A stretch of DNA of 64,000 nucleotides from Candidatus Oscillochloris fontis. GTDB lineage: Bacteria > Chloroflexota > Chloroflexia > Chloroflexales > Chloroflexaceae. Positions 1 through 64,000 of the stretch are shown here, in pieces. The notes under the pieces are model-generated. The model did not search any database. It was not told where the DNA came from and saw only the letters and a list, made by a program, of their open reading frames with translations. Numbering within the stretch: position 1 is the stretch's first letter; each line of letters begins with the position of its first letter. A program made the position numbers and the translations under genes. The stretch is taken from assembly GCF_004138135.1 (NCBI RefSeq), contig NZ_RYFD01000013.1, positions 1 to 64,000 on the forward strand. Reading direction: 5' to 3'.

Positions 1-124
1 CCAGCCATACCACACCGGAGGTCTTTGGTCAACCTCCCAGACCTGCTATGAACCAATTTTCAACTAGCACAACCCCCTACTTTTAATCAGTGATGGGGTT
101 GGTATTGCTTGGCGCAGTGGTGCA
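1..124 (+). pseudogene. Decayed 5' part of the STAND/CHAT gene
   Basis: Codons 68-124, in frame with the downstream gene, read LISDGVGIAWRSGA, which continues the SAV_2336-like pattern but contains no start codon. TAG at 65-67 interrupts this frame. Frame 1 of the first 50 bases reads PAIPHRRSLVNLPDLL then stops, which resembles the opening of the same domain. The simplest reading is a gene whose first domain has been broken by a stop and a frameshift or deletion; the rest lies outside the window. Confidence 0.5.
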
Positions 125-3100
125 ATGGCAGAGGCACTTATAGCATGGGCACGCTATGGACTTGTGAGCATGATTCAGGTACTACCTGAATCATGCTGGG
201 AGCGGAGTGGACTTGGGGCTTGGCCAGGAGCGCAGGTGTTAGCAAGTCAACCAGGTACACCCAATAGACGTCTACCCTATCGACATCGACGCCTACGGCG
301 TACTCAAAACATAGCAACAAGTGTTTGCTTACCAGTATTCAATCTTCTGCCGAACCATGTTGCACAATGGGCTCAATTTGCTGCGGGTGTCCCTGGAACC
401 ACACTTGCCGCCTATTTCATGCAGTCCAATCCCGATCTGCTTGAAGAGACACAATACGATGATGAGTTAGATGCTGCATCTATTGTGCAACGATTCTTAG
501 GCAGTGCTTCGCCTACGGCTCAGTACTTAAGTGGTCTGCTTGCAGTCGCTGCCCCACTAAATCTCGCTGTGGCTCGCCTAGTGCAGCGTGCATTGTTACC
601 GAATGCAGATCTTACCCATCTAGCAGAAGTCTGGCTAAGTGGTTTGATCCAACGTACCACAGATCTCAGGGCATCTACCACAGACCCAGAAGAGATTGTT
701 TATGAATTCTATCCAGGGGTTCGAGAGCGCCTGCGCTCACTGATTCCATCTGAAGATGTATTCACTGTTATACACGCTGTCTCTGCTTATATTGGTTCGC
801 GTTTAGGGCAATCACATGATTTCCGCACATGGATAAGCGAAGATAAGCCTTTTGCTGAAGATGATCCTCGCCGGCCCTTTGCTATGGTAACGGCTGAAGC
901 GTTGTATGGATTTGGTGGCTCCCACCGTGCATTGGCGGAACGCCTAGCACGGGTAGGTAGTAGTAGCTTTAGCATACATGGATGGTCATCATCCGCACAA
1001 ATATATACCGTACCTTCCATTTCCCTTGTTGAAGCACTTCCTCCTGAGCTACACAGTTATATTGGAACCCTAAAAAAACTTTGTGCTACACCTATTGAAT
1101 TAGATTTAATCATAGATCTTCTGACTGAACATCCTGTACTTGTTGTGGCTCTGCGTATGCTCGCGGGAAAGAATATTACTGGAATTGGTCAAATTCTAGA
1201 AACTCTTGATGCAAATGGTGTTGTTGAACAGATTACCATTATCTCAAATAGTAAAGATTCGATCACAATCCAACTCCCACATCTCCCGCGACAAGTTACT
1301 GCCACCGCTGCCCAAAAGTTGCTCGAAGCAATACCGCTAGAGACACTTGCCCCACTCGCTCCTCTGCCTCCCAGTTCGCGTATCTTCAGCCGTAATCACC
1401 AATTCGTTGGAAAGGAGACCGATTTACTTGCTCTCGCGCGACTGCTCAAGACGGCTGATGCAGCAATTGTCTCAGTGCTGACAATTACTGGTCTTGGTGG
1501 AATCGGTAAAACCCAGTTGGCGATAGAGTTTGCCCATCGCTACGGCCAATTCTTCGCAGGAGGAGTCTTCTTGCTCAGTTTCGCCGACCCCGCTGGTATT
1601 CCCGGTGAGATCGCCGCGTGTGGGATGTCGCTCAACATCTCCGGCTTTGCCGACCTCAAAATTGACGATCAGGTGCAGCGGGTGGTTGCTGCGTGGCAGG
1701 AAGCGTTGCCGCGCCTACTGATCTTCGACAACTGCGAAGACGAGTCGCTGCTGACCCAGTGGCGACCGACGACGGGCGGCTGCCGAGTGGTGGTGACGAG
1801 CCGCAATGCAACCTGGATTCATAGCGCAGCAGTGACGATCTACCCGATGGGCATCCTCAGTCGGACGGAGAGTATCGCCCTGCTGCGTAATCTGCGTGAA
1901 AATCTGAGTGAGGACGAGGCGGACATGATCGCTGAGGTTCTGGGTGATCTGCCGCTGGCGTTACACCTCGCTGGGAATTACCTGCGCACCTACCCCCAGG
2001 AGCAACCAGCAACCTACCTGCAACGACTCGATACAGCCCTGATTAATCATCACTCGCTTATGGGACGTGGCTCCCGCCACTCGCCAACCAATCACGAACT
2101 CCATGTCGCTCGCACCATTGCCATGAGCTATGATCGTCTGGATACTACTCACCCAATAGACGCCGGTGCTCTGTATCTCCTAGCACGGGCAGTATGGTTT
2201 GCACCAGGCGCACCATTTCCTACCGATTTGCTACTGGATAGCCTCGGAGGTGACCGCACAGACGAGGCTGCTCACCTCGACGCCCAAGATGCACTGAACC
2301 GCCTGCTGGCTCTCGGCTTATTGGAACAAGAACACGATACCCTCACCCTACATCGCCTGCTGCATGCTTTCGTGCGCCAAGTCGCGAACGATCCAGCAGC
2401 GCAGGGAGCAATCGAAGATGTGCTGATTGATCACGCAGACCAACTGAATGCAACCGGTTACCCCGCCGCGATGGATACCATCGTCGCCCACTTGCGCTAT
2501 GCCACTGATCACACCGTCGGGCGTAATGATGATCGGGCGGCGAGTCTATGCAATGCCTTGGGCTACCACTTGGATATGCGAGGTGACTACGCCGCCGCTC
2601 GCCCGCTCTATGAGCGCACCCTAGCCATAGCCGAAATCACGCTGGGTTCCAGCCACCCCCAAACTGCTCAAAGTCTGAACAACCTCGCAACACTCTTGCA
2701 GACAGTGGGAGACTATGATGCAGCGCGCCCACTATTGGAACGTGCCCTCGCCATCAGCGAGTCTAGTCTTGGATCAAACCATCCCACTACCGCTCAAAGT
2801 CTGAATAACCTAGCGACACTTTTGCAAACAGTGGGAGACTACGCAGCAGCACGCCCACTATTGGAACGTGCCCTGGCGATTCACGAAGCCGTGCTTGGCC
2901 CCAGTCACCCCCAGACTGCTCAAAGTCTGAATAACCTAGCGACACTCTTGCAAACAGTGGGAGAGTATGCGGAAGCGCACTCACTCTTTCATCAAGCCCT
3001 GTCCATTCGCGAGGCGGTGCTCGGCCCCAGCCATCCCGCTACTGCCATAAGCATCAACAACCTTGCCTTACTGTATTACTCAGAAGGTGACTACGCCATC

Positions 3101-4843
3101 GCCCGCCCGCTCTTCCAGCGTGCTCTTGAGATTCACGAGGCGACTCTTGGCCCGACCCATCCCACTACCGCTACTAGCCTTAACAACTTGGCCGAGATCT
3201 TCCGCGCAATAGGGGACTACGCGGCGGCACGCCCTCTGTTAGAACGCGCTCTGGCGATTCACGAGGCGACCCTTGGTTCAAGGCATCCCCAGACCGCCCA
3301 AAGCTTGAATAACCTAGCGGTACTCCTAGAAGCAGTAGGCGATTATGCAGAAGTTCAGCCACTGTATGATCGCGCTTTGGCAATCAATAAAGCAGTACTA
3401 GGAGCCAATCATCCTGATACTATAACTATTCTTAATAATTTTACCGACTCTTTGCACTCTTCTCTCAATATTGAACTCACGATCACCCGTACTGCTGATG
3501 GGGCAACCACCGCCGCCCTGCGGGCTGAGTTGCCCAACCGCCGCGCCGATCTCGTGCCACCCGAACCGATCCCCCTCGATGCGGTGGCGCTGCGTGCGCT
3601 CACCACCATCCCCGATGCTTACGGAGTTGCCCTGACCGCGATGGTCTTTGCGCCGGCGCTGCGCGAGGGTTGGCAGCGGGTGCGCGGCTTTGCCGACGCG
3701 GGCCAGCCGGTGCGAGTGCGCCTCGTGCTGATGGGCGATGATGGGCTGCACGCTATCCGCTGGGAGTTGTTGCGTGACCCCGTGGATAGTACGCCGCTGG
3801 CCTCCAGTGAACGCACGCCCTTGTCGCGCTTCATGGACACTGCGAGCTTGGCCGAGGTGCAGGCCCCGGCCAAACCCACCCTGCACGCGGTCATTGCGGT
3901 GGCCAACCCGGATCTGCACAAATACCAGATGGCGCAGGTGGATGTTGCCGCTGAGGTGCAACGCGCCCAGCGCGGCCTGGGCGATCTGCGCGCCACGATC
4001 CTGGATGGCCGGGAAGGTCGCCCACTGGCGAGTCTGGCCAGCATCGCCGCCGCATTGCGCGAGGAGGTCAGCATTCTCTACCTCGTGTGCCACGGTACAT
4101 TGACCAAGGGCGAACCGTACCTTTTCCTGGAGATGGATGGTAGCGGGGCGTACCAGCCCACCGCTGGGGCGGCGCTGGTGCAGAAGATCACCGCGCTGAC
4201 CCGCCGCCCGCTGCTGGTGGTGCTCGCTTCGTGCCAGGGGGCGGGCGACACCTATGCGATGTTGGCGGCGCTTGGCCCGCAGTTGGCCCGTGCTGGAGTG
4301 GGCGCGGTGATCGCGATCCAGGGCAATGTGCCGATGACCCTGGTGTCCCAACTGACGCCGCGCCTCTTCACCGAGTTGCGCCGCGACGGCCAGATTGACC
4401 GTGCCCTGGCGGCGGCACGCGCCGCGCTGCACCAGTACCCCGATTGGTGGATGCCGACGCTCTGGATGGCGGTGCGGGACGGGGCGTTGTGGCGGGCGGA
4501 GCTGCCTGTCGCCGCACCCACGCCAAACATCGCTATCGGCACAGTGCAGCAGATCACGATCAGCGGCGGCAGCGTAGGCAGCATCATTGGCAGGAACTCT
4601 GGCAACCCGCCCGCCCCGGCGGGGGCGCAATCCGAAGCCATCACCCACCAGCACACCCTCTTGGCGACCCATCGGCGCACCCTGGGCCACTACCTGCAAC
4701 AGCTTGCGGTCTTCGGTACAGCCTATGCCCCTCCGCATATTATGCACGGTGCCACAGAGGCACGAGCCGGGATCGCCCGCGCTAAAGCGGCGCTGCGCGC
4801 TCTGGGGGTCATGGTTGAAGATCTCCCGGACGACACACCATAA
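125..4843 (+). CDS. SAV_2336-like / NB-ARC / TPR / CHAT multidomain protein (5' end damaged)
   Basis: Large STAND-type protein of 1572 residues. Residues 1 to about 260 look like the C-terminal half of the SAV_2336-like N-terminal domain (LPVFNL near 68, PGVRERLRSL near 200). An NB-ARC NTPase follows, with Walker A GLGGIGKT at 456-463. Seven kinesin-light-chain-type TPRs of 42 residues (nt 2543-3424) share SLNNLATLL and ALAIHEA cores. A CHAT caspase-like protease domain occupies about 1130-1460, with candidate catalytic His1323 (CHG) and Cys1370 (SCQG). A helical tail (HRRTLGHYLQQLA) resembles small effector-associated domains. The family logic is sensing by repeats, NTP-driven oligomerisation and proteolytic output, as in conflict or cell-suicide systems. 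ATG 125 is the first start after an in-frame stop at 65-67 and lacks a clear ribosome site; homologous-looking codons continue upstream, so the N-terminus is probably lost. Confidence 0.85.
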   Translation: MAEALIAWARYGLVSMIQVLPESCWERSGLGAWPGAQVLASQPGTPNRRLPYRHRRLRRTQNIATSVCLPVFNLLPNHVAQWAQFAAGVPGTTLAAYFMQSNPDLLEETQYDDELDAASIVQRFLGSASPTAQYLSGLLAVAAPLNLAVARLVQRALLPNADLTHLAEVWLSGLIQRTTDLRASTTDPEEIVYEFYPGVRERLRSLIPSEDVFTVIHAVSAYIGSRLGQSHDFRTWISEDKPFAEDDPRRPFAMVTAEALYGFGGSHRALAERLARVGSSSFSIHGWSSSAQIYTVPSISLVEALPPELHSYIGTLKKLCATPIELDLIIDLLTEHPVLVVALRMLAGKNITGIGQILETLDANGVVEQITIISNSKDSITIQLPHLPRQVTATAAQKLLEAIPLETLAPLAPLPPSSRIFSRNHQFVGKETDLLALARLLKTADAAIVSVLTITGLGGIGKTQLAIEFAHRYGQFFAGGVFLLSFADPAGIPGEIAACGMSLNISGFADLKIDDQVQRVVAAWQEALPRLLIFDNCEDESLLTQWRPTTGGCRVVVTSRNATWIHSAAVTIYPMGILSRTESIALLRNLRENLSEDEADMIAEVLGDLPLALHLAGNYLRTYPQEQPATYLQRLDTALINHHSLMGRGSRHSPTNHELHVARTIAMSYDRLDTTHPIDAGALYLLARAVWFAPGAPFPTDLLLDSLGGDRTDEAAHLDAQDALNRLLALGLLEQEHDTLTLHRLLHAFVRQVANDPAAQGAIEDVLIDHADQLNATGYPAAMDTIVAHLRYATDHTVGRNDDRAASLCNALGYHLDMRGDYAAARPLYERTLAIAEITLGSSHPQTAQSLNNLATLLQTVGDYDAARPLLERALAISESSLGSNHPTTAQSLNNLATLLQTVGDYAAARPLLERALAIHEAVLGPSHPQTAQSLNNLATLLQTVGEYAEAHSLFHQALSIREAVLGPSHPATAISINNLALLYYSEGDYAIARPLFQRALEIHEATLGPTHPTTATSLNNLAEIFRAIGDYAAARPLLERALAIHEATLGSRHPQTAQSLNNLAVLLEAVGDYAEVQPLYDRALAINKAVLGANHPDTITILNNFTDSLHSSLNIELTITRTADGATTAALRAELPNRRADLVPPEPIPLDAVALRALTTIPDAYGVALTAMVFAPALREGWQRVRGFADAGQPVRVRLVLMGDDGLHAIRWELLRDPVDSTPLASSERTPLSRFMDTASLAEVQAPAKPTLHAVIAVANPDLHKYQMAQVDVAAEVQRAQRGLGDLRATILDGREGRPLASLASIAAALREEVSILYLVCHGTLTKGEPYLFLEMDGSGAYQPTAGAALVQKITALTRRPLLVVLASCQGAGDTYAMLAALGPQLARAGVGAVIAIQGNVPMTLVSQLTPRLFTELRRDGQIDRALAAARAALHQYPDWWMPTLWMAVRDGALWRAELPVAAPTPNIAIGTVQQITISGGSVGSIIGRNSGNPPAPAGAQSEAITHQHTLLATHRRTLGHYLQQLAVFGTAYAPPHIMHGATEARAGIARAKAALRALGVMVEDLPDDTP

Positions 4844-4977
4844 GCCTTCCTTCTGACATCACCGCCGCCTTGTCTTCTACATTGTGATTGCAATAGAACC
4901 CGCCAGATACCTACCCACCCTCCGCTATTATTTGCTATACTGTCCTCGTCAACACAGGCTATCAGAAAACAACCTAT

Positions 4978-6444
4978 ATGAGTACTGATATTCAAGAGAT
5001 GACCGCCGCTGAAGCAGGATTGTCTACCCAACGTCAGCTCGATATTGCCCTTCTGGAGATGGTTAGCCGTGGTGGTGAGTCGGTGGTGCGGGATCTCTAC
5101 TATGCTATCGAGCGTTATATGGGCGGGGCTATACTCTCCCAGCAGGGGCGCGATACGCTGCGTAGCCTGATCAGCCGCGCTGCGGTTGAACGTGGCTATG
5201 TCTATCCCTATGACCCAAGTATTGCTCGGTGGCAAATTACCGAAACCGGCCAAGCCTATGTGGATTCTATCCGCGATGATCTGGCGCGTGATGGTATTGC
5301 GCCGACGAAAGTAACGAGTGGCGAGATTTTGCCCGAAGGGTTTGATACCACAACCTTCGATTTGGGCAATTACCCGATTGATAGTTTGCTTATTCGCTCA
5401 GAGCAGCGCACAGTTTTTGATGTGCTTCGGCGTATGGAGCGGGGCCATTTTATCCTTAACCCCGATTTTCAGCGCGATTTTGTCTGGGATGAGGCGAAAC
5501 AGAGCAAACTTATTGAGTCGACGCTGATGCGTATTCCGCTACCGGTCTTTTATCTGGCCGAAAATGACGAGGGTAAAGTGATTGTCGTTGATGGGCTTCA
5601 ACGCCTCTCCACTCTTCAGCGCTTCTTGAATAATGATCTGGTGCTGCGTGGCTTGGGTACTGATAGTGGTGAGCCGAATGAGTATCGTGAAAGTCAGCGC
5701 CTCAATGGTATGCGCTTCAATGATCTGCCAGCTAAGCTCCAAAATCGGATCGAAGATACGCAACTCATTCTCTATCTGATTGATGCGAAGGTGCCTGAAC
5801 GGGCACGTCTGGATATCTTCGACCGGGTGAATAGTGGTGTACCACTTAGTCGCCAGCAGATGCGTAATAGCCTCTATGTTGGCCCCGCTACCCGCTGGCT
5901 CAAGGAGCAGGCGCAGAGTGCCGACTTCCTGCAAGCTACTGGTGGCAGCCTGAATAGCAGTACGATGCGCGACCGTGAGGCGATCAATCGCTTCTGTGCA
6001 TTTTTGCTCTTTGGTGTTGAGGGCTACCGGCAGAGCAGCAGCGATATGGATGGATTCCTGGCGCGAACACTCAAGATGATCAATACCCAGCCTCCAAGCT
6101 GGATCGCCGATCATCTTACCAAGCCATTCCAACGGAGTATGCGTAACAACTACCAGATCTTTCAGCGCCATGCCTTCCGTAAACATACCGATCCTCATGC
6201 TAACCGCAATGTGATCAATATCGCCCTCTTCGATATCTATTCGGTGCTGATGACTCGCTATAGCGAGCAATTTGTGGCTCAACATACTGAAGAGTTCCAT
6301 CAGCGTTTTTATCTCCTGCTGCGTAACCCCGATTTTCAGGTCGCAATTACCAACGCCACCAATGGCCTGCGCCAAGTTACCGAGCGATTTGAGGCGATCA
6401 AAAACATCCACGCTGACCTTCCAGCGGATATTGAGGTGGCATAA
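4978..6444 (+). CDS. DUF262 (GmrS/ParB-like) protein with N-terminal winged helix
   Basis: 488 residues. About 15-100 is a winged-helix-like segment (LDIALLEMVSRGGESVVRDL, ending WQITETGQAYVDS). From about 145 to 350 is a DUF262 domain: hallmark FILNPDFQRDFVW, then VVDGLQRLSTL at about 203-213 (the usual DGQQR box, with L for the first Q), then IFDRVNSGVPLS. DUF262 is a ParB/sulfiredoxin-fold NTP-using domain found in type IV restriction enzymes such as GmrSD and in other phage-defence proteins. No HNH/DUF1524 nuclease domain is evident in the C-terminus, unlike full GmrSD. The stop TAA shares its last A with the ATG of the next gene, so the two are translationally coupled. A TATACT -10-like box lies at 4936-4941, but no good -35 was found. 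Confidence 0.85.
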   Translation: MSTDIQEMTAAEAGLSTQRQLDIALLEMVSRGGESVVRDLYYAIERYMGGAILSQQGRDTLRSLISRAAVERGYVYPYDPSIARWQITETGQAYVDSIRDDLARDGIAPTKVTSGEILPEGFDTTTFDLGNYPIDSLLIRSEQRTVFDVLRRMERGHFILNPDFQRDFVWDEAKQSKLIESTLMRIPLPVFYLAENDEGKVIVVDGLQRLSTLQRFLNNDLVLRGLGTDSGEPNEYRESQRLNGMRFNDLPAKLQNRIEDTQLILYLIDAKVPERARLDIFDRVNSGVPLSRQQMRNSLYVGPATRWLKEQAQSADFLQATGGSLNSSTMRDREAINRFCAFLLFGVEGYRQSSSDMDGFLARTLKMINTQPPSWIADHLTKPFQRSMRNNYQIFQRHAFRKHTDPHANRNVINIALFDIYSVLMTRYSEQFVAQHTEEFHQRFYLLLRNPDFQVAITNATNGLRQVTERFEAIKNIHADLPADIEVA

Positions 6445-7622
6445 TGCTTCAACAGATCATTCTTAGGCACTTCAAATGTTTTGAGCAACTCCGACTGCCC
6501 CTGGCGCCACTCACCCTGCTGAGTGGACTGAATGCTTCGGGTAAATCAACCGTTATTCAGTCGCTGGCGCTGCTGCATCAGACCATGACCGAGAATCCAG
6601 GTAGCCCAGGGTTGGTACTGAATGGCAAGGATGTCTCGCTCGGCAGCGCTGATGAGATTGTTGATAAGATCACTGGACGCGATAGCTTTACGATTAAGAT
6701 CGAGCATAGTGAAGGCGCGATCCATTGGCGGATGCAGGTTGAGGCTAACGAGTTAATCGCGCCGTTTGCCGCCATTCGGTGGGAGACGGAAGATACTCGC
6801 GGGCAACTTGATCACGAGCATACGCGAACCTTTCTCAGTATGCCTGGGCCGCCAAGCGGGTTGCTCCAAACCCTCCAGGGCCTGACCTATATTTCAGCAG
6901 ATCGTATTGGCCCCCGCGAAACCTACCAAGCCAGTAGCTGCACACAGCAGACAGGCGTTGGCGCACGCGGTGAGTACACGCCATGGTTTATTGATACCTA
7001 TGAAGATCTGGTGATCCCTGGTGCGATGTGTCACCCTAGTGCAACACCAATCCTCAAGCGTCAGGTGGAGGCGTGGCTCGATGCCTTCTTCCCTGGGAGC
7101 GGATTTGAGATTGAACGCCTCCCACGAACCAATCTGTTGGTGATGCGGCTGCGAACTAGTACCGCCACCAACTACCACCGCCCAGTGAATGTGGGCTATG
7201 GCCTGAGCCATGTACTACCGGTGATTACCGCATGCCTCGGAGCCGTTGGCCTTGCCCAACGCGATTCACAGGTTGCTCCGCTCGTGATGATTGAGAACCC
7301 TGAGTTACATCTTCACCCGGCTGGACAATCAGCGATGGGTCTCTTTCTGGCTAGGGCAGCGGCTACTGGTGCGCAGGTGATCATTGAGACCCACAGCGAC
7401 CATATTTTGAACGGTATCCGTAGGGCGGTCAAAGGGGTAGAAGGGGAAGCAATCCTCAGGCCAGATCAGGTGGCAATCCACTTCTTTCAGTCGCGTGATG
7501 GTAGCGGGAAGCGTCCGCAGGTCATCTCTCCAGTTATTGATGCTCAGGGCAATCTCGATTCATGGCCGCCAGACTTCTTCGACCAGTATGAGAAGGATGT
7601 CGGCTCGCTGATTGGATGGTAG
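6444..7622 (+). CDS. OLD-like AAA ATPase, DUF3696 family
   Basis: 392-residue SMC/OLD-type ATPase. The N-terminus IILRHFKCFEQLRLPLAPLT leads into Walker A GLNASGKS at 28-35. The ABC-type Walker B region is MIENPELHLHP near 282-292, followed by the switch-like THSDHILNGIR. The C-terminus (QVAIHFFQ, LDSWPPDFFDQY) is the DUF3696 signature seen in predicted AAA ATPases of defence islands. No TOPRIM nuclease follows, so it differs from classical OLD nucleases. It is the second gene of a three-gene operon; its start overlaps the DUF262 stop and its end abuts or overlaps the third gene. Inference: an NTP-driven sensor or regulator for the DUF262 partner. Confidence 0.85.
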   Translation: MLQQIILRHFKCFEQLRLPLAPLTLLSGLNASGKSTVIQSLALLHQTMTENPGSPGLVLNGKDVSLGSADEIVDKITGRDSFTIKIEHSEGAIHWRMQVEANELIAPFAAIRWETEDTRGQLDHEHTRTFLSMPGPPSGLLQTLQGLTYISADRIGPRETYQASSCTQQTGVGARGEYTPWFIDTYEDLVIPGAMCHPSATPILKRQVEAWLDAFFPGSGFEIERLPRTNLLVMRLRTSTATNYHRPVNVGYGLSHVLPVITACLGAVGLAQRDSQVAPLVMIENPELHLHPAGQSAMGLFLARAAATGAQVIIETHSDHILNGIRRAVKGVEGEAILRPDQVAIHFFQSRDGSGKRPQVISPVIDAQGNLDSWPPDFFDQYEKDVGSLIGW

Positions 7623-7629
7623 GTACACT

Positions 7630-8592
7630 GTGGATCTCTTCGTCAATGATCTCTCGCTCCACGGTCAGTTCGGTGATTATCAAGCATTTCGGCGCTCACT
7701 CGATGACGTACTCGCCTGCCGCACCTGCGCCGCCAATTACCAACGAACGTTGCGTGTTCCACGCTCGATCATTGAGCGTCAAGTCACGCCCCAAGCAGAC
7801 TTTCGCCAAGCAGTGCAAGCGAATCGTGATCGCAATTTCGTTATGCTGATTATGGAGTGGCTTAATAAGCGTGGGCCATTTGTCGAAGATGATCTCTTAC
7901 GCAACCCTAATGAATACCTTGCCCTGAGCGATGATACGCTTGTCACCGATGAGGCTATTGGTGAGGCAGCAACCCGCCATTTTCAAGGCTTATCTGCCGG
8001 GTTGATCAGTTTTGCACCTTCAACATACCAGCATACACCAATCAGTGTACACTGGCACCATGATGATGGTAGTGTGGAGAGTTGCGCATTACCCAATTGT
8101 TGCGAGCCAGAACAACTCCAATGTCTGCTCGAATCCTACCGTCAGCCTCCGGAAAGTTGGAATGATTTTATTGCCCAACTCCCCGGACGTTTTCCCCACC
8201 TCACGTTTCTTCCTGGATTAGAAGATTACCTCAAAGGAACCACGTTCTCTCCGTACTTGGTGGAGCGAAGTTTTGTGCTGCTCGATGTGCTGAATCGGCT
8301 CAAAACCTGCTTTGATGCAGAGGGCCAGCGTACTGCCGCCGGAGAGGAGTTGATAGATAATTTCTTTCGACGTGATAAGGCGCTCTTCTCCGACTCATCA
8401 GATTCGGAGAAGAATGATCCCGTTTTCCGTAACGCAATGACCTTCAAAGACCCAGATGGTCATGAGTTGATCTGTTTCTGGCATGGCAAGGTGAAACGAC
8501 CGATACAATTTCGTATCCACTTCAGTTATCCAATTCAGAGCCATACGCCCTTGTATGTTGCCTACATCGGCGAAAAGCTGACCAAGAAGTAG
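7630..8592 (+). CDS. Unknown third gene of the DUF262-ATPase operon
   Basis: About 320 residues, family not recognised. GTG 7630 is preferred because GGTAGG lies just upstream; TTG 7612, overlapping the ATPase stop, is the alternative. The N-terminus (VDLFVNDLSLHGQF) and the C-terminal block (LICFWHGKVKRPIQFRIHF, then PLYVAYIGEKLTKK) look like a compact conserved fold. A Cys pair (CRTC) occurs near residue 30 and another (NCCEP) near 150. Codons 8375-8444 (KALFSDSSDSEKND) coincide with a palindromic element repeated in the next gene, which suggests an in-frame insertion. The coupling makes a shared function with the two upstream genes likely; the activity is unknown. Confidence 0.75.
   Translation: MDLFVNDLSLHGQFGDYQAFRRSLDDVLACRTCAANYQRTLRVPRSIIERQVTPQADFRQAVQANRDRNFVMLIMEWLNKRGPFVEDDLLRNPNEYLALSDDTLVTDEAIGEAATRHFQGLSAGLISFAPSTYQHTPISVHWHHDDGSVESCALPNCCEPEQLQCLLESYRQPPESWNDFIAQLPGRFPHLTFLPGLEDYLKGTTFSPYLVERSFVLLDVLNRLKTCFDAEGQRTAAGEELIDNFFRRDKALFSDSSDSEKNDPVFRNAMTFKDPDGHELICFWHGKVKRPIQFRIHFSYPIQSHTPLYVAYIGEKLTKK
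8375..8444. repeat. Protein-embedded palindromic element, copy A
   Basis: About 70 bp nearly identical to 9155-9224. Its core is a perfect 9-bp stem, CTTCTCCGA (8385-8393) with TCGGAGAAG (8404-8412), around a 10-nt loop. It lies in frame within the third defence-operon gene and encodes ALFSDSSDSEKN. Confidence 0.8.
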
Positions 8593-8620
8593 GCTAAAGG
8601 TTGCAGCACGTGTAAATTTT

Positions 8621-8692
8621 GGAAACATCCGCAAGACGGAGGAGGGGCCGGTGGTGAGTGATGTGCGCGAGCCGCTCGTGGAATATCTTTAA
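8621..8692 (+). pseudogene. Fragment of a gvpH-like gene
   Basis: About 70 bp matches the inside of the intact gvpH at 10680-10749 with only a few mismatches and a 1-bp insertion near 8682. The shared stretch spans the codons for NIRKTEEGPVVSDVREP. It has no start and ends by frameshift at TAA (8690-8692). It is a relic of a duplication or of a displaced second gvpH copy. Confidence 0.75.
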
Positions 8693-8784
8693 TAGACGAC
8701 AAGATCATTCACTACAACCACTGCATTTCTCTGGTACAATAGGCGATGTTTGTCTATACAAACGTGGTTTTCAGGAGGAACTAA

Positions 8785-9219
8785 ATGACTCACTCAGGGT
8801 ATACTTTATTTAATCTGGAGGAAGAAGCGAGAAGTGGCCGTAAATGGTTTGTCGGTTCATTCTTGCCCGAAACCCATGGAGCATATAGTTCGAATATCGA
8901 GGTCGGTTATCTACATCTTCAACACGTAGATAGTGCAGATCAGTACCACTTACATGTAAAGACTGAAGAATATTATCTGGTACTAAGTGGGTATATGAAA
9001 ATTCAAATTGATACTGAAATCATAGATGTTTCACCTGGACATCTCTTGTTGGTCCGACCACATATACCGCATATCATTCTAGAAGTTATCGCAGATACTC
9101 GAATACTCCTGCTTAAAGCACCGTCAAATCCTCAGGATAAGGTTATTGTTGCTCATAAAGCGCTCTTCTCCGACTCATCAGATTCGGAGAAGAACGCTCC
9201 CGATTTCCCAACGCAATGA
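8785..9219 (+). CDS. Small single-domain cupin protein
   Basis: 144 residues. Cupin motif 1 is YHLHVKTEEYYLVLSG (metal-type His/His-x-Glu pattern) and motif 2 includes PGHLLLVRPHIPH, so a metal-binding beta-barrel is likely; substrate unknown. A strong AGGAGGA lies 5-11 nt before ATG 8785. The last 20 residues (from KALFSDSSDSEKN to the stop) come from the palindromic element also present in the preceding gene, so the native C-terminus has been replaced or extended. AT-richer codons than the neighbours suggest a different origin. Confidence 0.75.
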   Translation: MTHSGYTLFNLEEEARSGRKWFVGSFLPETHGAYSSNIEVGYLHLQHVDSADQYHLHVKTEEYYLVLSGYMKIQIDTEIIDVSPGHLLLVRPHIPHIILEVIADTRILLLKAPSNPQDKVIVAHKALFSDSSDSEKNAPDFPTQ

Positions 9220-9224
9220 CCTTT
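9155..9224. repeat. Protein-embedded palindromic element, copy B
   Basis: Second copy of the element at 8375-8444, with the same 9-bp stem at 9165-9173 and 9184-9192. It forms the 3' end of the cupin ORF. A 1-nt deletion relative to copy A changes the frame after SEKNAPDF. Confidence 0.8.
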
Positions 9225-9244
9225 AACTGATAGCTACTCCCCCA

Positions 9245-10162
9245 TCACCCACACTCGCCCAGGTCGCAACGTCCGTTCCCGTTCGTGTCCACATAATCGC
9301 GGCAGTCGCCGGGGTACGCGCAGTGCTTGCGGCGTCGGCAAGTCCTACAGGCAACCGGCGCGGCGACTACGGGCACAGCAGTCGGCACGGCGACTACGGG
9401 CACAGCAGTCGGTGCGGCGACTACGGGCACCGCAGTTGGCACCTCGGTCGGTACCGCCACTACCGGCACCTCGCTCGCTACGCTGGCTGGCGCGGCGACT
9501 ACCGGCACCGCAGTCGGTACGGCTGGGGCGCTCGTGGCGGTGCTGGTGGCCAGACTCTCTGCGGCGCTCGCCACTTCAGTATCTTGCATTTGCAGCGCGT
9601 TTAGCGCTTTGCCCAGCACGCCCACTCCGGCTACGCTGGAGAGTGCCGCGACGCCCATCAGTTTAAGTACTTCACGTCGGGTATAGGTGCGCCCAACCAC
9701 CTCGGCTGTTGCCGGTTGGCGTGCGGCGGGCGTGGCTACGAGTTTGCCCGCAACATTCACGATCCAGCGCCAATGTAGCGCCAGTTTGATCCCTACTACG
9801 GCCAGCGTCAGATAGGCCGTCCATTTGTGGATCGCTATGAGGAGCGCCATGCTCTCTAGCGTCAGGTTGAGCCAGGTGGAGATGAGTATCCCGGTGATGC
9901 CGATGGCGGCAAAACTGCCCAGCATCAGTACATTGATCAGGTAGTAGAGCCGCACACGCGGGTTGGTCTTGCTGAAGAGGCGCCGCGTAACGGCGCTGAC
10001 CCAATCCATGTGGGTGAGCATGTGGTACCCCGCCAGGAGTACCACACCCACGCCAAGCCACTGGTGCAACTCCAAGCCGGTGAGGTCGAGCCATACGGCA
10101 ACACAATACCCCACGAGGAGGATGGCGTCGGTGATCCATTTAGTGGTAGGGCTTGCTTTCAT
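9245..10162 (-). CDS. DUF4405 cytochrome-like membrane protein with Pro/Val repeat and Cys-rich tail
   Basis: 305 residues from ATG 10162; a longer upstream-start form would reach 10225. The N-terminal 130 residues form four transmembrane helices with spaced His residues (GYHMLTHMDW, AIHKWTAYL, ALHWRWI), as in DUF4405/flavinylation-associated b-type cytochromes. A second hydrophobic segment follows TRREVLKLMG, which resembles a Tat-type twin-arginine start placed internally. Then comes a low-complexity run of VPVVA(A/V)PT units and a C-terminal Cys cluster (CRTCRRRKHC, YPGDCRDY, then DTNGNGRCDLGEC) that could bind metal or be disulfide-bonded outside the cell. Role inferred: membrane electron transfer with an extracytoplasmic tail. 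It is transcribed away from gvpH. Confidence 0.65.
   Translation of the reverse strand: MKASPTTKWITDAILLVGYCVAVWLDLTGLELHQWLGVGVVLLAGYHMLTHMDWVSAVTRRLFSKTNPRVRLYYLINVLMLGSFAAIGITGILISTWLNLTLESMALLIAIHKWTAYLTLAVVGIKLALHWRWIVNVAGKLVATPAARQPATAEVVGRTYTRREVLKLMGVAALSSVAGVGVLGKALNALQMQDTEVASAAESLATSTATSAPAVPTAVPVVAAPASVASEVPVVAVPTEVPTAVPVVAAPTAVPVVAVPTAVPVVAAPVACRTCRRRKHCAYPGDCRDYVDTNGNGRCDLGECG
9357..9530. repeat. In-gene tandem repeat coding the VPVVA(A/V)PT linker
   Basis: Imperfect tandem units of about 27-30 bp, each with a CGACTACGGGCAC-like core, inside the DUF4405 gene. On the minus strand they encode AVPVVAAPT-type repeats. Such arrays commonly vary in copy number between strains. Confidence 0.7.
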
Positions 10163-10424
10163 GGTGCAGTGTATCTTTCGTGTCTTTGAACTATTCGATG
10201 TAGGTTGTATGTGTAGTTGTACCATCCACTATTTCAGAAGTTGTGAAGATGGAATGTAGAAGATCTTCGGGGGCGGCTTGCCGCCCCGAACCCCCACCGG
10301 AGGTAAATTTGCACATGCCCTGCAAACCTCCACCAGAGATCATGCGAACTCGCCCCCAATACCGTACAATGAAGTGAGCAACGCACGCTGCGGTGTGTAT
10401 TTCATCCATCGGAGGAACCATACC
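10163..10424. other. Divergent intergenic region between the DUF4405 gene and gvpH
   Basis: 262 bp. It holds a GGGGCGGC/GCCGCCCC hairpin at 10268-10287 and presumably both promoters; no confident -35/-10 pair was found. GGAGG at 10411-10415 is the gvpH ribosome site. Confidence 0.5.
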
Positions 10425-10961
10425 ATGACTGACAAAAAAGATGAGCAAGAGCCGACGAAGGCGAATTTTGGCCTCGATCTTGGCTTGGGCGGGATCTTTA
10501 AGAATCTGGGTGATATGCTCAATGTGCTCGCCGATCTGACCGATAAGGCCCAAGCGACCCAGGGTGAGGTCAGTCGTTCGGCGGAGTTTCAGGTGAAGGG
10601 CATGGGCGATCAAGCACGCGGTGTGTATGGCTTCACCATCCGCAGTGCTATCGGTGGCCCGCCACGTATTCAGCCTTTCGGCAACATCCGCAAGACGGAA
10701 GAGGGGCCGGTGGTGAGTGATGTGCGCGAGCCACTGGTGGATATCTTCGATGAGGGGGCGGAGATCCTCATTGTTGCTGAGTTGCCAGGGGTGAATGCCG
10801 CCCAGATCCAGGTTGATCTGAATGATGATATCCTCAGTATCACCACGTCTGGCGAGCGCCGCTATACCAAGGAGATTTTGCTCTCGGCAGCGGTGCATCC
10901 CGATTCGCTCCAGCAGACCTATACCAATGGGATTCTGGAGTTACGGTTGACCAAGGCGTAG
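10425..10961 (+). CDS. gvpH: GvpH-like Hsp20-family gas vesicle protein
   Basis: 178 residues from ATG 10425, chosen for the GGAGG 10 nt upstream over a longer upstream ORF. The N-terminal half is Gly-rich (LDLGLGGIFKNLGDML). The C-terminal half is an alpha-crystallin-type domain: VVSDVREPLVDIFDEGAEIL, VAELPGVNAAQIQVDL, NGILELRL. The VREPLVD(I/V)FDEG opening is typical of GvpH rather than general Hsp20. GvpH assists gas vesicle assembly by chaperoning structural proteins. No other gvp gene lies in the window, so a minor Hsp20 role is also possible. The stop codon TAG lies inside the palindromic repeat that separates it from cdc48, and a relic of the same gene lies at 8621-8692. Confidence 0.75.
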   Translation: MTDKKDEQEPTKANFGLDLGLGGIFKNLGDMLNVLADLTDKAQATQGEVSRSAEFQVKGMGDQARGVYGFTIRSAIGGPPRIQPFGNIRKTEEGPVVSDVREPLVDIFDEGAEILIVAELPGVNAAQIQVDLNDDILSITTSGERRYTKEILLSAAVHPDSLQQTYTNGILELRLTKA

Positions 10962-11030
10962 GGGCGAAGCATCGCTCACTAACCCAGTTCGTGCTCCCCA
11001 GAATATATATGAGCGATGCTTCGCCCCTAT
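10958..11030. repeat. GTAGGGGCGAAGCATCGC palindrome, copy 1
   Basis: Inverted arms GTAGGGGCGAAGCATCGC and GCGATGCTTCGCCCCTA flank a 36-nt spacer between gvpH and cdc48. The left arm provides the gvpH stop codon. Confidence 0.85.
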
Positions 11031-11039
11031 TGTCATTAG

Positions 11040-13202
<2,163 letters not shown>

Positions 13203-13310
13203 CATCGTTGTTCCATCATGACTCCACAGATCCTCCACACTCCGCTGCTATCCTAGAACTATCGAGATACCCGCCCAGGAATTCTGGGCCATATGCAGCG
13301 GAGAACCATC

Positions 13311-14027
13311 ATGAAACGTACCTTCAGTTTCATCATTGCCGGTATTGCCGGCCTCATCATTGCCCTACTCGCCCTGCCTTTCGTCACCAATGCCTTCGCC
13401 CAATCCGCGCCGCCTGATCTCGCCCAGGTCGCCCGTCCGGTGGCAACCACGTCCCCGCCCACTGCGCTCTCTGCCGAGGATGCCGAAGCTCTGATCTATA
13501 TGCGCGAGGAGGAGAAACTCGCTCGCGATGTCTATCTCTTCCTCGGCCAGACATGGTCACTGCCGATCTTCGAGAATATTGCGGCCAGTGAGCAGACCCA
13601 CATGGACGCCCTCAAGACCCTGCTTGACCGCTATGGTCTGAGTGACCCGGCGGCAACAACGGCTGCGGGTGAATTTAACAACCCGGATCTGCAAGCCCTC
13701 TACACCCAGCTTGTGGCGCGAGGCCAGATCTCACTCAGCGAGGCGCTCGCGGTTGGCGCGGCAATTGAGGAGATTGACATCCTTGACCTCCAGCAGCACC
13801 TGACTGCGACCACCCCAGCGGACATCACCCAGGTCTTCCAGAATCTGGTTGCAGGCTCGGAGAATCACCTGCGGGCGTTTGTGCGCCAGTGGGAAGCGCA
13901 GACCGGCAGCACCTACCAGCCCCAGTACCTGGATGCTGCGAGCTATCAGGCGATTATGAATGCTGAGAACACCAATGGGTCGGGCAATAGTAATGGGCGC
14001 GGCAACGGGCGGCGCGGTCGCCCATAA
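13311..14027 (+). CDS. Secreted DUF2202 ferritin-like protein
   Basis: 238 residues from ATG 13311, preceded by GCGGAG; ATG 13293 is an upstream alternative. A signal peptide is clear (MKRTFSFIIAGIAGLIIALL, ending AFAQSA). The mature part is a DUF2202 four-helix domain: YMREEEKLARDVYLFLG, then ASEQTHMDALKTLL, IEEIDILDLQQHL and SENHLRAFVRQWE. The Glu/His pattern matches the ferritin-like di-metal fold. The C-terminus is a Gly/Asn/Arg tail (NGRGNGRRGRP). Probable extracytoplasmic metal or redox protein; the substrate is unknown. Confidence 0.85.
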   Translation: MKRTFSFIIAGIAGLIIALLALPFVTNAFAQSAPPDLAQVARPVATTSPPTALSAEDAEALIYMREEEKLARDVYLFLGQTWSLPIFENIAASEQTHMDALKTLLDRYGLSDPAATTAAGEFNNPDLQALYTQLVARGQISLSEALAVGAAIEEIDILDLQQHLTATTPADITQVFQNLVAGSENHLRAFVRQWEAQTGSTYQPQYLDAASYQAIMNAENTNGSGNSNGRGNGRRGRP

Positions 14028-14037
14028 TTACCACTGA

Positions 14038-14061
14038 GTAGGGGCGAACCATCGCCCCTAC
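14038..14061. repeat. Short hairpin variant of the GTAGGGGCGA palindrome
   Basis: GTAGGGGCGA and TCGCCCCTAC arms around a 4-nt loop, 10 bp after the DUF2202 stop. There is no T-run, so it is not a textbook terminator, though a strong RNA hairpin would form. Confidence 0.7.
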
Positions 14062-14149
14062 TTCCCCCACATCTCCACTTCATCTCCATGAGTTATCCAT
14101 ACTTCTGCGCTATGCTCGGAGCAGATCATAGTGTAAGGAGTTGTCCCTC

Positions 14150-15073
14150 ATGCAAACGCCGACCCATTCCCACCAAACCTCGACCCGCCTCCGCATGCTC
14201 CAGAGCCTCCGACACCTCGTTCAACTCGCCGTAGTCGGATTTATTATCGTCGTTGCGACGCAACACCTTGTTCTTGGCGATGCCAGTGCCTCTCCCGAAG
14301 CCTTCTGCCCGTTTGGGGGTCTTGAGACCCTCTACAGCTATCTCACAGGCGGGAGCACCATCGCCCACACCCACCTCTCCAATCTGGCGATCTTCCTGGC
14401 CGTGGTCATCACCAGCGTGATCGCCCGTGGTGCCTTCTGCGGCTGGATCTGCCCATTTGGCACCATCCAGGAGTGGATTCAGAGCGTGAGCCGCTGGCTC
14501 CAGCGCCGCATTCGGCCCTTTGGGCGGGCGATGCACTCCCTCAACCAGCATCTGAACCCGCGCACAAAGCGCGATGCCTACACTGGCCCAACCCTCGGCC
14601 AGCGTATTGACAAAGCCCTGAGCTATGGGCGTTATGTGGTACTGGCCTGGATCATCGGGGCCACCATCGCTTATGGCAGCATGGTCTTCCGCGACTACGA
14701 TCCCTGGTCGGCGCTGTTGAGCATTGCCGAACTCCAGGTGACGGTGGGAACCTATATCCTGATCGCCTCGCTGGTGGCCTCCTTCTTTGTTGATCGAGCT
14801 TGGTGCCGGTACGCATGCCCACTTGGCGCAACGATCAGCCTGCTTGGACGCTTCAGCCCCTTTCGGATTGAGATATCCAAAAGCGCGTGCAACCAGTGTG
14901 GCCTTTGCACCCAGCACTGCCCGATGGGTATTGATGTAGCCCATGCAGGTGTCGTCACCGACATGCGCTGCATCGGATGTATGAAGTGTGTGAGTGATTG
15001 CTCCCGAACCGAGGCGATTGATATGCGTCTTGCCGTACCAGGTACGCCCTCGGTCGTCACGCCCAAGCAGTAG
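14150..15073 (+). CDS. NapH/MauN-like 4Fe-4S membrane ferredoxin protein
   Basis: 307 residues from ATG 14150, with AAGGAG 9 nt upstream; TTG 14141 is less likely. Several transmembrane helices carry Cys-Pro motifs near the membrane (AFCPFGGLE, CGWICPFGTIQEW, WCRYACPLGA). Two 4Fe-4S ferredoxin clusters follow at the C-terminus: CNQCGLCTQHCPMG and CIGCMKCVSDC. This is the polyferredoxin architecture of NapH, MauN and RnfB-like quinol-linked electron transfer proteins. The gene downstream, 27 bp away, is a small membrane protein of the kind often found with it. The electron donor and acceptor cannot be read from the window. Confidence 0.88.
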   Translation: MQTPTHSHQTSTRLRMLQSLRHLVQLAVVGFIIVVATQHLVLGDASASPEAFCPFGGLETLYSYLTGGSTIAHTHLSNLAIFLAVVITSVIARGAFCGWICPFGTIQEWIQSVSRWLQRRIRPFGRAMHSLNQHLNPRTKRDAYTGPTLGQRIDKALSYGRYVVLAWIIGATIAYGSMVFRDYDPWSALLSIAELQVTVGTYILIASLVASFFVDRAWCRYACPLGATISLLGRFSPFRIEISKSACNQCGLCTQHCPMGIDVAHAGVVTDMRCIGCMKCVSDCSRTEAIDMRLAVPGTPSVVTPKQ

Positions 15074-15100
15074 CGCAGAACAGAGGATGAGGAACCCACC

Positions 15101-15472
15101 ATGAATATACCCACACCCGCCCGCCGCAGCCTCCACGTCCCTGGCCTCGTCTACGCCGCCCTCGTGCTGGGCCTCTTCTTCGGCAGCATCCTGATCGCTC
15201 AAGCCAGCGGCCTCTGGTCGGTCTCCGGCAAGTTCACCCCAAATGGGGTGCCGGTACAACTGAGCGGCACTGACCCCGCCACTATCAAAGGCTGGATGAC
15301 CATTCAAGCAGTCCTTGATGCCTACCCTATAGATCAAGCTAGCCTCTACCATCAGTTTGGTATTCCAGAGGCGACTCCATTAAGTACTCCGCTCAAGGAT
15401 TTAGAGGAGATAGCACCTAATTTCTCTATTACTGCTCTGCGTGACTGGCTGAGTACCCAGATCGCTCCTTAG
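15101..15472 (+). CDS. Small membrane-anchored partner of the 4Fe-4S protein
   Basis: 123 residues. One N-terminal transmembrane segment (VYAALVLGLFFGSILIAQAS), then a short domain with IKGWMTIQAVLDAYPID, LYHQFGIPEATPLSTPLKDL and FSITALRDWL. The GWMT..EV.. pattern resembles small modules that accompany or are fused to NapH-like and FMN-binding membrane proteins. GATGAGGA precedes ATG 15101. It is probably co-transcribed with the ferredoxin gene; function unknown. Confidence 0.7.
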   Translation: MNIPTPARRSLHVPGLVYAALVLGLFFGSILIAQASGLWSVSGKFTPNGVPVQLSGTDPATIKGWMTIQAVLDAYPIDQASLYHQFGIPEATPLSTPLKDLEEIAPNFSITALRDWLSTQIAP

Positions 15473-16043
15473 AAAGGAGCGTGTCACGACGAATCCCGAA
15501 GCTCTTTCTTAGCGCGAAAAAGCCCTGGGAGTCAGGGCGTCCCGCCCTCAGCGGATACGCGGGCGAGACGCCCTCGCTTCCAGACTGTCCCAAGGCTTCT
15601 TCGTGCTCGAAGTCGCCAAAGAGCAACAAATATTGGGGTCTGGGGTTTCAGCCCCAAGGATTTTACCCATGCCCTGCTACCCGTAACTGTTCACACTTCT
15701 CCTAGCCTCGTAACTGTTCACACTTCTCCTAGCTTCCAGATTTTGACGCCAAGACGCAGAGGCGCAAAGCCTGCAACAAAACCTTTGCGTCCTTGCGCCT
15801 TTGCGTCAACACGAGATTTCTTTTACCCCAAGGGTGAATACTTACCTAGCCTCCAGATTTTGACGCCAAGACGCCAAGGCGCAAAGCCTGCAACAAAACC
15901 TTTGCGTCCTTGCGCCTTTGCGTCAACACGAGGTTTCTTTTACCCCAAGTGTGAACAGTTACTGCTACTCCCTATCTTGACACTACCCCACCTCAATGCT
16001 ACCCTGTAGCATAGCAGCGTCCACATCGGATAGGGGCTAGGCG
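15473..16043. repeat. Repeat-filled intergenic region
   Basis: No gene is supported. From 15525 to 15590 is a GGGCGTCCCGCCCT / GGGCGAGACGCCCT inverted pair. From about 15686 to 15962 lies a composite MITE-like unit: outer inverted arms TAACTGTTCACACTT and AAGTGTGAACAGTTA enclose two 120-bp direct copies (15739-15850 and 15859-15950) of the GACGC(C/A)AAG...CTTTGCGTCAA palindrome. The outer arms suggest a nonautonomous mobile element. Small open frames here just read through the repeat. Confidence 0.75.
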
Positions 16044-17909
16044 ATGACAAACCAGGAGCCGACGATTGCAAACATCCTGCGCCAACTCGCCCATGAGTAC
16101 GCGGGGCCAGTTGATGAGCGCCAACTCTTAGACCATGTGCTGCAACATCGTCCAAGTTCGGCCAAGAATCCCTATGCGACTATCCGCGAGCGGCTGCGTT
16201 GGGAAGGTATGGGCTTGGGTTGGCTGCGCATTAGTCGTAGCCAGTTGATCCCGCTGCGGGTGCTCCTCCAAGATCTCCACTTTCGCTGTGTGCCGCGTGC
16301 ATGTGATATTGCCGATGGCCGTTTGCCATTAGCTCACTTCCTGCCTTTTGCGGGCATTCGTGGCAATTGGTTTGATCTCGTGGATGAGCATGGCCAGCCC
16401 TTCCCCTTCATCTCACCGGATCTGAATGACTCCAATAGCGATTTGCTTGCCAGTTTCGATCTGCGGGTTTGGTTTGAGCGTACCGGCTTTGTGCATGGTG
16501 ATAGTCTCTTGGTGCGGATTATTCATCCTGCGCTGCGTGGGTCAATCCTGCGGGTTTCCCATGAGCCGCAGGCGTTGCGCCAGCCAACCCCCGATCAGGA
16601 TCGCGATCTGCTCGAAACATTGGTGGATCGGGTGAACCACATTCAGGATGTGCTGGTTGCGTGTGAGGATGTTATTCTGCCGATCTTCGCCCTCGCACCA
16701 TGGCGCACCGATTACCCCGGTACCCCTTGGCAGCACCTCGTGGTCCGCGATGGGCGCGTGCAGTTGGTGGATGATTCCTTCCTCACCAACCAGCACCAGA
16801 TTGCGATCAACTTTTTGCCCTCTACCATCCAGGTGGTCTTTGAAGCGCAGTCTATTCCTGAAGTGGAGCGTATGGCGGCTGATAATGCCCTCTTGGCCGA
16901 AATTGAGGCGCTTCAGCGCGATTTGCGCCGCTCACGTGAGGAAGACGCTGATGCCGGTTTGTGGAACGGCCAGATCCAGCGCGCTTCGGCTGCCTATTCG
17001 ACCCTCGATGCTGATATTGATCAACTCTTTACTCGTACTAGCCCACTGAGTGCGATTGAGGGCTATGATGAGTTTGATACCGATGACGACGATGATGATG
17101 ATGATGCCTTTGGTCTCGATCATCTCGAATCGGACGCCATGTTGCTCTTCGAGAATGACGAGTTTGCCCGCCTCCAAGCCGCGCATCGCGAACTGATCGA
17201 GGCGCTCCCACCCGGAGTTGCCGATCAGATCGAAGCCGCTCGCCCCGAAGAGGCCGAGGTAATTCTCTCCCAGCACCTCAATATGTTGCTGGCTAAAAAG
17301 CCCCACCTCTTCCCCCCTCTCGATCTCAGCATGAGTCCCGATGAGATGGGGATTGAACCGCCTACCGAGAGCCTCTTTGATGCCGCCGCTTGGCAAGAGC
17401 AGGTCGAAGAAGAAGATGATGATGATGATTGGAGTGAGGAGGTTGATGACCTCTTTGCAATTGATGATGACTCGGCGCGTTTCTACGATGAGAGTAGCGA
17501 CCTGATTAGCCAGTTTTATGACTATCTGCTCGAATTGGGGAAGCGTAGCACGACGGCTCGCTCACGTTCACATAATGTACTCGTCTATGCCGAGTTTCTC
17601 GCCCTCTACTACCAGCGCAGTCTGATCCAGGGCGATTATGCCAGTCTCGATGAGTGCCTTTTCTACTACTACCCGCGCCGGGTGATGAATACCTCGCCGC
17701 GTCAGGTGCGCGAGATCTGTACCTCGATGAAGCAGTTCTATGCCTTCCTCAAGGATCGCGGTCTGCTCGCCGATGACCGTTTTGCCCATGCGATCTGGCG
17801 GCGCCGCGACCAGGCTGCACGGGTTATCCAAATCTATGATCGCCTGGCAGGCGATTCGCCCAACTTCGATGCGCTCTTTGCCCGCCTCTTCCAGCCGTAT
17901 ACTGAGTAG
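16044..17909 (+). CDS. Acidic protein of unknown function with winged-helix and integrase SAM-like ends
   Basis: 621 residues, not recognised as a named family. Residues 5-60 (IANILRQLAHEYAGPVDERQ, then YATIRERLRWEG) resemble a HARE-HTH-like winged helix. The middle has two acidic tracts (about 347-356 and 455-460, runs of Asp/Glu). Residues about 485-580 (LISQFYDYLLELGKRSTTAR, then VREICTSMKQFYAFLKDRGL) resemble the SAM-like core-binding domain of tyrosine recombinases, without any catalytic domain. It lies 17 bp before a Ser/Thr kinase gene, so co-expression is likely. A nucleic-acid-binding role is only suggested. Confidence 0.65.
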   Translation: MTNQEPTIANILRQLAHEYAGPVDERQLLDHVLQHRPSSAKNPYATIRERLRWEGMGLGWLRISRSQLIPLRVLLQDLHFRCVPRACDIADGRLPLAHFLPFAGIRGNWFDLVDEHGQPFPFISPDLNDSNSDLLASFDLRVWFERTGFVHGDSLLVRIIHPALRGSILRVSHEPQALRQPTPDQDRDLLETLVDRVNHIQDVLVACEDVILPIFALAPWRTDYPGTPWQHLVVRDGRVQLVDDSFLTNQHQIAINFLPSTIQVVFEAQSIPEVERMAADNALLAEIEALQRDLRRSREEDADAGLWNGQIQRASAAYSTLDADIDQLFTRTSPLSAIEGYDEFDTDDDDDDDDAFGLDHLESDAMLLFENDEFARLQAAHRELIEALPPGVADQIEAARPEEAEVILSQHLNMLLAKKPHLFPPLDLSMSPDEMGIEPPTESLFDAAAWQEQVEEEDDDDDWSEEVDDLFAIDDDSARFYDESSDLISQFYDYLLELGKRSTTARSRSHNVLVYAEFLALYYQRSLIQGDYASLDECLFYYYPRRVMNTSPRQVREICTSMKQFYAFLKDRGLLADDRFAHAIWRRRDQAARVIQIYDRLAGDSPNFDALFARLFQPYTE

Positions 17910-17926
17910 AAGCCTCTAGGCCCGTT

Positions 17927-19972
17927 ATGAAGCAGCTTGCCCCCAATGATCTCCTCCAGGGCCGTTACCGGATTCAGACGCTGATCGCTCAGGGTGGTAT
18001 GGGGGCCGTCTACCGTGCCGTGGATGAACGCCTCGGTAATACGGTGGCGCTCAAACAGACCTTGATGAGTGATCCGGCTCTGCTGGCTGCCTTTGAACGC
18101 GAGGCGCGCCTGCTGGCTAACCTCCACCACCCCGCCTTGCCAGTGGTCAGTGACCACTTTACCGAGGGCAGTGGTCAGTTCCTCGTCATGCAGTATATCC
18201 CCGGCGATGATCTGGCCGCGCTCCTGGCCGCCCGTTCTGGCCCCTTCGCGCTTGCCGAGGTGACGCCCTGGGCCGACCGCCTGCTTGATGCGCTCGATTA
18301 CTTGCATGCCCAGACGCCGCCGATCATCCACCGCGATCTCAAGCCGCAGAATCTCAAACTGACGCCGCGTGGTGAGATTGTGCTGCTCGATTTTGGTCTT
18401 GCCAAAGGCCAACTCGGGACGGGTCAGGCTGGAACGATGCCCAGCCTCTTTGGCTATACGCCGCAGTATGCGCCGCTCGAACAGATTCAGGGCACCGGCA
18501 CCGACCCGCGTAGCGATCTGTATGCCTTCGGGGCCACGTTTTACCAACTGCTCACCGGCAATGCCCCGCCCGACGCGCTCACCCGCGCTGCGGCCCTGGT
18601 AGCGGGCAACCCCGATCCGCTGCGCCCCGCCCATCTGCTCAATTCGGGTCTCCCGCTCGCCCTGAGCGATCTGCTCCAGACCTGTATGGCCCAGGCTCCT
18701 AATCAACGCCCCGCCTCGGCTGCGGCGCTGCGTCAGGCGTGGCAGGCTGCTCTCCCGGCTGCTCCCGCGACGCCTGCCAACCTCATTACCCATACGCCCA
18801 GTAGCGCTGGCCAGCCGACTATCGCCATGGCCCGCGAGGCCACGCCGACCTCCTCGGCACCCAATAAGCTGGCGCTGATTGGGCTGGTGGCAGGGTTGGC
18901 CATGATCATCCTGATCGCGGCGCTAGTGGGGATGCTCCGCCTCTTTAGCGCCGATTCATCGGTGCAGGTGGGGGAACGCCCCAATCCCGTCGCCACCATC
19001 GTGCTGAATGTGGGGGCCAGTACCGCAACCCCGCTGCCTGACGCCGGGAGTAGCCGCACTACGCCCCTTCCCCCTGGCTCCACCGCCCAGATCGCGAGTT
19101 GGGCCGTGGCGGTCAAGGATGTCACTCGTGGTAAGGACGCCTGGGATCTGCTGTACGAGACCAACTCGAACAACGATCCACCGCCTGATGGCCATGAGTA
19201 TGTGGTGGTGCATCTGCGTGCGCAGGCATTGCAAGGTAGCGAGGATAACCCTGATCTCTATCCCCAACTGACGGGTGATCAGCGGGTTGGCTACCTCCCG
19301 GTTGCGGCGGTCACGCCTCATCAGCGCCCGGATACCTACGCTAAGGATGCGGTGTTCGATATTGATATTCCCTATTTGGTAGTGCAGGATGAGGGCAATC
19401 TGATTCTTGCGGTGGATGATCTGGGCAGTTTTGATCAAGCGCCGGTCTTTGTGGCGCTTGATGCCGGAGCTAGTGTCTCTGTGGATATGAGTCTGCGCGA
19501 TCTTCGCCCAACCTCCCTGGGCGAAGATCCGCGTGAACCGGCTGAGATCGGTGAGACGGTGACCACCGAGGATTTTGAGGTGACGGTGCTAGAAGAGATC
19601 CGTGGTGAGGCAGCCTATCAGCAACTTCTTGAGGCGAATCAATTTAATGATCCCCCCAAGCAGGGCTATGAGTATCTCTTGGCCCGCGTTGAGGTGCGCT
19701 CCCTCAGTACTAAGGATGATACAGTCATGGTCAGTGATAGCGATTTCTACACTGTCATCGGCAATGCCGAAGATATTGAGGCCACTATCCAGCGCTATCC
19801 AGCCGTGGTAGAACCTGAACCTAAGCTCTCGCACTATCTCTATCCGGGTGGTAAGGGTAGTGGCTGGATTACCGTCGAGATCCCCAAGGATACCCCAGAG
19901 GTGCGCCTCGTCTTTGGGCCGAGTTTTGCGAGTAATGAACGCAATACGCGCTATTTTGTGATTGGTGATTGA
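17927..19972 (+). CDS. Transmembrane Ser/Thr protein kinase with two DUF4352-like sensor domains
   Basis: 681 residues. The N-terminal PknB-like kinase (about 10-275) shows glycine loop IAQGGMGAVY, VALKQ lysine, catalytic HRDLKPQN (His135) and DFG in LLDFGLAKG. A transmembrane helix at about 316-342 follows a Pro/Ala linker. The extracytoplasmic part has two related beta-rich modules (WAVAVKDVTRGKDAWDLLYE and TTEDFEVTVLEEIRGEAAYQ), each followed by NNDPP/FNDPP and a (H/Y)EYxxxxxxxx strand, as in DUF4352-like domains. It probably senses an outside cue and phosphorylates cytoplasmic targets. TGA overlaps the ATG of the M61 peptidase, so they are coupled. Confidence 0.88.
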   Translation: MKQLAPNDLLQGRYRIQTLIAQGGMGAVYRAVDERLGNTVALKQTLMSDPALLAAFEREARLLANLHHPALPVVSDHFTEGSGQFLVMQYIPGDDLAALLAARSGPFALAEVTPWADRLLDALDYLHAQTPPIIHRDLKPQNLKLTPRGEIVLLDFGLAKGQLGTGQAGTMPSLFGYTPQYAPLEQIQGTGTDPRSDLYAFGATFYQLLTGNAPPDALTRAAALVAGNPDPLRPAHLLNSGLPLALSDLLQTCMAQAPNQRPASAAALRQAWQAALPAAPATPANLITHTPSSAGQPTIAMAREATPTSSAPNKLALIGLVAGLAMIILIAALVGMLRLFSADSSVQVGERPNPVATIVLNVGASTATPLPDAGSSRTTPLPPGSTAQIASWAVAVKDVTRGKDAWDLLYETNSNNDPPPDGHEYVVVHLRAQALQGSEDNPDLYPQLTGDQRVGYLPVAAVTPHQRPDTYAKDAVFDIDIPYLVVQDEGNLILAVDDLGSFDQAPVFVALDAGASVSVDMSLRDLRPTSLGEDPREPAEIGETVTTEDFEVTVLEEIRGEAAYQQLLEANQFNDPPKQGYEYLLARVEVRSLSTKDDTVMVSDSDFYTVIGNAEDIEATIQRYPAVVEPEPKLSHYLYPGGKGSGWITVEIPKDTPEVRLVFGPSFASNERNTRYFVIGD

Positions 19973-21717
19973 TGCTTACCTATACCGTCTCCATGCCCGA
20001 TCCGCATACCCACCTCTTCCATGTTGAGGTGGCCATTGACGCCGTTGCCAGCCCCCAGCTTGAGCTGCATCTGCCCGCGTGGACGCCCGGCTCCTACATG
20101 ATCCGCGAGTATGCGCGCCATGTGCAGGAGTTTTGCGCCACTGGCCCGGATGGTCAGTTGCTGCCCTGGCGCAAGACGGCGAAGGCGCTCTGGCAGGTGG
20201 ATACCGAGGGCGTTACGGATGTGCGGGTCAGTTATAAGGTCTACGCCTTTGAACAGACGGTGCGTACCAGTTACCTCGATGCCAGCCACGGCTACTTCAA
20301 CCCCGGCAACCTCTGCATGTACCTCCCCGAACGTAGCCACGCGCCACTCACTCTGCGCGTGCTGCCCGCCGAGGGCTGGCGGGTCAGTACCGCCCTTGAG
20401 CCGGATGGATCGGGGCCGTGGTGCTACCGCGCCAACGACTATGATGAGTTGGTGGATAGCCCCTGCGAGTGTGGGACGCAGCGTGTGTTGACCTTCTGTG
20501 TGGATGGTGTTCCCCACGAGATTGCTATGTATGGCTATGGGAACGAGGACGAAGCGCGGCTGCTGCGCGATACCCAGCGTATTGTGGAATCCCAGCGCGA
20601 CATGTTTGGTAGCCTGCCCTATCCGCACTACCTCTTCATCCTGCACCTCACCGACGGGCGCGGGGGTGGCTTGGAGCATCGCAACAGTGTCACCAACATG
20701 GTAGACCGCTGGAGTTTCCAGCCGGAGCGTTCCTACGAACGCTACCTCTCACTCACCTCGCACGAGCTATTCCATGTGTGGAATGTGAAACGGCTGCGCC
20801 CCGCCGCACTCGGCCCCTTCGACTATAGCCAGGAGAACTACACCCGCCTGATCTGGTTTGTGGAGGGGGTGACGAGCTATTATGATGAGTTGCTGCTGGT
20901 GCGCGGTGGGCTGATGCAGCCCGAACGCTTTCTGGATCGCCTCGCCGATGAGATCCTCAACCTCCAGAGCCAGCCGGGTCGCCAGTTGCAGACGTTGGAA
21001 GAGAGCAGCTTTGACGCCTGGATCAAGTACTACCGCCCCGATGAAAATTCGGCCAATACCAGTATCTCCTACTACCTCAAGGGTGCACTGGTGAGTATGT
21101 TGCTGGATATGCAGATCCGGCGCGTGACCAACGGTACCCACTGCCTGGATGACGTGGTGCGCCTGCTCTACCAGCGCTACCCGATCAGCGGCCCCGGCAT
21201 CCCCGAAGAGGGTGCGGTGCTGGCAGCGGTGGAGGAGATCGCCGGGGCGCAGGCGGGGCTGTTCCGCGACTTCTTCGCCCACATGATCGCCGGGACGACC
21301 GAGCTTGACTATAGCTCCGGCCTCGCCGTGGTGGGCCTCGAACTGCGCTGGAGCCACCGCGCCCCCCGCCCCGACGGCAGCGCCCCGGCATGGCTGGGCG
21401 CGACATTCAAGCGCAAGGGCGAACGTACCGTGGTTGCCTCGGTACGCTCAGACAGCCCCGCCTACAGCGCCGGGGTCTACGCCGAAGATGAACTGGTGGC
21501 CCTGAATGGCTGGCGGGTGGACGAGGAGAAGGTGCAGGCGCGGCTGGCCGAATATGCCCCCGGCAGCACCGTGCGCCTGAGTCTCTTCCGGGGCGACGCG
21601 CTGATTACGGTGCCCGTGGCCCTCACGGCTGCGCCGTATGACCGGCTGGAGGTGGTGGCTGTGGCCAGCCCGACCGAGCAGCAGCGGGAGCAGTTCCAGC
21701 ACTGGATGGGGTGTTAG
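19972..21717 (+). CDS. M61 (glycyl aminopeptidase) family metallopeptidase with PDZ domain
   Basis: 582 residues. The zinc site is HELFH at 264-268 within SHELFHVWNVKRLRP, and GGLEHRNSV lies shortly before it, both typical of family M61. The N-terminal beta domain opens with LTYTVSMPDPHTHLFHVEV. A C-terminal PDZ domain (about 455-545; SVRSDSPAYSAGVYAEDELV, then LNGWRV) fits the family layout. No signal peptide is visible, so it may be cytoplasmic. ATG 19972 overlaps the kinase stop (TGATG), which suggests joint translation and perhaps kinase-linked proteolysis (inference). Confidence 0.9.
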   Translation: MLTYTVSMPDPHTHLFHVEVAIDAVASPQLELHLPAWTPGSYMIREYARHVQEFCATGPDGQLLPWRKTAKALWQVDTEGVTDVRVSYKVYAFEQTVRTSYLDASHGYFNPGNLCMYLPERSHAPLTLRVLPAEGWRVSTALEPDGSGPWCYRANDYDELVDSPCECGTQRVLTFCVDGVPHEIAMYGYGNEDEARLLRDTQRIVESQRDMFGSLPYPHYLFILHLTDGRGGGLEHRNSVTNMVDRWSFQPERSYERYLSLTSHELFHVWNVKRLRPAALGPFDYSQENYTRLIWFVEGVTSYYDELLLVRGGLMQPERFLDRLADEILNLQSQPGRQLQTLEESSFDAWIKYYRPDENSANTSISYYLKGALVSMLLDMQIRRVTNGTHCLDDVVRLLYQRYPISGPGIPEEGAVLAAVEEIAGAQAGLFRDFFAHMIAGTTELDYSSGLAVVGLELRWSHRAPRPDGSAPAWLGATFKRKGERTVVASVRSDSPAYSAGVYAEDELVALNGWRVDEEKVQARLAEYAPGSTVRLSLFRGDALITVPVALTAAPYDRLEVVAVASPTEQQREQFQHWMGC

Positions 21718-22058
21718 TATCCGCAGATTACGCAGATTACGCAGATTAGCCCGGTGTACAATCGCAGAGGACGCATACGTATCCGCAGATTACGCAGATT
21801 AGCCCGGTGTACAACCGCAGAGGACGCAGAGGGGCGCAGAGGGCTGTCAATTACGACCTTCCACGTAACTGTAACTGTTCACACTTGGGGTAAAGAGAGC
21901 TTCTGATTGACGCAAAGGCGCAAAGACGCAAAGATTTTGATAGGGCTTCTATGAAATACTTTGCGCCTTGGCGTCTTTGCGTCAAAACCGGAATGCTAGG
22001 AGAACTGTGAATAGTTACCCTTCCACCTTCCACCTCTGCATCCTCTGCGGTTGAATAA
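21718..22058. repeat. Repeat-filled region: CGCAGAGGACG direct repeats and a MITE-like unit
   Basis: No gene seen. At 21719-21845 are two direct copies of a 60-bp unit with CCGCAGATTACGCAGATTA and CGCAGAGGACGCA. From 21866 to 22018 a MITE-like unit begins TAACTGTTCACACTTGGGGT and ends with CTAGGAGAACTGTGAATAGTTA; its core arms are GACGCAAAGGCGCAAAGACG (from 21908) and CGTCTTTGCGTCAA. The MetF-like gene starts its 3' end just after. Confidence 0.75.
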
Positions 22059-23015
22059 TTATGACGACGATACCACCTGCTCTTTGCGGTACTCATCAGC
22101 AACAGCGCGGAGCGCATGCACCAACTCGGCCGAGGCTGCCATCTCATCGGGGTGGGTCGAGACACTCTCGATATTCACCCCCAGTGGGATGCTCTCGTCC
22201 ACATGCTCGAAGATCGTGCGTAGGTAGGTGCTACAGATCTCAATCGAGGTACTAAAGGGCGCGGCACTCGCAAAGATCGCCCGCTCAGCATCGGGATGCA
22301 CCGCCACCCCCAGCCACTTGAGGAAGGTCATGGTACCGGGGCGACCACATGGCGAGAAGGTCAGCACGATGCGGCGCGGGGTCTGGCTATGCTCGCGGCA
22401 CACCTGCACATAGTCGCTGAGCAGTTGCAGGGTTGGAGCCGGATCATAGACCACCTGCGAGACGAAGAAGCGGCTGCCACGGGCGGCCTTGAGTACCAAA
22501 CGCTGGCTCTCGTTATACTCCGGCGTGTGGCGCTCGGCAATCACCACCCCACCCAGCATCGCGGTCGTCACATGCTCCTGCGCCAACTGCATGGCGCGAT
22601 CCACAAAGAGTGTGTCCGGCGGCGGCACCGGGACGGACGAGCCAACCAGAATAAACTGGCCGATCTGGTAGTCATGATGGGCCGCGTGCAGCCACTCGAC
22701 CCAGCCCGCTTCACCCAGTTCACCCACACTCTTATAGGTGATCGCCTGCAAGCCGGTGCGATCCTGCAACATCCGGCTGTAGATACGCGGGTCAATCGTG
22801 GGCTGATAGGGGAAGGGGCGCGGTTCGGTCGTGCGTCCAGTCTCCTCCTGCACGTCATACACCACGAGGCCATCAATCGGCAAACTGCGCACGCGCTCGG
22901 CCAACAGGTCGGCGGCACGCTCAATCTTTTCGGGGCTGGTGGTAGCGCGGGGCGGCACTGAACCGTAGAGTGTCACAAACCGCTGTGGATCGACAAGCAA
23001 CGCCTGGAGGTTCAT
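22059..23015 (-). CDS. Methylenetetrahydrofolate reductase-like (MetF family) protein
   Basis: 318 residues. It has a TIM-barrel pattern close to 5,10-methylene-THF reductase: GQFILVGSSVPV, MLGGVVIAERHTPEYNESQR, KAARGSRFFVSQVVYDPAP and PRRIVLTFSPCGRPGTMTFL. The ERH and SQ motifs correspond to the flavin/folate-binding strands of MetF. It is divergent from housekeeping MetF, so the substrate may differ. AAAGGAAAA precedes ATG 23015. It is monocistronic, facing the SMR gene's promoter side. Confidence 0.65.
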   Translation of the reverse strand: MNLQALLVDPQRFVTLYGSVPPRATTSPEKIERAADLLAERVRSLPIDGLVVYDVQEETGRTTEPRPFPYQPTIDPRIYSRMLQDRTGLQAITYKSVGELGEAGWVEWLHAAHHDYQIGQFILVGSSVPVPPPDTLFVDRAMQLAQEHVTTAMLGGVVIAERHTPEYNESQRLVLKAARGSRFFVSQVVYDPAPTLQLLSDYVQVCREHSQTPRRIVLTFSPCGRPGTMTFLKWLGVAVHPDAERAIFASAAPFSTSIEICSTYLRTIFEHVDESIPLGVNIESVSTHPDEMAASAELVHALRAVADEYRKEQVVSSS

Positions 23016-23101
23016 GCGTGGTTTTCCTTTGGGTAGGGTTGGTATGAGGGGTCAAAAAGTTGCTTGACGCATCATAGCCGATCTTTGACATGATGATGCA
23101 A

Positions 23102-23174
23102 GTAGGGGCGAAGCATCGCCCGCCAACCTCGTTTGGGTTCGCCGACCACATGGAGGGCGATGCTTCGCCCCTAC
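23102..23174. repeat. GTAGGGGCGAAGCATCGCC palindrome, copy 2
   Basis: Complete pair of arms around a spacer containing CAACC and CACATGGAGGG, between the MetF-like and SMR genes and reaching the SMR stop codon. Confidence 0.85.
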
Positions 23175-23503
23175 AATGCCTCCTGCGCCAGATTCAACAC
23201 CACCACCCCAACAATGATCAGCACGATCCCCACGATCCGCAGTGGACTCAGGCTCTCCTGCCACAACCAGACCCCAATCGCGGCGGTGGCGGCGGTGCCT
23301 ACCCCCGACCAGATCGCGTAGGCGTTACCCAACGGGATCTGTTTCAGACTGAGCGCGAGCAGGTAGAATGCCAGCCCGTACCCGACAATCACGATCAGGC
23401 TAGGAACCAACTTACTGAAGCCGTCCGAGTATTTGAGCGCCGTCGTACCGATCACTTCACTCGTGATCGCACCCAGCAGCAGAAGCAACGCAGGTAGCGG
23501 CAT
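23171..23503 (-). CDS. Small multidrug resistance (SMR/EmrE-like) transporter
   Basis: 110 residues, four transmembrane helices. The membrane-embedded Glu essential for proton/drug antiport is in AITSEVIGTTALKYSDGF. Other family marks are AYAIWSGVGTA and IVGIVLIIVGVVVLNL. It exports cationic compounds as a dimer. AAGGAA precedes ATG 23503. Its stop lies within the palindromic repeat. Confidence 0.92.
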   Translation of the reverse strand: MPLPALLLLLGAITSEVIGTTALKYSDGFSKLVPSLIVIVGYGLAFYLLALSLKQIPLGNAYAIWSGVGTAATAAIGVWLWQESLSPLRIVGIVLIIVGVVVLNLAQEAL

Positions 23504-23565
23504 AGAACGGATTCCTTGGCATAGGCTGTGCTATAATAACCGGCGTTGCTATAATACCATTTTTA

Positions 23566-23639
23566 GTAGGGGCGAAGCATCGCCCAGCATAGGGTCTGAG
23601 AAATACAAACTGGATTGGTGGGCGATGCTTCGCCCCTAC
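23566..23639. repeat. GTAGGGGCGAAGCATCGCC palindrome, copy 3
   Basis: Complete copy in the leuS leader. Just upstream, the 9-mer GCTATAATA occurs twice (from 23530 and 23548), giving two TATAAT -10-like boxes; no convincing -35 was found. Confidence 0.85.
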
Positions 23640-23673
23640 AATGCATGCCATATATCAAGAATCCCTATAAACT

Positions 23674-26646
<2,973 letters not shown>

Positions 26647-26649
26647 ACC

Positions 26650-26680
26650 GCATGCGCCGCCCCATTGGGGCGGCGCATGC
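26650..26680. terminator. Perfect 15-bp hairpin after leuS
   Basis: GCATGCGCCGCCCCA and its exact reverse complement are separated by one base, 3 bp after the leuS stop. No T-run follows, so it is either a non-canonical terminator or a processing/stability hairpin ahead of the next gene. Confidence 0.6.
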
Positions 26681-26692
26681 TCATGGAAGACT

Positions 26693-27091
26693 ATGCCAAT
26701 CTTTGAAAACCGGATCGTGCGCGCCTACCTGGTGATCGCCATGGGCGCGATCCTCTACATGCTACGGCGCTACGCGCTACCCACCTTCTTCGAGGCCGAA
26801 GGCGTTCCCTTCGACATCTCTGGGCCATCAGCACTCTTATCGTGCTACAACGGCTTTGCCATCAACACCTGCGCCGACGGCTTCATCGTGGGTTTAACGA
26901 TCATTGGCGTCATCGTCGCCATCGGCTGGGGCAGCCTCGGCATGAGCATCTTCGGGATCATTCTCGCCATCCCCCCGGCAGTCCTCTACTTCTCCCTCAG
27001 CCCAATCTGGGCACCCCTCCTGAGCCTGCTCGTCATCCCGATAGCGCTGGAGATCGGGCTACGCTTCCTGGTACCGGGTTCGGGGGAGTAG
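26693..27091 (+). CDS. Small membrane protein of unknown function
   Basis: 132 residues with about four hydrophobic segments (IVRAYLVIAMGAILYMLRRY, then GLTIIGVIVAIGWGSLG, MSIFGIILAIPPAVLYFSL and LLSLLVIPIALEIGLRFL). Two Cys residues (SCYN, NTCAD) lie in the loop between the first two segments, perhaps a disulfide. No family recognised. It follows leuS by 46 bp with the strong hairpin between them. Confidence 0.6.
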   Translation: MPIFENRIVRAYLVIAMGAILYMLRRYALPTFFEAEGVPFDISGPSALLSCYNGFAINTCADGFIVGLTIIGVIVAIGWGSLGMSIFGIILAIPPAVLYFSLSPIWAPLLSLLVIPIALEIGLRFLVPGSGE

Positions 27092-27320
27092 CGGGGTAGC
27101 GTAACTGTTTACATTTCTCCTTGCATCCTGGTTTTGACGCAAAGCGGTACACCACATCAACCGCAGAGGACACAGAGGTACGCAGAGGACGAACCGTAGG
27201 GGCGCATCGTGATGCGCCCACTACGAGCCACCCATGGAGGGGCGCATCGCGATGCGCCCGCCGGGATGCGCCTATCGTCATCCCTCTGCGTACCTCCGCG
27301 CCCTCTGCGGTACACCACAT

Positions 27321-27499
27321 CAACCGCAGAGGACGCGGAGGTACGCAGAGGATTCAGAGGTAGTGGTGCGCGGGTGATCTCACGCCAGCAACCCCGGCGC
27401 GAGCCAACGCACCAGTAGCGCAACCATCCCACCCCCCAACACCAACCACGCCGAGTTGAGCTTAAAGCGGAAGAGCAGCAGCGCCGCCACGAGCGCCAG
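27321..27499 (-). pseudogene. Duplicated 3' end of chrA plus flanking repeat (left copy)
   Basis: 179 bp aligns without gaps to 28139-28317. On the minus strand it encodes LLLFRFKLNSAWLVLGGG and the ChrA C-terminus, with the stop at 27380-27382 in the same place as the intact gene. It has no upstream ChrA part, so it is a fragment. With the right copy it brackets the vapBC module as a direct repeat. Confidence 0.85.
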
Positions 27500-27663
27500 C
27501 CTCGCCGAGCTGCTGCGCGAGCCACGGGTGCGTGCGGTGGGCGATGGTACCCGCCGCCCTGCCCCCCGATGACATCCAATTCGTGTTGGGCGGCTTATCA
27601 AAAGCCGCCACTGTTTGAAGGCTGCGCAGCCGGAGCGCCCGTGGTGCGCCCCGCACATCTGTG

Positions 27664-27705
27664 CTTGTAATTTCTCCCAGGGAAATGTATACTTAGAGTA
27701 TATAC
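27664..27705 (+). promoter_or_regulatory. vapBC promoter and operator
   Basis: TTGTAA (27664-27669), 17-nt spacer, TATACT (27687-27692). The -10 box sits inside an inverted repeat GTATACT-TAG-AGTATAT (27686-27702), a typical place for autorepression by a VapB-type antitoxin. Confidence 0.7.
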
Positions 27706-27727
27706 TATGTCACGGAGGGAGGCTCAT

Positions 27728-27970
27728 ATGGATAGCGCAAAGCTCTTTCAAAATGGAAAAAGCCAAGCCGTCAGACTTCCCAAAGAGTATCGGTTTCGCG
27801 GCTCAAAAGTGTATATTAAGCGGATGGGAAATGCGATTGTGCTCATTCCTGAGCACGATTCGTGGCAATTGATGATCGAAAGTTTAGCGCTTTTTTCCGA
27901 TGATTTTCTGGTAGAGCGTGTGCAACCTCCCGTGGAAGAACGGGATAATCTGTTTGACGAGCCCTTGTAA
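27728..27970 (+). CDS. vapB: VapB-type AbrB/SpoVT antitoxin
   Basis: 80 residues from ATG 27728, preceded by GGAGGGAGG. The N-terminal swapped-hairpin AbrB fold is clear: AKLFQNGKSQAVRLPKEYRF, then VYIKRMGNAIVLIPE. The C-terminal tail (RVQPPVEERDNLFDE) would wrap the toxin. It binds the upstream palindrome and neutralises VapC. The gene looks intact even though its toxin is truncated. Confidence 0.88.
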   Translation: MDSAKLFQNGKSQAVRLPKEYRFRGSKVYIKRMGNAIVLIPEHDSWQLMIESLALFSDDFLVERVQPPVEERDNLFDEPL

Positions 27971-27991
27971 GACGAGAGCGGTGAGCACTAT

Positions 27992-28195
27992 ATGCGCTAT
28001 CTGCTTGACACGAACATCTGTGTGGCCCTCATTCGGCAACGACCACCGGCGGTTATTCAGCATATTACCAATCACCACCTGACCGATATTTGTATATCTA
28101 CCATCACGATTGCTGAGTTGCAGTATGGGGTACATAATCAACCGCAGAGGACGCGGAGGTACGCAGAGGATTCAGAGGTAGTGGTGCGCGGGTGA
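27992..28195 (+). pseudogene. vapC: VapC PIN-domain toxin, truncated by repeat
   Basis: The first 49 residues are PIN domain: MRYLLDTNICVALIRQR with the first catalytic Asp, and TITIAELQYGVHN with the conserved Glu. After nt 28138 the frame runs into CGCAGAGGACG repeat sequence and ends at 28195. A normal VapC has about 130 residues, so the last two acidic residues of the PIN site are missing and ribonuclease activity should be lost. The break point is exactly the start of the direct repeat that carries the chrA 3' end. Confidence 0.85.
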
Positions 28196-28317
28196 TCTCA
28201 CCCCAACCACCCCGGCACGAGCCAACGTACCAGCAGCGCCACCACCCCGCCTCCCAACACCAACCACGCCGAGTTGAGCTTAAAGCGAAAGAGCAGCAGC
28301 GCCGCCACCAGCGCCAA
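28139..28317 (-). repeat. Right copy of the 179-bp direct repeat (chrA 3' end plus CGCAGAGGACG)
   Basis: Matches 27321-27499 at about 90 percent, without gaps. It contains the genuine chrA stop at 28198-28200. The two copies are 818 bp apart and enclose vapB and the vapC remnant. Confidence 0.85.
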
Positions 28318-29373
28318 CAGCACCGTCAACCAATCCACCAGCGCTGCCCGCCCCAACTCCCAGAGCACCGCCGCCATTAAACCCAAGGCCGCCACATTCA
28401 CCCCATCGAGAAAGCCACCCATCCAGGGAGAGCGCCGTAACACAGGAATGAGCGGATTGACCCCCGCCACAAAGAGAAACGACGGCAGAAAGATGCCCAA
28501 CGTCGCCAAGACCGCTCCGGGCAGACCAGCCACGAGGTAGCCGATAAATGTCGCACTGGTGAAGAGCGGACCAGGGGTAAACTGGCCAATAGCGATGGCA
28601 TCAAGCAGTTGCTGATTGGTCAGCCAGCCGAGTCGTACCACAAACTCATTGCGCAGGAAGGCCAGCAACACATAGCCACTCCCATACAGCACCGCCCCAA
28701 TCTTCAGAAAGCTCCAAAAGAGCTGCCCCAACGACACCGGCACAACCTGAGCCAACCCCAACGGAGTCAGAGTTCCTAGCGGCAGCAGCGCCCCAAGCGC
28801 CCCCGGTGGCATGCGCACCAGATTGCGCACCAGCATCACCAAAAAGCCACCTCCGAAGAGCAAGGTCAACTCATTAACGCCCAGCAGATAGAGCAACAGC
28901 ACCGCTCCGCCAACAGACGCCAAGAACCACCCCTTCACCGCCGTCTTTGCCAAGCCCCAGAGCGCCTGCGCCACAACCGCAATAATGACCGGCTTAATCC
29001 CATACAGCAGCCACTCTGCCGCAGGCAACGCCCCAAACTGCACATAGGCCCAAGCACAAGCCAGCACAATCAACGCCGCAGGCAACACAAAGCAGAAACC
29101 GGCGGCGATCATCCCACGCCATCCCGCCCGCACCTGCCCAACATGGATCACCATCTCGGTCGAATTGGGGCCAGGAATCAGGTTCGTCGCCCCCAACAGA
29201 TCCAAGAAATGCGCATCACTGATCCACTTGCGCCGCGTCACCACCTCATCGCGCAGCATGGCAATATGCGCCGCCGGGCCACCAAAGGCGGTCAAACCGA
29301 GCCGTAGTGCAAGTAGGGAGACTTCGGCTAACCGATCTTGTGCTGAAGTAGGCTCCTGCTCCATAAACGCCAT
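28198..29373 (-). CDS. chrA: Chromate transporter, CHR family
   Basis: 391 residues, the normal length for the two-domain form. The N-terminal repeat has LRLGLTAFGGPAAHIAMLRD, then DLLGATNLIPGPNSTEM. The second repeat has FLRNEFVVRLGWLTNQQLLD, then AIGQFTPGPLFTSATFIGYL. These FGGP and PGP motifs define the CHR family, which exports chromate using the proton gradient. About ten to twelve hydrophobic helices. Its 3' end is the source of the duplicated fragment at 27321-27499. Confidence 0.93.
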   Translation of the reverse strand: MAFMEQEPTSAQDRLAEVSLLALRLGLTAFGGPAAHIAMLRDEVVTRRKWISDAHFLDLLGATNLIPGPNSTEMVIHVGQVRAGWRGMIAAGFCFVLPAALIVLACAWAYVQFGALPAAEWLLYGIKPVIIAVVAQALWGLAKTAVKGWFLASVGGAVLLLYLLGVNELTLLFGGGFLVMLVRNLVRMPPGALGALLPLGTLTPLGLAQVVPVSLGQLFWSFLKIGAVLYGSGYVLLAFLRNEFVVRLGWLTNQQLLDAIAIGQFTPGPLFTSATFIGYLVAGLPGAVLATLGIFLPSFLFVAGVNPLIPVLRRSPWMGGFLDGVNVAALGLMAAVLWELGRAALVDWLTVLLALVAALLLFRFKLNSAWLVLGGGVVALLVRWLVPGWLG

Positions 29374-29432
29374 CCTATGTCTGTTCCTTCAGAGGACGCC
29401 GAGGGGCGCTCCTACGTGCCCATCTGACTGGT

Positions 29433-29774
29433 CTAGGTTGCGGCTTCGTGCTCCTGTTTGTAGAACTCCAAGAGCGGTGCAAGTGCCTCTCGCAACTCGG
29501 CGGGGATGCTCGCAGCGGGCAGGAGCCCGATGACAATGGCGCGGGCAACCATGGCATCATCCATCCGCGCATTGTAGCGACTCCATAGCTCGCGGGCCGT
29601 TTGGGAGTGGAAGGTGTGGATGTGGTCGCTCAGATCGAAGGGACTGATTGCGCCATGTTGCCAGTGTTGGAAGTGTTGTTCAAGCTCACGCAGCGCTTGG
29701 TTAAGCTCGGCCTCGTATGCTTGGGTCGCATATTCGCAGATGAGACGCTTGATCGCTTTGGGATACTCGCGCAT
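29433..29774 (-). CDS. Conserved small helical protein of unknown function
   Basis: 113 residues from ATG 29774, where GAGAGG lies 9-14 nt upstream; a longer form from 29828 is less likely. The sequence MREYPKAIKRLICEYATQAY and MDDAMVARAIVIGLLP belong to an uncharacterised family that I associate with cyanobacteria and Chloroflexota. Mostly alpha-helical, no transmembrane segment. No function proposed. Confidence 0.7.
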   Translation of the reverse strand: MREYPKAIKRLICEYATQAYEAELNQALRELEQHFQHWQHGAISPFDLSDHIHTFHSQTARELWSRYNARMDDAMVARAIVIGLLPAASIPAELREALAPLLEFYKQEHEAAT

Positions 29775-29855
29775 AGGGTGTTTCCTCTCTAGTAACGTGT
29801 TGGAGGAACTAGCCATCAGCACTAGCATACCATGATGCGATCCTCCATATTCGTC

Positions 29856-29900
29856 TTGCAGTACAGCTTCTGATACGATACAATGAGAAGGATCGTATAC
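29856..29900 (+). promoter_or_regulatory. Promoter and operator of the RelE-type TA pair
   Basis: TTGCAG (29856-29861), 17-nt spacer, TACAAT (29879-29884). An inverted repeat GATACGAT (29872-29879) with ATCGTATA (29892-29899) overlaps the -10 box, suggesting autoregulation by the toxin-antitoxin complex. Confidence 0.65.
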
Positions 29901-29918
29901 TGCCTAAAGAACTAAAAT

Positions 29919-30209
29919 ATGCCGTATGTAATTATTATACAACCTGATGCAGAAGAAGATATTACCTATTACCGTGTTCGTGAACAACGAATCATTATTG
30001 ACGGTATTAAAACGTACCTTCAAATACAACCCGATGTTGAAAGTAATCGTAAAAAACCACTTCGTTCAAATAAAATTGCACCATGGGAATTACGTATAGA
30101 TATTTACAGAGTTTTTTATCGTTTCGATGAAGCGATCATTTTTATTATGGCTGTTGGTCATAAAATTCATAACATACTCTATATTCGCGGCAAGGAGGTG
30201 CCATTATGA
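29919..30209 (+). CDS. RelE/ParE-superfamily toxin
   Basis: 96 residues, small basic beta-rich protein: VIIIQPDAEEDITYYRV, PWELRIDIYRVFYRF and VGHKIHNILYIRG. The ELRI..YRVFYR and VGHK blocks are characteristic of RelE-type mRNA interferases. Gene order is toxin first, and its TGA overlaps the antitoxin ATG (ATGA at 30206-30209). AT-rich codons contrast with neighbours and suggest horizontal acquisition. Confidence 0.85.
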   Translation: MPYVIIIQPDAEEDITYYRVREQRIIIDGIKTYLQIQPDVESNRKKPLRSNKIAPWELRIDIYRVFYRFDEAIIFIMAVGHKIHNILYIRGKEVPL

Positions 30210-30475
30210 TAACTCTTGATCTCCGTCAACGATCTATTTCTCTCGATGAATTATTACGCACTGTTGATCAAGACACTGTTGTAATTGTTCGATCCGATGG
30301 AAAACGCTTTGTTCTTGAGTCAGAAGATGCGTTTGAGCAAGAAGTAGCGATGCTTGCTCAGAGTGAGACATTTATGGCGTTTTTGGACGAGCGTTCAACC
30401 CATAAAGGTGGTCGAACACTTGAGGATTTTGAGCGTATGCTCAATGATGCGGAGCTTGAAGCGGGGGAAACCTAA
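30206..30475 (+). CDS. Antitoxin partner of the RelE-type toxin
   Basis: 89 residues. Phd/YefM-like or AbrB-like N-terminus (LRQRSISLDELLRTVDQ, then VVIVRSDGKRFVLESED) and an acidic helical C-terminus (LEDFERMLNDAELEAGE) expected to bind the toxin. Exact antitoxin family uncertain. The ATGA overlap with the toxin indicates coupled translation; its 3' end overlaps the convergent kinase gene by 4 bp. Confidence 0.8.
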   Translation: MITLDLRQRSISLDELLRTVDQDTVVIVRSDGKRFVLESEDAFEQEVAMLAQSETFMAFLDERSTHKGGRTLEDFERMLNDAELEAGET

Positions 30476-32313
30476 ATCCTCCACACCCGGATCGTTCCGT
30501 CTAAACTCGTGGAGGCCAGAGTCTGGCGGTCGGGGCTGTAGGCGACCCCCGTGACTGCCGCGCTGTGCCCCTCTAGCGTATGCAGCAGCCGCCCGTCGGC
30601 CACGCTCCACAGGCGCACGGTGGTGTCGGCGCTGCCGCTGGCGACGGTGCGCCCATCCGGGCTGTAGGCCACACTGGTGATCGGGCCGCTGTGGCCCTCG
30701 AAGATCAGTCGCAGGCTGCTGTCCCCTAGGTTCCAGAGCCGAATCGTGCTGTCCATTGTCCCGCCACTGACGATCAGGTCGCCATCGGGGCTGAAGGCGA
30801 CCGCCGCACCGAGCAGCGTTGCTTCAATGTAGGCAAAGACCGCCTTGCCGCGTAGTTGTTCGCGTAGCGTCTGCCGCAAGCGCCCGTCACCGATGCGCCA
30901 GATGCGCACGCTGCTGTCGAGCGTGATCACGCTGGCGATGACTTCGCCATCTGGACTGAAGGCTAACCCATTGACGTTCCCCATCTGCCCGCGAATCGCT
31001 CGGACGAGGCTGTTGTCGCTCGTCTGCCAGAGGCGCACGGTCTTGTCGGCTCCGCCACTCGCCAGCAGGTTGCTGTCGGGGCTGAAGGCGACGCTCGCTA
31101 CTGCTCCGCTGTGCGCGTCGAGGCATGCGATCTCGGCGCGGTCGCTCACGCTCCATACACGGGCGGTCTTGTCGCTCCCCCCGCTGGCCAGCAGACGCCC
31201 GTCCGGGCTGAAGGCTACCGCCAAAACACGCTCGCTGTGGCCTGTGAGTTCGGCAATCTGGCTGCCGTCGCTGATGTTCCATAGCCGCACGCTGCCGTCT
31301 ATCCCGCCGCTGATCAGCCGGTCTCCCTCTGGGCTGAAGGCGAGGGCGAGGCTGCCGCCTTTGTGGGCCTCTATCGCGCCCTGGGTGCGCACGCTTACCG
31401 CTACTTGTCCCATGCCCATGAGTCCGCGCTTCAGTTCGCCTGCGTCGGCGAAGCGCTGTTCTTGGGTCAGCGCGACGGCCTGAGTCACCGCGTCGGCGAC
31501 GTGGTGCGAGAGGCTGGAGTTGCGTTTGCGTGGGCGTAATAGTGGGTCGGAGCTGCTCGATGCGCGCTCGGCTGAGGTCAGCGGCGCTTCGCCGGTGAGC
31601 AGGTGGTAGAGTGTGGCCCCGACGCTGTAGATGTCGCTGCGTGGGTCGGTGTGCTGGTCGCTGCTGCCCCACTGTTCCAGTGGTGCGTAGGTGGGGGTCA
31701 GGCCGCGCCGTGAGTTCTCGGTGGCATCCAAGCCCTGCTTGAGCAACCCGAAGTCCACCAGTTTGATCAGCCCTTCGGGGGTTAGGCGGATATTGGCCGG
31801 TTTGATGTCGCGGTGGATGATCGGCGGGTGCTGGGAGTGGAGGTAGCTCAAGACATCGCACAACTGAAGTGCAAAGCCGAGTACCTGCGATTCGAGCAGC
31901 GGGCCGTGCTGTTTTTCTAACACATCCTGAAGGCTCTGCCCCGGCACCAACTCCATCACCAGATAGCCGTTGCCATCCTCCTCGAACATCTCGAAGTAGC
32001 GCGGCAAATTGGGGTGCCTCAGCGCACTCAGGATCGCGAACTCGCCCTGGAAACTGCGGATACTCCCCGGATCAAAGGTCTCCTTGATCGCCACCATCCG
32101 CCCCGGTTCGGCTCCGTCTTCGGCCTGATAGACCGCGCCAAAGCCGCCATGGCCGAGAGTCCGCACGATCTGGTAGCGCCCCACCTGCGCTTCCGGGTCT
32201 TGCAGGCGTAGCGCGTTGCGCAGGTTGCCCCCACAGCGCCGACAAAACTGCGCCGTGTTGCGGTTCTCGGTGGCACAACGGCGTCCAGTTCGGCTGTCCT
32301 GACAGATGAGCAT
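30472..32313 (-). CDS. Ser/Thr protein kinase with zinc ribbon and C-terminal WD40 propeller
   Basis: 613 residues. The N-terminus has a CxnC...CRRCG zinc-ribbon-like segment (residues 4-28). Kinase domain about 45-310: LGHGGFGAVYQAED, VAIKE, HRDIKPAN and LVDFGLLK. From about 340 to 613 are seven WD40 repeats with VAFSPDG(R/D)LLASGG(S/A)DKT VR(L/V)W-type units, which form a propeller for protein binding. No transmembrane helix, so it is cytoplasmic. Such eukaryote-like kinases are numerous in Chloroflexota. Upstream of the start is a MITE-like palindrome. Confidence 0.93.
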   Translation of the reverse strand: MLICQDSRTGRRCATENRNTAQFCRRCGGNLRNALRLQDPEAQVGRYQIVRTLGHGGFGAVYQAEDGAEPGRMVAIKETFDPGSIRSFQGEFAILSALRHPNLPRYFEMFEEDGNGYLVMELVPGQSLQDVLEKQHGPLLESQVLGFALQLCDVLSYLHSQHPPIIHRDIKPANIRLTPEGLIKLVDFGLLKQGLDATENSRRGLTPTYAPLEQWGSSDQHTDPRSDIYSVGATLYHLLTGEAPLTSAERASSSSDPLLRPRKRNSSLSHHVADAVTQAVALTQEQRFADAGELKRGLMGMGQVAVSVRTQGAIEAHKGGSLALAFSPEGDRLISGGIDGSVRLWNISDGSQIAELTGHSERVLAVAFSPDGRLLASGGSDKTARVWSVSDRAEIACLDAHSGAVASVAFSPDSNLLASGGADKTVRLWQTSDNSLVRAIRGQMGNVNGLAFSPDGEVIASVITLDSSVRIWRIGDGRLRQTLREQLRGKAVFAYIEATLLGAAVAFSPDGDLIVSGGTMDSTIRLWNLGDSSLRLIFEGHSGPITSVAYSPDGRTVASGSADTTVRLWSVADGRLLHTLEGHSAAVTGVAYSPDRQTLASTSLDGTIRVWRI

Positions 32314-32352
32314 GGCAAACCTCGTAACGGCTCATGATGGGGCTAGACGAAA

Positions 32353-32440
32353 CCACTGGTTGACGCAAAGGCGCGAAGACGCAAAGATTTCGATTGCAGC
32401 CTCTATTGAGGGCTTTGCGCCTTTGCGTCAAAATCTTAGT
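32353..32440. repeat. GACGCAAAGGCGC palindrome (MITE-like family)
   Basis: Arms TTGACGCAAAGGCGCGAAGA and CTTTGCGCCTTTGCGTCAA, between the kinase-WD40 start and the MinD-like stop. Confidence 0.8.
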
Positions 32441-32461
32441 GCTAAGAATAGTACCAAACCT

Positions 32462-33253
32462 CTACACCAACTCAGCAGCGATCTGGCGCAGCGCCCGCGC
32501 AATCGGTGCGTTCGGGGTGCGCCGCACGAAGAGCCCGCCACTTCCTATTGTTTGCAGCGACTCGCTGTGGTGGAGCACCGCCACTACCGGTTGGCTGAAG
32601 ACCGACGCGACCCGCAGCGCTACTTCACCGGCATCAAAATCAACCGGTACCTCGTTCACGATCAGGCGAATGTCGGGCGCTCCCAGCCGATGGGCAAGGT
32701 CAATCAGTACCCCGGTGCCATAGTAATCCTGATGATCGGGGCGTAGCAGTAATAGAACGTGATCGGCGATTGCAATGGTGAGCAACGTCTCTTCGCTCAG
32801 CCCGGCGGCAGTATCAACCAAGACCATATCGAGGTGCAGATCTTCAGCGAGAGCAGCAAGCCCCTCGCTCAGCGTTTCAGCACGATAGACCCCGCGCAGC
32901 GTTTCGAGGATCTTTTCGGTTTCGCCACTTGCAGGCACTAAAACCACCTTCCCCGCCGGAGGCGATGCGATGCGGTGGGTGACATCGGTGGCCACCATGC
33001 GTAACTCACAGCGTCCGGCGAGGTAGTCGTTGATGGTGAGGCGGTAGTCAAGATCATCAATACCGAAGAAGAGATGCAGACTCGGCGACTGCAAATTGGC
33101 ATCAATCAATCCCACCCGCAGCCCGCCATCAGCCAACAGTACGGCCAGGTTCGCCGCGATGGAGGATTTCCCGGTGCCCCGGCGGAATGAATGGATGACG
33201 GTAATGGGTGTCATAGGTGTGATTTTTTTGATGCTTGTGATGCTCACAGGCAT
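32462..33253 (-). CDS. MinD/ParA-like P-loop ATPase (last gene of the cluster)
   Basis: 263 residues from ATG 33253, whose A is shared with the TGA of the upstream gene; ATG 33214 would give the length of its paralogue. The P-loop is HSFRRGTGKSS, where the signature first Lys of the deviant Walker A (KGGxGKT) is Arg. Switch motifs VGLIDANLQSPSL and DMVLVDTAAGLSEETL are present. Its paralogue at 39520-40275 begins the same operon. ParA/MinD ATPases position cargo or act as switches; the cargo here is unknown. Confidence 0.85.
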   Translation of the reverse strand: MPVSITSIKKITPMTPITVIHSFRRGTGKSSIAANLAVLLADGGLRVGLIDANLQSPSLHLFFGIDDLDYRLTINDYLAGRCELRMVATDVTHRIASPPAGKVVLVPASGETEKILETLRGVYRAETLSEGLAALAEDLHLDMVLVDTAAGLSEETLLTIAIADHVLLLLRPDHQDYYGTGVLIDLAHRLGAPDIRLIVNEVPVDFDAGEVALRVASVFSQPVVAVLHHSESLQTIGSGGLFVRRTPNAPIARALRQIAAELV

Positions 33254-33573
33254 CAATCAAACAAATTCTTCAACCGATCTGGTGTGCGACCTCGTGTACG
33301 GACACGAGCCATACGGATGTTGTAGCTAATCTGCCCCTGGTTTTCTTCGGCAACAAGCAACCCATGAGCAACGAATGTGTCGGCAAGCTGTTGCGCCTCA
33401 TCAAGTTCGCAGCCCACTTCACTGCTGAGTTCCGCAAGGCTTACACTACCACCATGACGGGTCAACCAGGTCAGAATGCGGCGCAGACCAGCAGGGAGGC
33501 TGAGCAGATCAGAGGGGGTTACGCCTCCCTCACCAGTATATCCGGCTAGTTCGTCAATCAGTTGTTGATACAT
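33253..33573 (-). CDS. Small winged-helix protein
   Basis: 106 residues. The middle LRRILTWLTRHGGSVSLAEL, then VGCELDEAQQLADTFVAHGL, reads as a winged helix, ending in a basic tail (RMARVRTRGRTPDRLKNLFD). It sits 8 bp after the transporter-HEAT gene and overlaps the MinD-like gene. It might be a transcription regulator or a protein-interaction partner of the ATPase. Confidence 0.7.
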   Translation of the reverse strand: MYQQLIDELAGYTGEGGVTPSDLLSLPAGLRRILTWLTRHGGSVSLAELSSEVGCELDEAQQLADTFVAHGLLVAEENQGQISYNIRMARVRTRGRTPDRLKNLFD

Positions 33574-33581
33574 GGTCTGCC

Positions 33582-36500
33582 TTACCCTTCGCCCATCTTA
33601 TCAAACAGATCAACAATCTGGCGCGGGCGGGCGCGGGTCTTCTCGGCAATCGTACTGCTCGCGTCGCGTAATCGTCGGCTGAGGAACTTGATGATCGTCA
33701 GCGCAAGGTCGGGATATTGATTGATCAGATCAATCAGCACCTCGCGCCGAATGGCGAGCAGGTAGCAGGCATCAATCGCGATGGCGCTGGTGGGATGCGC
33801 GGGCGCATCAAAGACGGCCAATTCGCCAAACGGGCTACGCGCTTCAAGCGTGGCGATGCGGATCACATTGCCGCGTGCCCGCGTCTCTTCGATCCCGACC
33901 CGCCCATTCACAATCACAAAGAGCCGGTCGGCGGGATCGCCTGCGGTGAAGATCGGCGCACCTTGGGGGTATTCCAACTCTTCGGCGGCGCTGGCCAGGA
34001 TCTGGAGTTGGCCGGGGGCCATGTCAGCAAAAACGGGGACGGCACGTAGGAAGATGGCCTTCTCAACCACAGAGAGCACGGCAATACCTCCTTGTTCGGT
34101 CGGCGGTAGGCTCGGTTGGTGTTCGGTTTGTGCGGCGCGGGCCAAGTTGTGCCGCCACTCCGAACCATGTCCGACCATCTCCCAGGCTTGGTGATGTGTG
34201 ATTGCAGATTGCGGCCAACGCTGGGCCGCCAGGGCCAGTACTCGCTCAGGTAGGCGGTCAGGACGCATGATACCAGCAGTGAGCCGCGCTTGCCAAGGTG
34301 AACGGGCATTCTCTAAGGCTTCGCTGGCTTGTGCGCGGCGCTCACGCTCCTCGGCGCCTAAGCCTTGCCAGATCGAACGTGCCGCGTCGTCGCCGTCGCT
34401 GGCGGCTAATAGGCGTCGTAGCCGTTCCAGCAGGTCTTGCTCCTCTTCGTTGATGTCGTCCAAGAGGAGTGTCCCGAAGGCTCCTTCCAGTTTGCCCAGT
34501 GCTGGTCGGATCTGGATGATGGTGGCAAGCCGGGCTAGGAGGCTCTGCTCAAACTCGATCAGTTCTGCGCTGGGCCGCCCTGGGTTGAGCCGCGCCAGCG
34601 TGACGAGCGCCGCTTCGCGTTGATCGAGGCTGCCCGCTTGCTTCAGACATGCGCTCAGGGCCGCCCGCGCAGGTATGCCGATCTGGAAGAGTGTACTACT
34701 CGCACATGCCCGTACACTGGGGTTGTGGTCGCCTAAAACGCCCACTAGCATCTCGATCTGGCTGGGGCCAGCCTGCCCCAGCGCGAGCGTCACGGCGCGC
34801 CGTACCGGTACCGTGGGGTCGTTGAGGCTCTGGCGGAGTGCCGCGACTAACGCGCTCTGGCTGGCGAGGTTGCTCAGATGGGCGGCGGCTTCGGCGGCGG
34901 CCAAGCGCACAATCGGTGAAGAGTCGTGGAGGCCGGTGATCAACATCTCCGGCGCGTGCGTGCCGATCACGCTCATCACGGTGGCGCGCATCTCGGCTTC
35001 AGGGTAGGCGACTAGCGCAACGAGTTGCGCCCGTGCCTCATCGGGGTACGCACGCAGCAAGAGCCGCGCCGCCGCGAGCTGTACACGCGCATCAGGGTCG
35101 TTCAGCATGCTGCGGAAGAGCGGCGCAGCTAACGCCCGCACCCCACACAGCGCGTCCAGGGTTGCCCGTCGCACCGCTGGCTCTTCGGCGCGGATCAGGC
35201 GCGGGGCCAGCGCGATCAGCGGTTCACCGGCAATCCCACTCTCGCCCAACAGATCGAGCATCGCCACCTGGGTTGGGGCTGGGCTATGTGCGATCCGGGT
35301 GGTGAGGGCGCGTTCTGCTGCATTCCGATCCAGTTCGATCAGAATACGCCCAAGGAAGATCTGATCCTCTAAGCTCTCGGTCGCCGCGAGCCGCACCTCT
35401 AACATCTTCACTGTCTCTGGGTCGGCGCTACCAAAGCCTGCGAAGGCCATGCGCTGCGTGATCGGATTCTGCTCCCGCGCCAGCGCGATGGTGGCGTTAC
35501 TATACGCCCAACGTACCCATACGGCGGTCGCGACGGTGCCAAAGGCGATGATCGCGCTCAGCCAGGGGATGATTGGCACGCCCCAACTCACTGTCTGTAA
35601 GCCCAGGATGAGTAGGCTGCCTATGGTTGCCCCTAACGGTACCACCGCCCCGCGTACAATCGCCCGCATGCGCATGCGCAGTTCAGCCGCCAGCGCATTC
35701 ATCAGCAGGTCTTCGGCAGGAATCTGGAGGCTCTGGCGCAGGGTGGTGCGTACCACTTGGCCCGCCATTGCCGCCGCGACACTTCCGGTGACACCGACCC
35801 AAATACTTACCGCCAGCGCAATCGCGGGGTAGATCAGGTTGGTGCGCGAGACCCCGATCAGGCGGATGATCTGCGGTAGCCCAAAGGTCTGGAAGGCCCA
35901 GCCGACCATATTCGCCGCCACCGCAATGATCGCATAGATTGTGCCGAGTTGACGCTCATCGGGGTAGGCCTCCACCATCACCCCACTCGTCTGGTAGGTG
36001 AGCAGCAGCACCAGCGTGACCGCCAGGGCGGCGCTGGTGGTGAGGGCGCGGGCGAGTGGGCTTTGGCGCAGTTGCGGCGCATCGGCGGCACGCGGTTGTT
36101 CGGGGTGGCGCACACGCGCATGCAGGTTGCCGGTGAGCAGCGCTGCGAGGCCCACCAGCAGGAAGGCCAGCCATGCCAGCATTGTCCCGCCACTACCCAC
36201 AGTGTTGAGCAGGAACGGCAGGGTTGCGGCCCCAATGATCGCCCCGATGCGCCCGGCGGCGCTGATCACCGGGAAGCGTACTTTGGCCTCTTGGGCGTCG
36301 TACTGGTCGGAGATATAGTTCCAGATCTGGGCCTGGAGGAGATCGCGGGCGGGGCGGAAGGCGAGGAAGAGTACCAAGGCGGCCCACACCATCCCGGCCT
36401 GGAACGCGCCCCAGATCAGCAGATTGATCGCCACCACCCCCACGATGATCGCTGCCAGCAACACCCCGGAGGGGCGGCGGGCTAGGGTGCGGGTATAGAT

Positions 36501-36653
36501 TGCCGTCGTGCCGACGCCCAACACCGCCGTACCAATCAAGCCCAATGGCAGAGCGGCAACCCCGTAGTGGCTCAGGAAGAGTACCTCACTTAAGGTCTCG
36601 CCCATGAAGAGGCCAGCCGAGAGTGCCAGATTGATCGTGTAGTTGCGGCGCAT
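33582..36653 (-). CDS. Membrane transporter-like protein with HEAT repeats and cyclic-nucleotide-binding-like domain
   Basis: 1023 residues from ATG 36653. The first 410 residues hold about 12 transmembrane helices similar to MFS or NTP/NDP-exchange-type carriers (MRRNYTINLALSAGLFMGET, then FRPARDLLQAQIWNYISDQ). Residues about 440-720 are HEAT repeats (PDARVQLAAARLLLRAYPDE, then IVRLAAAEAAAHLSN). Residues about 875-1000 are a cNMP-binding-like domain (FTAGDPADRLFVIVNGRVGI, then SPFGELAVFDAPAHPTSAI). The phosphate cassette keeps FGEL but has Thr where the phosphate-binding Arg is expected, so ligand binding may differ. Central gene of the cluster. Confidence 0.8.
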   Translation of the reverse strand: MRRNYTINLALSAGLFMGETLSEVLFLSHYGVAALPLGLIGTAVLGVGTTAIYTRTLARRPSGVLLAAIIVGVVAINLLIWGAFQAGMVWAALVLFLAFRPARDLLQAQIWNYISDQYDAQEAKVRFPVISAAGRIGAIIGAATLPFLLNTVGSGGTMLAWLAFLLVGLAALLTGNLHARVRHPEQPRAADAPQLRQSPLARALTTSAALAVTLVLLLTYQTSGVMVEAYPDERQLGTIYAIIAVAANMVGWAFQTFGLPQIIRLIGVSRTNLIYPAIALAVSIWVGVTGSVAAAMAGQVVRTTLRQSLQIPAEDLLMNALAAELRMRMRAIVRGAVVPLGATIGSLLILGLQTVSWGVPIIPWLSAIIAFGTVATAVWVRWAYSNATIALAREQNPITQRMAFAGFGSADPETVKMLEVRLAATESLEDQIFLGRILIELDRNAAERALTTRIAHSPAPTQVAMLDLLGESGIAGEPLIALAPRLIRAEEPAVRRATLDALCGVRALAAPLFRSMLNDPDARVQLAAARLLLRAYPDEARAQLVALVAYPEAEMRATVMSVIGTHAPEMLITGLHDSSPIVRLAAAEAAAHLSNLASQSALVAALRQSLNDPTVPVRRAVTLALGQAGPSQIEMLVGVLGDHNPSVRACASSTLFQIGIPARAALSACLKQAGSLDQREAALVTLARLNPGRPSAELIEFEQSLLARLATIIQIRPALGKLEGAFGTLLLDDINEEEQDLLERLRRLLAASDGDDAARSIWQGLGAEERERRAQASEALENARSPWQARLTAGIMRPDRLPERVLALAAQRWPQSAITHHQAWEMVGHGSEWRHNLARAAQTEHQPSLPPTEQGGIAVLSVVEKAIFLRAVPVFADMAPGQLQILASAAEELEYPQGAPIFTAGDPADRLFVIVNGRVGIEETRARGNVIRIATLEARSPFGELAVFDAPAHPTSAIAIDACYLLAIRREVLIDLINQYPDLALTIIKFLSRRLRDASSTIAEKTRARPRQIVDLFDKMGEG

Positions 36654-36672
36654 AGTGGGGGCTACCCTTATC

Positions 36673-37851
36673 CTATTCCCCGGCCACCAGACGGGCAATA
36701 TCGGCCTCAGACACGCTGCGCTGGCGCCCGGTTAGCTCCTTGAGCGCATGAAAGACCCGTCGCAGTTCGCCAGCATCCAGGTGAATGCCCCGGTTGGCGA
36801 GGGCCAACGCCAGCGACTCCTGGCTACTCATCTTGCCGATGACGATGGTGATCCGTTCGGCCCCCAGAAACTCCGGCGTGATGATCTGGAAGGTGCGCCG
36901 GTCGCGCTGCATCCAATCCACCTGGGTGCCGGTTTCGCGCAGCAAGACCGAAGCGCCTACGACTGGTTTGTTGGCGTGCGGGGCGATGCCAGAATAGCTG
37001 GCGACTAAGCGGCTGAGCGGCAGGAGCGCGGTACTGTCGGCCAGTAACTCCAACCCCAAGGCATCGCGGCGTAGCAACAGGTTGGCCACCACCTCCTCGG
37101 TCGGCGGCATCCCGGCGCGCTCACCCAGCCCGTTCACCGCCGTGGCCACCCCGCGTGCCCCGGCGCGCAACGCCGCGATACTATTCGTTGTACCATTGCC
37201 TAGGTCGTGGTGGGCGTGGAAACAGATCCCGGCGTCGGGAGCACCGGCCACCAATTGGCGTACCAGATCGCTCACCTCATCGGGGAGCATGCGCCCAACC
37301 GTATCGCAGACCACGATCATCTCCGCGCCCGCCTCGGTCAGGCGCTGACATGCCTCGATCAGCAGGTCGGTTTCGGGGGTTTGTGAGGCATCCGCCAGGG
37401 CCACATCAATCCCGGCGCGATCCCCGACCAAATCGCGCCCGAAGTGGACTAACTCAACCGCCCGCTCCAACGCTTCGCGCTGGCTCATCCCCATGCGGCT
37501 CTCCAACATCAGCCGCGAGACCGGGAACCAGAACGAGACCCGTGGCATTTCGGCATCGGCGACGGCCTGGTAGCAGAGTTGGAAATCCTCGCGGGTAGCG
37601 CGGCCGGCACATTCAACCTGCGCCCCGGTGACATGCTGGGCTACAGCACGCACCGCCTCAAATTCAGCCGGACTGATCGGTGGGTAGCCGGAATTGATGA
37701 TACAACCGGGTAGTGCCGCCGCGATCTGGTGCGCAATCGCCACCTTATCATCACGCAAAAAGATGACCCCCGCCGTCTGTTCGCCATCGCGCAACGTCTC
37801 CTCATTGAGCGTTACTCGGTCGGTTGGTAAGCTGAAACGCGAGTTGCTCAT
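36673..37851 (-). CDS. HMGL-like acyltransferase (homocitrate/2-isopropylmalate synthase family)
   Basis: 392 residues. TIM-barrel of the DRE-TIM superfamily: LNEETLRDGEQTAGV with the catalytic Arg/Asp, HAHHDLGNGTTNSIAALRAG with metal-binding His pair, and VNGLGERAGMPPTEEVV. The architecture matches NifV/homocitrate synthase more than LeuA, because the C-terminal regulatory domain of LeuA is absent. It would condense acetyl-CoA with a 2-oxoacid. There is no nif gene in view. It overlaps the Cache-HAMP gene by 4 bp and is followed 19 bp later by the transporter-HEAT gene, which is an odd setting for a biosynthetic enzyme. Confidence 0.85.
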   Translation of the reverse strand: MSNSRFSLPTDRVTLNEETLRDGEQTAGVIFLRDDKVAIAHQIAAALPGCIINSGYPPISPAEFEAVRAVAQHVTGAQVECAGRATREDFQLCYQAVADAEMPRVSFWFPVSRLMLESRMGMSQREALERAVELVHFGRDLVGDRAGIDVALADASQTPETDLLIEACQRLTEAGAEMIVVCDTVGRMLPDEVSDLVRQLVAGAPDAGICFHAHHDLGNGTTNSIAALRAGARGVATAVNGLGERAGMPPTEEVVANLLLRRDALGLELLADSTALLPLSRLVASYSGIAPHANKPVVGASVLLRETGTQVDWMQRDRRTFQIITPEFLGAERITIVIGKMSSQESLALALANRGIHLDAGELRRVFHALKELTGRQRSVSEADIARLVAGE

Positions 37852-39494
37852 GATTCTTCACTACTACGCCGATCTTGGTGGCGTCGGCGCATCTGCCCCG
37901 CGCTGGCGCGCAAACTCTGGAAGTAGTCGGTTTCGGTGATCGACTCGACCTGTTGGCGTTTCTTCTGATCATCAATCTGAATGTTCAGTGCCGCGATCTG
38001 CTGCTTGAGCGAGTGTTCGCGCTTGATGACCTGCTCGGCCATCAAACGGAAGACCGCCGCTAGATCGCTGACCTCATCGCGTAGACGGCGTTGCTGGAGC
38101 TCGTTGAGGATCTCCTCGGCCATCTCACCCCGTTCGAGGGCTTGCGCCGCTTCACCTAAGCGTTGCACCGGCGCACTAATCGAACGGCTCATCACGATGG
38201 CGACGATCACCACTACTACCGCCGTGGCGATGATGACGCCGATCATCTGGATCTCTAGGCTCCGGCGCTGGGTTGCGATACTCGTCGTCACCTTGTCAGC
38301 CGCCATATGGAATTCAGCCATCTCGGCCCCAACCGCCAACCCACCAAATACCCCATCTTCCGCATAGACTCCATGCGCAAAGCGGATGGGTGCATAGGTG
38401 GTTGCCTTCTTGGCATTCGACTGGTTCACCGTAATGACAAAGCCATCTTCACCCTGGAGCACCTTCTCATACATGATCGGCAGATTGGGATCAGCCCATG
38501 CCCCATACTGGAGGTTCATCGGATGCCGACCGCGCTCCTCTTTACTCATCTCCTCTAGCACCGGGCTCACCAGTTGGCCGGTCGGGTCGAGACCGCGCAA
38601 GACCCAGAAACGCGGGTGGGCAATCTCCCAGCCCTCATTGTCGAACATGTAGGCATAATTGCCACTCGCATAATCGGGGAAGACGGTAAAATTCTTGTTT
38701 GAGGTGGGCAGAATGTGCAGCGCAAAGCCCATCACATGGCGATAATCGAGCGAGAGCACAACCAAACCATCAAAGGCTCCCGTCTTGGTATAGATCGGAG
38801 CGGCAAAGCGGATGATCGCCTCATACTTTTTACCCTCCACCGCCGCCAACGGATCAGCGGCATCGCCCAACTGTTCCGCTTGGCTGACATACCAGGTGGT
38901 GACGTGCGAGACATAGATCTCGCCGGGTGCGAGGGCTTTCGTTGCGGCGAAGTAGTCTTCAGAGAGGTAGGTCGTATTTGCGGGGTCGCTGACATCGCGC
39001 AGTTGATTGGCGGGGAGGGCTTGGCCATCAGCAACCCGCAGGCGTTCGCGGCCATCCGCACCCACATAGGCTATCTCGCGGAAGATCGGCATCATCTCGC
39101 GCATCTCAACCGGAGCCGCGTTCGTCCCGCCCAGATACCAGACTTCAGCCTGACGAGCGGCGAGAAAGGTGGTGAAGCTCGCCGCATCGCGGGGGATCAG
39201 CGTAGCCGTTCGGGTATCCTGTACGCGCTCTTCAAGAAAGCGTGCAATCGCATTGGCGGTTTCGACCGTGCGTAACTGGAGCGAATCGAGCGACTTCTCA
39301 TCGAGCGTTGCCCGTGTCACCTCAGTCGCCTGATCGCCTGCCTCTTGGTAGCCATTGATCGCAAAGAAACTGATCACGCCCAGCGGAGCGAGACCAATCA
39401 GTAGTGCCACCAACAGAAAGCGCCAGACCAGACCAACGCGAACCCCCCGCGATGTGGCTGTAGCAGCCATAACCTCACTCCTCAACATCCGCAC
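37848..39494 (-). CDS. Cache-type sensor with HAMP domain and no catalytic output domain
   Basis: 548 residues from GTG 39494, which has GGAGGGGG upstream; ATG 39488 and ATG 39470 are alternatives. First transmembrane helix VWRFLLVALLIGLAPLGVIS, then a large extracytoplasmic dCache-like region (about 50-400; YLSEDYFAATKALAPGEIYV, FDNEGWEIAHPRFWVL). Second transmembrane helix near 415-435, then HAMP (SRSISAPVQRLGEAAQALER) and a coiled coil (KREHSLKQQIAALNIQIDDQ). It lacks kinase, cyclase or methyl-accepting output, so the signal must pass through a partner, probably from the same operon. Confidence 0.85.
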   Translation of the reverse strand: MRMLRSEVMAATATSRGVRVGLVWRFLLVALLIGLAPLGVISFFAINGYQEAGDQATEVTRATLDEKSLDSLQLRTVETANAIARFLEERVQDTRTATLIPRDAASFTTFLAARQAEVWYLGGTNAAPVEMREMMPIFREIAYVGADGRERLRVADGQALPANQLRDVSDPANTTYLSEDYFAATKALAPGEIYVSHVTTWYVSQAEQLGDAADPLAAVEGKKYEAIIRFAAPIYTKTGAFDGLVVLSLDYRHVMGFALHILPTSNKNFTVFPDYASGNYAYMFDNEGWEIAHPRFWVLRGLDPTGQLVSPVLEEMSKEERGRHPMNLQYGAWADPNLPIMYEKVLQGEDGFVITVNQSNAKKATTYAPIRFAHGVYAEDGVFGGLAVGAEMAEFHMAADKVTTSIATQRRSLEIQMIGVIIATAVVVVIVAIVMSRSISAPVQRLGEAAQALERGEMAEEILNELQQRRLRDEVSDLAAVFRLMAEQVIKREHSLKQQIAALNIQIDDQKKRQQVESITETDYFQSLRASAGQMRRRHQDRRSSEES

Positions 39495-39519
39495 CGTTGC
39501 CCCCTCCGGCAGCGGTAGA

Positions 39520-40275
39520 TTAACCCATCAAGCGTGCCGCCACCTGACGATAGGCGGCAGTTACTGGGTGATCGGGGAAGCGCAGCGCAAAGACGCCCGC
39601 ACTTGCCAGGGCCATGAGTTCGTCCGAATGGGGGATGACAGCGGCAACGGGGCAGTTATAGATCTGCTCCACCCGCTTCCCGACATCGTTCATGTCGTAG
39701 GTCTGAGGTACCTTATTGACCATCAACAACAGATGCGGCACATCAAGCTTGCGTGCTACCTCGACCGTGACCCCAGTGCCCTGGTAGTCCTGCTGGTCGG
39801 GGCGCATAATGATCAGCAGCGCATCGGAGATTGCGATGGAGAGTAGGGTCTCCTCGTTCAGTCCGGGGTGGGTGTCAATCATCAAGACATCGAGATCGAG
39901 CGCCTCAACCAGGCGCTGGAAGCCATCGTTGAGCAAGCCCGGATCATAGCCATCGCGTAGTACGCGCGCGATTTCACCCGCCTTGATACTGGAAGGAATG
40001 AGGAAGATCTTCCCGCTGATGGGTGTTCCAAGCTCGTTGGTGACATCATAGGCCGCATCTTCAATCTCGCACGTCCCCCACAGATAGTCGTTGAGCGAGT
40101 GGGCCATATGGTCTTCATCCAGACCAAAGAGGACGTGAATACCCGGAGACTGAATATCGGTATCAATCACGCCAACACGATAGCCCTGTGCGGCGAGCAG
40201 TGCGGTGATATTAGCGGTAGTGTTGGACTTCCCCGTACCGCCACGGAAGGAGTGGACAGAGATAATCGTCGCCAT
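39520..40275 (-). CDS. MinD/ParA-like P-loop ATPase (first gene of the cluster)
   Basis: 251 residues. The P-loop is VHSFRGGTGKSNTTANITAL, again with Arg for the signature Lys. VGVIDTDIQSPGIHVLFG and DVLMIDTHPGLNEETL give the Walker A' and B regions. MVNKVPQTYDMNDVGKRVEQ resembles membrane-associated MinD types, but no clear amphipathic membrane-targeting helix ends the protein (QVAARLMG). It lies 25 bp upstream of the Cache-HAMP gene. Confidence 0.9.
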   Translation of the reverse strand: MATIISVHSFRGGTGKSNTTANITALLAAQGYRVGVIDTDIQSPGIHVLFGLDEDHMAHSLNDYLWGTCEIEDAAYDVTNELGTPISGKIFLIPSSIKAGEIARVLRDGYDPGLLNDGFQRLVEALDLDVLMIDTHPGLNEETLLSIAISDALLIIMRPDQQDYQGTGVTVEVARKLDVPHLLLMVNKVPQTYDMNDVGKRVEQIYNCPVAAVIPHSDELMALASAGVFALRFPDHPVTAAYRQVAARLMG

Positions 40276-40432
40276 CGGAGGCTCCTAGTGGCTCGTTGTT
40301 TCAATGGTGAAGGGCAGATCAGATCGGAACGATCCGCTATCTGACCGAACGAGGAGATTGATCAGTTTTACCCAAAAACGCTGTGTCTGACAGCATATCA
40401 CATCGTTATTACACGTATTGCTGCGTATGGTG

Positions 40433-40699
40433 TTAGTCCGTAGCAGCCTTGAGTTGTTCAACGAGCGCGATATAGTCGTTTTGCGCCTGTTCTAGAGTTG
40501 TGCCCTTGAGTTTGGCCCAGGCATCATACTTGAGCCGGTTGGTCATGTCGAGAATACCGGGACGGGAGCCACTCACATCGCCCACAGTAGCCTGCTTGTA
40601 GAGGGCATACAGCTTCAGCAACTCGTTATTGTCGGGGCGCTTGGGGAGGTTCTTGGCATCTAGGGCCGCCTGGTCAAACTGAGCGCGCAGGTCACTCAT
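40433..40699 (-). CDS. Acyl-CoA-binding protein (ACBP)
   Basis: 88 residues from ATG 40699, with AAGGAGG 6 nt upstream. The four-helix ACBP fold is clear: FDQAALDAKNLPKRPDNNEL, LKLYALYKQATVGDVSGSRP, and KYDAWAKLKGTTLEQAQNDY. The Tyr/Lys residues that bind the CoA phosphate are conserved. ACBPs are typical of eukaryotes and scattered in bacteria; they carry long-chain acyl-CoA. It lies 157 bp upstream of the first MinD-like gene on the same strand, so it may be a separate unit. Confidence 0.93.
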   Translation of the reverse strand: MSDLRAQFDQAALDAKNLPKRPDNNELLKLYALYKQATVGDVSGSRPGILDMTNRLKYDAWAKLKGTTLEQAQNDYIALVEQLKAATD

Positions 40700-40769
40700 C
40701 GTCGCCTCCTTCATAGATTGCTTGCGATTGTGGTTCAATGGTAACACTGATTGCAATACTGTGTGCAGC

Positions 40770-40975
40770 CTGCCCGATCATCCCGTAGGGGCGAAGCATC
40801 GCCTGCCAACTTAGATGATATTCCCCTACCACATGGAGGGCGATGCTTCGCCCCTACAGGATATTGAAAGGGGTTCCCCGATCATCCCGTAGGGGCGAAG
40901 CATCGCCCGCCAACTTAGATGATATTCCCCTACCACATGGAGGGCGATGCTTCGCCCCTACAGGATATTGAAAGG
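40770..40975. repeat. Two tandem 104-bp units of the GTAGGGGCGAAGCATCGCC palindrome
   Basis: The palindromes are at 40785-40857 and 40889-40961, nearly identical, including the spacer CAACTTAGATGATATTCCCC and flanks CCGATCATCCC and AGGATATTGAAAGG. The second flank supplies the AAAGGAG ribosome site of the glycosidase gene. The 284-bp gap contains nothing else apparent. Confidence 0.85.
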
Positions 40976-40983
40976 AGACCGCG

Positions 40984-42309
40984 ATGCGCCTCATGCTTCA
41001 CGCGGACATCCTCATCATAGTGGTGAGTGTGTTGCTCAGCCCGATTCAACCCCCGGTTGTTGCCCAACAACCATCAACCCAACCCCAGGCACTCCCCCGC
41101 GACATGATGGGCATGGTCATCCGCGATCCCTGGTACGATTTCGGTACCTACCCAGGGATGCCCAACCAACCCAACCGGGTTGCCCAGGATCGCATGGGTC
41201 AGGTCTTGGCCGAGGCGGGGGTGCGTTGGGTGCGGTTAGAGTTTTTTGTGCTTGGTGATGGGCAGGAGGCGCTCAACCAGACCTTTGCGCGCTACGACTA
41301 CTTTATCAATGAAGTCGCGCCGCGCCACAACTTTAAGATCCTGGCGCTGGTTGGTTTTGGTATCGTGAATGAGAGCGATGTCCTCGATCCTAATACGGGG
41401 ATTACCGCTGTCCCATTTTTCGATGATCTACAGTACGGAGGTGGGGTAAATTCCTACATCAAGCGTTGGCTCACGCGCTCTTTAGCGATAGCGAACCGCT
41501 ATGGCGCGAAGATCGCCGCCTATGAGGTGCTGAACGAGCAAAACCGCTTGCCGCCGAGCGGCAAGGCGGTGCCAGCCTACCTCGCGGCGCGCCTACACAC
41601 CAAGTTCTTCCACCACCTCAAGTTCCCCACCCCTCCCGATGGGGCTGCGTGGCGCAGGAGTGTTCAGGTGATTATTGGCGGGTTGCACCCCAAGGGCACC
41701 TTAGAGAAGGACAGCCCTGGCTACCTGCGCGATAGTGATTACCTGCGCCAGTTGTATGGCTACAACCTCACTACTGGCCAGATCATCCCGACTGACCCCT
41801 TTCCAGCCTACCAGACCCGTTATGGTTTCCTGCCCCTTGACGGGATTGGCTACCACCCCTACCCAGAGGAGATCCGGCTCAGTCTTCAGGCCGATGTTGA
41901 CCTGATCACCGACCGGCTCAATACGCTACGTAACGTCTTAGCCAGCATCAACGATCCCTACCGCCCCTTCTGGATCACCGAGATTGGCTACAACACCGCC
42001 TTCAAAACCCAAACCGAGGCCGGGCAGGCCGCGTTTATGCGGGCGGTCTATACCACCTTGGCGGCGCGCCCGGATGTCGCCAGCATCTTCTGGTTCAAGT
42101 ACGAGGACTTCCCGCCCGCCGATGGCCCCAACGCGCAACGCTGGGGGATTGTGCGGATCAACTTCACCGATAATCCGGCATGTCCGGGTGGCGCATGCTA
42201 CACCGTCAGTGGCGAACCGGCCTCCTACCGCCAGAGTTTTTGGGTCTACCGCGAGTTGGCCGGGTTGCCGATCTATCGGGTCTATCTGCCGTTGGTGGCG
42301 CGTTCCTAA
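40984..42309 (+). CDS. Secreted glycoside hydrolase-like protein (clan GH-A fold)
   Basis: 441 residues. Signal peptide: hydrophobic stretch ADILIIVVSVLLSPIQPP after MRLMLH. TIM-barrel features: VRWVRLEFFVLGDG, AAYEVLNEQNRLP with the NE acid/base motif of clan GH-A, and PFWITEIGYNTAF with a candidate nucleophile Glu. The C-terminus IYRVYLPLVARS matches the YLPLV-type tail common on secreted Chloroflexota proteins, whose role is unknown. AAAGGAGA precedes ATG 40984. Substrate not predictable. Confidence 0.7.
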   Translation: MRLMLHADILIIVVSVLLSPIQPPVVAQQPSTQPQALPRDMMGMVIRDPWYDFGTYPGMPNQPNRVAQDRMGQVLAEAGVRWVRLEFFVLGDGQEALNQTFARYDYFINEVAPRHNFKILALVGFGIVNESDVLDPNTGITAVPFFDDLQYGGGVNSYIKRWLTRSLAIANRYGAKIAAYEVLNEQNRLPPSGKAVPAYLAARLHTKFFHHLKFPTPPDGAAWRRSVQVIIGGLHPKGTLEKDSPGYLRDSDYLRQLYGYNLTTGQIIPTDPFPAYQTRYGFLPLDGIGYHPYPEEIRLSLQADVDLITDRLNTLRNVLASINDPYRPFWITEIGYNTAFKTQTEAGQAAFMRAVYTTLAARPDVASIFWFKYEDFPPADGPNAQRWGIVRINFTDNPACPGGACYTVSGEPASYRQSFWVYRELAGLPIYRVYLPLVARS

Positions 42310-42313
42310 CACA

Positions 42314-42343
42314 TTGCGCAGCCACAAGCCAGAATGCTATAAT
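42314..42343 (+). promoter_or_regulatory. Sigma-70-type promoter for the unknown gene at 42455
   Basis: TTGCGC (42314-42319), 18-nt spacer, TATAAT (42338-42343). The transcript would start about 100 bp before the ATG and carry the palindromic repeat at 42365-42436 in its leader. Confidence 0.6.
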
Positions 42344-42364
42344 GATCTCCGAAACCATCAACAC

Positions 42365-42436
42365 GTAGGGGCGAAGCATCGCCCGTCCAATAGAGTTCGT
42401 CTTCCCCGTGCCACATGGTGGGCGATGCTTCGCCCA
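42365..42436. repeat. GTAGGGGCGAAGCATCGCC palindrome in a 5' leader
   Basis: Left arm intact and right arm GGGCGATGCTTCGCCCA with a decayed end. It lies 18 bp before ATG 42455. Confidence 0.8.
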
Positions 42437-42454
42437 TTCTAGAAGAGCCAACCC

Positions 42455-42877
42455 ATGGATAGCGCCGCAGCGAGCCAACTTGCCGATACCCTCAGCGCCC
42501 ACCACCAATCTCTTTGCGACCACGTCTCAGCGCGTCTATTGGCTGAGTACCCGGAGATTGCGCAGAGCCTGCGCCTTGAAGAGAATTATACGCCGGTACG
42601 GCGGCTCTCGGCGGTGGCGGTCGAACGGCTCAATGAACTGGTGCGCGCCATCCTGATCTTCGACCTGCCCTCGTTAGCCGATCAGGAACTTGAATGGGCG
42701 CAGGGTGTTCTACCGCGCAATGGTGTGAAATCTGAACACCAGATGAGTATGGTGCGCTGGTTCTTTGAAGAGGTGCGCAAACTTCCCATCAGCCCAATCG
42801 AGCAGGCGATAGCCCATGAGATCGAACACTACTTCCTTGGGCGGATCAAGCAGATCCACAAACTGCATGCAATGTAA
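42455..42877 (+). CDS. Helical protein of unknown function
   Basis: 140 residues, almost entirely helical: HHQSLCDHVSARLLAEYPEI, LSAVAVERLNELVRAILIFD, VLPRNGVKSEHQMSMVRWFF. It ends IEHYFLGRIKQIHKLHAM. The shape resembles globin-like or RsbR-N-type sensor folds, but no assignment is secure. It has its own promoter and precedes the sigma/anti-sigma pair by about 100 bp. Confidence 0.65.
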   Translation: MDSAAASQLADTLSAHHQSLCDHVSARLLAEYPEIAQSLRLEENYTPVRRLSAVAVERLNELVRAILIFDLPSLADQELEWAQGVLPRNGVKSEHQMSMVRWFFEEVRKLPISPIEQAIAHEIEHYFLGRIKQIHKLHAM

Positions 42878-42973
42878 CCATCCACCCCATCTCTGCATCT
42901 AAACCCACAGAGCGATCCCCAACGGCATGCTATACTACCAATAGCGATCCACCGTTTTCTGGAGGTAGCGCTC

Positions 42974-43576
42974 GTGCCGGGACCGACGATCACGATCACT
43001 GTCTATGATGATGAGCAGCAACTTCTCCAAGGGCTGCGCCATCATGATCCTGACTCTTGCACCTGCTTGGTCAAGCGGTTTGCCCCGCTCGTCTATGCGC
43101 GGGCCATGCGCCTGGTTGGCGATCCCGATGAGGCCGAGGGGATTCTTCAGACCACCTTCATTAAGGCGTGTCATGCGATTGACAACTTTGATGGTACGAG
43201 TGGTTTGGGAACCTGGCTCTACCGGATTGCCACTAACGAAGGCTTGATGCACTTGCGCAGTCGGCGGCAGGCATTGGCGATTGATGACGTGGCGGATACG
43301 CTTCAGCCGGAGGATATGCCGGGCAACCGCATGGCATGGCCCGAAGATCCGTTGCGTTCAACTCTCGATTCCGAACTGCGTCGCGAGATCGAAGCTGCCA
43401 TCGCCGAATTGCCCGCCAGCCTACGCTTGGTGGTCACGTTACGCGATATGGAAGGTTTGAGTACCGAGGAGACGGCTGAACACCTTGGGATCAGCGTTGG
43501 TGCAGTGAAGGTGCGCCTGCACCGTGCGCGCCTCAGGCTGCGCGAATCCTTGGCCGCCTATATGTCCCGACATTAG
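42974..43576 (+). CDS. ECF-type RNA polymerase sigma factor
   Basis: 200 residues from GTG 42974, with CTGGAGG 8 nt upstream. Region 2 (about 35-95): RAMRLVGDPDEAEGILQTTF, then GTWLYRIATNEGLMHLRSRR. Region 4 (about 140-195): AELPASLRLVVTLRDMEGLS, then HLGISVGAVKVRLHRARLRL. It directs transcription of a stress or envelope regulon together with the anti-sigma gene 25 bp downstream. A TATACT box at 42931-42936 could be its own promoter. Confidence 0.93.
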   Translation: MPGPTITITVYDDEQQLLQGLRHHDPDSCTCLVKRFAPLVYARAMRLVGDPDEAEGILQTTFIKACHAIDNFDGTSGLGTWLYRIATNEGLMHLRSRRQALAIDDVADTLQPEDMPGNRMAWPEDPLRSTLDSELRREIEAAIAELPASLRLVVTLRDMEGLSTEETAEHLGISVGAVKVRLHRARLRLRESLAAYMSRH

Positions 43577-43601
43577 TTGTCCTGGCAGGAGGAAGGAGAC
43601 G

Positions 43602-43868
43602 ATGGCTTCGACGCAGCAGAATCAGACCCCATGCCGCTGCGGCGGCCTCGCTTCACAACTCAGTGCCTATCTGGATGGAGAACTCCCCGCCGATCTTTGT
43701 CGCGAACTTGAGCTGCATATCGGCGATTGCCCCGATTGCAAGGTGGTGCTGGATACGCTACGTCGCACGGTACAGATCGTGCATGATTTGGCGAGCACCC
43801 CCACCGAAATCAGCCTTCCACCGAGCGTCGAGGCGCGTCTATTATCGCGGTTGGGTGGGTCGGCGTAG
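43602..43868 (+). CDS. Zinc-finger (zf-HC2) anti-sigma factor
   Basis: 88 residues from ATG 43602, preceded by AAGGAGA. The ZAS motif is SQLSAYLDGELPADLCRELE, then HIGDCPDCK (His-x3-Cys-x2-Cys), plus an N-terminal CRCGG. There is no transmembrane helix, so this is a soluble, possibly redox-responsive anti-sigma that holds the ECF factor. The stop codon lies inside a hairpin array. Confidence 0.88.
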   Translation: MASTQQNQTPCRCGGLASQLSAYLDGELPADLCRELELHIGDCPDCKVVLDTLRRTVQIVHDLASTPTEISLPPSVEARLLSRLGGSA

Positions 43869-43972
43869 AGACGCAAGATATTGCGTCTCTATACGAGACG
43901 CAATATTTTGCGTCTCTATACGAGACGTAATATTTTGCGTCTCTATACGAGACGCAAGATATTGCGTCTCTA
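43866..43972. repeat. Array of four tandem hairpins
   Basis: Four units of about 27 bp, each an inverted repeat GAGACGCAA...TTGCGTCTC or a near variant, joined by TATAC. The array begins at the anti-sigma stop and ends 10 bp before the convergent CoA-disulfide reductase stop (43983). It probably ends transcription from both sides. Arms, not spacers, are conserved, so it is not a CRISPR. Confidence 0.85.
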
Positions 43973-43982
43973 CGCCGTCTTC

Positions 43983-45338
43983 CTATTTTTTCGCTAGGTT
44001 CGCCGCAACCAGGATCGGGTCCCACACCGGCGAGAAGGGCGGCGCGTAGGCGAGATCCAACTCGCCCACCTGCTCCACCGTCCACCCTGCATGCAGTGCC
44101 ACCGCGATGATGTCAATCCGCTTCGCGACCCCCTCGCGGCCCACCAACTGCCCACCCAACATCCGCCCGCTGCCCGCCTCGTACACCAACTTGACATGAA
44201 TGTCGGCGTGGCCCGGCATGTAGTGGGCACGCGAGTTGGCCGTCGCACTGACCGTCTTGACCGTGAAGCCCTCGGCTTTAGCACGCGCCTCGGTCAGGCC
44301 GGTGCTGGCGGCGGTGGCCTCGAAGATCTTTACCACCGAGGTGCCGACGATCCCGCCGAAGCGCGCCGCGCCACCGGCGATGTTCTCACCTGCCACCTTG
44401 CCCTGCTTGTTCGCGGTGGTGCCCAGCGGTACCCAGGTCGGTTTGCCGGTGACGAGATTGATCGCCTCGGCCACATCTCCCGCCGACCAGACATTGGGCA
44501 GGTTGGTGCGCTGCTGGTCATCAACTGCGATGGCTCCGGTGGGGCCGATGGTGATCCCCGCCTGCCGGGCGAGGTTGACGTTGGGGCGCACGCCCACCGC
44601 CACGATCACGATCTCGGCGGGGAAGCTGGTTGCTCCGGCGACCACTTCACGCACGCGGTCATCACCGTTGATCGCGCTGACCCCCTGGCTGGTCTGGATC
44701 ACGACCCCCTGACGTTCGAGTTCGGCATGCACATGGCTGGCCATCTCGGCATCGAGGCTGGGGAGCAGTTGCGGCAGTTGCTCAACAATCGTCAGTTCGA
44801 TGTCGTGAACTGCTAGTGCCTCAGCCATTTCGAGGCCAATGTAGCCCCCGCCGATGATCACGCCCCGGCTGGGGCGGTGTTCGCTGATCCAGGCATGGAT
44901 CGCCTTGGCATCTTCAACATTGCGTAGCGCAAAGACCCCCGGCAGATCAATGCCGGGGATGGGCGGGCGGCTGGGTGAGCCACCTGCTGCAATGAGGAGC
45001 TTGTCATAATGCTCTGTGATGATCGTATCCGTCGCTAGGTTGCGTACCTCCAGTGTTTGGGCTGCCGTATCAATCGCCAAGACCTCGTGGCGTACTAATG
45101 CGGTAATCCCCTGCTTGGCAAACTGGGCTGGGGTTCGCACCACCACATCCTCAATCTGGGCAATCTCGCCCTTGATCGCGTAGGGCAAGCCACACGCCCC
45201 ATAGCTCACATAGCCGGAGCGCTCATAGGCGATAATATCGAGGTTGGGGTTACTGCGGCGTGCCTTGGCGGCTGCACTCATCCCGGCTGCGCCACCGCCA
45301 ATGATGATCACGCGCTCGCGTTGCTGAGGGTTGTTCAT
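43983..45338 (-). CDS. CoA-disulfide reductase / NADH oxidase-like flavoprotein
   Basis: 451 residues. FAD site VIIIGGGAAGMSAAAKARRS; single redox Cys49 in SYGACGLPY as in CoA-disulfide reductases and Nox/Npx; NAD(P) site GVIIGGGYIGLEMAEAL; the C-terminal dimerisation part has DIHVKLVYEAGSGRMLGGQL. It would use NAD(P)H to reduce CoA disulfide, persulfide or oxygen; which one is not readable. AAAGGAAA precedes ATG 45338. Last gene of the minus-strand run from GlgE, but separated from it by hairpins. Confidence 0.88.
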   Translation of the reverse strand: MNNPQQRERVIIIGGGAAGMSAAAKARRSNPNLDIIAYERSGYVSYGACGLPYAIKGEIAQIEDVVVRTPAQFAKQGITALVRHEVLAIDTAAQTLEVRNLATDTIITEHYDKLLIAAGGSPSRPPIPGIDLPGVFALRNVEDAKAIHAWISEHRPSRGVIIGGGYIGLEMAEALAVHDIELTIVEQLPQLLPSLDAEMASHVHAELERQGVVIQTSQGVSAINGDDRVREVVAGATSFPAEIVIVAVGVRPNVNLARQAGITIGPTGAIAVDDQQRTNLPNVWSAGDVAEAINLVTGKPTWVPLGTTANKQGKVAGENIAGGAARFGGIVGTSVVKIFEATAASTGLTEARAKAEGFTVKTVSATANSRAHYMPGHADIHVKLVYEAGSGRMLGGQLVGREGVAKRIDIIAVALHAGWTVEQVGELDLAYAPPFSPVWDPILVAANLAKK

Positions 45339-45393
45339 GGTGTTTAGGTTTCCTTTTTATTGGTATCGCTCGAAACCCACGAAGGTGGGGTCT

Positions 45394-45466
45394 GGGGCGG
45401 CGAAGCCGCCCCAGGATATTTTTTGTCGAGGGTTTGGCGGCGAAGCCGCCAAACCCTTGACAAAAT
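45394..45466. repeat. Two GGCGGCGAAGCCGCC hairpins
   Basis: The first is GGGGCGGCGAAGCCGCCCC (45394-45412), followed by TATTTTTTG on the plus strand. The second is 45421-45466, about 22 bp of nearly perfect stem around GGCGGCGAAGCCGCC. They lie between the flavoprotein and DUF89 genes and may limit read-through or stabilise mRNA ends. Confidence 0.75.
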
Positions 45467-45510
45467 CGCCTGAGTTTTCCAGAAATATGATGCGTTACGC
45501 CCATCAATTG

Positions 45511-46656
45511 TTACCCCGCCCAAAACTGAATCACCCCCCAGCGCCCGCTGGTCATCCATTCGGCATCTTGCTGGGCAACGGCGTGGCTGCGCTCAGGCGG
45601 AATGCCGACGACGATCTCGGATTTGCAGGTACGCAGGAGCAGCAGCGGGGCCGGGGTGTAGGTAAGAATCTCTTGGAGCGGCGTGGTGGTCGGCCAGTGG
45701 AGATCCCCGAACCAGCGCCGGTAGTTGGCATCGCCCTTACTGATCAGCAACCCCGACTGGCTCAGGTCATTGCGGAGGGCGACGGGCATCTCCCAACCGG
45801 GGAGCGGCGAGGTCCAATACCAGTCGTCGCGCAGCGCGATGCGCCCATCGGCGAGGGCGGCGAGCAGGCGCTGGCCCGCCGCAGCGGCAGCGGCGTCTTC
45901 GTGCTGGCTCAGCCAACCGACCGTGGTTTGCACATCCACCACTAGCGCGTCGGAGACGAAGGTGGGGTGGGGTTTAGCGTGGATCACCAGTTGTATTCCC
46001 TGGCTGAGCAGCAGATCGGCGAGTAGCAGATCATGGACGAGTTCACTGCCAACATTATCGAGGATCAGATCAACCCGCGCATCGCGGCTCGCCAGAGCGC
46101 CAAGGTGCGCCACGGCACGCGGGGTATCATCGGCGAGGATGTGGGTACCACCGGGGTTCTCGTTCTCACCGGCGGGCCAGAGGCTCAGATCGGCTTGGTT
46201 GCCCCACAGAGAAGCGGCTAGGGCCGCACTGAGATCGCAGGGCAGGCCGGAGAGTACGAACTCCTCCAAGGCCAGCCGCTTCTGCACCGCGTAGGGGTCA
46301 GCATAGAAACCGGGGCCAGGTTGGAAGTAGCCGGTCGCTTCCAGAATACGCCGGTACATCGCGGTCTCGGCAAAGAACCAAGGCACATCGAGCCAGTTCT
46401 GGCCCGCGTAGGGGTCACAGTAGGCATTCCAGAGCGCCAGATCGGGGGCGCTCCTATCGTGGGGGGCACGGACGGGCGCGTGCGGAATCTCCTCGGCCAA
46501 GGCCAACACCGCCTGGGCCGCCTCAGGCGTAAGGCTATTCTCGCGCAACACGCGGCGCACCGTAGCGGGCATGCGCCGCACTACCGTGTCGTGGGCGAAG
46601 GAGCCGATGTCAGCACCGCGTAGCGGCGGTGGGAGAGAAGCAGGTTGATGTCTCAT
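45511..46656 (-). CDS. DUF89 / ARMT1-like metal-dependent phosphatase
   Basis: 381 residues. DUF89 motifs: ILDNVGSELVHDLLLADLLL with the metal-binding Asp-Asn, IHAKPHPTFVSDAL, and LLISKGDANYRRWFGDLHW. Family members are Co/Ni-activated phosphatases acting on reactive sugar phosphates such as fructose-1-phosphate (metabolite damage control). Placement 31 bp after treY is consistent with cleaning up sugar phosphates of the glucan pathway, though that is inference. Confidence 0.85.
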   Translation of the reverse strand: MRHQPASLPPPLRGADIGSFAHDTVVRRMPATVRRVLRENSLTPEAAQAVLALAEEIPHAPVRAPHDRSAPDLALWNAYCDPYAGQNWLDVPWFFAETAMYRRILEATGYFQPGPGFYADPYAVQKRLALEEFVLSGLPCDLSAALAASLWGNQADLSLWPAGENENPGGTHILADDTPRAVAHLGALASRDARVDLILDNVGSELVHDLLLADLLLSQGIQLVIHAKPHPTFVSDALVVDVQTTVGWLSQHEDAAAAAAGQRLLAALADGRIALRDDWYWTSPLPGWEMPVALRNDLSQSGLLISKGDANYRRWFGDLHWPTTTPLQEILTYTPAPLLLLRTCKSEIVVGIPPERSHAVAQQDAEWMTSGRWGVIQFWAG

Positions 46657-46687
46657 GCCGAAAGTGTAGCATATTCATCAGATGTCG

Positions 46688-49543
46688 CTACACCCGCACC
46701 AACAACCCCACCGGGAAGATCGCTAACAGATCGCGCAGAGCCAGCCCGCCCCCCTCGGCATGGGCGGCAACCTCCACCTGCGCCCCGGTGAAGAGGTTGG
46801 TGTAGCGTGTCCCCTCGGCCACCCCCGGTAGTGGCAACCATGTCTCGCCCCACACCGCACCCACCGGCGCTAACTCCTCACCCCCCACCAAGCGCAGGCT
46901 CAGCCGGGGTACCACACAGAGCAGTTCGCGCCGTTCGAGGCGGCGGCTGAAGGCCACGACATGCTCCGCGTGTGGCCCCGTAGCACCAAGGGCAAGGTAG
47001 CTCCCCGCCGCAAAGAGATCGGTCTGGGTGCGCCGGAAGCCCAAGGTGCGCATGGTCAGGTAGAGCTTGATGCGTCCATCTGCCGCGTTGCTGAGCAGAT
47101 CGCTGGCCAATGCGGCCAGATCGCCGGACGCCTCGCGCTGACGCAGGTCGGCCAGCAGGCGCTGGCGTAACCCGTAATCCACCGGACGGCGGTTATCGGG
47201 GTCAACTAGGCTCAGATCCCAGAGTTCAGTTCCCTGGTAGATGTCGGGTACGCCAGGTGCCGTCAGCTTGATCAGCGTCTGGGCCAGCGAATTGAAGCGC
47301 CCAAAGAAGGCCACTTTGCGGCTGAAGGTACCGATACTCTCGATAAAGGCGCGACTGCGGCGGCCATCCAGAATAGCGGCGACAAAACTCTGCACGGCTG
47401 CATCATACTCCGGGTTGGGGTTGACCCAACTGGTATGCACCTTAGCCTCGCGGGTGGCCTTCTCCATATAGGCCGCAATGCGTTCCTTGAAGGCCGAGGG
47501 TACGCTGGTCACATGCTCGGTATGGGGCCAAGCACCGACAATCGTCTGGTAGAGCAGGTACTCATCATTCCGCGAGGGTAGGGCTTCACCATCCACCACA
47601 GTCTTCTTGGCGGCATTGAGGCGGCTCCAGCGCAACACCAACTGCCGCCACTCGCGGGGCAGTTCCGAGATCACATTGATGCGGGCGCGCACATCCTCAC
47701 TACGCTTCGTATCGTGGGTCGAAGTTGCCAAGAGCGAATCGGGCCAGCGGCGCGCCCGTTCGGCGGCGTGCGCGTGCAGATGGCGCAGGTCGGAGCCGAA
47801 ATGTTCGGGGTGTCCGCCTACCTCGTTAAGCGAGACCAGCCGGTTATAGACATAGAAACTGGTATCCTCAACCCCCTTCGCCATCACCGGGCCACTAATC
47901 TGCTGGAACTTCATCACAAAACGCAGCACACCCGCACGCGCTTCGGGAGCAAAATTGGTCAAGTTGCGTAGCGTCAATGTATCGCCCAAGAAGTCGAAGA
48001 TCGCCCCGGCCGTGCGCGGGTTCCTCCGCTTGGCCTCACGCACGGCTGCATCTATCGCCCGCACATCACGTTCAGTCACCCGCTCTGGCCCGCGAATATA
48101 GGTGCGGTAGATGTCGAGACAGGCCAAGACCTCGCGGATGGTGAAGGTGAGGCTATTGAGCGTAAAGTCGCGGAAGTGGCGATTATGCTCGGTCAGATCG
48201 TCCAGAATGTGGCTGAGCGCATTGATCTCACTCGCCAGCGAGACGAGCATAATCTCCTTCTTTTTGGAGTTGACCAGATTGGCAAACTGAGGCTGTGGGC
48301 CAACCAGATCGGTATAGATCTGATCAAAACTCCGCCGCGTACTCTGATCAACAAAAATCCCATTGACTTCATTCAGGAAATCATAGCCCGTAGTTCCGGC
48401 CACGGCCCAATCATCAGGGAGCGGCTCGCGCAGCGAGAGGATCTTCTCGATCACCATATAGACCGGGCGGCCCAACGTCTGCTCGGCGTGGTGCTGCAAC
48501 TGGTGGAAGTAGCCGGAGGGGTCCCAGAGGCCATCGGGGTGATCAATCCGCAACCCGCTGGCCTGACCGGCAGCCAAGAGTTGGAAGATGCGTTGGTGGG
48601 TTGCCTCCAACACTTCGGGCAACTCGACCCGAATAGCAGCCAGATCGTTAATATCGAAGAAGCGGCGGTAGTTAATCTCCTCGGTCGCAACGCGCCAAAA
48701 GGCCAGACGATAGGGCTGGCGCTCCAACAGCGCATCGAGCAGATCGAACGAAGCCGAATGGCCAGGCGTACCGTTATATGCACTCAAAGTCTCCGCCAGC
48801 GCCTGCTGAAGCGGCACACTCGCCCGGTAGAGGCGGTCAATCCGGCGCTTGATGATCTCCTTCTCGCGGTTACGTTCAGCAATACTCTCCGGGTCAGTCT
48901 CGGTACGGGGCGGCAAATACTTAAGCGCAGTGATAATACTCTGCAACTCCATCACATCGGGATCATCCGCGCCCTGGGTCGCAATCAGGTAATCGAGGCG
49001 ATGCGCGAGGAGATCGCTATAGGTACGTGGATTGATCGGAAACCGATGTTCCCAATAACTCAATACAAAAGAGCCATCGGCATAATGGAGTTGGAGTTCG
49101 CCGCGCTCCAACACCTCCCCATACTGATCGCCCAAGACCGGCAGCAGCACTTTCCCCGCCAATTGGCGCGGCACCGGCTCCCAATCAATATCAAAATAGT
49201 GGGCATAGATCGAACTCGCACCATTCTCTAGCACATCAAACCACCACCCATTACGCACATCACCAATCCCCATGTGGTTGGGCACCACATCCAGGATCAT
49301 GCCCATCGCATGCTCGTGCAAGACGGCGCTCAAGCGCTCAAAGCCCTCCTCACCGCCCAGGTCGGGGTTGAGGCTACTATGATCGGTAATGTCATAGCCG
49401 TGGCTACTCCCACTACGCGGGGTGAGAATCGGTGAGGCATAGAGATCACTCATTCCCAAATCATGCAGGTAGGCAACCAATTTTTCCGCATCAGCGAAGG
49501 TGAATTTAGTATTGAATTGGATACGATAGGTTGCACGGGGCAT
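46688..49543 (-). CDS. treY: Malto-oligosyltrehalose synthase
   Basis: 951 residues. GH13_26 signature: ATYRIQFNTKFTFADAEKLV, YASPILTPRSGSSHGYDITD, ILDVVPNHMGIGD, GLRIDHPDGLWDPSGYFHQL, and near the end LTAPGVPDIYQGTELWDLSL. It converts the reducing end of an alpha-1,4-glucan to a trehalosyl end, which TreZ then cuts. AGAAGGGAA precedes ATG 49543. It lies downstream of treZ, with a MITE-like palindrome between the two. Confidence 0.96.
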   Translation of the reverse strand: MPRATYRIQFNTKFTFADAEKLVAYLHDLGMSDLYASPILTPRSGSSHGYDITDHSSLNPDLGGEEGFERLSAVLHEHAMGMILDVVPNHMGIGDVRNGWWFDVLENGASSIYAHYFDIDWEPVPRQLAGKVLLPVLGDQYGEVLERGELQLHYADGSFVLSYWEHRFPINPRTYSDLLAHRLDYLIATQGADDPDVMELQSIITALKYLPPRTETDPESIAERNREKEIIKRRIDRLYRASVPLQQALAETLSAYNGTPGHSASFDLLDALLERQPYRLAFWRVATEEINYRRFFDINDLAAIRVELPEVLEATHQRIFQLLAAGQASGLRIDHPDGLWDPSGYFHQLQHHAEQTLGRPVYMVIEKILSLREPLPDDWAVAGTTGYDFLNEVNGIFVDQSTRRSFDQIYTDLVGPQPQFANLVNSKKKEIMLVSLASEINALSHILDDLTEHNRHFRDFTLNSLTFTIREVLACLDIYRTYIRGPERVTERDVRAIDAAVREAKRRNPRTAGAIFDFLGDTLTLRNLTNFAPEARAGVLRFVMKFQQISGPVMAKGVEDTSFYVYNRLVSLNEVGGHPEHFGSDLRHLHAHAAERARRWPDSLLATSTHDTKRSEDVRARINVISELPREWRQLVLRWSRLNAAKKTVVDGEALPSRNDEYLLYQTIVGAWPHTEHVTSVPSAFKERIAAYMEKATREAKVHTSWVNPNPEYDAAVQSFVAAILDGRRSRAFIESIGTFSRKVAFFGRFNSLAQTLIKLTAPGVPDIYQGTELWDLSLVDPDNRRPVDYGLRQRLLADLRQREASGDLAALASDLLSNAADGRIKLYLTMRTLGFRRTQTDLFAAGSYLALGATGPHAEHVVAFSRRLERRELLCVVPRLSLRLVGGEELAPVGAVWGETWLPLPGVAEGTRYTNLFTGAQVEVAAHAEGGGLALRDLLAIFPVGLLVRV

Positions 49544-49569
49544 AAGAAATTCCCTTCTTCTAACGCAAA

Positions 49570-49660
49570 CCTTCAGTATTGACGCAAAGGCGCGAAGACG
49601 CAGAGAATATCCTATTCTAAAGACTTTGCGTCTTTGCGTCTTTGCGTTAATACGTGGATG
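49570..49660. repeat. GACGCAAAGGCGC palindrome between treZ and treY
   Basis: Arms TTGACGCAAAGGCGCGAAGA and TTTGCGTCTTTGCGTTAA, followed by GGATGCTAGGAGAACT, the outer motif of this family. Confidence 0.8.
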
Positions 49661-49669
49661 CTAGGAGAA

Positions 49670-51517
49670 CTAAGAGCCGTTACCCACCCACATCTTTACA
49701 CTATGCGCCGCCAATAGATCGGGATCGCAGCGTGTTGCCGGGGTTGCTGGATCATCCCAACGCGCAGCAGCCGAGTCGAGGAGGAGTTCCCAACTCCCCG
49801 CTGGTGGGGCCAGCGCCACCGGGGTGGCTGCGAAGTTGAGCGCAATCCAGACGTGGTGGGGGCCATTGCGGCGGTGCAGGCATAGGGTTCCCGCCGCCGC
49901 ATCCACTACGGTCTCCAGATCCGTGAGCGCCTCGGCATGCAAGGCGGGGAGTTCGCGGCGTAGCCGTAACAACTCGCGGTAGAGATCGCGCAATACCTTG
50001 TGGCGTCCGCCACTACGCAACTCGTGGTTGAGCTTGGAGCGCACAAAGGTGGCCACATCCTGCGGATCGGGCAACTCGACGCCGTGGGCCGCGACAAAGG
50101 CAGCAAACTCCTGCTTACGCCCCTCGCGCACCCCGCGCACGAGATCGGGGTCGCTGTGGTCGGTGAAGAACTGGAACGGGGCGGGTTCGGCATATTCCTC
50201 GCCCATAAAGAGCAGTGGGATGAAGGGTGCCAGCAGCAGCGCCCCAGCAGCCAACTTGAGTTGCTCGAAGGTGAGTAATGCCCCCTTGCGATCCCCCACC
50301 GGGCGGTTGCCGACCTGATCATGGTTCTGGAAACAGACCACAAACTGATCGGGGCGGGCGTTGGGCATGGGGGCGAGGGGCGGATCAGTCTCCGTGTGCG
50401 TGTCGGACGTAAAGACATGCGCCTGACGATACGCAAGGGCGAGATGTTCGAGACCTGCGAAGGCGGCCATATAGCCCAGGCGCTCGCCGGTAAAGACGAC
50501 ATGCAGCGCGTGGTGGAAGTGATCGGCCCAATGGGCATCGAGATCGTGGCCGCCTTTGGCGCGGGGGGTTACGAGGCGCGGGGCATACCCCTCGGCGATC
50601 AGGTAGGCCGGGCGGCCTGTCTGTTGCGCCAGCTTGCGTGCCTCATCCGCCATTTCGTCCAGAATGTGGATCGGCGAATAATCATAGATCTCGTGGGTCG
50701 CATCGAGGCGCAAGGCATCAATATGGTACTCGCGGAACCAACTCAGCGCGTTGGCAATGATGAAGTGGCGCACCGGGCCACTCTCCGGGCCATCATAGTT
50801 GATCGCGTCGCCCCACGGCGTGTGGTAGCGGTCGGTGAAGAAGGGCCGCGCCAGTGACCAGAGGTAGTTGCCTTCTGGCCCGAAGTGGTTGTAGACCACA
50901 TCAAGGATGACGGCCATGCCGTGCTGGTGGCAGGCATCCACGAGCCGCTTCAACCCGTCTACTCCGCCATAGGCAGTGTGCGGCGCATAGAAGTAGACGC
51001 CATCGTAGCCCCAGTTGCGCTCGCCGGGGAAGTGGGCGACCGGCATCAACTCGATGGCGCTGATGCCCAACTCCTTCAGGTGTGCTAGGTGGGGAATAAT
51101 TGCATCAAAGGTGCCTTCGGGGGTGAAGGTACCGACATGGAGTTCATAGACCACATAGTCGCGTAGGGGGATACCCTGCCAAGCCGCATCATGCCAGGTA
51201 TAGGCCGGGTCAACCACCGCCGAGGGGCCGTGTACCCCCTCCGGCTGGCAGCGCGAAGCCGGGTCGGGGCGTTGCTCGTGGCCATCAATCTGGTAGAAGT
51301 AGCGCGTACCGGGTGGCACGGCATCGAGCGTGACGCGCCAATAGCCAAAGGGGTCGCGCTGCATCGGTACCGAGCGCGGAGTAGGATCTAGCAGGGAGAG
51401 ATCGATCTGGGTGTGGAGGGGGGCCCAAACCGAGAAGGCCGTGCGCCCATCGCCGAGATAGGTCGCACCCGGAGGTGAGTCGTGTGCGGGGAACCGGCCC
51501 CGTGGTGCTTCGGTCAT
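49670..51517 (-). CDS. treZ: Malto-oligosyltrehalose trehalohydrolase
   Basis: 615 residues from ATG 51517, with AAAGGATC upstream. N-terminal beta-sandwich (TYLGDGRTAFSVWAPLHTQI), then the GH13_10 barrel: VVYELHVGTFTPEGTFDAII, GYDGVYFYAPHTAYGG, DVVYNHFGPEGNYL, DALRLDATHEIYD and YLIAEGYAPRLV; QNHDQVGNRPVGDR is also conserved. It releases trehalose from the trehalosyl end made by TreY. Separated from glgB by 71 bp carrying a hairpin. Confidence 0.96.
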   Translation of the reverse strand: MTEAPRGRFPAHDSPPGATYLGDGRTAFSVWAPLHTQIDLSLLDPTPRSVPMQRDPFGYWRVTLDAVPPGTRYFYQIDGHEQRPDPASRCQPEGVHGPSAVVDPAYTWHDAAWQGIPLRDYVVYELHVGTFTPEGTFDAIIPHLAHLKELGISAIELMPVAHFPGERNWGYDGVYFYAPHTAYGGVDGLKRLVDACHQHGMAVILDVVYNHFGPEGNYLWSLARPFFTDRYHTPWGDAINYDGPESGPVRHFIIANALSWFREYHIDALRLDATHEIYDYSPIHILDEMADEARKLAQQTGRPAYLIAEGYAPRLVTPRAKGGHDLDAHWADHFHHALHVVFTGERLGYMAAFAGLEHLALAYRQAHVFTSDTHTETDPPLAPMPNARPDQFVVCFQNHDQVGNRPVGDRKGALLTFEQLKLAAGALLLAPFIPLLFMGEEYAEPAPFQFFTDHSDPDLVRGVREGRKQEFAAFVAAHGVELPDPQDVATFVRSKLNHELRSGGRHKVLRDLYRELLRLRRELPALHAEALTDLETVVDAAAGTLCLHRRNGPHHVWIALNFAATPVALAPPAGSWELLLDSAAARWDDPATPATRCDPDLLAAHSVKMWVGNGS

Positions 51518-51541
51518 TGTTGATCCTTTCGTTATATTTTT

Positions 51542-51580
51542 TTGTTGGTGTTTGGCGGCGAAGCCGCCAAACACCAACAA
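51542..51580. repeat. GGCGGC hairpin between glgB and treZ
   Basis: An 18-bp perfect stem, TTGTTGGTGTTTGGCGGC and its complement, around a GAA loop. It ends 8 bp after the glgB stop. A-run rather than U-run follows on the minus strand, so it is not a standard terminator. Confidence 0.75.
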
Positions 51581-51588
51581 CAGGAGTC

Positions 51589-53616
51589 TTACACCACCTC
51601 ATTCTTCAAGAAGAGCACCGCGAGCGGTGGTAGGGTCAAACAGAGCGATTGCTGGTGTCCGTGGGCTGGGAGAGGATTAGCCATCGCCCCACCGGCATTA
51701 CCGACCCCGCCACCCCAATATTCTGCGCCGTCGCTGTTGAGGATCTCGCGCCACCACCCCGCGTGGGGCACCCCGACACGGTACTGCTCGCGCACCACTG
51801 GGGTGGCGTTGATCACCACCAGGATGCTCTCGCTAGTGCTGTGGCCCCGGCGCAGGAAGGTGTAGGTACTATTGTCGCTATCGCTGGCATCCACCCACGT
51901 AAACCCGGATGGATCACAATCAAACTCGTGCAGCGCGGGTTCGTTGACGTAGAGCCGGTTCAGGTCGGCGACTAAACGCTGTAACCCCTGGTGCGAGGGG
52001 TAGTCGAGCAGGTTCCAATCTAGCCCTCGGTCGTGGTTCCATTCACGCCAATGGCCAAATTCTGCCCCCATGAACATCAGCTTCTTGCCGGGTTGGGCAT
52101 ACATGTAGCTGAAGAGCATGCGCATATTGGCAAACTTCTGCCACACATCACCCGACATCTTGTCAATCAATGCGCCCTTGCCATGCACCACCTCGTCGTG
52201 CGAGAGCGAGAGCACATAATTCTCGGTGAACATGTAGAGGCCACGGAAGGTGAGTTCGTTGTGGTGGAAACGGCGGAAGATGCTATCGCGGCGCATGTAC
52301 TGGAGCGTATCGTGCATCCAGCCCATGTCCCACTTATAGCCAAAGCCCAAGCCACCCACGTAGGCTGGTCGCGAGACCATCGGCCATGCGGTGCTCTCCT
52401 CGGCCATGGTCTGCACATCGGGGAAACTCTTATAGACCTCGGCATTAAACTGGCGCAAGAAGCCAATCGCATCAATATTCTCGTTACCGCCATACTCGTT
52501 GGGTATCCACTCGCCCTGTTTGCGCGAATAGTCGAGGTAGAGCATACTCGCCACCGCATCAACGCGCAGGCCGTCAATGTGGAACTTGTCGAGCCAGCAG
52601 ATCGCCGAACTGATCAGGAAGCTGCGCACCTCGTTGCGGCCATAGTTGAAGATGTAGCTGCCCCAATCGGGATGGAAGCCCTTGCGCGGATCGGCATGTT
52701 CGTAGAGATGCGTGCCGTCGAAGTAGGCTAATCCGTGGCCATCGGTGGGGAAGTGTGAAGGTACCCAGTCGAGGATGATTCCGATGCCCTGCTGGTGCAG
52801 GTAATCCACAAAATACATGAAGTCCTGCGGCGTGCCGAAGCGGCTGGTGGGGGCGAAAAAGCCGGTGACTTGGTAGCCCCACGAGCCATAGAAGGGGTGC
52901 TCGGTGATCGGCAGTAACTCGATATGGGTAAAGCCGCATGTCTTGACATGCTCGGCCAACAAGGGCGCAACTTCACGGTAGTTGAGGAAGCGCTCCGGGT
53001 CTTCCGGGTCGCGCATCCACGAGCCAAGGTGAACCTCATAGAGCGCCATCGGGGCATGCAGATTCTGGTGCTGGTAGCGGGTGGCCATCCAGATACTATC
53101 ATTCCAGGTGTAGTCACGATCCCAGACCACTGCCGCAGTGCGCGGGGCCACCTCATAGTAGGCTCCGAAGGGATCGGTCTTATCCTCGCGGTAACCGTGG
53201 TAGCGTGAGGCAATATGGTATTTGTAGGATGCGCCCTTCGCAACCCCTGGGATGAAGATCTCCCAGATCCCCGAATTGCCCCGGATCTTGAGCGGGTGCG
53301 AACCAGCGTCCCAGTTATTCCAATCTCCGATCACCGCCACATATTCGGCATTGGGTGCCCAGACTGCGAAGTAGGTACCGGCGACACCGTCTACCTCCAT
53401 GATGTGGGAACCCAACCTCTCGTAGAGGCGGTAGTGGGTTCCTTCACCAAACAGGAAGAGATCATCGCCACTAAGAATACTCACCCCCGGTGATACGGCC
53501 ACGGGTGCAACTTCCACCACCGCCGGGATCACCTCAACCCCTTCGGGGGTCGCTTCGACTTGTGCTGGGGTGGGTTCAGGTGGCGTGGTGGGGACAAGCT
53601 TGCTCTGATCGGTCAT
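51589..53616 (-). CDS. glgB: 1,4-alpha-glucan branching enzyme
   Basis: 675 residues from ATG 53616. A Pro/Val/Glu-rich leader of about 45 residues precedes a CBM48 domain ([20 protein letters not shown]) and the GH13_9 barrel: [77 protein letters not shown] (nucleophile Asp), [10 protein letters not shown] (acid/base Glu) and [13 protein letters not shown]. It introduces alpha-1,6 branches into the GlgE product. Lies 49 bp after the treS-mak gene. Confidence 0.97.
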
Positions 53617-53665
53617 AGGATACGATCTCCATATCGTTACTTGAGCTTCCCGGAAGCTCAAGAAC

Positions 53666-56600
53666 CTAAGGTGTACGTGTTATCTGTTGCAGGATACCAC
53701 GAAGCGGGATGCTTAGCCATGTGGGGCGGTTGTTCATCTCATACGCAACTTCGTAGATTACCTTTTCGAGTACAAAGCTCTCTAACAATACCTCAAGCGC
53801 AGCCCACGACGTGGGCATAAACGCGGCATCACCGGCGTGTTCAATATAGCTACCCAGGTAGGCCGCACTGACCCAGAAGCACCAGAAGTCGGCCCAACCT
53901 TGCAATTGCTCGGCCTCTTCAGCGGAGATGCTCATGGCATCAATGCGGCTGAAGTAGCTCGCGTAGGCCGCATACTGGAACGAGCGCAGCATCCCGGCCA
54001 CGTCGCGCAGCGGGGAGCGCTTAATGCGCCGCTCACTGATCGGGCGTGCCGGTTCGCCCTCGAAGTCAATGATCATGAAGTCCTTGCCGGTGAAGAGCAC
54101 CTGGCCCAAGTGGAAATCGCCGTGGATGCGCGTGCGTACCGCGTCGATCTTGGTGCCCACCACGCGCTGGAAGCGCGCCAACAAGGCGTCCTCCTCGGCC
54201 AGAACCAACGCGGCCTCATCGTGGATCGACTCGGGCAAGGTTGGGAGCAGCTTGCGGAGGCTCTGGAAGGTCTGCACGGTGAGGGTACGCATGCTCTGGT
54301 AGAGCGAGCGCTGGTAGAGTTGTGAGAAGGGTTCGGGGGCAAACGCAGCGCCACGCCCCCCGGCTAGAGCGCGGTGCATCTCGGCGGTACGCTGGCCCAA
54401 CAGATGTGCCCGCTCGATATAGCCGGTGAGTAACTCTGCCGCCAACTCTGGCTCACGCTCATCGGTGGCATTGAGCAGCGCCGCAATCGTCACCGGAACG
54501 GACGGCGCGGCCATCTCCGGGCGCGCCAAGACCTCATCGAAGTAGGTGCGTAGCTCATCCAGCGTATAGGCCCACGCATCTCCCTCGTTGGTCACAAAAC
54601 CTTGCAGAATCGCCACGGTCAGTGGTTCATCATTGGGGCGCAGGTATTCAATACTGCCCGCCACCGGCGGGGTATTAGCAAACCCGACCTCATCGCTCAG
54701 GAAGCGCCCGATCTCCAGATCTGGGTTGAGGCCACTGCTCATCTTGCGGAAGAGCTTCATGATCAACTGGCCACCGAAGTTGATCGAGGAGTTGCTCTGC
54801 TCGGCGCGGATGAGGATTGGATCGAGATTCGCATCGGGCTGCGCGTTGAGCAACCCACGCAGGGCACGGGTTGGGCTTCCAATCAGTTCACCCGCATTGC
54901 CGCGTAAGCGCCGCCGCCCCAACACCAACTCGCGCAAGGTCGCGCAGAACTCGCGGTCCACCAGCGGATCGTAGAGCACCCCCGGTTGCGTCTGATCCCC
55001 CACTTGCAAGGCGGCGATAACGGTATGGCGGAATTCACTCAGCAACTGCTCGGCACGTTCACCCTCGGCATAGGCCATGGGTAGCAGATAGATCTCGTTA
55101 CTACCTTCTAGATACTCAACCCGCACCATAGTGAGGTAATCCAGACTCGCCTCGCGGCTCATCGGCATGATGATCAGGTCTTCAAATTGCACCGCCTTCA
55201 TCTTGCGCGATTTGCCGCCAAACCAACGGCGTTGCTGGATGAAGTCGGGCAAGACCGCCTCTAGGCGTGTCTGGCGGCCATCATAGAAGATCGCATCCCA
55301 CTTGGCGGCGTCGTGCATCTGGATTAAGACCGGCTCATCACTGAGCGGGGTCTCAAGCAGAACGCCCTCGACGCGCTGCGGCACCAGTCGGAACCAGTAG
55401 AAGGAGTGCGGGCCAAGGGTGATGAAGTAGGGTCGCTCCGTGACCGGCGGGAACTCGACTTGGCCAAAGAGTTCGACCGGCATCATGCCCTTGAAGTTGG
55501 CCAGATCTAGTTCAACCCCTTGCACAAAGCGCGAGAGATTGGCCACTACGAGGATGATCTCCTCTTCGTGGCGGCGCAAGAAACAGAGCACTTTGCGGTT
55601 ATCGGGCTGGAGGAACTCCAGCGTCCCGCGCCCAAAGGCGTGGTAGCGCTTACGCAACGCAATCAGGCGCTTCGTCCACCAGAGCAGCGAGTGTTGATTG
55701 GCGCTCTGGTTCTCAACATTCACCATCTCATAGTGGTACTCCGGGTCGGTAATCACGGGCAAGTAGAGGCGCTGGGGGTTGGCCCTAGAGAAACCCGCAT
55801 TGCGGTCGCCAGTCCACTGCATGGGGGTACGCACCCCATTACGATCCCCCAGGTAGATGTTGTCGCCCATACCAATCTCATCGCCATAGTAGAGTACGGG
55901 CGTACCCGGCAACGAGAAGAGCAGGCCATTCATCAACTCGATCTTACGCCGATGGTTACTGAGCAGCGGAGCCAAGCGGCGGCGAATACCCAGATTGATG
56001 CGCGCCTGGGGATCACGCGCATAGACCCGGTACATATAGTCGCGCTCTTCATCCGTCACCATCTCCAGGGTCAACTCATCGTGGTTACGCAAGAAGATCG
56101 CCCACTGGCAAGCATCGGGAATGCTAGGGGTCTGGCGCATAATCTCGATGATCGGGAAGCGGTCCTCCTGATAGACCGCCATATAGAGACGCGGCATGAC
56201 CGAGAAGTGGAAGGCCATGTGGCACTCATCGCCATCACCGAAGTAGGCGATCAGATCTTCGGGCCACTGGTTGGCTTCGGCGAGGAACATGCGGCCAGGG
56301 AAGCGCTCATCAAGCTGGCGGCGCAACTGTTTGAGGAAGGTGTGGGTGGCGGGCAGATTCTCGCAGTTGGTACCTTCCGCCTCGTAGAGATAGGGGATCG
56401 CATCGAGGCGCAGGCCATCCACACCCATCTCCAACCAGAACTCCATCGCCTTAAAAATCGCCCGATGCACCGCCGGATTCTCAAAATTGAGATCGGGTTG
56501 GTGGCTATAGAAACGGTGCCAGTAGTAGGCACCCGCCACCGGGTCCCACGTCCAATTACTACTCTCAAAATCCTTAAAGATGATGCGCGTATCTTTGTAT

Positions 56601-57037
56601 GTATCGGGCGTATCCGACCAGACATAGAAATCGCGATGGTTACTACCGGGCTTCGCAGTACGAGCACGCTGGAACCAGGCGTGCTGATCGGAGGTGTGGT
56701 TACAGACGAGTTCGGTGATGATCCGCAAGCCGCGCTGATGCGCCTCGCGGATAAGCGTGCGCACATCCTGGATCGTACCATACGCGGGATTGACATCGGT
56801 GTAGTCGGCAATATCGTAGCCGTCGTCACGCAGGGGGGAGGGGTAGAAGGGGAGGAGCCAGATTGCAGTCACACCCAAATCTTGGAGATAATCGAGCTTA
56901 CTGATCAGACCCTTAAAATCGCCAATGCCGTCGCCATCACTATCGCAGAAGGCTCGGATGTGGATCTCATAGATGATCGCATCTTTATACCAGAGCGGAT
57001 CACCGTTGAGGATCTGCGGGGTCTTTCTGCTGGTCAT
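53666..57037 (-). CDS. treS: Trehalose synthase-maltokinase fusion
   Basis: 1123 residues. The N-terminal 550 residues are TreS (GH13_16): [71 protein letters not shown] and [12 protein letters not shown]. The C-terminal part (about 600-1123) is a Pep2/Mak-type maltokinase: [20 protein letters not shown], and [20 protein letters not shown], then [10 protein letters not shown] with phosphotransferase-type catalytic Asp residues. It interconverts trehalose and maltose, then makes maltose-1-phosphate with ATP, feeding GlgE. The fusion channels the two steps. Confidence 0.96.
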
Positions 57038-57089
57038 GCGTTGCTTTCTTGGTAGTCAGGCTGAACATAGCGAAGCGTGCTGCAAATGG

Positions 57090-57134
57090 TATATGTGGAG
57101 TTTTGGCGGCTACGCCGCCAAAACTCCACATATA
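57090..57134. repeat. Perfect 21-bp-stem hairpin between glgE and treS
   Basis: TATATGTGGAGTTTTGGCGGC, read from 57090, and its exact complement flank a 3-nt TAC loop. It ends 7 bp after the glgE stop on the minus strand. The central GGCGGC/GCCGCC is shared with other gene-gap hairpins here. Confidence 0.85.
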
Positions 57135-57141
57135 CATTACC

Positions 57142-59190
57142 TCACGAATAGAACTCAAACCCATGCTCATCGCGCACACGGCGGCGCAGCCGGAAGATAT
57201 GCACCGGCATGGCATATGGGTTCAGTTCGACATAGTTAAAGCCATCATTCCAAATATAGCGCTGATCACTCAACAGATCATGCATCTGCACCGGGGAACT
57301 CAGGCCCCAATCGGCGAGTGGTAATTCCACCCATGCTGATTGGAGGTTCACCGGATCAAGGCTGATCACCACCAGCACAATATTACTCAGATCGGCACTC
57401 TGCTTGCTATAGGCAATAATCTGGTCATTCTCGGTAAAATTGTTCTCAACCCGATGGAAGCGCAGGCTCTCATTGCGCTGGAGTGCCACATTCTCCTTGC
57501 GGATACGGTTGAGTTGGCCAATGAAGCCGCGAATGCTGCGCGGATCATCGAGATTCCAGGTACGAAGTTCATATTTCTCGTTATTACGATACTCTTCGCG
57601 ACCCTGTACCGGCATATGTTCGAGCAACTCATAGGCCGGGCCATACAACCCCCACGAGGCGGCCAGGGTTGCGGCGAGGGCGGCTCGCGCATAGAAGGTG
57701 CCCCGGTGGCCGGGGTAGAACTGGGGGGTGAGAATATCGTGGGTGTTGGGCCAGAAATTGGGTCGGAAATAGTCCTTGACCTCAGTCTGGGTCAACTCGG
57801 TCATGTACTGGATCAATTCCCACTTGGCAGTCCGCCAGGTGAAGTAGGTATAGCTCTGGGTAAAGCCGAGTTTGGCCAGGTTATACATCACCTTGGGTCG
57901 GGTGAAGGCTTCCGAGAGGAAGATCGCCTCAGGATACTTGGCTTTGAGTTCACCAATGCACCACTCCCAGAAACGAAAACTCTTGGTATGCGGATTATCC
58001 ACCCGGAAGACACGCACCCCCTGAGTCATCCAATAGTCAAAATAGCCCTTGAGTTCATACCACATCCCCTGCCAATCCTGCGACTCAAAATCGAAGGGGT
58101 AGATATCCTGATACTTCTTGGGCGGATTTTCGGCATACTGGATCGTGCCATCGGGGCGGGCACGGAACCAATCGGGATGCTCGCGCACATAGGGATGATC
58201 GGGCGAGCACTGAAAGGCATTATCGAGCGCGATCTCGATGCCATACTGCTCACGCGCCACCCGCACCAGTTCGCGGAAATCCTCAAGCGTACCAAGTTCA
58301 GGGTGAATAGCGAGGTGGCCCCCCTCGGCGGAGCCAATCGCATAGGGGCTACCCGGTTCACCCGGCTGGGCCGTGGGGGTATTGTCCTTGCCCTTGCGGA
58401 AGGTCTGGCCAATCGGATGGATCGGGGTCAGGTAGAGAATATCGAAGCCCAACTCGGCCACATAGGGCAGCCGGTTGATCACATCGCGGAAGGTACCATG
58501 ACGCCCCGGTTCGGGCGAGGTCGAACGCGGGAAAATCTCGTACCAACTGGAGAAGCGCGCCAAGGGCGAATCGACCACCACCACCAACTCACGCTCGTAG
58601 GTGGTCGCATAGCGACGCGGGGCATAGGTCGCCATCAGCTCAGCCAGCGAGACCGCAAAGGCGGCGGTCAGATCACCCGCCCGCAGTGCATCGGCATAGG
58701 TGCGCAGGCGCGTCGCGACTTCGCCGGTGGTATGCGCAGCCGCATCGGCCACCAGATCAGCCCCGATCAGCAGATCGACACTCACCTCCTGGCCCGCATC
58801 CACCCGGCGATGCAGTTGATGCACCCAGGTCTTAAAGTGATCAACCCAACTCTGCACGGTATAATGGTAGCGCCCGATCTCGGTAGGGGTAAACATACCG
58901 CGCCAGCGATCATTAATCACCAGCGTCATCGGCGATTCTTGCCATGTCGGGTTAGCCTCTTGGCGGTAGCGCACCACACAGGTAAGAATGTCGTGGCCAT
59001 CGGCGAAGGCGTCAACCTCGACCTGCACCGGCTCACCGGGAACGCGCTTGATCGGGTAGCGTCCGGCATCCACTTCGGGTTGGAGGCGCTCCAAAATCAC
59101 GCGGCGGCGGCCTTCGCCCCATAGACTCAGGCCATTTGGGCTGCGATCAGCGCTGGCCTGAGTACTCCGTTCAACTGCCGACATTGGCAT
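57142..59190 (-). CDS. glgE: Alpha-1,4-glucan:maltose-1-phosphate maltosyltransferase
   Basis: 682 residues, normal GlgE length. N-terminal domain with PIKRVPGEPVQVEVDAFADG and YHYTVQSWVDHFKTWVHQLH. GH13_3 barrel: LTPIHPIGQTFRKGKDNTPT, LDNAFQCSPDHPYVREHPDW, RVFRVDNPHTKSFRFWEW (nucleophile Asp), IFLSEAFTRPKVMYNLAKLG (acid/base Glu), and YELLEHMPVQGREEYRNNEK. It transfers maltosyl units from maltose-1-phosphate to an alpha-glucan. First gene of the GlgE-TreS/Mak-GlgB-TreZ-TreY series. Confidence 0.97.
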   Translation of the reverse strand: MPMSAVERSTQASADRSPNGLSLWGEGRRRVILERLQPEVDAGRYPIKRVPGEPVQVEVDAFADGHDILTCVVRYRQEANPTWQESPMTLVINDRWRGMFTPTEIGRYHYTVQSWVDHFKTWVHQLHRRVDAGQEVSVDLLIGADLVADAAAHTTGEVATRLRTYADALRAGDLTAAFAVSLAELMATYAPRRYATTYERELVVVVDSPLARFSSWYEIFPRSTSPEPGRHGTFRDVINRLPYVAELGFDILYLTPIHPIGQTFRKGKDNTPTAQPGEPGSPYAIGSAEGGHLAIHPELGTLEDFRELVRVAREQYGIEIALDNAFQCSPDHPYVREHPDWFRARPDGTIQYAENPPKKYQDIYPFDFESQDWQGMWYELKGYFDYWMTQGVRVFRVDNPHTKSFRFWEWCIGELKAKYPEAIFLSEAFTRPKVMYNLAKLGFTQSYTYFTWRTAKWELIQYMTELTQTEVKDYFRPNFWPNTHDILTPQFYPGHRGTFYARAALAATLAASWGLYGPAYELLEHMPVQGREEYRNNEKYELRTWNLDDPRSIRGFIGQLNRIRKENVALQRNESLRFHRVENNFTENDQIIAYSKQSADLSNIVLVVISLDPVNLQSAWVELPLADWGLSSPVQMHDLLSDQRYIWNDGFNYVELNPYAMPVHIFRLRRRVRDEHGFEFYS

Positions 59191-59300
59191 CGGTGAATCC
59201 CCAATCTATCGCTGGTGGCCGCAGCCCCCAAAAAGGTATCAATCAATGGCGGGAAGGGGTTTCCTCCCACTATGGATTGTACTGAAGGGGCTAGGATGTG

Positions 59301-60452
59301 TCAAACGGATGACCGCGCCGCCACAATATTGTGGCTGGCCGCCCAGCGCCCCAGGTCTTGGCGATTGATCGCCGCTGCCATGAGGTCGGGGAAGAGGTCG
59401 GGGGTGCAGGCGAACGAGGGGATGCCCATACTGGCCAAGGCAGCCGCGTTATGATGGTGGTAGGCCGGGGCACCGTCGTCGCTGAGCGCGAGCAGGGCGA
59501 TCACCTGTACCCCCGCCCCGGCCAGCGCCGCCGCCCGGTGTAGCATCTCTTCTTGGTTGCCACCCTCATAGAGATCGCTGATCAGCACCAGGATCGTCTC
59601 TTGGGGCCGCCGGATCAGGCTCTGGCAGTAGCCCAGGGCCAAATTGATGTCGGTGCCGCCACCCAGTTGCAGGCCAAAGAGCAGATCCACCGGATCACGC
59701 AGTTCCTCAGTCAGATCCACCACCTCGGTATCAAAGACCACCATGCGGGTCTGGACGGCGGGCAAGGAGGCGAGGACGGCCCCGAAGACCCCGGCATAGA
59801 CGACCGAGGAGGCCATCGAGCCGCTCTGATCCACACACAGGATGATGTCGCGCAGGGCGCTGCGTCGCCGCCCGTAGCCAATCCGGGTGGCCGGAATGAC
59901 CGTGCGGTAGGCGGGTTGGTAGTGGCGCAGGTTGGCGCGAATGGTGCGTGGCCAGTCAATCTCGCTGTGGCGCGGGCGGCGGTTGCGTACCGAGCGGTTG
60001 AGGCTGCCCATCACCGACTGGCGGGTGGGGTTGGCGAGTTTACGAATAAGTGCCTCGACGACCTTACGCACCACGGCCCGTGCCGTCTCGCGGGTCTGAG
60101 CGGGGAGCGCCGCGCTTAATGCGAGCAGGCTCCCCACCAAGTGGACATTCGGTTCAGCCGCTTGGAGCAATTCGGGTTCGAGCAACATGCGGCGCAGATT
60201 GAGGCGATCCAGGGCGTCCTGTTGCAGTACTTGAACGACCGAGGCGGGGAAGTAGCCACGAATATCACCCAGCCAACGCGCCACGTTGGGTGAAGAACTA
60301 CCGAGGCCACCCGTGCGATCCGAGTCGTAGAGCGCTTGCAGCGCGGCATCCACCTGCTGATCGGGCTTACTCAGGCTCATCCCGGTGCCATCGGCGGGGC
60401 CGCCACCGAGGATCATGCGCCAGCGGCGTAGGCGTTCGTTCTCAGGCTGCAT
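59301..60452 (-). CDS. VWA-domain protein, CoxE/YehP-like
   Basis: 383 residues from ATG 60452. The helical N-terminal half (ARWLGDIRGYFPASVVQVLQ, then VGSLLALSAALPAQTRE) leads to a von Willebrand A domain with MIDAS motif DQSGSMASS, threonine in GGGTDINLALGYC, and LISDLYEGGNQEEM. Related VWA proteins work with MoxR AAA+ ATPases as metal-dependent adaptors or chaperones. No MoxR partner lies in the window. It is 110 bp upstream of glgE on the same strand, so may be cotranscribed. Confidence 0.85.
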   Translation of the reverse strand: MQPENERLRRWRMILGGGPADGTGMSLSKPDQQVDAALQALYDSDRTGGLGSSSPNVARWLGDIRGYFPASVVQVLQQDALDRLNLRRMLLEPELLQAAEPNVHLVGSLLALSAALPAQTRETARAVVRKVVEALIRKLANPTRQSVMGSLNRSVRNRRPRHSEIDWPRTIRANLRHYQPAYRTVIPATRIGYGRRRSALRDIILCVDQSGSMASSVVYAGVFGAVLASLPAVQTRMVVFDTEVVDLTEELRDPVDLLFGLQLGGGTDINLALGYCQSLIRRPQETILVLISDLYEGGNQEEMLHRAAALAGAGVQVIALLALSDDGAPAYHHHNAAALASMGIPSFACTPDLFPDLMAAAINRQDLGRWAASHNIVAARSSV

Positions 60453-60766
60453 AAAGATGACCTTTCGTGGTGATAGAACAGTAGGGGCGAAGCATCGCCT
60501 GCCATGGAGCAAGGGAACCCGAACACGTTGGCGGGCGATGCTTCGCCCCTACCATGTGCCCCGATGGAACGGTCAAGTTCCCCGATCATCCCGTAGGGGC
60601 GAAGCATCGCCTGCCATGGAGCAAGGGAACCCGAACACGTTGGTGGGCGATGCTTCGCCCCTACCGTAGGGGCGAAGCATCGCCTGCCATGGAGTTGGCG
60701 GTGGCTGAGCCTGTCGAAGCTGAGTTTGCCGAAGCCAACGGCGGGTAGTTGGTGCAAGACTTTACG
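60453..60766. repeat. Intergenic region with three GTAGGGGCGAAGCATCGCC palindromes
   Basis: Complete copies at 60481-60552 and 60593-60664 share the same spacer (CCATGGAGCAAGGGAACCC), and a lone left arm occurs at 60666-60693. Between 60700 and 60740 is CTGAGCCTGTCGAAGC, a second common palindromic motif. No gene is supported. Confidence 0.85.
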
Positions 60767-63700
60767 TCACAACCGTAGCTCCGCTAATGCCTGCATCGTC
60801 TCAGCGTGGCATGCACAGATCTGATCGTACCGCTCGGTGAGGTTCGTAATCGGCGGATGCAGTGCATCCTCCTCCAAGGTGCGACACAATTCCGCCAGCG
60901 CCATGGCTCCCAAGAGCGCCGCATTGGACTTGAGCGTGTGGACGGCCAGACGAATCTGGTCGGGTTGTTGATCCGTGATAGCCTGGGCCAGACTAGCAAT
61001 CAGTTTGGGAGTTTCGAGACTAAAGAGATCAATAAACTCATGCAGGACTGTCGGGTTGCCCCCGCCAAGACTCTGTTGGAGATGTTCAATCATTTTCAGA
61101 TCGATGATCAAATCTTCATGAGGAAGTTCCGGCGCTACGAAGGAAACTTCACTGAGGGTATGTTGTTTCAGCACCAGTTCCAACTCTTCGATCCGCACCG
61201 GCTTGCTGATATAGTCATCCATCCCGGCGGCCAAGCAGCGCTCGCGGTCGCCGCGCATAGCGTTGGCGGTCATGGCGATGATGCGCGGGCGTACATCGGC
61301 GGGCCAGCGGGCAACGATCTGGCGTGTGGCTTCGAGTCCGTCCAGTTCGGGCATCTGGACATCCATCAAGACCAGATCGTAGGGCTGACGTGCGATCGCT
61401 TCTATCGCCTCAAGGCCATTGCCAACCACATCGGCACGGTAGCCGAGGCGCTCCAGGGTCCGCAGGGCCACGCGCTGATTGACCGCATTGTCTTCGGCGA
61501 GCAGGATGCGCAGACTGTGGCGCGTATCGGTGAATGGTTCCGGCGGCACCGATACCTCTTGAGCATAGTCCAGACCTTCGGTAGCCCCGACGGCGGCCAG
61601 GAGCGCACGGTAGAGCATGCGGCGCTTGATCGGCTTACGCAAATGCCATGCAATGTTAGGAAAAAAAGAATATTTATTCGTATTCAGATCGGAAATAAGA
61701 ATAATCGGCAGATCGGCTCCATCAGGAAGACGGCGCAACGCCAATGTCAGCGGTGATCCATCAGCAGTATGCAACGTTGCATCAAGAAGTGCCAGATCAA
61801 AACGACTCCCACGCGCAATGAGTTCAAGTGCTTCCACACAGTTACTGACGGCATAGACACTCATCCCCCAGCCACTTGCCGCATAACTCAACATCTCGCG
61901 GCGGGTAGCACTTGGTTCAACAATCAGGGTTTGGCGTCCAGCCAGATCCATGTCGAGCGCATAGATATCTTCCTCACTGCCCACCCCGGCCACAATCTCA
62001 ACCCGGAAGGTGCTGCCCTGCCCCGACTTACTCTCAACACTGATCCCACCGCCCATCATCTCACTCAAGCGCCTACAGATCACCAACCCCAACCCCGTTC
62101 CGCCATAGGTACGGGTCGTCGAAGCATCCACCTGGCTAAAGGCACGGAAGAGGCGGTCGCGCTTATCAGCGGGAATCCCGATCCCGGTATCGCGAACCTC
62201 GATCAGCAGACGAACCTGATCGGCTTCCAGGTCGAAATCTGGGCAACGGTTCACATGAAGTGTGACCTCGCCATGCTGAGTGAACTTAACGGCATTACCG
62301 AGCAGATTGACCAGAATCTGGCGTAGCCGCGTCACATCACTCAGCAGCATCGTCGGCACATCGGGGGCGATCAGGTAGGCCAGATCGAGACCCTTCGCAA
62401 AGGCGGTAGGGGCCACCAGATCGAGTGCTGACTCGACACACTCCTGGATCTCGAAGGGCTGCTGTTCAAGCTCCATCCGCCCCGACTCGATCTTCGAGAG
62501 ATCCAGGATATCGTTGATAATCGTCAGCAAACTCTCGCCACTGGAACGGATCGTCTCGGCATACTCGCGCTGGCGTTCATTGAGCGGCGTATCGAGCATC
62601 AACCCAGTCATCCCGATCACCCCATTCATCGGGGTACGGATCTCGTGGCTCATGTTGGCCAGGAACTCGCTACGCGCCCGCGTGGCGTGTTCCGCCGCCT
62701 CCTTGGCCTCGATCAAGGCCGCCTGGGCCGCATGCGCAGCGGTCACATCCTGAATATAGATCGCCAAGCCATCCGACCAGGGATAGATCCGCATGGCTAA
62801 CCAGACATCAAGCGGTGCAAAATAGACCTCGTCGCGGATCGGTTTGAGGCTCTCCATGGCCTGGGTATAGAGTTCGGCATAGAGCAAGCCCACCCGGTCG
62901 GCAGCCGAATCCCAGATGGATTGGCCGATCAGGCTGGCAGCAGGTTGGCCCAGTAGGCGCGCCGCTTCGTCATTGACATAGACGAACCTCCACTCCATGT
63001 CAACCGCAAAAAAGGCATCGGCAATACTCTCCAGAATACTGGTGACGCGGGCGGAAGACTGGCGCAACGCCTCTTCAAACCGCATACGTTCATGTAATTC
63101 GCTCTGCAACGCCTCATTGAGGCGCAGATTAGTGAGCGCTTGGCCAATCGTTGTGGAGAGGCGTTGGGCGAGTGCAATATCTTCCGTCGTAAAGAGGTGC
63201 GACTCGGTGGAAGAGAGGCCAATTGTGCCGATCAGTTCGTCATGCACGAGCACTGGCACTACCAGCAGCGAGATCATATCTTGAGGATCGGATGTGGAGG
63301 CGTGATTCTCACGGCGGCGCTGACGCATCGGCAGGTTCGAGAGCGCCACCGGCTGGCGGCGGGCGAGTAGATCTTGGGTGAGTAGGTTGCCGCGCACCGG
63401 GATGACCGAACCGATCACCGATGGCTCGTTATCGCTTGAATACTCGGCCACCACCATCTGGGAGGTACGGTCGGCATTGAGCAGGGCGCAGAGCGCCTGG
63501 GGCACATTGAACGCCTCGGCCATATCGGCGCAGATACGCTGGAGCGCCTCGCGGGTATCGCTAGCCGACGAGATCGCGCTCATCACCCGATTGAGTGCGA
63601 GCGTCTCACGCACCACCCGCTGTAAGTCGCCGCGCAGACGGGTACGTTCAATTGCCTTCCCGATATGATCAGACAGACGCAGGAGTAGATTGAAATCATC

Positions 63701-64000
63701 ACTATCGAGCGCATACGGACTAGGGTGCTCAACATGCAGCACCCCAGCCACAGTGCCACTCACCAACAGCGGGGTCGTGATTGCCGTCCCAACATCAGCA
63801 GCCAGATCGAGGGCGATAGGGCTGCTGCGGGTATCGGGAATAAAGAGCGGTTCAGTTGTTGTGATCACATGGCCCAGCGGCATACTATGGCTCAGATTGC
63901 GGGTTGGCGGTAGGGGTTGATTGAGCGCATGTTTGAGAATCAGTTCATCAGCCTCGATCATATAGATCGCTACTGATTGGTAGCCGAGGGTGAGCGCACA
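60767..64000 (-). CDS. Multi-domain hybrid histidine kinase (5' end beyond the window)
   Basis: The reading frame stays open through base 64000 (ALTLGYQSVAIYMIEADELI), so at least 1077 residues are present and the start is missing. Order: GAF (partial), second GAF (about 140-290), PAS (about 310-420), HisKA with the phospho-His in NMSHEIRTPMNGVIGMTG, HATPase (VRDTGIGIPADKRDRLFRAF, GTGLGLVICRRL), a degenerate receiver (QTLIVEPSATRREM; acidic pair lost), a full receiver (ILLAEDNAVNQRVALRTLER, LVLMDVQMPELDGLEATRQI, SKP), and a C-terminal HPt (AVHTLKSNAALLGAM). No transmembrane helix is visible, so it is probably a cytoplasmic phosphorelay; the ligand of the GAF domains is unknown. Confidence 0.92.
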   Translation of the reverse strand, partial: CALTLGYQSVAIYMIEADELILKHALNQPLPPTRNLSHSMPLGHVITTTEPLFIPDTRSSPIALDLAADVGTAITTPLLVSGTVAGVLHVEHPSPYALDSDDFNLLLRLSDHIGKAIERTRLRGDLQRVVRETLALNRVMSAISSASDTREALQRICADMAEAFNVPQALCALLNADRTSQMVVAEYSSDNEPSVIGSVIPVRGNLLTQDLLARRQPVALSNLPMRQRRRENHASTSDPQDMISLLVVPVLVHDELIGTIGLSSTESHLFTTEDIALAQRLSTTIGQALTNLRLNEALQSELHERMRFEEALRQSSARVTSILESIADAFFAVDMEWRFVYVNDEAARLLGQPAASLIGQSIWDSAADRVGLLYAELYTQAMESLKPIRDEVYFAPLDVWLAMRIYPWSDGLAIYIQDVTAAHAAQAALIEAKEAAEHATRARSEFLANMSHEIRTPMNGVIGMTGLMLDTPLNERQREYAETIRSSGESLLTIINDILDLSKIESGRMELEQQPFEIQECVESALDLVAPTAFAKGLDLAYLIAPDVPTMLLSDVTRLRQILVNLLGNAVKFTQHGEVTLHVNRCPDFDLEADQVRLLIEVRDTGIGIPADKRDRLFRAFSQVDASTTRTYGGTGLGLVICRRLSEMMGGGISVESKSGQGSTFRVEIVAGVGSEEDIYALDMDLAGRQTLIVEPSATRREMLSYAASGWGMSVYAVSNCVEALELIARGSRFDLALLDATLHTADGSPLTLALRRLPDGADLPIILISDLNTNKYSFFPNIAWHLRKPIKRRMLYRALLAAVGATEGLDYAQEVSVPPEPFTDTRHSLRILLAEDNAVNQRVALRTLERLGYRADVVGNGLEAIEAIARQPYDLVLMDVQMPELDGLEATRQIVARWPADVRPRIIAMTANAMRGDRERCLAAGMDDYISKPVRIEELELVLKQHTLSEVSFVAPELPHEDLIIDLKMIEHLQQSLGGGNPTVLHEFIDLFSLETPKLIASLAQAITDQQPDQIRLAVHTLKSNAALLGAMALAELCRTLEEDALHPPITNLTERYDQICACHAETMQALAELRL

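What the first reader, a model, noticed from the sequence alone, without database searches (positions are those of the whole stretch)
4978..8592. Candidate three-gene defence system: DUF262 protein, OLD-like/DUF3696 ATPase, unknown protein
The genes overlap or abut (TAATG at 6442-6446; third gene starts within 8 nt of the second stop). DUF262 and OLD-like ATPases are both recurrent phage-defence components, but here the DUF262 protein has a winged helix and no HNH nuclease, and the ATPase has no TOPRIM domain. If a nuclease exists it should be in the third, unrecognised protein, whose C-terminus holds a conserved-looking HGKV...RIHF...YIGEKL block.
Basis: partly seen in the sequence, partly recalled or inferred. 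Interest (0 to 1): 0.7.

Follow-up and report, generated by a model that had tools for sequence, protein, structure and literature searches.

The report
Menshen phage-defence operon, winged-helix NsnA
The three genes are a member of an already named bacterial anti-phage system (Menshen). Its third protein ends in a module that looks distantly like RNA-cutting toxins and recurs in other candidate defence proteins, and its first protein carries an extra DNA-binding-type domain.

Summary
All three genes match the named Menshen system over most of their length: NsnA (E 2e-116), NsnB (4e-104), NsnC (2e-100). The ordered A-B-C trio is complete in 60 of 66 related loci from many phyla. So this is a new member of a known system.

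Three things go beyond the name. (1) NsnA has an extra N-terminal winged helix (predicted fold Z about 10-11). The same module is fused to McrB-like AAA proteins and a restriction-endonuclease-like protein in the same bacterial family. (2) NsnB has intact ABC-ATPase motifs and no TOPRIM. Its predicted fold is closest to RelE/YoeB/YafQ/HigB toxins (Z 5.0-5.5, suggestive only), without sequence support. It recurs in HEC-07 candidate defence proteins and in an NsnB-like two-gene unit without NsnA.

Best guess: an ATPase-gated abortive system with the NsnC module as RNA-acting effector. This is inferred; the rival (NsnA effector, NsnC recognition) is nearly as likely.

The parts
4978..6444 (+). 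nsnA: DUF262 (GmrSD_N) protein, 488 aa, Menshen NsnA with an N-terminal extension
   Evidence: PADLOC NsnA PDLC03877 E 2.4e-116 over residues 133-479; Pfam GmrSD_N 9.2e-26, no DUF1524
5017..5298 (+). N-terminal winged-helix module of NsnA (about residues 14-107), absent from the NsnA profile
   Evidence: AF2 model m8c8b17bdc2f9, VIA-align Z 9-11 to PadR/MarR/RosR winged helices; homologous module in other defence-type proteins
5419..5877 (+). DUF262/GmrSD_N ParB-like NTPase core of NsnA, with DGxQR-type motif (DGLQR, residues 205-209)
   Evidence: Pfam residues 148-300; D205, G206, Q208, R209 invariant in a 29-sequence alignment
6444..7622 (+). nsnB: ABC-type ATPase with DUF3696, no TOPRIM
   Evidence: PADLOC NsnB PDLC03878 E 4e-104; Pfam AAA_15, AAA_21, DUF3696; Walker A, Walker B (ENPELHLHP) and ETHSDH motif residues at 97% or more in 56 sequences
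7630..8592 (+). nsnC: 320 aa, GTG start
   Evidence: PADLOC NsnC PDLC03896 E 1.8e-100, full length; AF2 model m659f421f9cc1, pLDDT 93
8185..8589 (+).
   Evidence: VIA-align top rows YafQ Z 5.5, YoeB/ParE 5.4, RelE 5.0, HigB1 4.6; module recurs in HEC-07 proteins and other NsnC classes

Best explanation
The operon is a Menshen anti-phage system (nsnA-nsnB-nsnC) of a Chloroflexaceae bacterium. This part is shown by sequence and is close to certain. Proposed mechanism (inferred): NsnB, a TOPRIM-less ABC ATPase of the same broad kind as PARIS AriA and Septu PtuA, is the phage-sensing scaffold. NsnA is a DUF262 NTP switch that, in this lineage, contacts DNA through its added winged helix and licenses the complex. 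NsnC is a two-part protein whose C-terminal RelE-like module is the effector, most likely an RNA-cleaving (translation-stopping) toxin, released or switched on when NsnB senses infection, so that the cell shuts down before phage release. Shown: gene identity, conserved order, motif sets, the winged helix (by prediction), and recurrence of the NsnC module in other defence-type proteins. Inferred: the sensing role, the effector assignment, and RNA as target.
For: All three proteins match Menshen models over most of their length. The trio is complete in 60 of 66 loci with genes overlapping or within a few bases in nearly all. NsnA has no recognised nuclease domain and NsnB no TOPRIM, so a catalytic effector is most easily placed in NsnC. 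Residues 189-320 of NsnC lie in a high-confidence model whose seven best-scoring solved structures are all RelE/ParE-superfamily toxins, with 79-87 residues aligned to toxins 86-121 long. Conserved basic and aromatic residues fall at i, i+2 positions on consecutive predicted strands (H285/K287, R295/H297), then Y312 and K316, as expected of one face of a sheet. The module is portable: it occurs in NsnC classes with different N-terminal halves, at the C-terminus of HEC-07 candidate defence proteins (L170, L171, L172), and in L173 next to an NsnB-like ATPase with no NsnA gene found nearby.
Against: Z of 5 is within the range the tool warns may mean only a common arrangement; Foldseek alone found no match with E below 0.001. 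Profile-profile comparison with ParE-family toxins was not significant, and no RelE-superfamily Pfam model is among the families listed for 49 NsnC members. PADLOC holds many separate NsnC models (the hit lists here name over 20), while every NsnA and NsnB match here was to one model each; such diversity fits a recognition subunit as well as an effector. A review states that mutating or deleting the DUF262 gene abolishes Menshen protection (PMC10952713), so NsnA is not dispensable where tested.
Confidence: 0.42

Rival explanations
1. Menshen in which NsnA is the effector (a DNA-acting nuclease or DNA-binding blocker), NsnB is the ATPase amplifier, and NsnC, the most diverse subunit, is the specificity factor that recognises a phage component.
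For: NsnC is split into many PADLOC models, as expected for a recognition subunit. NsnA carries the variable N-terminal domain. Deleting or mutating the DUF262 gene abolishes defence (PMC10952713). A 2025 paper (Li et al., Nucleic Acids Res. gkaf357, PMC12065111; title in a reference list) describes 'domain polymorphism' of Menshen; it is not held here. From unverified memory it assigns recognition to NsnC and DNA degradation to NsnA.
Against: No nuclease domain was found in this NsnA by Pfam or NCBIfam, and the extra domain is a winged helix, not a nuclease. An NsnB-like ATPase plus NsnC-module pair exists with no NsnA gene found nearby (L173).
Confidence: 0.4
2. The NsnC C-terminal module has a RelE-like shape but is a non-catalytic binding module (for RNA, ribosome or a partner protein) that positions NsnC; the effector is elsewhere.
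For: Only fold-level similarity; a shared fold shows no function. At R295 and H297 the residue changes to S or Y in some non-Menshen or other-class copies.
Against: H285, G314 and a basic residue at 316 persist even in HEC-07 copies, which is more than a general binding surface usually keeps.
Confidence: 0.15
3. Not a Menshen but a separate, new three-gene system that only shares distant domains with it.
For: NsnA has about 130 residues the Menshen NsnA profile lacks.
Against: Hits of E 1e-100 or better to all three components in the right order, NsnC full length; most relatives without the extension are 49-59% identical in NsnA.
Confidence: 0.02

Closest known systems
Menshen (NsnA, NsnB, NsnC; Millman et al. 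2022)
   Same: All three proteins, gene order and tight coupling
   Different: NsnA has an added N-terminal winged helix; NsnB here has no TOPRIM, whereas a review links an OLD-type TOPRIM or predicted OLD nuclease to one Menshen component (PMC10952713)
GmrSD / BrxU / SspE (DUF262 + DUF1524)
   Same: DUF262 NTPase core with DGxQR-type motif; the DUF262 protein of entry 7p9k is the only PDB match (E 0.01)
   Different: No DUF1524 HNH domain; works in a trio with an ABC ATPase
PARIS (AriA/AriB), Septu PtuA, OLD/Gabija GajA
   Same: NsnB is an ABC ATPase with E 4.6e-23 to an AriA model and about 1e-14 to 1e-12 to PtuA, Old and GajA
   Different: No TOPRIM; partners are DUF262 and NsnC proteins
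RelE/ParE/YoeB/YafQ/HigB toxin superfamily
   Same: Predicted fold of NsnC residues 189-320, Z 4.4-5.5
   Different: No sequence similarity detected; fused to a different N-terminal domain; no antitoxin gene seen
HEC-07 candidate defence proteins (PADLOC)
   Same: Share the NsnC-type C-terminal module
   Different: Different N-terminal half (with coiled-coil-type regions), found without the trio

Membership tests
Menshen | DUF262 protein NsnA | tested here: met
   PDLC03877 E 2.4e-116
Menshen | ATPase NsnB | tested here: met
   PDLC03878 E 4e-104
Menshen | NsnC | tested here: met
   PDLC03896 E 1.8e-100, profile positions 2-319 of 319
Menshen | Adjacent genes in order A-B-C | tested here: met
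   Window coordinates; 60 of 66 related loci
Menshen | Protection against phages, lost when a gene is removed | not testable with these tools
   Needs an infection assay; reported for the DUF262 gene of a tested Menshen (PMC10952713)
GmrSD type IV restriction | DUF262 domain | tested here: met
   Pfam GmrSD_N 9.2e-26
GmrSD type IV restriction | DUF1524 HNH nuclease domain | tested here: not met
   No DUF1524 match in any of the three proteins
OLD / Gabija GajA | C-terminal OLD-type TOPRIM domain | tested here: not met
   No TOPRIM family match in NsnB at E up to 1; DUF3696 at the C-terminus instead
PARIS | AriB TOPRIM nuclease partner | tested here: not met
   Partners are NsnA and NsnC; no AriB hit among their matches
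RelE/ParE toxin superfamily (NsnC C-terminal module) | RelE fold | tested here: inconclusive
   Top VIA rows Z 5.0-5.5, rmsd 3.3-3.6, 84-87 residues; Foldseek E not significant
RelE/ParE toxin superfamily (NsnC C-terminal module) | Sequence-profile similarity | tested here: inconclusive
   hhalign against a ParE alignment not significant; no RelE-superfamily Pfam family listed for 49 members
RelE/ParE toxin superfamily (NsnC C-terminal module) | RNA cleavage | not testable with these tools
   Needs biochemistry

The most novel reading that the evidence does not exclude
The C-terminal module of NsnC is a RelE-fold ribonuclease shared by Menshen, HEC-07 and NsnB-only relatives. Menshen would then be an ATPase-gated RNA-targeting abortive system rather than a DNA-degrading one. 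In addition, Chloroflexaceae shuffle one winged-helix cassette onto Menshen NsnA, McrB-like and endonuclease-like proteins as a shared DNA-recognition part.
Probability: 0.28. Interest if true: 0.6.

Novelty: new member of a known kind. Interest (0 to 1): 0.33.

Why it matters
It settles the three 'unknown' genes as Menshen and gives the NsnC subunit, which matches no Pfam family, a concrete and testable candidate active site (H285, K287, R295, H297, Y312, K316). If the RelE-like reading holds, one module would link several defence families and move the Menshen effector from DNA to RNA. The winged-helix cassette shared by Menshen, McrB-like and endonuclease-like proteins suggests a common way of recognising DNA in this bacterial family.

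Tried and rejected
Foldseek of the NsnC model against PDB and viral models gave no significant match. The weak VIA matches of NsnC residues 1-171 are mixed proteins at Z 4.3 or less and were not used. hhalign of the NsnC C-terminal module against a ParE alignment built from relatives was not significant. PDB sequence searches with NsnC and with the winged-helix alignment found nothing credible. Pfam gave only a sub-threshold hint of Mrr_N for the winged helix (two of nine members, best E 0.07). The first genome-contig scan with the single NsnC sequence found nothing; the alignment-based scan found 66 loci. The NAR 2025 Menshen paper is not held. The idea that the repeat in nsnC (8375-8444) is a mobile palindrome inserted in the gene was dropped: homologues have similar residues there, so the copy in the cupin gene is the derived one.

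Full report
Observation. TAATG at 6442-6446 couples the first two. The third has a TTG-start ORF at 7612 in the mechanical list, but the NsnC profile begins at GTG 7630, so the protein is 320 aa.

Identity. Against PADLOC-DB the three proteins match NsnA (2.4e-116), NsnB (4e-104) and NsnC (1.8e-100) of the Menshen system. A review in the library (PMC10952713) confirms that Menshen has a DUF262 gene without DUF1524 and that mutating or deleting the DUF262 gene abolishes protection.

Conservation. A scan of one genome per species with an NsnC alignment gave 66 loci from Chloroflexota, Pseudomonadota, Planctomycetota, Nitrospirota and others. NsnA, NsnB and NsnC are all present in order in 60. 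The other six are cut by contig ends (L052, L059, L087, L092) or are fragments (L102, L103). In nearly all, the A/B and B/C boundaries overlap or lie within a few bases. In Chloroflexota, close NsnC relatives are rare and patchy (6 of 251 genomes), as expected of a mobile defence system. The window's own genome holds a second Menshen-type operon elsewhere (L018) with another NsnC class, PDLC03898.

NsnA. Pfam finds only GmrSD_N, residues 148-300. The first 130 or so residues lie outside the NsnA profile. Among the 60 complete loci only the two Chloroflexaceae-type relatives (L038, L039) match this extension; within the bacterial family it is also on the NsnA of two operons with another NsnC class (L024, L025). 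A model built on 29 sequences (mean pLDDT 84; 76-89 over most of residues 20-100) gives three helices, a hairpin and a further helix. Its nearest solved structures are winged-helix regulators, Z 9-11. The same domain, 33-46% identical, is part of a 263-aa restriction-endonuclease-like protein (L028) and of McrB-like AAA proteins (L029, L030, L031) of the same family; those names rest on reading the sequences, not on a family search. In a sample of 301 Chloroflexota genomes it appears in six, four of them in this family. A lineage-specific recognition cassette moved between defence proteins is the simplest reading (inference).

NsnB. Walker A residues (G31, N33, G36, K37, S38 in alignment numbering), the ENPELHLHP Walker B region and ETHSDH are conserved at 97% or more in 56 sequences. 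DUF3696 is at the C-terminus and no TOPRIM is found.

NsnC. No Pfam family matches with confidence. The model from 49 sequences is confident, pLDDT 93. Foldseek finds nothing significant. VIA-align, as a second look, places residues 189-320 on YafQ (Z 5.5, rmsd 3.3, 87 residues aligned, chain of 91), YoeB/ParE (5.4), RelE (5.0), HigB1 (4.6) and further ParE-type toxins, all at the top of the list. The tool warns that Z below 8 may be only a common arrangement, and profile-profile comparison gives no support, so RelE-like is suggestive, not established. Three further facts make the module interesting. Its motif residues (H285, R295, H297, Y312, G314, K316) stay at 97% or more among 60 NsnC. H285, G314 and a basic residue at 316 also persist in the second NsnC class and in HEC-07 proteins. 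And in L173 an NsnB-like ATPase (NsnB model 1.5e-77) overlaps by 4 bases a gene carrying this module, with no NsnA gene found nearby.

Mechanism. I favour, at about 0.42 against 0.40 for the main rival, NsnB as the ATP-driven sensor hub, NsnA as an NTP-dependent licensing subunit with DNA contact, and the NsnC C-terminal module as the RNA-acting effector. The rival reverses the roles of NsnA and NsnC and may be the published view; that paper (gkaf357) could not be read.

Novelty. New member of a known kind, with a lineage-specific winged-helix extension. The NsnC module shared with HEC-07 is the part most worth a specialist's time.

Noticed in passing
window 8375-8444 and 9155-9223: A 70-nt piece of nsnC (about 91% identical) is repeated at the 3' end of the downstream cupin-domain gene (8785-9219), giving that protein a captured NsnC-like tail (KALFSDSSDSEKNAPDFPTQ). 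Homologues show the nsnC copy is the original.
   Followed up: partly
window 8617-8689 and 10676-10747: A fragment about 92% identical to part of the downstream Hsp20-like gene (ORF 10278-10961) lies just after nsnC, another duplication scar at the operon's 3' edge.
   Followed up: partly
window 125-4843: A 1572-aa protein with a weak NB-ARC-like match, many TPR repeats and a CHAT domain ends 134 nt upstream of nsnA on the same strand; it could be a neighbouring defence or cell-death gene.
   Followed up: no
L018 (G000:C107), 4140-7548: Second Menshen-type operon in the same genome: NsnA-like, NsnB-like and an NsnC of another class (PDLC03898); followed by a 417-aa protein with no PADLOC match whose relative also follows the operon in L026.
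   Followed up: partly
L020 2054-3640 and L022 4022-5278: NsnA genes without nsnB or nsnC beside them; in L022 most of the winged helix is missing from the same reading frame, which suggests decay or turnover of the system.
   Followed up: partly
L170, L171, L172: HEC-07-type candidate defence proteins (526-743 aa) that end in the same module as NsnC.
   Followed up: partly
L028 3897-4685; L029 1332-5012; L030 1560-3434; L031 2434-5598: Endonuclease-like and McrB-like AAA proteins carrying the winged-helix module found on NsnA.
   Followed up: partly

Follow-up and report, generated by a model that had tools for sequence, protein, structure and literature searches.

ATPases of the ParC/PpfA type position chemoreceptor arrays. 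ParA/MinD ATPases in general typically position their cargo via partner peptides, and it is by basic, disordered peptides at their termini that the partners act (PMC10241942). A different group of systems, the HAMP receptors (such as histidine kinases, methyl-accepting proteins and SiaA), is built around a Cache/HAMP transmembrane input. Fusions of a nucleotide transporter-like (NTT) domain, HEAT repeats and a cyclic nucleotide-binding domain were described by Major et al. 2017, along with an unfused NTT clade in Chloroflexi, Deinococcus, Actinobacteria and Cyanobacteria; the sections of that account drawn on here place neither in a MinD or sensor context (PMC5381601).

The window, that is, the whole stretch of 64,000 nucleotides from Candidatus Oscillochloris fontis that was analysed, contains genes related to all of these within a single run. 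Our analysis leans towards the window genes being one example of a widespread signalling module, in which sensors with a shared C-terminal tail would act via a MinD-type ATPase, MinD1. The parts themselves are members of known superfamilies. We call the module new because each known kind of signalling tested failed in a defining feature and no description of it was found in the open-access literature searched, which bears out the first-pass annotation of this DNA in its remark that no described system has this content.

The six-gene run and its two MinD-type proteins

The run consists of six minus-strand genes, from 40275 to 32462, spaced by 25, -4, 19, 8 and -1 bp, as annotated previously; the last spacing, before MinD2, is -1 or -4 depending on whether the MinD2 start is taken at 33253, where it overlaps the preceding stop, or at 33256. 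Because of this spacing the six genes are likely to form one transcript, although a scan of the run gave promoter and terminator patterns only at chance level. The earlier domain calls (two MinD proteins, HAMP sensor, HMGL-like enzyme, HEAT repeats with a cyclic nucleotide-like domain and an acyl-CoA-binding protein upstream) agree with Pfam, while a winged-helix gene was counted among the six but left undescribed.

Both MinD proteins fall into the Pfam families AAA_31/ParA/CbiA. MinD1 (39520..40275, minus strand), assigned from Pfam and from its Walker A and switch motifs, has the Walker A sequence HSFRGGTGKS, with arginine at the position of the signature lysine (KGGxxK), and this replacement is invariant in 13 aligned MinD1 sequences. 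The deviant Walker A and switch motifs are kept (RGGTGKS, DTD, DTHPG), so that MinD1 belongs to the same ATPase superfamily as MinD-MinE, ParA-ParB, McdA-McdB and ParC, whose partners also carry a short charged terminal peptide (PMC10241942). The best PDB match is an archaeal MinD. In contrast to the known ParA/MinD ATPases, however, MinD1 has the arginine just mentioned, is accompanied by a degenerate second MinD and, as read from sequence, lacks a C-terminal membrane-targeting amphipathic extension, since all 13 sequences end at the last helix of the fold. Against the cell-division MinD equivalog TIGR01968 the scores are 57.7 and 43.5 bits for a cut-off of 212.9. Since these are far under the cut-off, the signature lysine is replaced and the membrane-targeting end is missing, MinD1 is not a cell-division MinD. 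Judged by sequence matches the family is widespread: it is present in 21 of 151 Chloroflexota genomes and on cyanobacterial, Deinococcus and Rhizobium plasmids, and in the GTDB genome collection the confirmed stretches of this type number at least 578.

MinD2 (32462..33253/33256, minus strand) is a degenerate MinD-type protein with Walker A FRRGTGKS, in which the aspartate of the second switch has become asparagine (IDAN). MinD2-type proteins have often lost the glycine of Walker A and the aspartate of the second switch, and in three of those aligned the Walker A lysine itself is gone. It is plausible that MinD2 is a non-hydrolysing partner of MinD1. The GTDB genus of the source genome also holds an uncultured Oscillochloris bin and Chloroflexales bacterium ZM16-3; in one same-genus genome (G012) a MinD2-like open frame of 155 residues follows MinD1 (L003/L082:1951-2418) and is perhaps a decaying MinD2.

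The sensor tail and its pairing with MinD1

The sensor (37848..39494, minus strand, 548 residues) matches Pfam only through its HAMP domain (residues 434-489; 38028..38195, minus strand) and weakly, below the cut-off, through dCache_1, with no recognised two-component or chemotaxis output domain. It has the Cache/HAMP transmembrane input of the HAMP receptors but, unlike them, no kinase, phosphatase, cyclase or chemotaxis-signalling domain, and carries instead a tail of 45 residues (496-540; 37875..38009, minus strand), defined by alignment across diverse sensors. The first-pass annotation had described this protein as output-less. That it has no enzymatic output holds, as no catalytic domain is present, but output-less it is not, since its C-terminus is a conserved tail common to many sensors, which had been overlooked. 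The structural model of the sensor is of low confidence (mean pLDDT 55.9) and was used for helix boundaries only.

The tail was first seen on reading the C-termini encoded in MinD1 loci, where the same 45 residues end proteins with HAMP, GAF and CNB domains. It aligns without gaps in 19 proteins, with the consensus LKQQVxxLxIEIDExRRxxQVxEITxTxFFxxLxxKAxxxRxR. A coiled-coil-like stretch extending the HAMP helix is followed by an acidic break (EITDT) and a basic amphipathic helix (FFxxLxxKAxxxRxR), the final 15 residues being strongly basic (mean net charge +3.9). Tails alone matched no Pfam family above cut-off, and the tail profile had no meaningful match in the PDB. The domains found in 58 tail proteins are HAMP (31), cNMP_binding (15), GAF (13), dCache (7) and receiver (4), and CHASE proteins are also among the carriers. 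The tail therefore represents a common end of different inputs. This sets the locus apart from MinD-MinE, ParA-ParB, McdA-McdB and ParC, as the partners here are sensors of varied inputs sharing one C-terminal tail; the partner peptides of known ParA/MinD ATPases are N-terminal, which counts against the tail acting via MinD1.

The source genome encodes a second tail protein, on contig C34 (L193:7454-10003), which reads as a single chain of a histidine-kinase-like start, a receiver, GAF, the tail and an alpha/beta hydrolase. Here the tail precedes the fused hydrolase rather than being C-terminal, which also speaks against our reading. The gene that follows a HAMP-tail sensor in Herpetosiphon encodes a hydrolase of this family (L048:14420-15274). 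CNB proteins seem to repeat the tail motif at their N-terminus, but these stretches are the ordinary first helix of the CNB domain and were rejected as copies. We also looked for a natural tail-MinD fusion as proof of docking and found none, the MinD1 "extension" in G238 being an open-frame artefact.

The distribution of the tail follows that of MinD1 closely. In Chloroflexota the tail profile matched 21 of 21 MinD1-positive and 1 of 130 MinD1-negative genomes; the corresponding numbers are 3/3 and 1/108 in Deinococcota, and 1/1 and 0/188 in Myxococcota. The two matches among the 426 MinD1-negative genomes are a partial one in Chloroflexota (21 residues, E 1e-4) and one in Deinococcota at the edge of a short contig, which also carries an NTT-like gene and ends there. 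Cyanobacteria were covered through plasmids. Of 72,556 plasmids searched with a Chloroflexota tail, 7 records matched, all of them among the 8 with a MinD1 of at least 54% identity, and the tail was found neither in phages nor in plasmids lacking MinD1. Searching plasmids with the full-length sensor gave matches only from residue 435 onwards, and again only on MinD1-bearing plasmids. Counting against our reading, the tail was not found on the remaining replicon, a Nostoc UHCC 0870 plasmid (H8) that has MinD1, nor with the MinD homologues of Streptomyces plasmids (41% identity), which we treat as a side branch. Fisher values for the association of tail and MinD1 are 8e-25 and 2e-5, both ignoring the shared ancestry of the genomes, and the co-occurrence can reflect cluster inheritance together with that ancestry. 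Some tails are encoded at a distance from MinD1, among them the sole ones of two genomes (G012 and G052), so that being neighbours cannot by itself account for the pairing.

At the other extreme, MinD1 in Rhizobium starts where the tail gene ends, in overlap or near contact, and in G152 the two genes are a few bases apart; these neighbours form a minimal pair. The window's own genome likewise holds a sensor with the 45-residue tail together with MinD1, the combination by which we define the module. Since the tail is found on diverse sensors almost only alongside MinD1, the sensor probably talks to MinD1 through its tail. It could be argued instead that the genes are chance neighbours and the tail a generic coiled-coil end of sensors, as its first half does resemble a coiled coil and has a weak match to a coiled-coil peptide. 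We regard this as extremely improbable, given the absence of the tail from MinD1-negative genomes, apart from the two matches just described, and from plasmids without MinD1, and given a gene order conserved across classes.

Recurring gene set and a possible mechanism

The gene neighbourhood of MinD1 was examined in 79 loci, each extended by at most 10 kb to either side. A tail gene is found in 43 of them (21 of 28 among full-length loci), a second MinD in 36, two winged-helix families in 25 and 31, a stand-alone NTT-like protein in 19 and an NTT-HEAT(-CNB) relative in 7. In one locus from Anaerolineae (L095) MinD1, a tail sensor, NTT-HEAT-CNB and MinD2 follow each other in the order and on the strand seen in the window; with at least four genes kept together in a distant genome, this locus and the recurring set bear out the earlier proposal of one system over that of chance neighbours. 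Another (L129) has MinD1, tail sensor and NTT-HEAT-CNB and then reaches the contig end, and in L091 a Cache sensor ortholog, 46% identical, lies beside MinD1 and MinD2. The recurring set and these three loci point to a core of MinD1, tail sensor, NTT-like protein, winged-helix protein and MinD2.

The NTT-HEAT-CNB protein (33582..36653, minus strand, 1023 residues) was assigned from Pfam HEAT and cNMP_binding matches, an AlphaFold model and a fold match. The model has a mean pLDDT of 79.5, with a confident 12-helix domain, a HEAT solenoid and a poor CNB part. The membrane domain (residues 1-394; 35472..36653, minus strand) superimposes on Arabidopsis NTT1 (AtNTT1) over 388 residues at 2.2 Å with Z 41.0, about ten Z units above LacY, and so has the NTT fold. 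It is followed by the HEAT-repeat solenoid (about residues 409-838; 34140..35429, minus strand; Pfam and model) and a cyclic nucleotide-binding-like domain (residues 893-980; 33714..33977, minus strand; Pfam, motif read directly). The window protein has the NTT, HEAT, cNBD order of the fusions of PMC5381601 in one chain and a fold match to plant and chlamydial NTT1, and the stand-alone NTT-like relatives in our loci span phyla similar to those of its unfused clade. K527 of AtNTT1, which is required for ATP binding in NTT1 (PMC3306366), is, in contrast, replaced in all 19 aligned sequences, by alanine in the window, and therefore ATP/ADP exchange by the NTT-like domain is doubtful. In the CNB-like domain the phosphate-binding arginine after the FGE motif is histidine in the window (FGELAVFDAPAHPTSA), while it is kept in L086 and L095.

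The winged-helix-like protein (33253..33573, minus strand, 106 residues, C-terminal RTPDRLKNLFD) has related small proteins in other loci, which come after MinD1 or MinD2. NTT-like proteins end in a basic-then-hydrophobic motif that recurs in similar form at the C-terminus of the two winged-helix families and of the NTT-HEAT-CNB fusions, such as ..RRRSVLDGIEF, ..RPPSDIWKKID, ..GIWSALDEKLK and ..RPRELHKLFDQFD; in the window's NTT-HEAT-CNB protein the motif, defined post hoc, is RPRQIVDLFDKMGE (33585..33638, minus strand). A simple pattern for it is present in 62-90% of these families versus 2% of other proteins in the same loci, where no MinD1 or tail protein carries it. Since the pattern was made from the families counted, it is a lead and not a test.

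On this basis we infer a chain of tail-MinD1 binding, ATPase regulation and an effector step, with roles for the second motif and MinD2. A change of state in the input domain (Cache-HAMP here; GAF, cyclic nucleotide-binding, receiver or CHASE elsewhere) would let the tail engage MinD1 and shift its nucleotide state, by analogy with basic partner peptides. MinD1, together with MinD2, would then act on effectors bearing the second C-terminal motif, namely the NTT-like HEAT-CNB membrane protein and the small winged-helix proteins. More tentatively, and with somewhat less than even confidence, receptors with Cache, HAMP, GAF, CNB, receiver or CHASE inputs may constitute a separate signal-transduction class, in which a shared tail, a MinD-type dimerising ATPase and NTT-like and winged-helix proteins replace kinases, cyclases and chemotaxis complexes. 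If this is true, output-less receptors gain a partner, a P-loop ATPase switch joins the outputs of bacterial signalling, and "orphan" MinD/ParA ATPases, as in the MinD1-type stretches counted above, become tied to defined sensors. For NTT-like proteins of free-living bacteria, whose role has so far been unassigned, the loci offer a genomic context.

The direction of action could also be the reverse, with the tail as a tag that lets MinD1 place or cluster the sensors, together with the NTT-like protein, within a cell or filament. Such cargo positioning fits nearly as well as signalling from sensor to ATPase: it is the typical role of ParA/MinD proteins, with cargo held via partner peptides (PMC10241942), and tails on many unrelated proteins are what a localisation tag would produce. 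However, nearly all carriers of the tail are signal-input proteins, the end motif of the NTT-like and winged-helix partners is a different one, and MinD1 has no membrane-targeting end; we consider positioning rather unlikely, though it deserves to be taken seriously.

A further output branch is possible on Nostoc and Pseudanabaena plasmids (L033, L036), where genes for Nif11/NHLP peptide maturation and export, along with CNB proteins, adjoin MinD1 and a tail sensor.

Metabolic and stress-related neighbours

The HMGL-like enzyme (36673..37851, minus strand; Pfam HMGL-like and HCS_D2) belongs to the isopropylmalate/homocitrate-synthase superfamily and has no regulatory domain. It scores below every cut-off of the synthase equivalogs (best 273.9 bits versus 532), the source genome encodes other HMGL proteins as well, and even its closest relatives in 150 other Chloroflexota share just 33-40% identity with it. 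None of the 79 MinD1 loci has the gene, and we rejected it as a core component; it appears to be a local passenger or accessory gene, confined to the locus of the source genome. The acyl-CoA-binding protein (ACBP; 40433..40699, minus strand; Pfam ACBP, E 1.3e-27) lies upstream of MinD1, across a gap of 157 bp, and is probably outside its transcript. It directly adjoins MinD1 in six of the 79 loci (L082, L083, L087-L090) and is a conserved MinD1 neighbour in Chloroflexales.

These genes bear on the idea, offered with the first annotation as speculation, of a system for polarity or membrane organisation, tuned via the HMGL-like enzyme by an acetyl-CoA or 2-oxoacid signal. The enzyme gene does sit inside the run, with a 4-bp overlap on one side and a 19-bp gap on the other, and the ACBP is nearby. 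Since HMGL occurs in none of the 79 loci, however, the acetyl-CoA idea lacks support, and with no close relative of the enzyme in 150 genomes and ACBP beside MinD1 in so few loci, we hold such tuning to be very improbable.

A cassette of AGE epimerase, STAS, GlgX, STAS, RsbW and SpoIIE adjoins MinD1 or its homologue in Chloroploca, Thermoflexales, Anaerolineae, Deinococcota and Streptomyces, and partly in Nostoc; in Oscillochloris-like genomes the genes next to MinD1 are those of a STAS protein and an alpha-amylase. Such neighbours suggest that in many hosts the output concerns stress or stored carbohydrate, outside the window operon, and a link of the AGE/GlgX cassette to desiccation is a lead. 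The module could then be an arm of general-stress partner switching, with SpoIIE/RsbW/STAS proteins and genes of carbohydrate metabolism under the control of the sensors and MinD1. While the cassette stands beside MinD1 in several phyla, Pfam finds no STAS, RsbW or SpoIIE in the window operon and many MinD1 loci are without the cassette. We therefore judge it improbable that the module is such an arm, and the cassette looks like one frequent downstream branch rather than the core.

Several other genes lie around the run or near MinD1 elsewhere. Upstream of MinD1 by 6 kb, the minus strand at 46688-59190 reads as a trehalose/alpha-glucan cluster of malto-oligosyltrehalose synthase and trehalohydrolase, glycogen branching enzyme, a trehalose synthase/maltokinase fusion and a GlgE-type maltosyltransferase, and on a Streptomyces plasmid (L035) GlgE- and GlgB-type genes adjoin the MinD homologue. 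A sigma factor and a zinc-finger-like anti-sigma factor, encoded as a pair, are followed at 43663-44050 by short tandem repeats, which give CVSIRDA over and over in translation and look like an intergenic array. Directly downstream of MinD2, after 148 bp and on the same strand, is a Ser/Thr kinase with WD40 repeats (30472-32313), which was not observed to be conserved beside MinD1. An anti-phage defence reading was dropped, as PADLOC gave only generic kinase, CNB and MinD matches. The small two-gene pair at 29919-30475 (plus strand) resembles a RelE-type toxin with its antitoxin. At 125-4843 a protein of 1572 residues reads as NB-ARC, tetratricopeptide repeats and CHAT, and CHAT or NB-ARC genes are also found near MinD1 on Nostoc plasmids (L034, L211).
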